Shown here: positions 1 through 35,045 of the stretch, in pieces | How positions within the stretch are numbered: the stretch's first letter is position 1 | How the letters are laid out: every line of letters starts with the position of its first letter | DNA from: a candidate division WOR-1 bacterium RIFOXYB2_FULL_46_45 | Lineage (GTDB): Bacteria; Margulisbacteria; WOR-1; XYC2-FULL-46-14 | NCBI GenBank assembly: GCA_001771585.1 | Contig: MEUE01000001.1 | Location: 156,744-191,788 of the forward strand | Reading direction: 5' to 3' | Length of the DNA: 35,045 bases | Notes under the pieces: model-generated | What the model saw: the letters and a program-made list of their open reading frames with translations, nothing else | Told to the model about the DNA's origin: nothing | Databases searched by the model: none | Program-made: the position numbers and the translations under genes

Positions 1-420
1 TTTTTCGGTAAAAGAGCCCTTGGCAATGCTCCCGTAAACTTCGTCGGTTGAAATCTGGATGTATCTTTTTATGTTAAACTTCCGTACCACCTCAAGCAGG
101 ATATGCGTCCCCATGATATCGGTCTTGATAAAGGCCTCCGGATCAAGGATCGAGCGGTCAACGTGCGTTTCGGCGGCAAAATTGACGATGGCGTCAAGCC
201 CCTCTCCTGCCAATTTTTCGACAATATTTTTATTCCCGATATCCCCTTTAATAAACCGGTAGCGGGGATTTTCGTTGATATCTTTTAAATTGTCGAGATT
301 TCCGGCATAGGTCAATTTATCCAAATTGACCACTTCAAGTTCCGGATAGGTGGTTACAAGATAACGGACAAAATTGGAACCGATAAAACCGGCGCCACCG
401 GTCACCAGGATCTTCTTCAT
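1..420 (-). CDS. rmlB: dTDP-glucose 4,6-dehydratase, 3' part cut by window edge
   Basis: Converts dTDP-glucose to dTDP-4-keto-6-deoxyglucose, the second step towards dTDP-rhamnose and related deoxysugars for surface polysaccharide. Only the first 140 codons lie in the window; the reading frame runs off the left edge. The protein begins MKKILVTGGAGFIGSN, the Rossmann glycine motif of extended SDR enzymes. It continues with the typical LDKLTYAGN, FAAETHVDRS and ISTDEVYGS segments, the last being characteristic of RmlB. The ATG (418-420) overlaps the stop codon of the upstream nucleotidyltransferase gene as ATGA, so the two are translationally coupled and probably act in one pathway. Identification is secure from the motif series; the catalytic Tyr-x-x-x-Lys lies outside the window. 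Confidence 0.93.
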   Translation of the reverse strand, partial: MKKILVTGGAGFIGSNFVRYLVTTYPELEVVNLDKLTYAGNLDNLKDINENPRYRFIKGDIGNKNIVEKLAGEGLDAIVNFAAETHVDRSILDPEAFIKTDIMGTHILLEVVRKFNIKRYIQISTDEVYGSIAKGSFTEK

Positions 421-1151
421 ATTCTGACTTTACCCTCCACCATCAACCCGGCCCGCTCCAGCGATTCAAAAGTCCCGGCATCGGACCAGAAGCCGCTTAA
501 AAGATCGTAGGAAAGCGTCCCTTTGGAGAGATAAACCCGGTTGACATCCGAAATTTCAAGCTCTCCCCTCCCCGACGGCTTAAGTTTTTTGACAATTTCA
601 AAGACCCGGTTGTCGTAAAAATAAATCCCGGTAACCGCGAAATTGCTCTTCGGTTTTTTGGGTTTCTCTTCGATCGAGACAATCTTTTTTCCTTTAAACT
701 CGGCCACACCAAAACGGTGCGGATCGGAAACCTCTTTAAGAAGGATCATCGCTCCGCTTTTCTGCTTTAAAAACGAATCGGCAAAAGCGGAAATTTCATC
801 CTGAAAAACATTGTCCCCCAAAACGACGCAAAGCGGATCGTCCCCGCAAAATTCTTCAGCCAGTGCCAGCGCCTGGGCAATCCCCCCCGCCTCATCCTGG
901 ACCTTGTAAGTGAATTTACAATTAAAATCCTTCCCGCTCCCCAGCAGAGTTACAATATCTCCCATGTGTTCAACCCCGGTGACGATTAGGATTTTTGTGA
1001 TCCCCGCCGCTACCAGCTTCTCAATCGGATGGAAGATCATCGGTTTGCGGCCAACCGGAAGCAAATGCTTATTCGTCACCTTGGTCAACGGACGGAGCCG
1101 GGAACCGGTACCTCCGGCCAAAATTACCCCTTTGATCTGTTTTTTACTCAC
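417..1151 (-). CDS. rmlA: sugar-1-phosphate nucleotidyltransferase (RmlA-like)
   Basis: Predicted to couple a sugar 1-phosphate (most likely glucose 1-phosphate) to dTTP, giving dTDP-glucose for the adjacent RmlB. The 244-residue protein opens with the nucleotide-binding signature GVILAGGTGSRLRPLT, followed by NKHLLPVGRKPMI; VVLGDNVF carries the metal-binding Asp region and EEKPKKPKSNFAVTGIY is typical of the RmlA family. It is about 50 residues shorter than classical RmlA (around 290), missing mainly the C-terminal helical part, so it belongs to the short glucose-1-phosphate thymidylyltransferase-like subgroup. The start overlaps the rph end by 8 bases and the stop overlaps the rmlB start. 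The substrate is inferred from the neighbour rather than shown by the sequence. Confidence 0.87.
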   Translation of the reverse strand: MSKKQIKGVILAGGTGSRLRPLTKVTNKHLLPVGRKPMIFHPIEKLVAAGITKILIVTGVEHMGDIVTLLGSGKDFNCKFTYKVQDEAGGIAQALALAEEFCGDDPLCVVLGDNVFQDEISAFADSFLKQKSGAMILLKEVSDPHRFGVAEFKGKKIVSIEEKPKKPKSNFAVTGIYFYDNRVFEIVKKLKPSGRGELEISDVNRVYLSKGTLSYDLLSGFWSDAGTFESLERAGLMVEGKVRI

Positions 1152-1860
1152 CTAAAATCTCCTTTTGTATCGCGACCAGCTTCATCACCGCTTCGCGTCC
1201 CTTTGAAACCAACGAATTCAAGACCTCTTGCGGAAAAGGGATCCCCTCCGCCGTCGCCTGGACCTCGATAAAATTCCCCTTGCCGTCCAAAATCAAGTTC
1301 ATGTCGACTTCAGCCTGGGAATCCTCCGAATAATTTAAGTCTACCAGCTCATAGCCGGCCACTTTTCCGACACTGATCGCGGCGACATACTCCAAGATCG
1401 GGTCGGCTTTGATTTTTCGTTCTTTAAGAAATTTCCTGACCGCCAGCTTCAAGGCGACAAAAGAACCGGTGATCGCGGCACAGCGGGTCCCGCCGTCGGC
1501 CTGCAGGACATCGGCATCCATAATAATAGTTTTTTCTCCCATCTTATTCAGATCGCAGACGGCCCGCAATGAGCGTCCGATTAAACGCTGGATCTCCTGC
1601 GAACGGCCGGAAACTTTTCCGGCCGAATCTCTTCTGATTCGGTTTTGCGACGAGCCGGGGAGCATGGCATATTCCGCGGTTAGCCAGCCGCTGCCGGTAT
1701 CTTTTTTGTGGGGAGGAACACGGTCTTCAAGAAAGGCGGAGCAAATTACCTTGGTGTCGCCGCATTCAATCAGAGCCGACCCGTCGGCATATTTTAAAAA
1801 GTTGGGGGTGATGGTGATCTTCCTGAACTCCCCATTTTTCCTGCCGTCAGACCGGTTCAT
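1144..1860 (-). CDS. rph: ribonuclease PH
   Basis: Phosphorolytic 3'-5' exoribonuclease that trims tRNA 3' ends, acting as a hexameric ring in the cytoplasm. The 238-residue protein has normal family length. It shows the N-terminal RSDGR, the segment GSGWLTAEYAMLPGSS and the basic NRIRRDS region, then RSLRAVCDL (phosphate and RNA binding), DADVLQADGGTRCAAITG, and SQAEVDMN with the acidic residues of the active site. It sits in the recG-rsmD-coaD operon; its start lies 14 bases inside the upstream coiled-coil gene and its end overlaps the nucleotidyltransferase gene by 8 bases. Identification is firm. Confidence 0.95.
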   Translation of the reverse strand: MNRSDGRKNGEFRKITITPNFLKYADGSALIECGDTKVICSAFLEDRVPPHKKDTGSGWLTAEYAMLPGSSQNRIRRDSAGKVSGRSQEIQRLIGRSLRAVCDLNKMGEKTIIMDADVLQADGGTRCAAITGSFVALKLAVRKFLKERKIKADPILEYVAAISVGKVAGYELVDLNYSEDSQAEVDMNLILDGKGNFIEVQATAEGIPFPQEVLNSLVSKGREAVMKLVAIQKEILGE

Positions 1861-2251
1861 TTACTTTTCCTTCGGTTTTTACCCCGACCGTTTGCGAGAG
1901 CCGCATTCGGCCGGCTTTGAGCGTGCGCAAAATTCTGGTGGCGGAAAGCTCCAGGTTGGAGAGGACCTCATCCGCATAGCGGTCGGCTCCGGCACGAACT
2001 TCTTTCGCCATCGTGTAGGCCTCTTTCAAAATATCGGCCGCTTTGGCCGAATCGTCTTTGGGTTCCTCTTTTTCAACTCTTTCGACAATTTTTTCGGGAG
2101 CTTTAACCTGCTCTTCCTGGATCGTAACCCGCATTTTGTCAATCAGGCAAAGAAGCTCCTCTTCATTTAATAGGGTCTTCTTTGTCAAAGGAACCTTAAA
2201 CCCTTCCATAATCATTGATTCCAGGGCATCAAGCAGTCCAAGTATTTTCAT
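1847..2251 (-). CDS. small coiled-coil protein between coaD and rph
   Basis: A 134-residue hydrophilic protein with a conserved-looking N-terminal part (MKILGLLDALESMIMEGFK, then NEEELLCLIDKMR). The middle is charged and rich in Glu and Lys, and the C-terminal helix AADILKEAYTMAKEVRAGADRYADEVLSNLE ends in a basic tail. Proteins of this shape, often named DivIVA-like or V-type ATPase subunit E/H-like, occur beside coaD and rsmD in several phyla. The context fits that group, but the molecular role is unknown. It overlaps the coaD end by 4 bases. No signal peptide or membrane segment is visible. Confidence 0.75.
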   Translation of the reverse strand: MKILGLLDALESMIMEGFKVPLTKKTLLNEEELLCLIDKMRVTIQEEQVKAPEKIVERVEKEEPKDDSAKAADILKEAYTMAKEVRAGADRYADEVLSNLELSATRILRTLKAGRMRLSQTVGVKTEGKVNEPV

Positions 2252-2733
2252 TGTTTTTTCCCTCCTTTAAGTTTTTTCAAGACCGCCGGCGGGACAAAAT
2301 CCTTAATATCCCCGCCCAAAACGGCAATCTGTTTCACATAGCTTGAACTTAAATACGAATACTTGTGATCGGTCATAAAAAAGATCGTCTCCAGCTCCGC
2401 GTCCATCTTGCGGTTGGTCAAGGCCATCTGGAACTCGTATTCAAAATCGGAGACCGCGCGCAGTCCCCGGATGATCGCTTTGGCCGAAACCCGCCTGGCA
2501 TATTCTACCAGAAGACCGTGGAAACTTTCCACTTCTATATTTTTAAGGTGGGAGACCGAACTTTTAACCAGACGCAGGCGTTCGGTCAAGGAAAAAAACG
2601 ATTCTTTGTCCGGATTTTCCAGCACGGCGATAAAAATTTTGTCAAAAATCTTGGACGCCCGCTCGATGATATCGACATGGCCGTTGGTGATCGGATCAAA
2701 ACTTCCGGGACAAATCGCAATTTTATTTTTCAT
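2248..2733 (-). CDS. coaD: phosphopantetheine adenylyltransferase
   Basis: Penultimate step of coenzyme A synthesis: ATP plus 4'-phosphopantetheine gives dephospho-CoA. The 161-residue protein has the expected family length. The nucleotidyltransferase motif PGSFDPITNGHVDII carries the TxGH element, SAKAIIRGLRAVSDFEYE is the substrate-binding signature, and YSYLSSSYVKQIA is the C-terminal ATP-binding element (the usual ISSS appears as LSSS). The start overlaps the rsmD stop by 4 bases, the common coaD/rsmD pairing. Identification is firm. Confidence 0.96.
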   Translation of the reverse strand: MKNKIAICPGSFDPITNGHVDIIERASKIFDKIFIAVLENPDKESFFSLTERLRLVKSSVSHLKNIEVESFHGLLVEYARRVSAKAIIRGLRAVSDFEYEFQMALTNRKMDAELETIFFMTDHKYSYLSSSYVKQIAVLGGDIKDFVPPAVLKKLKGGKKQ

Positions 2734-3272
2734 TGGTAAAAACTCAGCATCGTGTCTCCGTATTTTTGCTCCCTGATCTTTTTTAATTTCGAGAGTTTCT
2801 CTCCGATTCTTTGCTTAAAACGATACTCGGCGACAATAATTCCATTCTCTTTCAAAATTTCCGCTCCATCCAAAATCAAAAGCGCCTTATCAAGGGCCGG
2901 TGAATTATAGGGAGCTCCCAGAAATATTATATCAAACCTGGCCCCTTTTGATGCGAGTATTTTAATCGCCCGCAAAGCGTCAATTAAATAAACCTCCGCC
3001 CGGTCGTCAAAAGAGAGCTCTTTTAAATTTTCATGGATAACTTTAACGTGCCGCTTGTCCAATTCGACAAAAATCGCCAGCTTCGCTCCGCGGGAAAGGG
3101 CTTCGATCCCAACATTGCCGGAACCGGCAAAAAGGTCAAGAAAGGCGGAATCGGGGACTCTTTCCCCCAAAATATTAAACAACCCCTCTTTGGCCTGGTC
3201 GGACAAGGGGCGGATATTGGTCTTGGGAGCTTTTATTTTTCTCCCTTTAGCCGTGCCGGAGATTACGCGCAT
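2730..3272 (-). CDS. rsmD: 16S rRNA (guanine966-N2)-methyltransferase-like, altered motif IV
   Basis: RsmD-type Rossmann methyltransferase, 180 residues, beginning with the standard MRVISGTAKGRKI. Motif I is LDLFAGSGNVGIEALSRGA, with IFVELDKR as the acidic motif II. The catalytic motif, DPPY/F in RsmD and N-methyltransferases generally, reads GAPY here (within FDIIFLGAPYNSP, about residues 115-127; bases about 2917-2930). The conserved Asp and first Pro are replaced while the surrounding frame is intact. RsmD normally methylates G966 of 16S rRNA; whether this copy is active is uncertain. The start overlaps the recG end by 10 bases. Confidence 0.88.
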   Translation of the reverse strand: MRVISGTAKGRKIKAPKTNIRPLSDQAKEGLFNILGERVPDSAFLDLFAGSGNVGIEALSRGAKLAIFVELDKRHVKVIHENLKELSFDDRAEVYLIDALRAIKILASKGARFDIIFLGAPYNSPALDKALLILDGAEILKENGIIVAEYRFKQRIGEKLSKLKKIREQKYGDTMLSFYQ

Positions 3273-5176
3273 AATTTAACCGCCTCGCTTGCTTCTCTCA
3301 AAATTGCTTCGTCTTTCACTATATCAGCCGCGCGGAAGTTCGGCAAGCCGGACTGGCGGATGCCGGCGACATCCCCCGGACCGCGCAGTTTCAAGTCGAC
3401 TTCGGCAATGTAAAAACCGTCGTTTGAATCAAGAAGCGCTTTGATCCTGGCCCTGGCGTTTTCCCCCTTCGCGTCGGAGAAGAGAAAACAATAGGATTGA
3501 TTGGCACCGCGGCCGATCCTCCCCCGCAGCTGGTGGAGCTGGGAGAGCCCGAAGCGCTCCGCGTGCTCTACCGCCATAATGGAAGCATTGGGAATGTCGA
3601 TGCCGACTTCTATAACAGTCGTTGAAACCAAAACGTTTATTTTTTTATCTTTAAAGTCCCGCATGACCCGGTCCTTTTCGTCACCCCTCATCCGCCCATG
3701 TAGCAACCCGACTTTAAACTCCGGAAAAATATTGTTTTGCAGATTCTCCGCCTCGTCCATTGCCGCTTTTAAATCGATCTTCTCCGATTCTTCAACCAGC
3801 GGACAGACCACAAAAATTTGCCGCCCCGCCACGAGCTCTTTCCTCATGAACTCGTAGGAATTTTTGCGCTTCCCTTCCGAAACATAGTGGGTTTTAATCG
3901 GGGTCCGTCCCGGGGGGAGTTCGTCAATAATCGAACGGTCAAGGTCTCCGTATAAAGTCAAAGCGAGCGAACGGGGAATCGGCGTCGCAGTCAAAAATAA
4001 CAAGTCCGGGTTAATCCCTTTTTGAAGCAACTTCGCCCGCTGTAAAACCCCAAAGCGGTGCTGTTCGTCGATGATAACCAATCCCAGTTTTTTAAATCCT
4101 ATTTTTTTTTCAATTAAAGCATGGGTCCCAATTATTAAATCAACCCCGAGCAGAGTCGAAGGATCTTTTCTTTGTGTCGTCCCGGTAATTAATTTTACTT
4201 TGATATTCTGATATCCCGGTATTCTGATAATCTTTTCGTAGTGCTGATTGGCCAAAATCTCCGTCGGCGCCATAAGAGCAACCTGATAGCCGTTTGAAAT
4301 CGCGATATGGGCGGCGATGGCGGAGACAATCGTCTTCCCCGATCCTACATCCCCCTGGATTAAACGGTTCATCGGTACCGGTTTCGCCATGTCCATTTTA
4401 ATTTCTTCTACTACCCTTTTTTGCGCTCCGGTAAGCTCAAACGGAACCGCCAGCTGATAACCGGTATCAAACGCAATCCCCGGCTCTTTTTTTACCGCCT
4501 CCCGGCGCACGTTCAATTCGAGCTGAAAAAAGAAAAACTCGTCAAAGACCAGGCGGCGGCGGTGTTTTTCGATATTCTCCATATCCTCGGGAAGATGAAG
4601 ATAACGGATCGCTTCTTTCAAATCGGGGAGATCGTATTTGGCCCTGATCTCGGCAGGGACGCGATCAACCGTCTGATCAAGGTATTCGTCAAGCGTCGTC
4701 CGTATGATCGAGCGGATTTTTTTCGGATACAATCCTTCGGTCAAAGGATAGATCGGGGCAATTTTCAGGTTGTCGCCGGTATCAATTTCAAAACTGCGTG
4801 GGACAAACTGGAGCTGGCGGTCATAGAAATTCATCTCAACCTTGCCGGAGAGGATCAGCTTCACTCCTCTTTGAAAAATTTTCAGCAGAAAGGGCTGGTT
4901 GAACCAAACGGCAGTGATGGAACCGGAAGGGTCTTGAAGCTTCACCTTGAGGACCGAATTGCGAAGGTTCTCTACCTCTCGGATTTCACCGGTTATAACT
5001 TCGGATATTGATGGAACAAGTTTTCCGATCGGCTTGATATTCCTCCTGTCCTCGTACCCTCGGGGGATGAGATAGAACAGGTCTTCAACGGTTTGGACCC
5101 CAAGCTTACCAAAAAGCTTGGCCAGTTTCGGCCCAATCCCTTTTACGTATTGGATGGGAGTATCCAGTCGCTTCAT
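3263..5176 (-). CDS. recG: ATP-dependent DNA helicase RecG
   Basis: Branch-migrating helicase that remodels stalled forks and Holliday junctions. The 637-residue protein has an N-terminal helix-hairpin region (YVKGIGPKLAKLFGKLGV) and the wedge/OB domain (about 55-135). The superfamily 2 helicase core follows, with Walker A GDVGSGKT (about 275-282), DEQH (about 370-373), TATPIPRSLAL, and the C-terminal helicase domain ending in QLRGRIGRG. Length is at the short end of the family. A segment reading IRIPGYQNIK (about 317-326) is encoded by DNA resembling a repeat found upstream of the penicillin-binding protein gene. It is the first gene of a seven-gene operon running to the left edge. Confidence 0.96.
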   Translation of the reverse strand: MKRLDTPIQYVKGIGPKLAKLFGKLGVQTVEDLFYLIPRGYEDRRNIKPIGKLVPSISEVITGEIREVENLRNSVLKVKLQDPSGSITAVWFNQPFLLKIFQRGVKLILSGKVEMNFYDRQLQFVPRSFEIDTGDNLKIAPIYPLTEGLYPKKIRSIIRTTLDEYLDQTVDRVPAEIRAKYDLPDLKEAIRYLHLPEDMENIEKHRRRLVFDEFFFFQLELNVRREAVKKEPGIAFDTGYQLAVPFELTGAQKRVVEEIKMDMAKPVPMNRLIQGDVGSGKTIVSAIAAHIAISNGYQVALMAPTEILANQHYEKIIRIPGYQNIKVKLITGTTQRKDPSTLLGVDLIIGTHALIEKKIGFKKLGLVIIDEQHRFGVLQRAKLLQKGINPDLLFLTATPIPRSLALTLYGDLDRSIIDELPPGRTPIKTHYVSEGKRKNSYEFMRKELVAGRQIFVVCPLVEESEKIDLKAAMDEAENLQNNIFPEFKVGLLHGRMRGDEKDRVMRDFKDKKINVLVSTTVIEVGIDIPNASIMAVEHAERFGLSQLHQLRGRIGRGANQSYCFLFSDAKGENARARIKALLDSNDGFYIAEVDLKLRGPGDVAGIRQSGLPNFRAADIVKDEAILREASEAVKLCA

Positions 5177-5216
5177 CCTTCTTGAATTTTAGCATAGTTT
5201 GTGATACCATAAAATT
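5177..5216. promoter_or_regulatory. divergent promoter region of recG and the small gene at 5217
   Basis: This 40-base gap separates recG (minus) from the plus-strand gene at 5217. On the plus strand TTGAAT (5182-5187), a 17-base spacer and an extended -10 TGATACCAT (box TACCAT 5205-5210) end six bases before ATG at 5217. There is no Shine-Dalgarno sequence, so the transcript should be leaderless. CCATAA and TTATGG form a short inverted repeat at 5206-5219. On the minus strand a TAAAAT-like -10 and AAGAAGG lie close before the recG ATG, but no clear -35 is seen. Confidence 0.5.
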
Positions 5217-5474
5217 ATGGCGCTAACAAAAAAAGACTTTGAAAAACTATCAGAGGTCTTCGCGACGAAAGAAGACTTAAAGGGATTTGCGACAAAAGAA
5301 GAGATGAACGCCCGCTTTGATCAGGTCAATACCACGCTCGACTGGCTGGTTGGCGCTTTTCGTAATTTCAAAGACGAACTTACCGTACGTTACGGTCAAG
5401 TCCGGCAGCATAACGATCAGCTGGAGGATCATGAGATGAGAATAAAAAAGATTGAAGAAAAGGTGTTGGTGTAA
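5217..5474 (+). CDS. small coiled-coil protein, function unknown
   Basis: An 85-residue, highly charged protein ([34 protein letters not shown] and on) with two similar ATKEDL/ATKEEM turns followed by a long amphipathic helix ending in [12 protein letters not shown]. It has no membrane segment, signal peptide or Cys/His cluster. Short proteins of this type, with repeated TKEDL units and a heptad helix, are common in bacteria and usually predicted to form coiled-coil oligomers; no function is known to me. It is followed immediately by rpmB. It appears to start directly at the transcription start (see the promoter entry). Confidence 0.75.
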
Positions 5475-5475
5475 A

Positions 5476-5667
5476 ATGGCAAAAAAATGTTTTTATTGCG
5501 GCAAACATCCCAGGAGCGGAAACACCGTCAGCCACAGCAACCACAAGACCAAGCGACGTTTTATGCCGAATTTGCAATCGATCAATATACTTGTAGCCGG
5601 AAAAAAGCTGAAAGAGTACGTCTGCACAAAGTGCATTAAGGCCGGGAAAGCTATAAAATCCTCTTAA
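5476..5667 (+). CDS. rpmB: ribosomal protein L28
   Basis: Component of the large ribosomal subunit. The 63-residue protein starts [29 protein letters not shown], the diagnostic L28 N-terminus. Cys pairs CFYCG and VCTKC form the zinc-ribbon (C+) version. The ATG at 5476 is chosen over an upstream in-frame ATG at 5452 because homologues start MAKKC and because AAGGTG lies upstream at a usable distance. The 3' end overlaps the convergent glycosyltransferase gene by 17 bases. Confidence 0.95.
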
Positions 5668-6739
5668 GACGCTGTTCGTAGGTGTGTTCGGCTAAAACCC
5701 TTTTTTGCGCGGCTTCCCCAATTTTCTTACGTTCTGCTTCGTGTTCCAAATAATAAATAATTTTCTTCTTGAAATCTTCGTTATCGGCAAAAACCGCAAT
5801 CTCTTTGCCGGCCTCAAACTGCTCGGAAAGATTGGAGCGGTAATTATCGATCAATTGGAACCCTCCGCAGCCGGCAATACAAAAGGTCCGCTCGGAAACA
5901 CCAATCGGTTGGATATTCTTGGGATTGCCGTGAGTAAAGCGGTCATCGGTCCCCGCCCGGTGCAGATTCAAATTAATCTTTGCTCCGTTATAATATTTGG
6001 CCGCTTCTTCGGGGAAGATAATCTCGTCGGTTATAAATTTATCCAAAACATCCAATCGCTTAAGCTTCTTCTTCCACATCCATGGATCATCGGCACGGCC
6101 GACATTCGGCCCGCCGCCGATAATCTTCACATTGTAATTCTTGAGAAAATCGGCCATCTCGTCAAAAAACTCAACCCTCCTCGGAAAAGGGACCCCGATA
6201 AAACAAATATCGCTTTTATATTTCTCTTCCACTTCCATCGGTTTATAGATATGGGTAAAACACCCCAGCGGTAAAAACTTTCCATTCTTATGTTCCGCGA
6301 CGCAGCTTGGTTCAACCGTGTAAACGTGGTCGTAATAGGCGCCGTTGACGGAGGTAAAATTGATCTCCTGCGGATCGTCAAGATACCAGATCGCCGTTTT
6401 AGTTTTTAGTTTCTTGATCGCCTTCAATATCCGATTGGGAATCCTCCCGACAATATGGAGCATCAGGTCCGGCTCAAAATCTAAAATCTCAAAAGGGATC
6501 GGAGCAGAAGCACGGTCGTCCAAAATTCCCAAAAGGTGCCCTTCGGTCAAATTTTGTTTTTTGGCAACCTCGCGGTAGAAATCGGACATGGTGGTCACCT
6601 GCGCGAAGATGTTGTAGGTTTTTACCTCATGACCCATTGATTTTAAGGTGGAAGCAATATAATGGTCTATGAAAGCGTACGGCCAGGTGGAACCCCAGAA
6701 ATCACCATGGGCAACATAAAGGATCTTCATATCGCCCAT
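5651..6739 (-). CDS. CgeB-type glycosyltransferase (DUF3880 plus glycosyl transferase 1-like domain)
   Basis: A predicted cytoplasmic GT-B fold glycosyltransferase of 362 residues. The N-terminal half starts [20 protein letters not shown] and continues through [11 protein letters not shown] and [10 protein letters not shown], the pattern of the DUF3880/CgeB family. The C-terminal half has [11 protein letters not shown], a nucleotide-sugar-binding stretch [25 protein letters not shown], and a closing helix YEQRL. CgeB relatives modify spore-surface and flagellar-type proteins. This gene closes the large minus-strand operon of unknown proteins, so it may glycosylate one of their products (inference). 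Two ATGs (6739 and 6730) are possible; neither has a strong Shine-Dalgarno sequence. Confidence 0.82.
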
Positions 6740-6740
6740 A

Positions 6741-7103
6741 CTACCATATAGGATTTTGGTTCGGAAGCAGTTTATACATATCCTTAATCATCTGGTCAAT
6801 TTTGGGTTTTATGCTTAAATTAAGGTCAAGACAGTCGCCAAAAACCTCATTTAACAAGCTTTTTATCGTCATGATGGTTTGGACATCCCCGGGTCTTAAA
6901 TTTTTAAGCAGCTTTTCAATCAGCTTTAGCTTCTCCGCCACTTGTTCTTTCTCGTTAGATTTGTCGTCTTTTCCAAAAAGCGCTTCACTCAAAATCTTAC
7001 GGCAATCTTCGGCTGTTTTAATTGAGTTTTTTATAACATTCGAAGTCATGGTAAAACGGACATAATCTATTGATAGTCCTGTGTTGCCTATTCCACTTAT
7101 CAT
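6741..7103 (-). CDS. small helical protein of the sigma-28-like regulon, unknown
   Basis: A 120-residue protein I do not recognise. It has a polar N-terminus beginning MISGIGNTGLS and no signal peptide. It is then mostly helical and charged, with SNEKEQVAEKLKLIEKLLKNL followed by a leucine-rich stretch and the tail YKLLPNQNPIW. GGGAGGG sits a good distance before the ATG. It overlaps the upstream gene by 4 bases and is one base from the glycosyltransferase gene. Its size and composition would suit a secretion chaperone or a minor exported subunit; this is a guess from context. Confidence 0.7.
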   Translation of the reverse strand: MISGIGNTGLSIDYVRFTMTSNVIKNSIKTAEDCRKILSEALFGKDDKSNEKEQVAEKLKLIEKLLKNLRPGDVQTIMTIKSLLNEVFGDCLDLNLSIKPKIDQMIKDMYKLLPNQNPIW

Positions 7104-7306
7104 TTTAATCCCTCCCCTTCTATTTTGTAATTTGCAATAAAATTCGTAAAAAAATCGTTCTTTGGATTTTCTTTTGGACCGACCAGTTCATGCGGCAAGG
7201 ATTTTTTAACAATCTGTTGCGCCTGCTTCACTTCATGTAAACTGAAATGGCCATAAGTTCCAGGTGTCAAAGAAATACTTTTAATTGGGATCCCCATGCC
7301 AATCAT
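7100..7306 (-). CDS. 68-residue protein of the regulon, unknown
   Basis: A short unrecognised protein starting MIGMGIPIKSISLTPGTYGHFS, then a helix (LHEVKQAQQIVKKSL) and a polar tail. The beginning is similar in flavour to the next gene's product (MISGIGNTGLS), both with Ile-Gly and Ser/Thr-rich starts. It has 4-base overlaps on both sides (with the 524-residue protein gene and the 120-residue protein gene). AGAGGTGG before the ATG lies inside the end of the upstream gene, so translation is coupled. An alternative ATG occurs at 7297. Confidence 0.65.
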   Translation of the reverse strand: MIGMGIPIKSISLTPGTYGHFSLHEVKQAQQIVKKSLPHELVGPKENPKNDFFTNFIANYKIEGEGLK

Positions 7307-8877
7307 GCTTTTCCACCTCTTGTTATATTCAAATCAACCTTTGCCTCAATCCCGGTTTCGTCAATCAACCGCTTCAGCAGTTTGGCAAGCATCTTCAATT
7401 TCTTTTCCAAAGATGTCCTGGGATTGCCGGCAAAAAGTATCTTGGTCTCCTCAAATTCCTGCCGGGCAATCTCAAACATCTTGCGGTTGGCCGAATCAAC
7501 CATCTCCTTAAATTCCGCGGAAGACAAATCAACTCCCAGCCGCTCCAGGTTCCTTGTTATGCTCTTGATCCGCTGGGAGATCATCTTATAGGCCGGACCG
7601 GCCAGGTCATAAAGAGTCGCCTGCTCGCACAGCGCCTCTTCCAGCATCTCATGAAGCTTTTGGCGCGCCACCTTCTTCCCCTCATTCTGGATCATCTCAA
7701 AATCTCCAAACTTGATCTCCAGCTTTAGTGAATTTTTAATGTTACGGATTTTGAAAGAGGTTTCAAACAGCGTCCTCAAGCCCGGATCAAGGGCCCGGCG
7801 CATGTAGCAGGCGCGCAGTTGGTTGATCAAAAGATCTTTGTCCTCGTCCCCGGTGCAGAAAAATTGCGAATGCTTGCGGTCATCCCGCGCGTTGTCCTGG
7901 TCGGGAGCGTTGTTTAAGCCCAGATCAAACGAAGTAACCTGCCAGTTCTCCAAAAATTCTTTGGCGTTAAAGCCGAATTTTCCGGCCAGCTCCAGCATCT
8001 GCCGCAACTCTTTGTCGGCTCCTTTTTGTTCGAGGTTGTTGGCAACCAGCAAACGTTCAATCTCTTCTTTGGAAAAATCCTTGATTTCACCGGTTACCTC
8101 CGCCATCTTTTCGTCAACCGTCCCCTGTAAGCTGTCGTTATAGCCGCCAAAATCCCACCCCCCCAGCTCCTTGCTGTTAAAGGCATGGTTGATCACTTTG
8201 TTCAGTGTAGCGCTGTTCAAGGCCTTATCGAGCGGCTTATCCGATCCAAACATCCTTTTTAACAGCCCCTCTTTGATCTGCGCGGCAACTTGGGAACGGA
8301 TCGCCGTCTTTACATCCTGCCTTAATCCGAGCAGCTGTCCTTCGGTAACCCCATTCTCTTTAAGCTGTTGTTCCATTTTATCAATTTTTTTCTTCGCTTC
8401 ACTTCCGCCGCTCACCACCATCTGGGAATAGGCGGAAGCATAGTCCTTTACGTTCCCCTTGATCTCTCTTTTTTCTCCGGCTATCCCCTCCTGCTCTTTT
8501 TGATGCCGCTCTCCGGTCTCTTTTTTAAATTTCTGCAGTTTTTTGATGGCGTCGGAATTGACGGAAACATTGTCGCCGTAATTCTCCCGATTTTCACCAA
8601 ACATCAGATCGTATTCGTCTTTGGCTCCCCTCTGTTGTTCATTCCTTTGATTCAATTTCAGCTCCCCGCCCAGCTTTGAAATTAAATCGGCAAGGATCGA
8701 AGCTCCCTTCTTATTCGGTTTTTTATTGTCGAGGAGCCGCTTGGTCAAACTCTGCTCCTCAACGCGATTGTCTTCCGACTGTTTGTCGATATCGCGGACC
8801 GCCGTATTGAGCGATGTAGACATCGCTTGAGCGGCCTGCTGGGCCATCACATTGCTGTCAATGACGTTTATACTCAT
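7303..8877 (-). CDS. 524-residue helical protein of the regulon, unknown
   Basis: The second-largest recognisably helical product of the cluster. The N-terminal 60 residues are polar (MSINVIDSNVMAQQAAQAMSTSLN), without a Sec signal. The middle has charged helices and, near residues 103-116, NVSVNSDAIKKLQKF, which resembles the N-cap and helix of the repeated module in the 1525-residue protein. The C-terminal half (about 330-524) is a helical bundle (MRRALDPGLRTLFE, AYKMISQRIKSI, KLKMLAKLLKRLID). Size, polar start and all-helical C-terminus would be compatible with a gatekeeper or substrate of a type III-like system, but I see no diagnostic motif. AAGGAG precedes the ATG; the gene is coupled to both neighbours by 4-base overlaps. 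Confidence 0.72.
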   Translation of the reverse strand: MSINVIDSNVMAQQAAQAMSTSLNTAVRDIDKQSEDNRVEEQSLTKRLLDNKKPNKKGASILADLISKLGGELKLNQRNEQQRGAKDEYDLMFGENRENYGDNVSVNSDAIKKLQKFKKETGERHQKEQEGIAGEKREIKGNVKDYASAYSQMVVSGGSEAKKKIDKMEQQLKENGVTEGQLLGLRQDVKTAIRSQVAAQIKEGLLKRMFGSDKPLDKALNSATLNKVINHAFNSKELGGWDFGGYNDSLQGTVDEKMAEVTGEIKDFSKEEIERLLVANNLEQKGADKELRQMLELAGKFGFNAKEFLENWQVTSFDLGLNNAPDQDNARDDRKHSQFFCTGDEDKDLLINQLRACYMRRALDPGLRTLFETSFKIRNIKNSLKLEIKFGDFEMIQNEGKKVARQKLHEMLEEALCEQATLYDLAGPAYKMISQRIKSITRNLERLGVDLSSAEFKEMVDSANRKMFEIARQEFEETKILFAGNPRTSLEKKLKMLAKLLKRLIDETGIEAKVDLNITRGGKA

Positions 8878-9821
8878 GAGATTTTCTCCTTAAAGCTCTT
8901 CGCCGTCTCTCTCTCTTCGGCAAACTCGGAAGTTTCGGCCTTCTTAAACATTTCCAGCGCCTCTTTATTCTTTTTACAGGCCAGGGCTATTGCCCCCAGG
9001 ATGTTGTAGGCCGCGACTTCGTTCTGATCAAGTTCCAACGCCCGCAGGGCGGCGCGGTAGGCCTCTTTGGCCCTTTTTAAATTATAAAAACACCAGCCAA
9101 GTTTAACCGCGGCGGCGGCGGCAAATTGTTTTTCGGTATCGAGCGCGATCGCTTTTTCATATTCGGCAACCGCCTCTTCATAGCGCCCGGCCTGGCGCAA
9201 GTTGTTGGCCAGCAGAAAATGGCCGTGCTTGTCGGAAGCGTTCCCCTCCAACATATTTACCAATAAATTGATATTGCGGTTCCATTTTTTCTCCATTGCT
9301 TTTTCCGCCAAATGCCCCCCCCAATGATAGGTTGAAACAGAGGAAACCAGATCGCCGTTGATCGCTTTTCCGTCGGCGTCAAACGGATGTTCGTTGATCG
9401 GACGTTCAAAATGGATCCCCCGCCCATTCCTGAAAATTTTTGGCCTGAAATAAAAATTGCAGGGAATAAAAGAAGGCGGTTCGCATTCACAGATTTTTAT
9501 ATTGTAAGCGTCGGCTTTGGCCTCCGCCAAAAACTTTTTGAGATCTTCAAACTCTTCGGTTTTTATCATCTCATCGGCATCAATCCAGATGATCCATTCA
9601 CCCTTGGCATGCTTCAGCGATTCGTTGCGGGCGGCAGAGAAATCATTGATCCAGGGAAAATTAAAGACCCTGGCGCCGCACTCTTTTGCGATTTCGATGG
9701 TTCTATCGCTTGATCCGGTGTCAACCAGTATGATCTCGTCGACAACCGACGACAAGACCGGAAGAGTTTTGGAGAGCATCTCTTCCTCGTTTTTAACTAT
9801 CATACATGCTGTAAGCAACAT
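8874..9821 (-). CDS. family 2 glycosyltransferase with C-terminal TPRs
   Basis: A 315-residue GT-A glycosyltransferase. It begins MLLTACMIVKNEEEMLSKTL and has DEIILVDTGSSDRT (nucleotide-sugar binding), NFPWINDFSAARN and WIDADE, the DxD-type metal motif. Residues about 195-310 are TPR-like helices (RYEEAVAEYEKAIALD, FYNLKRAKEAYRAALRALELD, YNILGAIALACKKNKEAL). This GT2-plus-TPR architecture is used by protein or peptide glycosyltransferases, among others. It lies in the same operon as the unknown substrates, so a likely role is modifying one of them, by analogy with flagellin glycosylation (inference). AGGAG precedes the ATG; 4-base overlap with the following 524-residue protein gene. Confidence 0.88.
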   Translation of the reverse strand: MLLTACMIVKNEEEMLSKTLPVLSSVVDEIILVDTGSSDRTIEIAKECGARVFNFPWINDFSAARNESLKHAKGEWIIWIDADEMIKTEEFEDLKKFLAEAKADAYNIKICECEPPSFIPCNFYFRPKIFRNGRGIHFERPINEHPFDADGKAINGDLVSSVSTYHWGGHLAEKAMEKKWNRNINLLVNMLEGNASDKHGHFLLANNLRQAGRYEEAVAEYEKAIALDTEKQFAAAAAVKLGWCFYNLKRAKEAYRAALRALELDQNEVAAYNILGAIALACKKNKEALEMFKKAETSEFAEERETAKSFKEKIS

Positions 9822-9830
9822 CTTTTTCTC

Positions 9831-10214
9831 CTAATTGTCCGAGATCAAAACCGAAATTTTCGACTTCTTGGCGCCAACCTGAATCTTCTCCCCCGTTTTG
9901 CCGCCAATTATTTTCTCGATCAGCTTTTCATGCCGTTTGATGGCCCGGTCGGCTTTCTTGATATATATCTCCAGCCGATCAATTTTTGAAAGGACCTCTT
10001 TTTTGTCCGATTCCAAAAAGTGGAGCTCATATTCAAGATTGGATTTTTCCGACAGAAGCTCGCCGGAAATTTTCCGGCACTGCTCAATTTCAATCTCTTC
10101 AAGCTTAAGCGGAGTGTAATAATCGGTCCTCCCCCAGCGTTCCGCCTGGGTGACCAATTGTTTCTTGATCTCCTCCAAAATTATCTTTTGCCCTTTTGCC
10201 GCTTTTCTTGACAT
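9831..10214 (-). CDS. 127-residue coiled-coil protein of the regulon
   Basis: Almost entirely predicted coiled coil: KGQKIILEEIKKQLVTQAE, then IEIEQCRKISGELLSEK, LEYELHFLESDKKEVLSKIDRLEIYIK and a basic closing helix, ending in KISVLISDN. It has no membrane segment. The size and long antiparallel-hairpin character resemble FliJ/SctO-type stalk proteins of flagellar and type III export ATPases, but I cannot see sequence homology, so this is only a shape comparison. It stands 9 bases upstream of the TPR glycosyltransferase gene with AAGGA before its ATG. Confidence 0.68.
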   Translation of the reverse strand: MSRKAAKGQKIILEEIKKQLVTQAERWGRTDYYTPLKLEEIEIEQCRKISGELLSEKSNLEYELHFLESDKKEVLSKIDRLEIYIKKADRAIKRHEKLIEKIIGGKTGEKIQVGAKKSKISVLISDN

Positions 10215-10233
10215 TGTTTTCCTTATGCTCCCA

Positions 10234-10253
10234 CCCCAGACTAAAGTCTGGGG
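10234..10253. repeat. perfect short hairpin in the operon gap
   Basis: CCCCAGACTAAAGTCTGGGG: 9-base arms around AA, in the 50-base gap between the 158-residue and 127-residue protein genes. No T-run follows it on the minus strand, so it is a weak terminator candidate. It may be an RNA-processing or attenuation hairpin, or a dispersed palindromic repeat. Confidence 0.6.
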
Positions 10254-10264
10254 AATAATTCCCC

Positions 10265-10741
10265 TTACCCCATTATCTCAATCATCGCTTTGGCGTACGC
10301 CCAATCCTGCGCGATTTTCTGTTCGATTTCGGAGAGCGCCTCCGCCTTCACTTCGGACTTGATCTCTTCGATCTCCTGCGATGAGATCCCGGCCAGGGAA
10401 AACAAAGAATTCAAGCCGCTCAATTTGACATGCGCCATAAATCTTTCCAGAAGAAGGTTGTGCGATTTTGAACTGCGAAAGTATTCTTTATATTTTTCTT
10501 TGAGCGCCGCGGGATTTATCCCCATACGGGTAATTATTTTTTGTCCGACCGATTCCCCTCTGACCTGGTCCACTCTGCTGGCGACAGTTGAAGAGAGTTG
10601 GGCGACATCTTCCATGCTCTTAAGCGCGGATTCAAAGGTTTTGAGGCCGTCGGTTTTTTTCTGGATCTCATCACTTTTTTGCGAAGTGACGGCGACAGCG
10701 TGCATCTTCTCCCTTGCCATATCAAAATTTAGTTGGCTCAT
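10265..10741 (-). CDS. 158-residue helical protein, first gene of a regulon operon
   Basis: An unrecognised protein starting MSQLNFDMAREKMHAVAVTSQKSDE, polar, without a signal peptide. A central segment (TRMGINPAALKEKYKEYFRSSK) and a C-terminal helical region (EIEEIKSEVKAEALSEIEQKIAQDW) follow. It is the first gene of the operon running to 5651. The sigma-28-like promoter's -10 box ends 8 bases before its ATG and no Shine-Dalgarno sequence is present, so the mRNA should be leaderless. Function unknown; an exported subunit or chaperone is possible from context. Confidence 0.7.
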   Translation of the reverse strand: MSQLNFDMAREKMHAVAVTSQKSDEIQKKTDGLKTFESALKSMEDVAQLSSTVASRVDQVRGESVGQKIITRMGINPAALKEKYKEYFRSSKSHNLLLERFMAHVKLSGLNSLFSLAGISSQEIEEIKSEVKAEALSEIEQKIAQDWAYAKAMIEIMG

Positions 10742-10749
10742 ACATCTAT

Positions 10750-10777
10750 ATATCGTGTTTAAGAGGGGAAAACTTGC
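10750..10777 (-). promoter_or_regulatory. sigma-28-like promoter (for the 10741-to-5651 operon)
   Basis: Minus strand: GCAAGTTTT (10777-10769), 11-base spacer, CACGATAT (10757-10750). Compare the FliA consensus TAAAGTTT-N11-GCCGATAA. The -35 block is identical in all five copies in this cluster. The box ends 8 bases upstream of ATG. Confidence 0.68.
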
Positions 10778-10800
10778 ATTGGGAAAGGGTCCATAAGGGC

Positions 10801-12576
10801 TTATGATTTCTTCTTACTGTTATCCAGCATCTTGGAGAACAATTGCCGCATCAATTGTCTCTTGGCTTCGGCGGTTTTCTCCGCTCTCTGCTTTGCGGAC
10901 ATCTGCTCAGCCTGTTTCTTCTCTTGTTGTTTTCTCCCCTCCGCCCTGGCCGCCGCGCGTCCGATCGCCATCTCTTCTTCGTATTTCTGCTCTTCGTAGG
11001 CCTCTTTATTCTGTTTATAAACTTTGGTCTCCTGCTGGTATCTGGCATTTTCATAAGCGTTCATGGCAAAAGTATTAACGGCATTTTTAGTATCATGATC
11101 TTCGGCTTTTAAAAATCTTCCGGCCAAATTAACAACCCAGTTGGTTCCATAAAGATCATAATTCTGGCCATTGTAAGAGAGGGCAAAGTCTCCTTTAATG
11201 TTGTATTCTTTCAAACCCGCAAGCTGCGCGATAGCATAATTGGGGTGAGAACCGCCATTTTTAACCGCCAGCGGGTTTAGATAGTCAGGCAATCCCTTAT
11301 ATCCCGGCTTAGTTGCATCTTTCTCAAAATTACCGCAAAAGCTGTCCCATCCGGTGTAGCGGTCGTCGTTATACGAGTAATGGTGCCAAGAAGTTACTCC
11401 ATAAGGCAAGTTAAAATCTACTTCTCCTGATTTCGCATTTTGTTCGTTGCTAAGTTTATACTCACTCAATAGCCCCTGAACGCGGTCTTTTTCGGCACCA
11501 CTTAAGGTGCTTATGTATTTATTCACTCCTCCGATCAGCCATTCGCCAAATTTTGCAAAGCCGGCACGGTCACGGGCGCTGTAGATAAAACCGGGACCGC
11601 CCAGGTCACCGTAAATCTCTGTGTTTCCCGAAAAGGCCTGGGTAACGGAGCGGAAAGCGTGCTGCATCGCGAAATACATGTAAAACATTCTAAAATTATG
11701 AGGATCGGCTCCGGCGACATCTTTATCAAAAAAATCACTAATGTCTTTAACCATCGCTAAACTGTCCCCAATATTCTTGTGCTGGCCAAAGACATTGGAA
11801 GCGGCATAATAAATTCTGCGCCGCGATTCCAAAAGGTTCAGCATCACATAAAAAGCCCCCTCCCCGTTTGCCCCTTCCATCCCCTCCCACATAAAGTTGC
11901 AAGAGGAAGTATCGTATCCGTCATTATTCAGATCAAAAACCCCATTACCGTCTTTATCGTTAAACTTGATTTTGTCTATCCCTTTCAAAGCAAATTCGTA
12001 AAAATTGACATTGCCGAATTGCTTCATGAAGGATCGGGCGGAATCGAGTTCAGATTGTTTAATCTCTTTATATTTGGAACTGTCGGACGGGTTATAGGCC
12101 ATCATCGCGGCATAATCCTGATAATCGAGCGCCTGATCGGCTCCGGTTATTTTGTTTTTTACGCCATCGGTAAAAAAATTAGAATCATACGTGGACGGAT
12201 CCCATTCCAAGTTTCCTCCGGTCTCCCCCATTCCATAACCCCAAAACTGATCGCTGGTCCCAACCTGGTGCCAATCGCCGAAACGATCTTCGTATCCCGC
12301 CCCAAGTTTTCCGGCATTGTCCAATCCGCGGTCCTTGGAAGCGACAACTTTCCCAAAGCCTTCATACCAGGTTGTGTCTCCCTCCGACCCATTCTGGTAA
12401 CCGTTCCGCTGGTATTCGGGAAAAAATTTCAGCATCTCCTGAAAATAGTTGATGAATTTTACAACTTCGGAAAAATCTTCGCTGTTTTCTCCGTTACGCT
12501 GAAAAATTTTTGAAGTGTCTTCCGGCAGTTGATACACGGCCGGGCGGGGTTTGGCAGAAAGAAATTCTCCGCTCAT
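10801..12576 (-). CDS. 591-residue protein with a calcium-loop-like motif, unknown
   Basis: A large unrecognised protein rich in aromatic, Gly and Asp residues (for example GDWHQVGTSDQFWGYGMGE, then VTSWHHYSYNDDRY), unlike the helical neighbours, so the middle is probably a compact globular domain. At about residues 207-222 it has DKDGNGVFDLNNDGYD, a tandem D-x-D-x-N-G / D-x-N-x-D-G pattern like EF-hand, dockerin or thrombospondin type 3 loops. The C-terminal 90 residues are a charged, Gln/Glu/Lys/Ala-rich coiled coil ending in KKKS. No signal peptide. GGGAGGAT before its ATG lies within the last codons of the 105-residue protein gene, giving tight coupling. Confidence 0.75.
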   Translation of the reverse strand: MSGEFLSAKPRPAVYQLPEDTSKIFQRNGENSEDFSEVVKFINYFQEMLKFFPEYQRNGYQNGSEGDTTWYEGFGKVVASKDRGLDNAGKLGAGYEDRFGDWHQVGTSDQFWGYGMGETGGNLEWDPSTYDSNFFTDGVKNKITGADQALDYQDYAAMMAYNPSDSSKYKEIKQSELDSARSFMKQFGNVNFYEFALKGIDKIKFNDKDGNGVFDLNNDGYDTSSCNFMWEGMEGANGEGAFYVMLNLLESRRRIYYAASNVFGQHKNIGDSLAMVKDISDFFDKDVAGADPHNFRMFYMYFAMQHAFRSVTQAFSGNTEIYGDLGGPGFIYSARDRAGFAKFGEWLIGGVNKYISTLSGAEKDRVQGLLSEYKLSNEQNAKSGEVDFNLPYGVTSWHHYSYNDDRYTGWDSFCGNFEKDATKPGYKGLPDYLNPLAVKNGGSHPNYAIAQLAGLKEYNIKGDFALSYNGQNYDLYGTNWVVNLAGRFLKAEDHDTKNAVNTFAMNAYENARYQQETKVYKQNKEAYEEQKYEEEMAIGRAAARAEGRKQQEKKQAEQMSAKQRAEKTAEAKRQLMRQLFSKMLDNSKKKS

Positions 12577-12578
12577 TT

Positions 12579-12896
12579 TTATCCTCCCATCTTAGAGGTA
12601 AGCTGTTTTTCCAAACTAAAGAGAGAGGTCTTGAAGCCCATTACCGTTTCAATTGCTTTGGTAGTATCGGTCATAAATTGGCTGTAAAGCAAGGTTCCCA
12701 CGATCCCGTATTTATCCTTAGCTTTAACCTGAATCCCATTGATAGTTATATCGCTTTGCGAATCGGCATAATCAACCAGCATCGAACGCATGGTGCTGTA
12801 AAATGACCGGGTTATATCTTTTATATCCGTTCCCGACGAACCGATTTTATTTTGGACCATCTGCGGCGTTTGATAATTAGTCACGCTCTTGTTCAT
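12579..12896 (-). CDS. 105-residue protein of the regulon, unknown
   Basis: A small unrecognised protein starting MNKSVTNYQTPQMVQNKIGSSG (polar, no signal). A helical segment (DIKDITRSFYSTMRSMLVDYAD) and a short possible beta turn (DITINGIQVKAKDKYG) follow, with a second helix pair ending in QLTSKMGG. The helix-turn-helix layout and size are like small polymerising export subunits such as needle or rod proteins, but this is only a structural analogy. GAGGAGG precedes the ATG. No own promoter is visible; a strong hairpin sits in the 92-base gap upstream. Confidence 0.68.
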   Translation of the reverse strand: MNKSVTNYQTPQMVQNKIGSSGTDIKDITRSFYSTMRSMLVDYADSQSDITINGIQVKAKDKYGIVGTLLYSQFMTDTTKAIETVMGFKTSLFSLEKQLTSKMGG

Positions 12897-12916
12897 TTTA
12901 TTTTCCTCCTCTTCTA

Positions 12917-12954
12917 TTCTTATACTACCGGGATTTCGCCGGGCAGTATAAGAA
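12917..12954. terminator. hairpin between the 137- and 105-residue protein genes
   Basis: Arms TTCTTATACT (12917-12926) and AGTATAAGAA (12945-12954) with inner CCGG/CCGG pairing. On the minus strand it lies after the 137-residue gene's stop and before the downstream Shine-Dalgarno sequence. No U-run follows, so it may be a partial terminator, an mRNA-stability hairpin or a processing site adjusting subunit ratios. Confidence 0.5.
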
Positions 12955-12988
12955 GGGCCGCTACTTAGCTGACCCTCTTATTTGGTTG

Positions 12989-13402
12989 TTATCCTAACTG
13001 ATCGACTTTTCTCTGCAAGACCGTCTTAAGTTTCGAATCCTCTTCGATGGTCTTCGACAATATATTGGTAGCGTTGGTCAATTCCTGGTTGGCCTTGGCC
13101 GTAACCAACATACCCTCCATGGTGTGGGTCCCGACCCATTCACCCTTGTGGGTTTTGGTATACAAACCGGTACCTCCGCCATCTCTTTTGGCCGCCTTCT
13201 CAATCGCGGCTTTGTCGTCCGCACTTAAACTCTTTCCCGAAATGGTCTTATCCGCGCTATTGGCTCCGCCAATAGAAACGTCGGTCTGTCCGTCTTGCTT
13301 GGTTACCTCGACCATGTTATCGGTGATTGAGTTCATGCTTGAATCAAGCCATTGGCCGATTGCCTGCTCGGTGCTTTGAGCGCCACTTGTTTCAACTCCC
13401 AT
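12989..13402 (-). CDS. 137-residue Ser/Thr-rich protein of the regulon, unknown
   Basis: Start set at the ATG 13402-13400, because a near-perfect Shine-Dalgarno GGGAGGTGAT ends a few bases upstream. A GTG at 13411 would overlap that site and is less likely. The product begins MGVETSGAQSTEQAIGQWLDSS, is polar and Asn/Thr/Gly-rich (QTDVSIGGANSADK), has a Gly stretch RDGGGTGLY, and ends in an amphipathic helix (ELTNATNILSKTIEED, then LQRKVDQLG). The form (flexible polar start, C-terminal helix, no Sec signal) resembles small flagellar-type or type III-exported proteins, without recognisable homology. Confidence 0.72.
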   Translation of the reverse strand: MGVETSGAQSTEQAIGQWLDSSMNSITDNMVEVTKQDGQTDVSIGGANSADKTISGKSLSADDKAAIEKAAKRDGGGTGLYTKTHKGEWVGTHTMEGMLVTAKANQELTNATNILSKTIEEDSKLKTVLQRKVDQLG

Positions 13403-13426
13403 CTTAATCACCTCCCTGTATTTATA

Positions 13427-13454
13427 TAATCGTAACTTCTATCCTAAAACTTGC
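13427..13454 (-). promoter_or_regulatory. sigma-28-like promoter (137-residue protein operon)
   Basis: Minus strand: GCAAGTTTT (13454-13446), 11-base spacer, TACGATTA (13434-13427). The box ends 24 bases before the ATG at 13402, leaving room for the GGGAGGTGAT Shine-Dalgarno sequence. Confidence 0.65.
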
Positions 13455-13459
13455 ATGAA

Positions 13460-13489
13460 AGTACGGGCGGATAATTATCCGCCCCTACT
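13460..13489. terminator. perfect palindrome after the 90-residue protein gene
   Basis: GGGCGGATAATTATCCGCCC (13465-13484) is a perfect 20-base palindrome, extended by AGTA/TACT across one mismatch. It begins just after the stop of the 90-residue protein gene and ends a few bases before the next sigma-28-like -35 box, separating the two units. On the minus strand it is followed by only a short T-run. It may be a terminator or a dispersed palindrome reused as one. Confidence 0.55.
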
Positions 13490-13490
13490 G

Positions 13491-13763
13491 TTACTTCTTC
13501 TCTTCTAAAATCTGCTGGATCCGGGCGATGAAGGCATTGATCTTCTCTTCCTCATCGTCCCATTTGACTTCATTAAAATTAAGTCCCTGATTTTTTTGAA
13601 ATGAAATAAACCCCGATTCGGCCTTGCTTGGAGCGGAAATCTTCCCCTGCTTCAGAGCGTGGGCCACCGTATCGACAAAAGTCACTTCTATATAATTATT
13701 GGCCGGCTTTTTCTGTTCGGTCTGCTCTATTTTAAATCCGGCTATTTGGCTTATGCTGTTCAT
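13491..13763 (-). CDS. 90-residue protein of the regulon, unknown
   Basis: A small unrecognised protein starting MNSISQIAGFKIEQTEQKKPANN, then a short beta-like segment (YIEVTFVDTVAHALKQG), a charged middle (NFNEVKWDDEEEKINAF) and a C-terminal helix ending in QQILEEKK. No membrane or signal segment. It is coupled to the upstream gene by a TAATG stop/start overlap and ends at a strong palindrome, so the two form a bicistronic unit. Function unknown. Confidence 0.68.
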   Translation of the reverse strand: MNSISQIAGFKIEQTEQKKPANNYIEVTFVDTVAHALKQGKISAPSKAESGFISFQKNQGLNFNEVKWDDEEEKINAFIARIQQILEEKK

Positions 13764-13978
13764 TAGACCACCGTCCCCCTTCCTTGTCCTTGTATTTGTC
13801 CTTCTGACACTTGCGCGATTTCCTGATTCGGAGCAACGGCTCCTTTCACAGCTCCTCCGGCAGAGAGCGTTTCGATTAAAGTACGCAACACTTTTCCACC
13901 TTCATCGGAAGAGCCCAGCTTCTCCGAAGAAGAAGAAAGCAAACTACTTAATTTGTCTAATGATGAAGTGTTTATCAT
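13763..13978 (-). CDS. 71-residue Ser/Gly-rich protein of the regulon, unknown
   Basis: A short protein starting MINTSSLDKLSSLLSSSSEKLG, extremely Ser/Leu-rich, then a helix (KVLRTLIETLSAGG) and a Gly/Gln-rich tail. The Ser-rich, uncharged amphipathic N-terminus is reminiscent of type III/flagellar export signals (inference). There is no Shine-Dalgarno sequence; the sigma-28-like -10 box ends 15 bases before the ATG, so the leader should be only a few bases long. First gene of a two-gene unit. Confidence 0.62.
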   Translation of the reverse strand: MINTSSLDKLSSLLSSSSEKLGSSDEGGKVLRTLIETLSAGGAVKGAVAPNQEIAQVSEGQIQGQGRGTVV

Positions 13979-13993
13979 AGTTGTTCATATATA

Positions 13994-14021
13994 TTATCGG
14001 AGTTGGGGGCGTAAAACTTGC
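13994..14021 (-). promoter_or_regulatory. sigma-28-like promoter (71-residue protein unit)
   Basis: Minus strand: GCAAGTTTT (14021-14013), 11-base spacer, TCCGATAA (14001-13994), one mismatch from the FliA -10 GCCGATAA. It is nearly identical to the copy before the 1525-residue gene, including the TATATATG that follows. Confidence 0.75.
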
Positions 14022-14029
14022 ATGGGCCT

Positions 14030-14203
14030 TACTCACCCAAGGCAAGCTTCCGTCCTTGTTTTCGCCATTATCCCTCTCTATCCTAGAGAGGGAGAGCTCC
14101 GTTTTTCTCTTGTGTTACAATTGGAAGAGTTGTATTCTGCCCCTCTCTAGAATAGAGAGGGGAAAGGGCAGCTACAAAAACTAAAGCACAGCATGGGTGA
14201 GTA
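14030..14203. repeat. nested inverted-repeat element in the 238-base gap
   Basis: Outer arms TACTCACCC (14030-14038) and GGGTGAGTA (14195-14203) enclose two perfect hairpins with 10-base arms and 3-base loops: 14071-14093 (TCCCTCTCTA/TAGAGAGGGA) and 14140-14162 (CCCCTCTCTA/TAGAGAGGGG). The nested structure suggests a MITE-like or REP-like dispersed element. It sits between the stop of the 1525-residue protein gene and the next promoter and could also end transcription. The rest of the gap holds only the sigma-28-like promoter. Confidence 0.6.
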
Positions 14204-14216
14204 GGGGAAGGGTGAA

Positions 14217-17200
14217 TTACGCTTCAAACGATCTGCGCTGGCTGCCCAGAAGAATGCTCTGCGCGTGCTCGGCCTCTTTCGCCTGCTGTTCCCGTGTCGG
14301 CGCGATCGTCTTTTTCGCGGCCGGCGGCTGGACAGCGGTCGGCCTGTTTTGAACCGTCTGAAGATCGTGTCCGGTTTTATTCCGGTACTCTTTATTGATC
14401 TTGCCGACCAATCTATTGAAGCCCTGGATTTTATTTCTCGCTTCCCCTTCTTTCTTCTGGATTTTTTCGATCTCCAATTGGACGGTTGCTATTTGAGCAT
14501 GTAAATCCTTGGCCTCCGTACTATCGGCTCCCATAGTTTCAATTCGTGCGGAAAGTTCCTTGATTTGATCGAGTTTCTTCCTCCGTTCCGCCACGCTCCC
14601 AAGCAATTCCTCACTTGCCGGCTTAAAGATTTTCGCGTAAAGCTTGTTGTACAAATCCTGCAGATCTTCTGGGTTGAGATCCTTAAGTTCGACTTTTTTT
14701 CCATTAATTTTTTCCGCCTCGGCATCGATTGATTCTTGAATCTTGTCAACCCCTTCCGGAGCAAGGGAAGCTTCGGCCAATTCACCATGGATTGAAGAAG
14801 AAGCCATCGAACGATCCAGGGATTCCAGCTTTGTCAGCAATTCGTTCGCTTTTTGCTCCATAACCCTTGGGTCTTTCACTCTTTTAAGCTCCTCGCTCAA
14901 ATCTTTTATCTCTTTAACTCCTTTGGCGATATCCTCTCCGGTTTTTACTTTTTTATCCGGATTTTCTTCTTTTATGTCCGGATTTTTCTTGTTTTCAAGC
15001 GGATCGGTCTTAACCTTAACTTTGCTCTCCCGCTCTTTCCTGATCTCTTTAATTGTTGGGTCGCTATTCTCAACAAACTGCTGCGCCTTGACGGCGGCGG
15101 CGGAAATCGCGTCCGCCCGGGCCATGAGAGTGGAAACATTGGGAGTTTTTCCCTGTTGCTGTTCCGCTTTAAATTCCGTAAGCGCCTTTTGGAAATCAGC
15201 TTTCGCCTTCGACAAGGTCTGTTTTATCGCTTTTTCCTCTTCTTTTATTTTTTTCTCTGTCTCCTTCAGCTTGCTGATCAAAGTCTGCATCTGTTTTTTG
15301 TTGATCCGATCGTCTATCTCTTTTCCCGCGGATGGCATAGACTCACCCAGCGATTTGATCGAGTCACTCCCCTGTTCGGCCCGCTGGCTGCGATAGTCGG
15401 TATCCTGCATGTTTAGTTCGTTTTGGCCGGCCAACATGTCATCCGCCAGCGACTGCTCTTCCATCATCTGCACTTTTTCGGCAAAGGTTTTGGCCTCTTT
15501 CGACTCTTTGTTCAACGCTTTTTTCTTTTCCGCGACCTTCTTCCCCTTCTCTCCCTTAGAGGCCGATTTTGCCTCCGCATCAACAATTGAAGCGACCGTA
15601 AAATCGATAATCGAACTTAAGACCGAAAGAACTATGCTGGTGGCAAATTCTCCAACCGGCGGCATTTTTATGTTTTCCTCAAGCAGTGACATCTCCGTTT
15701 TCTTTGCTGACGAAATCTCGCCCTTGAGGGATGCCGCCTGTTCCGCCTTTAATGACTCCAGCTTTAAGCTCCTGATATTGCCGATCGCTTTTATAACCTC
15801 TTGGGCGATAGAAATGGACAACTTAACCGCGGAGATAGCGGTGGCCGTAACCGCCTGCTGGGCCTGGTTGTGCCGGCTGACAATCGTCTGCAGGGCCTCC
15901 GTTTGGGTTTGTAAGATTCCCTCAACCATCACCTTGGACTGATAACTTGCCATATCCAGGGCGGCAGTGCTTGAAGCGGAAACAACACTGTTGTAATAAG
16001 CCCGCTCGATGATCGCCTTGCAATTTTGCATTTGACGCATTGCTCCGGAGAGTATTTGTTTGGTCCGATAAAGCCCCTCCCCCTCTTTTGTAACTCTTGA
16101 AAGCTCCCCGCTGTTTAACCCGAGTGTCCCGCTGGTAACATCCTCAAGCAGTGATCCGTCAAGATACAGTTCCGCCTCTTTCTGTTCAAGCGCTTCGCTG
16201 ATGCTTTTGGCCGCCTCTTTTTCTTCCTGCTTCCTGCTCTTTCTTTCCGAATAATTCTGGAGTTTGCCAAAATCATTTTTAGTTTTAATGGCACTCCTGA
16301 CCAATTCATAAATTTGTCCAAAAAACGAATTGACCGTGTTCGCCGCCATCAAGACCCCTTGTATAAAAACCGTTGAGGTAGAACCTCCGGCAATATAAGC
16401 GTAAGCCGAGTATGCGACTGCCGCCGCGTCCACCGAACCTATAACCGTCAGTTTTGTTGAAGCAACCGATGCCCGTTCTTCCGCCGCCGCGATCCGGTTC
16501 TTTACCTGCGCCTTTTCGTTCAAAAGTTGTTTTAAGTAACTGAAAGTCCGGTAAGAATTGGCAAAATGGTCGCTTACCCTCCCCATACTGCTCGGCTCTG
16601 TTACCGCCGAATATCCATAGGCCTGGGCAATGGCATTTTGCAGTTCAACCTTTAATTCATTGTTTGAAACCAACAAGGCAACGGTGTTCATCAGACGCAT
16701 AAATTTGGTTTGTAAAGAAGCCAGTTTATCCGCGTTTAAACCGAATTTACCGTCGCCGATATCGACGATCATATCGTCACCGGTCAACTCCGAATATATC
16801 GCCGCCTCCAATCCGTCGAGCTTCTGCCCGATCCCTTTGGAAGCATTGGTATCTTTACTAATTCCTTTAAAGTCTGAGACTTCCGGATTATATTCGGCCA
16901 TCCCATAAGCGCTATCATAGTGTGAAAGAAGATATTCCGAAAGAGCCGATCCAAAAGTAGAAGCCATTGCAATCCCCTGCCCAACCGCTCCACCAACTCC
17001 ACTGCCGACAAAAGAGCCGACCGAGGTTCCCAAGGAGACATAGAAACGTTCACTTGCCTGCCGCATGGCGATATCCTGCTGATGTTCCATATTAAAACCC
17101 TGTTGGTACTGGTTGAGCTGGAAGGCAAGCATTCCGAACTCCGCCCCACTCTGGCTCAAAATATTTTCGGCCATCGCGTCAAACAAATCGTCCTGCCCGC

Positions 17201-18794
17201 CGGCCCCCGAAAGCCCGGAGGTGGCACGGTGGATCGCCTGCAGCATCTTCCCTTTTTGGCTGATATTTTTTTGTATAAGATAAAGGGCGGCATTTATCCC
17301 GTTTAATTCTTTTTGCATCCGGGTAATCTTGGCATAATCCATCGAAAGCATCCCGTCTTCATTTGTGTCCAAAACATCTTTGGTAAGCTTCCCTTTCGCC
17401 TGTACCCCAAGCGCCTCAATTTTTCCCTCAAGAGAATTCGACGCCGGTCCGGCATTCGTATTTGAATTATCAACCGAAGGGGTATAAGAGTCGTTGACCG
17501 CATCAGCCTGTTCCGCCGCCAGGTAATCGAGCCCCGCTGCCACAATCGCCAATCCGGCTGCCGCAATCGCAAAGACCGGAACCACAAAAGAAATTGCGGA
17601 ACAAATCGCTGAAAGAGCGGTACAAATCCGTGAAAACACCTTGGACAACCAACCCTCATCCAGTTTTTCAAGTTCGAGCTCCCATTTCCTTTTCTGGTTT
17701 TGCAGTTTTTGGACATCGAGGGTGGTCGATTGGAGCTGGTCAAAGGTCATCATCATGTGGCTCGATTCCGACTCCACCACCTCTTTAGACGCCTCATATT
17801 TATTACTCCCCGCTTTTTTCCCGCTCAAGGCCTCTTCCATCGCATCCAAACTATCTTGTCTGGAAGATATGGAAGCGATCGTCATTCTATTGGCGTTAGC
17901 CAGACCCGAAAGCAACCGGCGCATGTCGGAAAACCAGCGAGAGGATGCGTTGATATCAATATAACCGTTGTTGTCTTCGGTATATTTTATATATTGCTCG
18001 GCATCGATAACATTGTTGATTATATTGTCACCGATCTCTGTCATTTTGGAGTTTATCCCCGCCGCCAGCCCCCCCAAATTCTTGATAGCATCGAGGTTCT
18101 TTTGTTTTGCTTTCTTATACTGCTCGTTCAAATCCTTCATCTGCTCCGCCTCTTCTTCCTCCTCATCGCCGCCGGTTATCCAGTTAGTAAAAGTATCCCA
18201 GCTGTCTTCCCTCCAGCTCTTGTGGCTCTGTTCCCTGGCGGTAAAAACCTTATAATTGTGCGCCTCAACCTCTTTTAAAAGGGTCATGACCCCTTTCTGA
18301 AAATTATCCATCGTAACCTTATTCGACTTGAGAACCCCTTCGGAATAAGTGGTTTTGCTCTTTGGTGCCTCATCTTCCGATTCGGAGGTCGCTTCGGCAA
18401 TCCGATCCATCATCTCCTCTTTGGTATCAAGCGACTGGGCGATCAAGAGATTTAGGTTTGCCGCGGCTCTTAGCTTGTTAAAAAGGGCCTCTATTTTCGC
18501 CTGACTGAAAGAAGCAAAACCGTCATCATTATCCATCCCTTCCGTCAATTCACTTTTGTCAAAACCTCTGAAGGCGTCTTCTGTCTGCTTGTCGGCGTAC
18601 GCTCCAAGGTTGTCATAAGATTCGTTCTGGTTCTCGGTAGTATTGGTTAAATATTTTGAAGAAGAATATCCATCGGTTGAATTTACACCGTTGTCGTCTT
18701 CGGTTGACGAAAGATAGCCGCTTTCGGCCGGCTTGGCGCCGGTATTTTTAAAAGCGTCAACAACTGATGTATTGCCATAAATTGGTGCTACCAT
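14217..18794 (-). CDS. 1525-residue modular helical protein with hydrophobic segments
   Basis: The largest gene in the window; I do not recognise it. The first 80 residues are polar and disordered (MVAPIYGNTSVVDAFKNTGA), with no Sec signal. Five modules follow, anchored on Gly at residues 92, 277, 481, 682 and 889. Each has an acidic loop before the Gly (best: DTNEDGMLSMD), a hydrophobic residue at +2 and +4, Ser/Asn/Asp at +5 and a helix after it. Hydrophobic, small-residue-rich segments lie between modules (about 385-428, 588-620, 783-830, and beyond the last module 981-1005 and 1050-1070). The C-terminal 450 residues are long charged coiled coils with a Pro-rich linker near the end. The layout recalls type III translocators or tape-measure-like proteins (inference). 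The predicted mRNA is leaderless. Confidence 0.8.
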   Translation of the reverse strand: MVAPIYGNTSVVDAFKNTGAKPAESGYLSSTEDDNGVNSTDGYSSSKYLTNTTENQNESYDNLGAYADKQTEDAFRGFDKSELTEGMDNDDGFASFSQAKIEALFNKLRAAANLNLLIAQSLDTKEEMMDRIAEATSESEDEAPKSKTTYSEGVLKSNKVTMDNFQKGVMTLLKEVEAHNYKVFTAREQSHKSWREDSWDTFTNWITGGDEEEEEAEQMKDLNEQYKKAKQKNLDAIKNLGGLAAGINSKMTEIGDNIINNVIDAEQYIKYTEDNNGYIDINASSRWFSDMRRLLSGLANANRMTIASISSRQDSLDAMEEALSGKKAGSNKYEASKEVVESESSHMMMTFDQLQSTTLDVQKLQNQKRKWELELEKLDEGWLSKVFSRICTALSAICSAISFVVPVFAIAAAGLAIVAAGLDYLAAEQADAVNDSYTPSVDNSNTNAGPASNSLEGKIEALGVQAKGKLTKDVLDTNEDGMLSMDYAKITRMQKELNGINAALYLIQKNISQKGKMLQAIHRATSGLSGAGGQDDLFDAMAENILSQSGAEFGMLAFQLNQYQQGFNMEHQQDIAMRQASERFYVSLGTSVGSFVGSGVGGAVGQGIAMASTFGSALSEYLLSHYDSAYGMAEYNPEVSDFKGISKDTNASKGIGQKLDGLEAAIYSELTGDDMIVDIGDGKFGLNADKLASLQTKFMRLMNTVALLVSNNELKVELQNAIAQAYGYSAVTEPSSMGRVSDHFANSYRTFSYLKQLLNEKAQVKNRIAAAEERASVASTKLTVIGSVDAAAVAYSAYAYIAGGSTSTVFIQGVLMAANTVNSFFGQIYELVRSAIKTKNDFGKLQNYSERKSRKQEEKEAAKSISEALEQKEAELYLDGSLLEDVTSGTLGLNSGELSRVTKEGEGLYRTKQILSGAMRQMQNCKAIIERAYYNSVVSASSTAALDMASYQSKVMVEGILQTQTEALQTIVSRHNQAQQAVTATAISAVKLSISIAQEVIKAIGNIRSLKLESLKAEQAASLKGEISSAKKTEMSLLEENIKMPPVGEFATSIVLSVLSSIIDFTVASIVDAEAKSASKGEKGKKVAEKKKALNKESKEAKTFAEKVQMMEEQSLADDMLAGQNELNMQDTDYRSQRAEQGSDSIKSLGESMPSAGKEIDDRINKKQMQTLISKLKETEKKIKEEEKAIKQTLSKAKADFQKALTEFKAEQQQGKTPNVSTLMARADAISAAAVKAQQFVENSDPTIKEIRKERESKVKVKTDPLENKKNPDIKEENPDKKVKTGEDIAKGVKEIKDLSEELKRVKDPRVMEQKANELLTKLESLDRSMASSSIHGELAEASLAPEGVDKIQESIDAEAEKINGKKVELKDLNPEDLQDLYNKLYAKIFKPASEELLGSVAERRKKLDQIKELSARIETMGADSTEAKDLHAQIATVQLEIEKIQKKEGEARNKIQGFNRLVGKINKEYRNKTGHDLQTVQNRPTAVQPPAAKKTIAPTREQQAKEAEHAQSILLGSQRRSFEA

Positions 18795-18803
18795 ACATAT
18801 ATA

Positions 18804-18831
18804 TTATCGGAGTTAAAGGGGAAAAACTTGC
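18804..18831 (-). promoter_or_regulatory. sigma-28-like promoter (1525-residue protein gene)
   Basis: Minus strand: GCAAGTTTT (18831-18823), 11-base spacer, TCCGATAA (18811-18804). Only nine bases separate the box from ATG (18794-18792) and none of them forms a Shine-Dalgarno sequence, so the transcript should begin at or within a few bases of the start codon. Confidence 0.75.
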
Positions 18832-18843
18832 GTCCAACTCACC

Positions 18844-19839
18844 TTATGGTGAATTCTGAGCAATCGGCAGGGCTTCTCCGGGAGCGTGCTTCTTCGGGGC
18901 TTTTTCTTCTTGCAGGACTTTTAGATGGATCAGGTAAAGCTTTTCAACTTCTTCCTTATTTAAGACCTTCGGCATGGCAAAAATATTGTTATCTTTTTGT
19001 TTACTCAATAATCTGGTTATTACAACAGCATATTTTTCCAAAAAATTACCCTTATCAAGAACCTTATCTAAATCAATATCATATTTTAAACCGTCATCAT
19101 TGTGCTGAACATAATAACTGTTAATTTCGGCATGTGCCGCGCAAGCCAGAAGCGCCGCCAATTCTCTCTTTATCTTGTTAAAATTAGGAGGATTTCCGAG
19201 TTTCTCCGCCAATTCGCGGTCAACATCCGCCGAAGTTTTCCTGTCGTTTACCCGGCTGGCCACATAACCTTTATAAGCCGCGGCTATCAATCCCCTGTCA
19301 ATCTTATTATAATCCAATTCTTCAATCCCCTTGCCCATCTTTTCAAAATCGGTATATGAGAACTCCCCTTTGATAAGAGACCAAACCGATCCGTTGTCGG
19401 AAGCGGCAAGAGTCGTAATATACGGATAATAGTTTCTTAATCTTGTAACAAGTCCTGCAAGAGTAATACCGTCTTTTTTGTCCAATTCGCCGTCTTGATC
19501 ACCAAAGAGAAAATCAATAAACTTATCACCCATATCACCGGAATATCCCATAGAGCCGAGCAATAGAGAGGATAATACTCTTTTTAAAATATTTCTGAAG
19601 ATCCAATCACTTTTGTTTGGACGAAGGACACCGTCCTTATCCATAATTTTTTCAAGGACATCCTTTAATCCTAATCCCAATCCGCTGACCACCAGAGGAA
19701 TAACTTTCCCCCCCCCAAACATTTTTGAAAGGAGTTCGGCAATTTCGGCATAGACCGGGTTTTTTGCTTTCTCTTGAGAAGCTATTGCAACCCTAGCCGG
19801 TTTAGCTGCTGTAGCTGATCCAATTGCATCTGGTGCCAT
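18844..19839 (-). CDS. 331-residue helical protein with two acidic loops, unknown
   Basis: An unrecognised protein. The N-terminus is Ala-rich and polar (MAPDAIGSATAAKPARVAIA), followed by a hydrophobic stretch (KVIPLVVSGLGLGLKDVLEKI, about 45-65). MDKDGVLRPNKSDW (about 66-79) and FGDQDGELDKKDG (about 112-124) are D-x-D-G loops similar to those in the 1525- and 591-residue proteins. The remainder is helical (IKRELAALLACAAHAEIN, KYAVVITRLLSK) with a Pro/Lys tail. GGGAGAT precedes the ATG. Last gene of the three-gene unit starting at 20317, two bases from its neighbour. Confidence 0.72.
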   Translation of the reverse strand: MAPDAIGSATAAKPARVAIASQEKAKNPVYAEIAELLSKMFGGGKVIPLVVSGLGLGLKDVLEKIMDKDGVLRPNKSDWIFRNILKRVLSSLLLGSMGYSGDMGDKFIDFLFGDQDGELDKKDGITLAGLVTRLRNYYPYITTLAASDNGSVWSLIKGEFSYTDFEKMGKGIEELDYNKIDRGLIAAAYKGYVASRVNDRKTSADVDRELAEKLGNPPNFNKIKRELAALLACAAHAEINSYYVQHNDDGLKYDIDLDKVLDKGNFLEKYAVVITRLLSKQKDNNIFAMPKVLNKEEVEKLYLIHLKVLQEEKAPKKHAPGEALPIAQNSP

Positions 19840-19841
19840 GT

Positions 19842-20057
19842 TTATCTCCCTATCTCCTTCTTAATCTCGGCTTCAAGCTCTCTCTTTTTGATCTCCAGCT
19901 TTCCTTTGGCATCCAAAATTTTCGCTTCCACTTTCTTTAATTCTTCCTGCGCCTGCTTCTTCTGCCGCAGGGCCTGGATGAAGCCGTTCAAGCTGAACAA
20001 AAAGTATCCGATAATCACACCAAAAAGAATCGACGTCAGCTCAAATTGAAATGGCAT
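19842..20057 (-). CDS. 71-residue single-span membrane protein with coiled coil
   Basis: MPFQFELTSILFGVIIGYFLFSLNGFIQAL gives one membrane span, followed by a strongly charged heptad helix (RQKKQAQEELKKVEAKILDAKGKLEIKKRELEAEIKKEIG). The topology is a short anchor with a cytoplasmic coiled coil, judging by the positive residues after the span. It could tether or gate the cluster's other components at the inner membrane. The start codon overlaps the previous gene's stop as TAATG. Confidence 0.72.
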   Translation of the reverse strand: MPFQFELTSILFGVIIGYFLFSLNGFIQALRQKKQAQEELKKVEAKILDAKGKLEIKKRELEAEIKKEIGR

Positions 20058-20317
20058 TATACTATTTTCTCCTTTTTCTCCTTTTCTTCCGCGAGCGGTG
20101 CCCTTGGCCCGCTCTCACCTTTACCCTTGTTAATATTTTTCTCTGGAGGAAGAACTGGATTAAGATCATCCTTAAAGCTAAATAGCCCAGCCAGCCCGCC
20201 TCTCACCTCTTTGGATCCGCCTATCTCTTGCGCTTTTGTATTTAACACGCCACCCAAATTACTAAGCGCGGCAGGACGCTTATATGAAGACATTCGTGGT
20301 ATCCCATCTATTGACAT
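20057..20317 (-). CDS. 86-residue low-complexity protein, first gene of a regulon unit
   Basis: An unrecognised short protein starting MSIDGIPRMSSYKRPAALSN, with Gly/Leu in the middle (GGLAGLFSFKDDLNPVLP) and a Lys/Glu tail (EEKEKKEKIV). It has no signal peptide and is probably flexible. AAGGAGAAAT precedes the ATG, and a sigma-28-like promoter lies 48 bases upstream. Cotranscribed with the membrane coiled-coil and 331-residue protein genes. Confidence 0.66.
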   Translation of the reverse strand: MSIDGIPRMSSYKRPAALSNLGGVLNTKAQEIGGSKEVRGGLAGLFSFKDDLNPVLPPEKNINKGKGESGPRAPLAEEKEKKEKIV

Positions 20318-20365
20318 ATTATTTCTCCTTTTAGTCTCTCTATAATTATACTTCTACCAACTACC

Positions 20366-20393
20366 CTATCGTAATAACCCCCATAAAACTTGC
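20366..20393 (-). promoter_or_regulatory. sigma-28-like promoter (20317-to-18844 unit)
   Basis: Minus strand: GCAAGTTTT (20393-20385), 11-base spacer, TACGATAG (20373-20366). The box ends 48 bases before ATG, leaving room for the AAGGAG ribosome binding site. It lies back to back with the penicillin-binding protein promoter. Confidence 0.64.
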
Positions 20394-20403
20394 ACGCTTC
20401 TTA

Positions 20404-20463
20404 AGATTATCAGAGAATCAGGATATCAGGACGAGATTATCAGAAAATCAGATAATCTGATAT
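20404..20463 (+). repeat. imperfect 30-base tandem repeat and operator-like palindrome
   Basis: AGATTATCAGA starts at 20404 and again at 20434 in two imperfect 30-base units. The second runs into the palindrome ATCAGATAATCTGAT (20447-20461), which overlaps the -35 region of the penicillin-binding protein gene. It may be an operator between the divergent promoters, or a dispersed repeat; similar DNA occurs inside recG near 4203-4235. Confidence 0.5.
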
Positions 20464-20485
20464 TCTATACCTCCTATGATATAAT
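20457..20485 (+). promoter_or_regulatory. extended -10 promoter of the penicillin-binding protein gene, leaderless
   Basis: CTGATA (20457-20462), 17-base spacer, TGATATAAT (box TATAAT 20480-20485), then six bases and ATG at 20492. No Shine-Dalgarno sequence fits, so the start of transcription should coincide with the start codon. Confidence 0.65.
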
Positions 20486-20491
20486 TATTCA

Positions 20492-22516
20492 ATGAGAAAG
20501 ACGCGATACCTTTTAATCGCTTTCTTTGTGATTATAGCAATAATCGCCGGGTTGATGGCGCAAATAATAACCCAATTGCCCGATGTCGGGAGTATCGATT
20601 CTTATTTGCCCTCCGAAGCTACTATTATATACTCCGACGATAACGAGATTTTGTCGAAAATCCACGAAGAAGAGAACCGCCAGGTCGTTCCGCTCTCCAA
20701 AATATCGCCATACTTAATCAAAGCGGTGATCTCAACCGAAGACCGCAATTTCTACTTTCACCACGGGATCGATTTCGGGCGGACCATCCGCGCGGCGGGA
20801 AAAAATATCCTTACCGGCCGCATCGTCGAAGGGGGCTCAACGATCACCCAGCAACTGGCGCGAAACCTCTTCTTGACCAAAAAGAAGAGCTTTTTCCGCA
20901 AAGCGGCCGAAGCGATTTTGGCGATGCAGATTGAAAGAAGGTTCTCCAAAGAAGAGATCCTTGAACTTTATCTAAACCAGATCTACTGGGGACACAACTC
21001 CTACGGGATCGAATCGGCCGCCTATCTTTATTTCGGTAAAGAGGCGGGAGAACTCGATCTGGCCGAAGCGAGCCTTTTGGCCGGAATGATCGAAGCGCCG
21101 GAACTCCTCTCCCCCTATAAAAACTTCGAACTTTCCAAAAAACGGCAAAAGAAGGTCTTAATCAACATGATCAAATACGGCGGAGTGAGCATCGAAGAAG
21201 CCAAAGCCGCTTTTGCCAAAGAATTGGTTCTCTTTCCCGACCGGGTCAAACGCAAAGGACAGATCGCCCCCTATTTTGTCAGCCATGTCGTCCAGTACCT
21301 ATCCGATAAATACGGGGCGGAAATGGTTTACAAGGGGGGACTCAAGGTCTACACTACCTTGAGCGCCTCGATGGAAAAAGCGGCCGAAGAGACAATTAAA
21401 AAATTTGTGACCGAAGAGGGATCAAAATACAATTTCAGCCAGGCGGCTTTATTAAGCATTGATCCGCGTAACGGCTATATCAAGGCAATGGTCGGCGGAG
21501 CCGATTTTTATAAGAGCCAGTTTAACCGCGCAGTCCAGTCGAGGCGCCCACCGGGAAGCTCTTTTAAACCCTTTGTCTACGCCGCGGCGGTTGAAAAGGG
21601 CTATTCACCGGGAACGATCCTCTCCGATAAAAAGACCACTTTCCAGGTCTTCCCCAATAAATGGAACCCGGAAGGAACCTGGACCCCCTATAATTTTGAC
21701 AAGAAATTCCACGGAAACGTGACGATGCGCCACGCCCTGGAGCAATCGCTCAACATCCCTTCTATAAAATTATTGGAACAGGTCGGGATCGACTCCGCCA
21801 TAAATATGGCCAGAAGGATGGGAATAAAAGGAGAAATGGAATACGCCCTCGCTTTGACCCTTGGAGTCTACGACGTAACTTTGATGGAGATGACCTCCTC
21901 CTACGGTGTCTTTGCCAACAACGGGATACGGGTTGAGCCGATCGCGATCCTGAAAGTCGTCAGCCGCGACGGGGTTATCCTTGAAGAGAACAAACCGCAA
22001 GAGACGCAGGTGATGGACAAAAACACCGCCTATGTGATGGTTGATATGATGAAAGGGGTTCTCCAGCGCGGGACCGGCTTTAAGGGCAAAATCGGCCGAG
22101 AGGCGGCCGCCAAAACCGGGACCACCGAACAGTTTCGCGACGCCTGGTTCATCGGTTTTGTCCCGCAGAATGTGACCGGCGTCTGGGTCGGCAACGACGA
22201 CAACCGTTCGATGAAAGGGGTCGCCGAAGTTTCGGTCTGCCCGCGGCTCTGGAAGGACTATATGCAAAAGGCGCTGGCAAACGAACCGGAGATAAAATTC
22301 CCGCGTCCTGAAGGAATGGTTAAAGTCCAGATCTGCCGCGATTCGGGACTGAGGCCGTCACCAAACTGCCCAAGCAACCGCTTAATCTGGGTTGATTTCT
22401 TAAAGAACGATGTCCCAATGAGCCAGTGCCATATCCATGGAGGAAAAGTAGAAGAAGAAGGTGAGGAAGAGACAACCCCGCCGGAATGGCTGCAGGAAGA
22501 GGAGAAAATCGAATGA
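20492..22516 (+). CDS. class A penicillin-binding protein (PBP1A type)
   Basis: Bifunctional peptidoglycan synthase: glycosyltransferase 51 plus transpeptidase, anchored in the inner membrane. An N-terminal span (YLLIAFFVIIAIIAGLMAQII) precedes the GT51 domain with EDRNFYFHHG (83-92, catalytic Glu), GGSTITQQ (114-121) and RRFSKEEILELYLN. The transpeptidase carries SSFK (Ser 356), SLN (419-421) and KTGTT. A Cys-containing, acidic tail (CPNCPSN-like region, then EEEGEEETTPPEWLQEEEKIE) closes the 674 residues. The stop overlaps the phosphohexomutase ATG as ATGA, an uncommon pairing that may link sugar-phosphate supply to wall synthesis (inference). Confidence 0.95.
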   Translation: MRKTRYLLIAFFVIIAIIAGLMAQIITQLPDVGSIDSYLPSEATIIYSDDNEILSKIHEEENRQVVPLSKISPYLIKAVISTEDRNFYFHHGIDFGRTIRAAGKNILTGRIVEGGSTITQQLARNLFLTKKKSFFRKAAEAILAMQIERRFSKEEILELYLNQIYWGHNSYGIESAAYLYFGKEAGELDLAEASLLAGMIEAPELLSPYKNFELSKKRQKKVLINMIKYGGVSIEEAKAAFAKELVLFPDRVKRKGQIAPYFVSHVVQYLSDKYGAEMVYKGGLKVYTTLSASMEKAAEETIKKFVTEEGSKYNFSQAALLSIDPRNGYIKAMVGGADFYKSQFNRAVQSRRPPGSSFKPFVYAAAVEKGYSPGTILSDKKTTFQVFPNKWNPEGTWTPYNFDKKFHGNVTMRHALEQSLNIPSIKLLEQVGIDSAINMARRMGIKGEMEYALALTLGVYDVTLMEMTSSYGVFANNGIRVEPIAILKVVSRDGVILEENKPQETQVMDKNTAYVMVDMMKGVLQRGTGFKGKIGREAAAKTGTTEQFRDAWFIGFVPQNVTGVWVGNDDNRSMKGVAEVSVCPRLWKDYMQKALANEPEIKFPRPEGMVKVQICRDSGLRPSPNCPSNRLIWVDFLKNDVPMSQCHIHGGKVEEEGEEETTPPEWLQEEEKIE

Positions 22517-23892
22517 TCAAATTCGGGACCGACGGCTGGCGAGCCAAAATCGCGGAAGAGTTTACCTTTGAAAATGTGGAGAAAGTCACCGCCGCTTTTG
22601 TGAAATATCTCAATGAAAGCGAGGATATAGATCCTCGCCTTCGGAATGGTATCGCCGTCGGATACGACAACCGTTTCCAATCCGAACACTTCGCGAAAAC
22701 CGCGGCGGACACTTGCGCGAAACTGGGAATCAAAACTTTCTTAACCAAATACGCGGTCTCTTCTCCCCTCCTCTCTTTCGCGGTGGCACATAACAAACTG
22801 GCGGCCGGGATCATGATCACCGCCTCCCACAACCCGCCGGAATGGAACGGCTTCAAAATCAAAGAATCCTTCGGCGGCTCGGCCCGACCCGAAGTCACCC
22901 GCGCCGTCGAAAAGAACCTTTCCTCTGCCTTACCTACGCCTATGCCTACGCCTGCGCCTTTATTCCCCATCGATCCCAAGCCCGATTATTTTGCGCATAT
23001 CGAGAAGCTGGTTGATCTAAAAGCGATCGCGGAATCGAAAGTCAGGGCGGTCGTCGACCCGATGTTCGGCTCGGGGGCGCATCATATCAAAGAACTGCTC
23101 GGCAAATACAAAATGGAAGTCGAAGAGATCCACGCCAACCGTGACCCTCTTTTTGGCGGGGTAAACCCGGAACCGCTCCCGATCAACCTTGAAGATACTA
23201 TCTCTTTTATGAAAACTTACGATCAGGTTTTTTCAACCTGCATCGTTTTGGACGGCGACGGCGACCGCGTCAGCGCGATCGATCCGTCCGGCACTTTCAT
23301 CACCTCGCACAATGTCTTTTCCCTCCTGCTCAAACACCTGGTTGAAAACCGTAAAATGCAGGGGAAGATCGTCAAAACATTTAACATCAGCCGGCTGGTG
23401 GAGAAACAGGCGAAAAAGTACGGGATTGAGATCATTGAAACCCCGATCGGTTTCAAGTATATCGCGGATCTAATGCTGAAAGAAAAAATCATCATCGGCG
23501 GGGAGGAGAGCGGCGGAATGGGGATTATGGGACACCTTCCAGAGCGTGACGGAACCCTCTGCGGACTGCTCCTTTTAGAATTGATGGCAAAAACCGGATA
23601 TAACCTAAAACAGATACTTAACCAAATCATGGATGAGCTGGGACACTATTACTACTCGCGAATTGATCTGCATCTCTCTTCTTCCCCTCGCCTTCGTTCA
23701 ATGGAAACCTTTGCCGGGCGGAAAATCACAAAGATTGAGACGCTAGACGGCACAAAATTAAATTTTGAGGATGAATCATGGATCCTTTTCCGTCCCTCCG
23801 GGACCGAACCACTTTTGAGAATCTACGCCGAAGCAAGAAGTATGGAAGACGTGCAGGCGCTGCTTGGGGCGGGAGAGAACCTGGTTACTTAG
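22513..23892 (+). CDS. phosphoglucomutase/phosphomannomutase family protein
   Basis: Alpha-D-phosphohexomutase interconverting sugar 1- and 6-phosphates. Motifs in order: KFGTDGWRA; TASHNPPEWNGFKI, with the phosphoserine; LDGDGDR, the metal-binding loop; GGEESGGMG, for sugar specificity; and RPSGTEPLLRIYAEA, the phosphate-binding loop. The start at 22513 (MIKFGTDG) is preferred over the in-frame ATG at 22486 because of the ATGA overlap and family alignment. An insertion reading PTPMPTPAP (about 142-150) is encoded by a hexanucleotide repeat shared with purH. Substrate (glucose, mannose or glucosamine) is undecided. Confidence 0.92.
   Translation: MIKFGTDGWRAKIAEEFTFENVEKVTAAFVKYLNESEDIDPRLRNGIAVGYDNRFQSEHFAKTAADTCAKLGIKTFLTKYAVSSPLLSFAVAHNKLAAGIMITASHNPPEWNGFKIKESFGGSARPEVTRAVEKNLSSALPTPMPTPAPLFPIDPKPDYFAHIEKLVDLKAIAESKVRAVVDPMFGSGAHHIKELLGKYKMEVEEIHANRDPLFGGVNPEPLPINLEDTISFMKTYDQVFSTCIVLDGDGDRVSAIDPSGTFITSHNVFSLLLKHLVENRKMQGKIVKTFNISRLVEKQAKKYGIEIIETPIGFKYIADLMLKEKIIIGGEESGGMGIMGHLPERDGTLCGLLLLELMAKTGYNLKQILNQIMDELGHYYYSRIDLHLSSSPRLRSMETFAGRKITKIETLDGTKLNFEDESWILFRPSGTEPLLRIYAEARSMEDVQALLGAGENLVT
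22933..22959 (+). repeat. hexanucleotide (CCTAYG-type) repeat inside the phosphohexomutase gene
   Basis: Variants of CCTATG/CCTACG/CCTGCG in tandem, translated here as PTPMPTPAP. The 21 bases at 22939-22959 match 34570-34590 in purH with a single difference, on the same DNA strand. Confidence 0.75.
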
Positions 23893-25258
23893 TCTTTAAC
23901 TTCTGCTGTTTGTCGATTAACTCTTTCTCAAAGGCCTCTTTCTTATTGATGCGGATAATTTGCTGAAGTTCCTCGCGCTGGTAGTTGGTCGCTCCCAGCT
24001 TTTTGAACTTGTCAACCAGCTGTTCGTGGATCAGCCGGCTGTCCCCCGCAATCATCGAAGCGCGGCGGTATGAGGAGATCGCCAGATCCTTATTCCCCAT
24101 CTTTTTGTAAAGGTCCCCCAAAAGGACATAAAGCGACGGGTCGGCCGACTGCAAATCAATCGCCTTCCGGTATTCGGCCACCGCCAGTTCATTCTTCTTT
24201 AATTCTTCGTAGACGGTCGCCAAAAAGACATGGAGATACGGGTTGCGCGGATTTGCTTTAATCGCCTTTTGGTATTCAAAGCCCGCTTCGTTTAATTTTC
24301 CTTTAAGCCGCAGGTCGAGCGCCTTAAGGGCCGGGTCTTCAATTTCGATCTTGGCATCCTTTTTTAAATTGTACATCCACTCCGAAAAGATCTTCTGCTG
24401 TTTCTCTTCCGCCACCGCCGCCTCAACATCCTTTCCTTTGATCTTGCGCAGGCGGGAATCTTCCAATTTTATTATATGGTAGCCGTAGTCGGTTTTTACA
24501 ATCGGACTGATCTCGCCGATCTTAAGCTTAAACGCCGCGTCGGAAAATGGTTTGACCATGGAGCCGGTCGTAAAATAGCCCAAGTCGCCCCCTTTGCTCT
24601 TTGAGCCGGGATCCTCCGAATATTTTCCGGCCAAAGCGGCAAAGTTGTCTCCTTTTTTTACCATTTCATAAATCTTTTGCGCCCGCTCTTTCACTTCACG
24701 GTCTTTTCCCTTCTGATGGCGGAGCAGAATGTGGCGGCAGCGGATCTCACGCAAATCTTCCGGTTTGACCTGCGCTTCCTGCCGTTTTTTCATCACCATC
24801 TTCTGCACCACAAGCTCGTCCCTGACCGATTTCTTGAATTCATTCCAGTCGCGGTTGGAATTCTGAAGCACCCTTTTTAGCTGGTCGACCGAAGCCATCT
24901 TCTGCGACCGGGCAATATCTTCCAGCGCCTGGTTCAGTTCGGAACCGGAGACCCCGACATTTTTCTTTGCATCCTGCAGCATCAGAGTAAAATCGATCGT
25001 CTGTGAAACCGCCATGCTCTGCAGATAAAGCAGATCGGTGGGAGATAAAATTGCCGGAAAATTATTGCGCAAGCGGTTATAAATGCTCGAATAATGGGAG
25101 GAATCGATCTCTCTTCCGTTCACTTTGACAAAACCGGATTGTTTTTCTTCTCCGCCCTTTAAACTTTGGGAACCGAGTCCGTAAAAAATTGTCAGGATAA
25201 ACGCGGCCGCTACCACAAGCATGATAATCTTCATGTTTTTTCTTAAATATCTAAGCAT
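23885..25258 (-). CDS. membrane-anchored parvulin peptidyl-prolyl isomerase with TPRs
   Basis: A periplasmic folding factor of the PpiD/SurA/PrsA type. The N-terminal anchor is MKIIMLVVAAAFILTIFYG, followed by a SurA-like helical domain (about 40-165) beginning FVKVNGREIDSS. The parvulin domain follows (about 172-270): RCRHILLRHQ, FAALAGKYSEDPGSKSKGGDLGYF, KPFSDAAFKLKIGEIS, TDYGYHIIKL. The C-terminal part (about 315-420) is TPR-like (EAGFEYQKAIKANPRNPYL, ELAVAEYRKAIDLQSADPSL, DLAISSYRRA). A parvulin joined to TPRs is unusual. It follows ftsX with an 8-base overlap and converges with the phosphohexomutase gene, overlapping it by 8 bases. Confidence 0.9.
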   Translation of the reverse strand: MLRYLRKNMKIIMLVVAAAFILTIFYGLGSQSLKGGEEKQSGFVKVNGREIDSSHYSSIYNRLRNNFPAILSPTDLLYLQSMAVSQTIDFTLMLQDAKKNVGVSGSELNQALEDIARSQKMASVDQLKRVLQNSNRDWNEFKKSVRDELVVQKMVMKKRQEAQVKPEDLREIRCRHILLRHQKGKDREVKERAQKIYEMVKKGDNFAALAGKYSEDPGSKSKGGDLGYFTTGSMVKPFSDAAFKLKIGEISPIVKTDYGYHIIKLEDSRLRKIKGKDVEAAVAEEKQQKIFSEWMYNLKKDAKIEIEDPALKALDLRLKGKLNEAGFEYQKAIKANPRNPYLHVFLATVYEELKKNELAVAEYRKAIDLQSADPSLYVLLGDLYKKMGNKDLAISSYRRASMIAGDSRLIHEQLVDKFKKLGATNYQREELQQIIRINKKEAFEKELIDKQQKLKTK

Positions 25259-26141
25259 TTTTTATTAACCTCGAGACCGAAATATAGCCGCCGATCATCC
25301 CTAAAACCGTTCCGCAAAGAGCTACCGAGATAAAAATAAAATTCAAAAGGAAGGCGTCGGAAACAACCGGAAGAAAAGGAAAGGCCGACGCGATCTTAAA
25401 GGCCAAAGCGTCATAGCTCCCCCGCAACAAAACTACCGCCAAAATTCCGCCGGCAACACCGATTAAAATCCCCTCAATCACAAAGGGCCAGCGGATAAAA
25501 GAGCCGGTCGCTCCCACCAGCTTCATTATATAAATATCGGTCTCGCGCGCCAAAACGGTTAAGCGGATGGTGTTGACGACAATCAACAAAGTCGCAAAAA
25601 ACAATAAAAGGACAAAGACAAAGCCGGCCAATCGGATGACATCGACAAAGTGCTTGACCTGTCCCAGCAATTTTCCGCTGTAGCGCACCTCGTCGATCTC
25701 GGACATTTGGGAGATGTTTTTCGCGACTTGGGGAAGGACTTCCGGATTGCGGACCTTGACGGCAAAGGTGTTTGGAAGCGGGTTATCGGACACGACTTCC
25801 GAGAGTTCCAGTTTTCCCGAATAATCTTGTTTAAAACTTTTCCATGAGTCGTCTTTGGAATAATAAGTAACCTTTTCTACCCCTTCCATCTTTGAAAGTT
25901 TCAATTGAAGCTCCGCCGCGTCGCGAGGGGCCAGGTCGCGGTCGACATAGCAGGTCAAATCGAGCTTGGCCGCCATCCCGGAAACGACATTCCCCAAATT
26001 AACTACCCCCAGCAGGAAAAAGCCAAAGATTGTCAAAGTGACGGTAACGATACCGATGGCGACAAAGCTCATCAGCGGCGATCTTCCAATCCCGCGGATC
26101 GCTTCAATTATAAAAAATTCTACATCTGTCGCTTTGCTCAT
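25251..26141 (-). CDS. ftsX: cell-division ABC transporter permease FtsX
   Basis: Partner of FtsE; the complex activates peptidoglycan hydrolases at the septum. The 296-residue protein has the family pattern: a first span (SFVAIGIVTVTLTIFGFFLLGVVNL), a large extracytoplasmic loop with YVDRDLAPRDAAELQ and SKMEGVEKVTYYSKDDSW, then three more spans with the FtsX core VLARETDIYIMKLVGATGSFIRWPFVIEG. The start overlaps the ftsE stop by 4 bases; the end overlaps the parvulin gene. Firm identification. Confidence 0.95.
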   Translation of the reverse strand: MSKATDVEFFIIEAIRGIGRSPLMSFVAIGIVTVTLTIFGFFLLGVVNLGNVVSGMAAKLDLTCYVDRDLAPRDAAELQLKLSKMEGVEKVTYYSKDDSWKSFKQDYSGKLELSEVVSDNPLPNTFAVKVRNPEVLPQVAKNISQMSEIDEVRYSGKLLGQVKHFVDVIRLAGFVFVLLLFFATLLIVVNTIRLTVLARETDIYIMKLVGATGSFIRWPFVIEGILIGVAGGILAVVLLRGSYDALAFKIASAFPFLPVVSDAFLLNFIFISVALCGTVLGMIGGYISVSRLIKNA

Positions 26142-26821
26142 TGCTGGCTGTACATCCCCAGTTGCTGGTCTCTTGTGATTCTTCCCCCCTCAATCGCCAC
26201 CACCCGCTTTTTCATCCCGTCGACAATATTTTTATTGTGGGTCGAAACCAAGACCGTCGTCTTGCGCCGGTTAATTTTGTCCAAAAGTTCCATAATGTCC
26301 CAGGAGGTTTGGGGATCGAGGTTTCCGGTCGGCTCGTCCGCCAGCAAAATCGGTGGGTTGTTGACAATCGCCCGCGCGATGCAGGTCTTCTGTTTTTCTC
26401 CGCCCGAAAGCTCGTTGGGAAAAGACTTTGCCCTTTTAACCATTCCGACCAGCTCCAATGCCTGCATTGTCAGGCGGCGGATCTGAGAACGGGGGGCACC
26501 GGTAACCTGGAGCGCGAAAGCGACATTTTCGTAAACGGTGCGGCGAAGGAGCAATTTGTAGTCCTGAAAAACGACCCCGATATTCCTGCGGAGAAAAGGG
26601 ATCTGCTCTTCTTTTATTTCATTCACTTTGATCCGATCAACAATAACTTCTCCGATACTGGGGCTCTCTTCGCGATAAAGCAGTTTCATCAAGGTTGTTT
26701 TTCCGGCTCCGGATGGTCCAACCAGGAAAACAAATTCTTCGCGCCCGATATGCAGGTTTATGTTCAGCAAGGCCTCTACCCCGTTTTGGAACACCTTGCT
26801 TACGTCTTTTAGTTCTATCAT
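26138..26821 (-). CDS. ftsE: cell-division ATP-binding protein FtsE
   Basis: ABC ATPase of the FtsEX division complex. The 227-residue protein starts [11 protein letters not shown]; Walker A is GPSGAGKTT (35-43), the Q-loop is VFQDYKLLLRRTVYENV, the signature is LSGGEKQ, Walker B is PILLADEPTGNLD, and the H-loop is STHNK. The usual LSGGEQQR signature reads LSGGEKQK here. The start overlaps the glyA stop as TAATG. Confidence 0.96.
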   Translation of the reverse strand: MIELKDVSKVFQNGVEALLNINLHIGREEFVFLVGPSGAGKTTLMKLLYREESPSIGEVIVDRIKVNEIKEEQIPFLRRNIGVVFQDYKLLLRRTVYENVAFALQVTGAPRSQIRRLTMQALELVGMVKRAKSFPNELSGGEKQKTCIARAIVNNPPILLADEPTGNLDPQTSWDIMELLDKINRRKTTVLVSTHNKNIVDGMKKRVVAIEGGRITRDQQLGMYSQQ

Positions 26822-28068
26822 TAGTTATAGAGCGGAAACTTTCCGCAAAGTTCGACGACTTTTTGTCTAATGGCGGTTTTGGCCGCCGCATCGGACCGCT
26901 TTTCAATCGTTTCGTTGATCAACCCGGCGATGATCTTCATCTCCCCTTCTTTCATTCCGCGGGTAGTGACCGCCGGGGTCCCGATCCTGACCCCCGAGGC
27001 GATAAAGGGTTTTTCCGGATCGAAGGGGATCGTGTTTTTGTTGAGCGTGATCCCGACTTCGTCCAAAAGTTTCTCGGTCTCTTTTCCGGTAATTTTCTTG
27101 CTCCTCAAGTCGGCCAGCATCAAATGGTTGTCGGTCCCGCCGGAGACGAGGCGGAAACCTTCATCCTGTAAAGCGGCCGCCATCGCTTTGGCATTTTTCA
27201 CGATCTGTTTTTGGTAGGTTTTAAATTCTTCCGTTGCCGCCTCTTTGAAAGCGACCGCTTTCGCGGCGATGATATGTTCCAAGGGTCCTCCCTGGATCCC
27301 CGGAAAGACCGCCTTATCGATCTGTTTAGCGTATTGCTCCTGGCAGAGGATCAAACCGCCGCGCGGACCGCGCAGGGTCTTGTGGGTGGTTGAGGTGACG
27401 ATTTGGGCATGAGGGACAGGCGATGGATGCTCTCCTGCCACGATCAAGCCGGCAATGTGGGCGATATCAACCATCAAAAGAGCGTTAACCGAATCCGCGA
27501 TTTCGCGCAATCTTTTGAAATCAAAAATTCTTGGATAGGCGGTCGCCCCCGAAACGATCATTTTCGGCTTGTGTTCTTTGGCCAAGTCGGCCAGCTTATC
27601 GTAATCAAGCGTTTCTGTATCCTGTTTTACGCCATAGGGGATAAACTTGTAAAGGATCCCGGAGACATTGACGAAACTGCCGTGGGTTAGATGGCCGCCG
27701 TGGGATAAATCGAGCCCCAAAACGGTGTCCCCCGGTTTTAAAAACGCCAAATAAACCGCAAAGTTGGCCTGGGAACCGGAATGCGGCTGGACATTGGCAT
27801 GGTCGGCACCGAAAAGTTTTTTGGCTCTTTCTATCGCCAGCGATTCGGAGACATCGACGCACTTGCATCCGCCGTAATAGCGCTTTCCAGGGTAACCCTC
27901 GGCATACTTGTTGGTTAGGACCGAACCGGCCGCTTCGAGCACGGCGCGGGAGGTAAAGTTTTCGGAAGCAATTAGTTCAAGGTGAGTCCGCTGTCTATCC
28001 AGCTCGTCATCTAGCGCCTTTGCAATCTCCGGATCGGTCTTCCTGACGTGATCGATATTAAAGTGCAT
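26821..28068 (-). CDS. glyA: serine hydroxymethyltransferase
   Basis: PLP-dependent enzyme converting serine and tetrahydrofolate to glycine and methylene-tetrahydrofolate, the main source of one-carbon units. The 415-residue protein has [51 protein letters not shown], and the PLP lysine in [14 protein letters not shown]. Standard length. It heads the glyA-ftsE-ftsX-parvulin operon from a leaderless promoter. Confidence 0.97.
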
Positions 28069-28074
28069 GAACCG

Positions 28075-28104
28075 ATTTTATCACAAAAAGAAAGCGATGG
28101 TCAA
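28075..28104 (-). promoter_or_regulatory. extended -10 promoter of glyA, leaderless
   Basis: Minus strand: TTGACC (28104-28099), 18-base spacer, TGATAAAAT (box TAAAAT 28080-28075), then CGGTTC and ATG. The -35 matches TTGACA at five of six bases. No Shine-Dalgarno sequence. Confidence 0.68.
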
Positions 28105-28136
28105 ACTATAAAAATTGGGTATAGGTGTGGATGCGA

Positions 28137-28211
28137 GTTTGAATGTAGAAGTGGAAATAGAAGCTAGATCCAACCTCCAATACCATCTTCTATCTTCAAA
28201 CTAGCTTCTAT
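28137..28211. repeat. imperfect nested inverted repeats in the 180-base gap
   Basis: ATAGAAGCTAG (28157-28167) pairs perfectly with CTAGCTTCTAT (28201-28211). GTTTGAATGTAGAAG (28137-28151) pairs with CTTCTATCTTCAAAC (28187-28201) at 13 of 15 positions. The two pairings compete. It lies downstream of the VWA lipoprotein gene and upstream of the glyA promoter, so it may be a terminator-like structure or a dispersed repeat. No gene is visible in the gap. Confidence 0.5.
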
Positions 28212-28248
28212 CCCCAAACCATTCTTCCTCTCTCTGCTATTCCTCCGC

Positions 28249-29328
28249 CTACTTTGCCGTAAACGGTATCACCAAGGTCTTGATGAAAGAACCGTAGTTA
28301 AGATACAGTTTTAACCAATAGCTCTGCCCCGCGGTTAAGCCGGATGATAAGGAGCAGGTAGACGAGTAAGCATTGGAAAGAGCGTTTTGCAGGTTGGTGT
28401 AAATTGTATTTAAGGCCCCTAGCGCATGGACGCTTTGTCCAGCAGATAGCGCCGTAACTCCCGCAATTACTTCGTAATAAGAATCGGTTGTCCCGGTTGT
28501 AGTCAGCGCAATCCTTTTTAGTGGTGCGCTATAGCTTGTTGCTTCTGCAGAATTATCAAATAACCCAACGGTATAAACAGGAATGTTGTTTGCAATTGCT
28601 TCAGCGGTTACGTTTGCCTCTGTTTTTGATCCGCTATTATTCTGCCCATCTGTCATAGCAATAATCGCCCTGGTGTAATTTGTCGCATTAACTTTTGCCT
28701 CTTCGCTTATTGAAGTAGAAATCGCCGAATAAACAGCGGTTGCTCCTCCATAAGCCTCTCTTGTATTAATAGCGGTTTTTATAACATTTTTATCGGTAGT
28801 CATGGCCGCTTCCAAGGAAACCCCGCTATCAAAAACAACCACTGCCGCCTGGCTATTTGAAGACATTAAATCGACAAATTTCCTTGCCGCCGCTTCCAAT
28901 GTAGTAACCTTTGTGTAGGTATAATCATCAAATCCCATGCTTCCGCTTTTATCCAAAGTCAAAGTAATTGCAATCGGCTTCCCTGTGTTTGCCCCAGAAG
29001 TCAAATCGGTAAAAGCAACATTGATTACTCCTTTGGCGGAAATCCCCTGTATAGAAGCCGCGGACGGTTCTGTGTCATAAACTTCCGCCGTAATGTTGCC
29101 CAACGTAATATTGGTTAAAGGAGTGCTATCCTGATCAACCGCTGAAAAATTAAAACTGACCCCGGTGCCGCTGGCAGAAACATTCCCGCCGGAAAGAGTA
29201 ACACTGGTAGCCGTAGAGGGCGGAGTTGCCGGCGTTGTTGAAGCATTGGGATTAACCGCATCCACCACCTTCCCGCACCCGTAAGCGAACAAACTGACTA
29301 AAAGAACCGCAAATAATATTTTTTTCAT
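28249..29328 (-). CDS. VWA-domain lipoprotein
   Basis: A 359-residue envelope protein. The signal MKKILFAVLLVSLFAYGC ends in a lipobox-type Cys 18. A Ser/Thr/Pro-rich linker and a beta-rich region follow. A von Willebrand factor A domain starts near 118 with the MIDAS motif DKSGSM (126-131), and further MIDAS elements are the Thr in GGATAVYS and the Asp in IAMTDGQNNSGS. The C-terminal 60 residues are Ser/Leu/Tyr-rich. VWA domains bind ligands through a metal ion, so an adhesive or complex-building role at the cell surface is likely, partner unknown. GGGGGA precedes the ATG. The barrel-like gene lies just upstream, probably cotranscribed. Confidence 0.87.
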   Translation of the reverse strand: MKKILFAVLLVSLFAYGCGKVVDAVNPNASTTPATPPSTATSVTLSGGNVSASGTGVSFNFSAVDQDSTPLTNITLGNITAEVYDTEPSAASIQGISAKGVINVAFTDLTSGANTGKPIAITLTLDKSGSMGFDDYTYTKVTTLEAAARKFVDLMSSNSQAAVVVFDSGVSLEAAMTTDKNVIKTAINTREAYGGATAVYSAISTSISEEAKVNATNYTRAIIAMTDGQNNSGSKTEANVTAEAIANNIPVYTVGLFDNSAEATSYSAPLKRIALTTTGTTDSYYEVIAGVTALSAGQSVHALGALNTIYTNLQNALSNAYSSTCSLSSGLTAGQSYWLKLYLNYGSFIKTLVIPFTAK

Positions 29329-29343
29329 CTTAATTTCCCCCTA

Positions 29344-29934
29344 TTAGAAATTATACACTAACCCGGCCAATATTCCCAAGTTAGTACCGTAGCCAATCTC
29401 TGCAGAAAGGTTGCCGGTGAATTTTCTGCCAAAAGTAAGACTCGCTCCAAAGGTTGAACCGGCTCCCACCTGCCCCGCCCCGGTCAATTCCACCTTCTTG
29501 GAATAGCCGGCGTAATCGAGGGCGACATTGACATAATTTAAACCGAAGTTAAAAACCGGCCCAAGATTCGCGATCAGAACGCTGTAGTTGCTCCCTATCC
29601 CGTAATCCAGATCAAACCGCATATTAATTTTTGAGAGTGAAAAATCAAGCCCCGCGCCAATCGCCGCCGCTCCTCCGCTCAAGCCGCCTTTCAAAAGCCA
29701 TTTGACCGAGGGGGCTTGCCCGTCGTCTTTGGGCAGGGCGGCCAGCTCCGTCTTATACATATTAATCGATTTCTGCAGGCCGGCCTTTTTCTTTTTATCT
29801 TTGGTATCCTGCAAAATATTTGACAGCCGCCTTATCTCGTTATTCAATCGATCTCTTCTGTCCGCGACACTGTCCGCCCAAACCATCGTCCCGCACAACA
29901 AAACAAAAACCAGAAGCAATACTATTTTTTTCAT
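29344..29934 (-). CDS. small outer-membrane barrel-like protein
   Basis: Start taken at the ATG 29934-29932 (MKKIVLLLVFVLLCGTMVWA, a clean signal peptide cut before DSVADRR) with GGGGGT upstream; an earlier in-frame ATG adds a non-signal sequence. After the signal come a charged helical stretch (RLNNEIRRLSNILQDTKDKKK) and then alternating hydrophobic/Gly-rich strands (NMRFDLDYGIGSNYSVLIA, NYVNVALDYAGYSKK) ending in GLVYNF, a terminal Phe as in BAM-assembled barrels. The mature protein of about 176 residues is small for a barrel. Function unknown. Confidence 0.75.
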   Translation of the reverse strand: MKKIVLLLVFVLLCGTMVWADSVADRRDRLNNEIRRLSNILQDTKDKKKKAGLQKSINMYKTELAALPKDDGQAPSVKWLLKGGLSGGAAAIGAGLDFSLSKINMRFDLDYGIGSNYSVLIANLGPVFNFGLNYVNVALDYAGYSKKVELTGAGQVGAGSTFGASLTFGRKFTGNLSAEIGYGTNLGILAGLVYNF

Positions 29935-29975
29935 ATTAATACCCCCGGGAAAAGTGTACCTTTGGAACGCGGTAG

Positions 29976-30005
29976 TTGTCAAGCCGGCCGGTTTTGTGGT
30001 ATACT
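29976..30005 (+). promoter_or_regulatory. extended -10 promoter of rpmE, near-leaderless
   Basis: TTGTCA (29976-29981), 18-base spacer, TGGTATACT (box TATACT 30000-30005), then nine bases to ATG at 30015. No Shine-Dalgarno sequence; expected leader of about 3 bases. Confidence 0.6.
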
Positions 30006-30014
30006 TTAAATATC

Positions 30015-30296
30015 ATGAAAGAAGGGATACATCCGAAATACTTTAATACGACCGCGACCTGCGCCTGCGGCGCTTCCTATGAGATCGGCTCGACCAAAGA
30101 GAACGTTCGCGTTGATATCTGCTCCGCCTGCCACCCACTCTTCACCGGCAAGCAGAAATTGATGGATACCGAAGGGAGAGTCCAGAAATTCCAGAAGAAA
30201 TACGCCGGAGTCTCGGTTAAAAAGGCTCCCCGCCGCGTTACCAAAGCGAAAGCCAAGGCCAAAACCAAAACCACCAAAAAAAAGCCAAAAAAGTAG
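30015..30296 (+). CDS. rpmE: ribosomal protein L31
   Basis: Large-subunit ribosomal protein of 93 residues, starting [27 protein letters not shown]. Zinc ligands are present as CAC and CSAC, so it is the Zn-binding (C+) form. [20 protein letters not shown] is the L31 signature. It carries a Lys/Ala/Thr-rich C-terminal extension of about 25 residues, as in several phyla. Translation starts at 30015, not at the earlier in-frame ATG at 29976, which precedes the -10 box. Confidence 0.96.
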
Positions 30297-30302
30297 CATC
30301 CG

Positions 30303-31364
30303 ATGCTCGAGGCAAAACTATCCAAAGTTGAAGAAAGATACAACGAACTGGAAACCCTTCTTTCCAGCCCGGAAGTCATTTCAAACCGTGAAAAATTCGA
30401 AAACTTTTCCAGGGAATTCTCCGAGCTTGGCGAGGTTATCACCCCCTACCGCGAACTGAAAAAACTTTACAAAGAAATTGAAGAGACCAAAAAATTATTA
30501 AGTGATCCCGAAATGGAAGAGCTGGCAAAAAGCGAAATGACCGGGCTTGAAGCAAAAGCAAAAAAACTGGAGGGAGAGATCGAATTCCTCCTCCTCCCCA
30601 AAGATCCCAACGACGATAAAAATATCATCATTGAAATCCGAGGGGGGACAGGCGGAGACGAAGCGGCTCTTTTCGCGGGAGAACTTTTGCGTATGTACAC
30701 CCGCTACGCCGAAAAACAGAGATGGAAAATCGAATTTATCTCAACCAACCCGACCGGCCTGGGGGGCTACAAAGAAGCGATCTTTACCATTATCGGCAAA
30801 GGGGCCTACAGTAAATTAAAATATGAAGGGGGGGTCCATCGGGTACAGAGAGTCCCCGCGACCGAAGCATCGGGACGGGTCCACACCTCCGCCGCGTCGG
30901 TTGTGGTAATGCCGGAAGCGGAAGATGTTGATATTATAATTGAAGACAAAGAATTAAGGGTTGACACCTACCGCGCCGGGGGGCCGGGAGGACAAAATGT
31001 CAACAAGGTCTCCTCCGCCATCAGAATCACTCACTTGCCGACCGGCCTGGTGGTCGCCTGCCAGGAAGAGCGCTCACAGCTCCAAAACCGCGCCAAGGCA
31101 ATGAAGCTTTTAAAGACCAGACTGCTCGAAGCGAAAGAAGAGGCACAGCGCGAAAAAAGGGAGTCGGCGCGCAAAATTATGGTTGGCTCGGGGGACCGCT
31201 CCGAAAAGATCCGGACCTACAATTTTCCACAAGGACGCGTAACCGACCACCGCATCAATTTTACGATCTATAAGCTTCAGCAAGTGATGGAGGGAGACCT
31301 CGACGAATTGGTTGAAGCGCTGGCCACCGCCGACCGCATCGCGAAACTTTCAAACATTCAATGA
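30303..31364 (+). CDS. prfA: peptide chain release factor 1
   Basis: Recognises UAA and UAG and triggers peptide release. In the 353-residue protein, the codon-recognition PAT is at 185-187 within HRVQRVPATEASGRVHTS, and the catalytic GGQ at 229-231 within RAGGPGGQNVNK. Length is normal. It lies 6 bases after rpmE, without a clear Shine-Dalgarno sequence of its own, and overlaps prmC by 4 bases, the usual prfA-prmC pair. Confidence 0.97.
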   Translation: MLEAKLSKVEERYNELETLLSSPEVISNREKFENFSREFSELGEVITPYRELKKLYKEIEETKKLLSDPEMEELAKSEMTGLEAKAKKLEGEIEFLLLPKDPNDDKNIIIEIRGGTGGDEAALFAGELLRMYTRYAEKQRWKIEFISTNPTGLGGYKEAIFTIIGKGAYSKLKYEGGVHRVQRVPATEASGRVHTSAASVVVMPEAEDVDIIIEDKELRVDTYRAGGPGGQNVNKVSSAIRITHLPTGLVVACQEERSQLQNRAKAMKLLKTRLLEAKEEAQREKRESARKIMVGSGDRSEKIRTYNFPQGRVTDHRINFTIYKLQQVMEGDLDELVEALATADRIAKLSNIQ

Positions 31365-32011
31365 GCGACGAACCGGAAGCCTATCAAACCAAAAACCAAT
31401 CCTTTTGTGGTTTGGAATTCTTTGTAGACAAAAGAGTCTTGATCCCCCGTCTAGAAACAGAGCAGATGACTAAAGAAGCTATCGGATTGGTAATGACAAA
31501 TGACAAAATCCAAATGACAAATATCGCAGATATAGGAACCGGCTCCGGCTGTATAGCAATAACACTGGCTAAAAATCTTCCCAATGCAAAAATAACCGCA
31601 ATCGACATCTCCCCCGACGCGCTTGAAGTTGCAAAGCAAAACGCGAAAACGCACGGAGTGGAAGATCAAATAGAATTTTTGCAGGGGGACTTTTTTGAGC
31701 CGCTGGCAGGTAAGAAATTCGACTTGATCATTTCAAATCCCCCCTATATACCCAGCAATGATATTGATACATTAATGGAAAGCGTGCGCGATTTTGAACC
31801 GCATCGGGCCTTGGACGGCGGCGCGGACGGCTTGGATTATATCCGCAAATTGATACAGGACGGACCGCGCTATCTTGCACCAAACGGAATCTTAATGTTT
31901 GAAATGGAATACCGACATGGCCCTGCCGTCAAGAAGCTCTGTCCGGGTGCTAGAATAGTGAAAGATTATCAGGGAATAGATAGGATTGGGATTCTGAAGT
32001 TCAAAAGTTAA
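31361..32011 (+). CDS. prmC: release factor glutamine methyltransferase, short form
   Basis: Methylates the Gln of the GGQ motif of release factors, here presumably the adjacent PrfA. The catalytic Rossmann domain is intact: motif I IADIGTGSGCIAITLAKN, then ITAIDISPDALEVAKQN, and the catalytic NPPY in LIISNPPYIPSND. At 216 residues it lacks most of the N-terminal helical domain (about 70 residues) that classical PrmC uses to bind the release factor; the ATG (31361) overlaps the prfA stop as ATGA, so no room exists for it upstream. Confidence 0.9.
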   Translation: MSDEPEAYQTKNQSFCGLEFFVDKRVLIPRLETEQMTKEAIGLVMTNDKIQMTNIADIGTGSGCIAITLAKNLPNAKITAIDISPDALEVAKQNAKTHGVEDQIEFLQGDFFEPLAGKKFDLIISNPPYIPSNDIDTLMESVRDFEPHRALDGGADGLDYIRKLIQDGPRYLAPNGILMFEMEYRHGPAVKKLCPGARIVKDYQGIDRIGILKFKS

Positions 32012-32090
32012 AACTCAAAGTTCAAAGCCAAAACTAAAAGCTTTAAGTTTTAAGTTATAGTTTTGATTTTTGAGCTTTAAGCTTTGAATT
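32012..32090. repeat. A/T-rich imperfect palindrome between prmC and tsaC
   Basis: The 79-base gap is low-complexity, with AACTCAAAGTTCAAAGCC at the left and TTGAGCTTTAAGCTTTGAATT at the right forming an imperfect inverted repeat (AGCTTTAA occurs on both sides). No clear promoter or Shine-Dalgarno sequence for tsaC is visible. Likely a dispersed palindromic repeat or an mRNA hairpin within the operon. Confidence 0.5.
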
Positions 32091-32597
32091 ATGAGTAAAA
32101 ACAAGATAAAAGAAGCTATAAAGATATTAAAAAACGGTGGAGTAATCATATTTCCAACTGAAACGGTTTATGGAATCGGCTGCGCTTATGACAATCAAAA
32201 AGCGATCGATCGGATTTATGAGATAAAAAAGCGGCCGAAGGACAAGCCGCTGCAAATTTTAATTTCCAATATGGAACAATTGGAATTATTGGGGGCAAAA
32301 ACACCGGAAGAAGCACGGGGCTTTTGGCCGGGGCCAATTACAATTATTGTACCGACAGGTCGCGACCTGTCGCTCGGCCTCCGCATGCCCGATCATCCAA
32401 TTGCGTTGGAAATAATACGGGGCTTGGGAAAACCTCTGGCGGCAACTTCTGCAAATTTATCGGGAGAGGAAGCGCCAATCTCGTTTGATCAAATAAAAAT
32501 CAAAGCCGATTTTGCGATTGATGGCGGTCCTTGCAAGATTAAAAAAGCCTCCGAAATCATCGACTTCACCAAAGATCCGCCGGTAAAACTCCGCTAG
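32091..32597 (+). CDS. tsaC: threonylcarbamoyl-AMP synthase (TsaC/Sua5 family)
   Basis: Makes threonylcarbamoyl-AMP for the t6A37 modification of ANN-decoding tRNAs. The 168-residue protein lacks the C-terminal Sua5 domain. Signature: GGVIIFPTETVYGIGCAYD, then IKKRPKDKPLQI, FWPGPITIIVP, LRMPDHPIAL and PLAATSANLSGEEAP. A perfect palindrome at 32353-32372 encodes TGRDLS in a surface loop. The end overlaps the convergent barrel-like gene by 4 bases. Confidence 0.93.
   Translation: MSKNKIKEAIKILKNGGVIIFPTETVYGIGCAYDNQKAIDRIYEIKKRPKDKPLQILISNMEQLELLGAKTPEEARGFWPGPITIIVPTGRDLSLGLRMPDHPIALEIIRGLGKPLAATSANLSGEEAPISFDQIKIKADFAIDGGPCKIKKASEIIDFTKDPPVKLR
32353..32372. repeat. perfect 20-base palindrome inside tsaC
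   Basis: CGACAGGTCGCGACCTGTCG, self-complementary over all 20 bases, within codons for TGRDLS at the position where relatives have a variable loop before LRMPDHP. Confidence 0.7.
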
Positions 32598-33700
32598 AAA
32601 CTAAACGCCACCTCGTACCATTGTGATTCGACAACCTTTGCAACTGACGGGTCGTAGGCCTTTTTAAAATGGGCGATCATCATAGTAAACGGATTGACCT
32701 TATAGCCTACCTTGGCTCCCAAAATGGCGCCTTGCTCAAAAGAGAGAGCGGTAAAATCGACAAAGTTCGGTTGTTTATAATAGGCGGAGAGGAGAAGATC
32801 TTCTCTCGGCTTTGAATCCAACTGCGCGGTAACCGCCGTGTTGCTCCCCTGATAGCTTTCATAAAGAGCGATCAAATTCAAATAGCTTCCGGCCAGGGCG
32901 GTCAACTCGGCAAAATAGCCGTTTCGGGAACTTGCTCCAAGCGATGCCAGGTTGGTCGGATCGATTTCCAGATCGGCGTTAAAATAACCGGGGGCAAAAC
33001 GGGAACTCATCATCCGGTAGCCCATATCAAATTTGGTAACGAAAGCCAGAGCGTCAAAACCCCAGTCAACGCCGATTGAAGAACCCTGTCCGTTATTCAT
33101 CAACTGGGCATATTCGGCATAACCGTTAAATCCGAGTGGAAGCGGAACCGCCGCATCAAGCTGGATGCCGGCTTGCGAGGTGTTTGAAATATAACCCTGC
33201 CCCAGCGTCAACATCGGATGGACCTTTTCGGTAATTCTCCCGCCATAAAGATGCGACCAGGTCCCCAAGGCCTGTACTTGCACCTTGTCAAAAGTATAAT
33301 AGCCCTTGATCCCGGTCTGGTTGTTGTTTAAGATCAGCGGACCTGCAACGCGGGTTGAATAATTCTTGACCAAAAGCCCGTGTCCCCAAGTAATCCCCTC
33401 CAGCACCCCATAACGCAAACCTTTTAGACCATCGTCGTATTCGATATGGCGCAAAACCAGCGATTCGTAGCCGTCGGGACGAACATTTCCTATCGGCATA
33501 TTGACATCCACTCCAAGCCCCCACGCCCCCCATTTTAAATCCGGCCGCCAAGTTAAGCTCATCGCATCGGCGGAACCGGCCTTGATATATCCGATGCTGA
33601 TACCGTTTGAAAGGTTATCCCTAATGCTTGAAATGCCTTCGGCCTGTAAACACCATAGCAATGCCATGCTGATTAGCAGAATCGATAGATTTTTGATCAT
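32594..33700 (-). CDS. outer-membrane beta-barrel-like protein
   Basis: A 368-residue envelope protein. Its signal MIKNLSILLISMALLWCLQAEG is followed by alternating strands (GISIGYIKAGSADAMSLTWRP, WGLGVDVNMPIGNV, YNRN-like turns) to the terminal WYEVAFSF. The final Phe and alternating pattern fit a BAM-inserted outer-membrane barrel. No close family recognised. GGGAGG sits before the ATG (33700) but inside the 3' end of purH, and the first 27 codons overlap purH in another frame. Confidence 0.78.
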   Translation of the reverse strand: MIKNLSILLISMALLWCLQAEGISSIRDNLSNGISIGYIKAGSADAMSLTWRPDLKWGAWGLGVDVNMPIGNVRPDGYESLVLRHIEYDDGLKGLRYGVLEGITWGHGLLVKNYSTRVAGPLILNNNQTGIKGYYTFDKVQVQALGTWSHLYGGRITEKVHPMLTLGQGYISNTSQAGIQLDAAVPLPLGFNGYAEYAQLMNNGQGSSIGVDWGFDALAFVTKFDMGYRMMSSRFAPGYFNADLEIDPTNLASLGASSRNGYFAELTALAGSYLNLIALYESYQGSNTAVTAQLDSKPREDLLLSAYYKQPNFVDFTALSFEQGAILGAKVGYKVNPFTMMIAHFKKAYDPSVAKVVESQWYEVAFSF

Positions 33701-35045
33701 TAACAGATCCTCCCGGCTGTATTATAGCAGAAATTCCGTGCTTGGCCGCGAATTCAACGACATCCGGAAACGGAAAAAAAGCATCGGAAGCCAAAACCGA
33801 TCCCCTGGCCTTGTCCGCCCCGGCTTTTTTTACCGCGATCTCGCAGGAATCAATCCTACTCATCTGCCCCGCCCCCACTCCGACCGTGGCCCCGTTTTTA
33901 ACCAGAATAATCGCGTTTGATTTGACATGCTTGGCCACCCCCCAGGCAAAAAATAGATCTTCCATCTGCCCCAGGTTCGGTTCTTTCTCCGTCACCGTCT
34001 TTATCTCGTTTATTCCCAATTGCGCGGCATCCGGCTCCTGCACCACAAAGCCGCCCGAAATCTTTTTATAATCGTATTCAAAAACCTTTTCCCCGGCGCC
34101 GACTTCAACCAGGCGAATATTTTTCTTTTGGGTTAAAATCGTAAGCGCCTTTTTATCAAAACCGGGAGCAATCACAACTTCAACGAATAATTTGGCGATT
34201 TCTTCCGCCGTCGCGGAATCGATCTTCCGGTTGGCGGCGATAATCCCGCCAAAAGCTGAGACCGGGTCCGATGCCAGAGCCAATTTGTACGCTTCAAGCA
34301 GAGTATTGGCCTGCGCTGAGCCGCACGGATTGGTGTGCTTGATGATCGCGATCGTCGGATTGGAAAAATAATTGGCCGCCGCCCACGCCGCGTCCATATC
34401 GACTATGTTGTTAAACGACAATTCTTTGCCATGGAGTTGCTTGGCATGGGTTAATCCCGAACCAACTTTGATGTCTTTATAAAATGCCGCTTTCTGGTGC
34501 GGGTTTTCTCCGTAACGCAGATCCTGTATTTTCTCCAACTCCAGATTAATCCTCACAGGAAATCCCCCACCTATGCCTATGCCTGCGCCTATGCCTTCAA
34601 GATACTTACAGATGGCAGTATCGTAATGCTGAGTATGGCGAAAAGCTTTAACCGCCAGTTCTTTTTTCATCTTAGCGGTTATAACCCCTTTGTGCAGTTT
34701 TAATTCTTCAAGGATCTTCGGATAATCGTTCGGATCGATCACCACCGCCACGTCCTTGTGGTTTTTGGCGGCGGCACGTACCATCGTCGGCCCCCCGATA
34801 TCAATTTTTTCGATCGCCTGTTCATAGGTGCAGTCCGGTTTCGCAACGGTATCTTCAAACGGATAAAGATTGCAAACAACAATATCAATCGGCTTGATCT
34901 TGAATTTTGCCATATCTTTCAAATGATCTTCCAAAGAGCGATTGGCTAAAATCCCGCCGTGGATAATCGGATGCAGAGTTTTTACTCTGCCGCCCAGCAT
35001 GTGCGGATATCTGGTCAATTTTGAAACTTCAACGGCCTTGACTCC
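33621..35045 (-). CDS. purH: bifunctional purine biosynthesis protein PurH, 5' part cut by window edge
   Basis: Last two steps of IMP synthesis: AICAR transformylase and IMP cyclohydrolase. The frame enters at the right edge with VSKLTRYPHMLGGRVKTLHP, so the N-terminal stretch is missing; about 474 codons are present. The MGS-like domain has KTLHPIIHGGILAN; the transformylase domain has DLRYGENPHQKAAFYK, IIKHTNPCGSA, DPVSAFGGIIAANR and the C-terminal VFTGRRHFKH. An insertion reading GIGAGIGIGGG before the RYGENPHQ region is encoded by a hexanucleotide repeat. Confidence 0.96.
   Translation of the reverse strand, partial: GVKAVEVSKLTRYPHMLGGRVKTLHPIIHGGILANRSLEDHLKDMAKFKIKPIDIVVCNLYPFEDTVAKPDCTYEQAIEKIDIGGPTMVRAAAKNHKDVAVVIDPNDYPKILEELKLHKGVITAKMKKELAVKAFRHTQHYDTAICKYLEGIGAGIGIGGGFPVRINLELEKIQDLRYGENPHQKAAFYKDIKVGSGLTHAKQLHGKELSFNNIVDMDAAWAAANYFSNPTIAIIKHTNPCGSAQANTLLEAYKLALASDPVSAFGGIIAANRKIDSATAEEIAKLFVEVVIAPGFDKKALTILTQKKNIRLVEVGAGEKVFEYDYKKISGGFVVQEPDAAQLGINEIKTVTEKEPNLGQMEDLFFAWGVAKHVKSNAIILVKNGATVGVGAGQMSRIDSCEIAVKKAGADKARGSVLASDAFFPFPDVVEFAAKHGISAIIQPGGSVNDQKSIDSANQHGIAMVFTGRRHFKH
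34570..34596. repeat. hexanucleotide (CCTATG-type) repeat inside purH
   Basis: Tandem CCTATG/CCTGCG units, read on the minus strand as GIGAGIGIG. Shares 20 of 21 bases (34570-34590) with 22939-22959 in the phosphohexomutase gene, where the opposite strand is read. Confidence 0.75.

What the first reader, a model, noticed from the sequence alone, without database searches (positions are those of the whole stretch)
10750..20393. Five identical-core sigma-28-like promoters define a regulon of unknown genes
Upstream of genes starting at 10741, 13402, 13978, 18794 and 20317 the minus strand carries GCAAGTTTT, then exactly 11 bases, then TCCGATAA, TCCGATAA, TACGATAG, TACGATTA or CACGATAT. The nine -35 bases are invariant while spacers differ, as expected for selected promoters rather than a copied repeat. 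The known FliA consensus is TAAAGTTT-N11-GCCGATAA. I saw no copy outside this cluster. Sigma-28 normally serves flagellar late genes, chemotaxis or surface filaments, so the unknown genes probably belong to a comparable export or motility-related programme.
Basis: partly seen in the sequence, partly recalled or inferred. Interest (0 to 1): 0.82.

Follow-up and report, generated by a model that had tools for sequence, protein, structure and literature searches.

The report
Flagellar sigma regulon without a flagellum
Five matching promoter sequences belong to a genome-wide gene switch of the flagellar (sigma-28) type, found in bacteria (Candidatus Saganbacteria) that kept the flagellar export machine but show no filament or motor genes, which suggests that the machine now exports unknown proteins instead of powering swimming.

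Summary
The five sites are real. GCAAGTTTT-N11-NNCGAT lies 8-48 bases upstream of five genes, and GCAAGTTTT occurs nowhere else in the window. It is not limited to this cluster: the genome has 19 copies (reversed control 0; spacer one base longer 0), 18 of them upstream of an ORF. All five sites recur at orthologous genes in a relative (core 92% identical, spacer 58%, flank 29%), and about 11 copies occur per genome in 30 relatives of the same class. The class includes Candidatus Saganbacteria.

A FliA/WhiG-like sigma gene lies inside a flagellar basal-body operon (62-79% identical in 29 of 30 relatives). Operons of the apparatus are themselves headed by the motif in several genomes. Rod, P/L-ring, MS-ring and FlhAB/FliPQR export genes are present. 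Flagellin and MotB were found in none of 31 class genomes, and FliG is truncated in both genomes examined. Most downstream genes encode proteins with no known family and no Sec signal.

Best reading: a sigma-28-type factor drives a flagellum-derived, filament-less export system and its presumed substrates, including the window cluster. Promoter use by this sigma and actual secretion are inferred.

The parts
20366..20393 (-). sigma-28-like promoter GCAAGTTTT-N11-TACGATAG
   Evidence: orthologous site in relative G001
20057..20317 (-). 86-aa protein, no family match; first gene after the promoter
   Evidence: same position as a 77-aa ORF in G001
19842..20057 (-). about 71-aa ORF conserved in G001 (42% identity)
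18844..19839 (-). 331-aa protein, no family match; homologue in G001 (32%)
18804..18831 (-). sigma-28-like promoter GCAAGTTTT-N11-TCCGATAA; start codon 9 bases after the -10, so a near-leaderless mRNA is likely
14217..18794 (-). 1525-aa protein, no Sec signal found, hydrophobic pair at residues 386-423 and a further hydrophobic segment at 1050-1068, no family match; homologue in G001 (40-42%)
13994..14021 (-). sigma-28-like promoter GCAAGTTTT-N11-TCCGATAA
13763..13978 (-). 71-aa Ser-rich ORF
13491..13763 (-). 90-aa protein; homologue in G001 (38%)
13427..13454 (-). sigma-28-like promoter GCAAGTTTT-N11-TACGATTA, followed by a GGAGG-type ribosome site
12989..13402 (-). 137-aa protein, the most conserved of the cluster (68-70% with G001); found in 3 of 31 class genomes
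12579..12896 (-). 105-aa protein, predicted helix-short hairpin-long helix (low confidence); homologue in G001 (56-58%), and a similar 104-aa ORF at the same place in G003
10801..12576 (-). 591-aa protein, no family match; homologue in G001 (48%), and a similar 592-aa ORF at the same place in G003
10750..10777 (-). sigma-28-like promoter GCAAGTTTT-N11-CACGATAT; start codon 8 bases after the -10
10265..10741 (-). 158-aa protein, no reliable family match
9831..10214 (-). 127-aa coiled-coil-like protein, homologous to the C-terminal part of a 329-aa protein behind the orthologous promoter in G001
8874..9821 (-). glycosyltransferase family 2 with TPR repeats; same place in G001 (59%)
7303..8877 (-). 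524-aa protein of the same kind; a 532-aa ORF with a similar N-terminus lies at the same place in G001

Best explanation
The five sites are promoters of a sigma-28-type (FliA/WhiG-like) sigma factor. Its gene lies in a flagellar basal-body operon at G000:C3:15.6-16.3 kb. In this class, which includes Candidatus Saganbacteria, the flagellum appears reduced to a filament-less, stator-less hook-basal-body with an intact type III export gate. The sigma factor drives the apparatus operons (and so itself, in several genomes), the window cluster, and a scattered set of mostly unknown, Sec-less proteins that are probably the late substrates exported through that machine. Shown by sequence: the motif, its positions, its conservation, the sigma gene and its setting, the export genes, and the absence of detectable flagellin and MotB. 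Inferred: that this sigma binds this motif, that transcription starts there, and that the proteins are secreted.
For: 19 copies in the genome against 0 reversed and 0 with the spacer changed by one base; 18 of 19 upstream of an ORF. In 30 class relatives a mean of 10.9 copies per genome against 0.37 control; 26 out-of-class relatives 2.2 against 0.54. Of 95 fetched relative sites, 80 stand before an ORF and outside any long ORF. All five window sites are conserved at orthologous genes, core 92%, spacer 58%, flank 29%. Sigma orthologue at 62-79% identity in 29 of 30 class relatives, against at most about 37% at full length outside. Sigma gene between FlgI/FlgJ-like and FlgB/FlgC/FliE/FliF genes. 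Motif at the head of the FliK1-FlgG-FlgH-FlgI-sigma-FliF operon in G001, G002, G005, G012 and G019, and of the FliK2-containing operon in G009 and G010 (in G000 as a CGAG variant). FlhA present at 809 bits; FliP, FliQ, FliR and FlhB beside it. No flagellin, no MotB. FliG ends within its middle domain, 171-172 aa, in both G000 and G001. Of 99 regulon proteins, 84 lack a Sec-like N-terminus and are rich in S/T/N/Q/P/G there (0.44 against 0.30, p about 2e-15).
Against: The sigma is below the curated FliA_WhiG cut-off. No motif was found before the sigma operon in G000 itself. Some regulon members carry Sec signals or envelope domains (YkuD, SLH, cadherin-like/beta-helix), so not all can be substrates of this machine. 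The N-terminal comparison uses heuristic start codons and a control from one genome. No transcription, binding or secretion data exist.
Confidence: 0.7

Rival explanations
1. The sites are sigma-28 promoters, but the apparatus is a working flagellum whose filament and stator proteins are too divergent for the models; the unknown proteins are filament, cap or motility parts.
For: Rod, ring, hook-like, FliM and FliN genes are present; glycosyltransferases sit beside the cluster as near many flagellins; a small conserved helical protein (105 aa) could be a subunit.
Against: Flagellin_N and MotB_plug find nothing in 31 class genomes although both are found in other families of the same phylum; FliG lacks its C-terminal part; most regulon proteins are large, diverse and not shared across the class.
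Confidence: 0.12
2. The motif is a promoter or operator of another factor (another sigma of the genome, or a DNA-binding regulator), and its resemblance to FliA sites is coincidental.
For: The sigma scores below the family cut-off; no binding data; spacing one base longer than the E. coli consensus.
Against: Two-box structure with fixed spacing, located just upstream of starts, CGAT -10 core typical of sigma-28; a class-specific sigma accompanies the class-wide motif; motif at the head of the operon that encodes this sigma.
Confidence: 0.1
3. The apparatus is a decaying remnant; the sigma regulon is retained for envelope functions only, and its products are not exported by the machine.
For: Some regulon genes have Sec signals or envelope domains; FliG truncated.
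Against: Sigma gene kept in 29 of 30 class genomes at 62-79% identity; basal-body operon intact in the genomes read; apparatus operons kept under the same promoter.
Confidence: 0.08

Closest known systems
FliA/SigD/WhiG sigma-28 regulons of flagellated bacteria (E. coli TAAAGTTT-N11-GCCGATAA; B. subtilis SigD TAAA-N15-GCCGATAT, PMC5200910)
   Same: Two-box promoter with AAGTTT and CGATA; sigma gene within flagellar genes; late, secreted-type gene products.
   Different: -35 begins G/A-C-A-A rather than TAAA; spacing one base longer counted from AAGTTT; no flagellin target; apparatus operons and the sigma gene's own operon appear in the same tier.
Buchnera aphidicola flagellar basal bodies (PMC8109811)
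   Same: Basal body and export gate kept; flagellin, MotA and MotB lost; thought to be repurposed for secretion.
   Different: Buchnera is an obligate endosymbiont, and the paper does not mention FliA. Here a whole class with larger genomes keeps a dedicated sigma-28-type regulon of candidate substrates.
Campylobacter jejuni sigma-28-dependent non-flagellar genes and Feds (cited in PMC9856085)
   Same: Sigma-28-type promoters on non-flagellar genes, some linked to export through a flagellar type III gate.
   Different: C. jejuni has a full flagellum and few such genes; here no flagellin and many genes. Details of the Campylobacter case rest partly on my own knowledge.
Non-flagellated Legionella oakridgensis FliA/FlgM (cited in PMC12199754)
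   Same: Sigma-28 kept without flagella.
   Different: Known here only from a reference title; the paper itself was not held.
Non-flagellar type III secretion systems (injectisomes; PMC3459982)
   Same: Homologous export gate; effector-like unknown cargo.
   Different: Here rod FlgB/C/G, ring FlgH/I, FliE and FliF are of flagellar type.

Membership tests
FliA/WhiG sigma-28 family | Sigma-70 regions 2 and 4 in a short protein without a long region 1 | tested here: met
   Pfam Sigma70_r2 and Sigma70_r4 in a 247-aa protein
FliA/WhiG sigma-28 family | Best match among sigma models is FliA/WhiG | tested here: met
   TIGR02479 143 bits, then FliA, WhiG; ahead of SigB/F/G, RpoD and RpoS; best solved relatives are sigma factors of 278 aa (6pfj, 6pfv) and E. 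coli FliA 6pmi
FliA/WhiG sigma-28 family | Score above the curated TIGR02479 cut-off (189.6 bits) | tested here: not met
   143 bits; therefore called FliA/WhiG-like, not filed as a member
FliA/WhiG sigma-28 family | Recognises AAGTTT / CGATA promoters | not testable with these tools
   Motif and sigma share the same class, and the motif heads the sigma operon in relatives; binding not measured
FliA/WhiG sigma-28 family | Controlled by anti-sigma FlgM | not tested
   No FlgM search was made
Bacterial flagellum | Rod, rings, MS ring and export gate | tested here: met
   FlgB, FlgC, FlgG, FlgH, FlgI, FliF; FlhA; FliE, FliI, FliP, FliQ, FliR, FlhB by position and sequence only
Bacterial flagellum | Flagellin filament | tested here: not met
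   PF00669 absent in G000 and 30 class relatives; control genomes and other families of the phylum positive
Bacterial flagellum | Stator MotB | tested here: not met
   PF13677 absent in the same 31 genomes
Bacterial flagellum | Full-length FliG with C-terminal torque domain | tested here: not met
   172 aa in G000 with only N and part of M domain; 171 aa in G001
[quoted passage not shown]
   fliF 208 bits against YscJ 82 bits; flagellar rod and ring genes present
Type III secretion substrates | N-terminus without Sec signal, rich in small/polar residues | tested here: met
   84 of 99 without Sec-like stretch; S/T/N/Q/P/G 0.44 against 0.30; a statistical hint only
Type III secretion substrates | Export through the apparatus | not testable with these tools
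   needs secretion assays

The most novel reading that the evidence does not exclude
A whole class of uncultured, apparently non-motile bacteria has turned the flagellum into a dedicated secretion or injection machine. The flagellar sigma factor serves as its master regulator, switching on both the machine and a large, fast-changing set of cargo, with the window cluster supplying a new external part (needle, filament or membrane-inserted tip).
Probability: 0.35. Interest if true: 0.86.

Novelty: new variant of a known kind. Interest (0 to 1): 0.68.

Why it matters
Partial flagella without filaments are known, and what they do is an open question (PMC12199754, PMC8109811). Here, across a whole class, such a machine comes with its own conserved sigma factor and a readable promoter. 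The promoter names the candidate cargo gene by gene, which makes the question 'what is half a flagellum for' directly testable. It also gives a way to predict function for many unknown proteins in a little-known phylum related to Cyanobacteria.

Tried and rejected
The first two pattern searches carried one N too many and gave no hits; kept as a spacing control. Needle, translocator or effector identity of window proteins by Pfam, NCBIfam, PHROGs and solved structures: nothing reliable. AlphaFold of the 105-aa protein from a single sequence: pLDDT 55, pTM 0.31, too poor for a fold search. Phage origin: no PHROG match. Regulon proteins of G000 are not homologous to one another at phmmer E<=1e-3, so this is not a duplicated gene family or copied repeat. 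Motif before the sigma operon of G000 itself: not found. Literature: searches combining Saganbacteria/Margulisbacteria/WOR-1 with flagella or secretion gave no description of this system; PMC6349859 on these lineages mentions neither flagella, motility nor secretion.

Full report
Observation. The five sites are exact: GCAAGTTTT, 11 bases, and an octamer with CGAT at positions 3-6, all on the minus strand, ending 8-48 bases before the start codons at 10741, 13402, 13978, 18794 and 20317. GCAAGTTTT occurs nowhere else in the window (0.67 expected, no shuffle of 100 reaches 5). A strict pattern, GCAAGTTTT-N13-CGAT, has 19 matches in the 1.70-Mb genome and none when reversed. With one more base in the spacer there are none. 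Eighteen of the 19 stand upstream of an ORF; one is inside dnaG and one lies before an XRE-type regulator, and these two may be chance.

Conservation. The closest named relative found is Candidatus Saganbacteria bacterium bin.294. In 30 genomes of the same class AAGTTTT-N13-CGATA occurs 3-19 times each (mean 10.9, reversed control 0.37). In 26 genomes of other classes of the phylum the mean is 2.2 (control 0.54). I fetched 95 sites from class relatives: 80 lie just upstream of an ORF and outside any long ORF, 14 lie inside one, and 84 of the 95 are preceded by GC or AC. The window cluster has a counterpart in G001 (L222) with the same gene order, and all five promoters are present there. The core is 92% identical, the spacer 58% and the 40 bases upstream 29%, near chance. 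That is the signature of selected sites. A third genome, G003, has ORFs in the same order, the first matched by the 137-aa model and the next ones similar by size and place.

The sigma factor. The strongest FliA/WhiG-type gene is a 247-aa protein at G000:C3:15.6-16.3 kb. It scores highest with FliA_WhiG of all NCBIfam sigma models, but at 143 bits it stays below the curated 189.6, so I call it FliA/WhiG-like. It lies within a flagellar operon: FliK-like, FlgG, FlgA, FlgH, FlgI, FlgJ-like, sigma, FlgB, FlgC, FliE, FliF, short FliG, FliH, FliI, FliJ; G001, G002 and G005 also show FlgF-like and FlhB-C-like ORFs there. A second operon holds FliK-like, hook-like, FliM, FliN, FliO, FliP, FliQ, FliR, FlhB and FlhA. 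Orthologues of the sigma occur in 29 of 30 class relatives (62-79% identity); outside the class full-length matches reach only about 37%. The motif heads the sigma operon in G001, G002, G005, G012 and G019 and the FliK2-containing operon in G009 and G010. In G000 the latter has a CGAG variant and the former has none that I could find. Autoregulation is therefore indicated in several relatives but not shown in G000.

No flagellum. Flagellin_N and MotB_plug are found in neither G000 nor any of the 30 class relatives, several of them 98-100% complete, whereas other families of the phylum and the control genomes have both. FliG is 172 aa, ending in the middle domain, and 171 aa in G001. What remains is a basal body with rod, P and L rings, a short hook-like protein and a complete export gate.

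The regulon. Downstream genes are mostly without any family. A minority have envelope features: an L,D-transpeptidase (YkuD), an SLH-domain protein and a cadherin-like/beta-helix lipoprotein. Of 99 regulon proteins from several class genomes, 84 have no Sec-like N-terminus, and residues 2-31 of these are richer in Ser/Thr/Asn/Gln/Pro/Gly and poorer in hydrophobic and charged residues than in control genes. This is what type III substrates look like, but start codons were chosen by rule and the control is one genome, so it is a hint. Proteins differ greatly between genomes (the 137-aa family is in 3 of 31), as expected of cargo or surface parts. Within the window cluster the 1525-aa protein carries a hydrophobic pair, and the 137- and 105-aa proteins are the most conserved. 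A translocator-like and a needle- or filament-like role are possible but untested; the single-sequence model of the 105-aa protein is too weak to use.

Mechanism, with status. (1) Motif = promoter: strongly supported by sequence. (2) Read by this sigma: supported by family, shared distribution and location; not measured. (3) Sigma drives the apparatus and itself: shown as promoter positions in several genomes. (4) The apparatus exports regulon products: inferred. (5) Purpose (surface structure, release or injection): unknown; I favour export of surface or released proteins.

Comparison. FliA/SigD promoters have TAAAGTTT-N11-GCCGATAA or TAAA-N15-GCCGATAT (PMC5200910); here AAGTTT is kept and the spacing is one base longer. 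Buchnera keeps basal bodies without flagellin or stators (PMC8109811). Rotor genes without a filament occur in 11% of non-motile species (PMC12199754). Campylobacter has sigma-28-dependent non-flagellar genes (references in PMC9856085). Class-wide combination with a dedicated sigma regulon of unknown proteins was not found in the searched literature, which lacks most subscription journals.

Verdict. Observation confirmed, interpretation largely supported and sharpened: an export programme, not motility.

Noticed in passing
window 18794, 10741; also L016, L011, L117, L214: At about 17 of 99 regulon genes the start codon lies 4-14 bases after the -10 octamer, so the mRNA would have almost no leader and no ribosome site, while others have a clear GGAGG-type site.
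   Followed up: partly
window 8874-9821 and 5651-6739: Two glycosyltransferases (family 2 with TPR; Glyco_trans_1_2) adjoin the cluster; G001 has the first at 59% identity in the same place and another glycosyltransferase-like ORF near the second position. Possible modification of exported proteins.
   Followed up: partly
L025:6549-7067 and L089:13391-13906: FliG is only 171-172 aa and lacks its C-terminal part in both G000 and G001.
   Followed up: partly
L223:7565-7918, L224:7461-7835, L225:6886-7197: A small protein resembling the C-terminal domain of FlhB lies between the FliK-like and FlgF-like genes; not tested with a family model.
   Followed up: no
L030:2-19086 (G000:C1:565-584 kb): A second large cluster of unknown proteins (up to about 2700 aa) with two motif copies, apparently another regulon island; unrelated in sequence to the window cluster.
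   Followed up: partly
L001/L026 (G000:C1:128177 and 128777): Two neighbouring small genes (140 and 131 aa, both starting MTRV) with nearly identical promoter regions, which look like a recent duplication.
   Followed up: no
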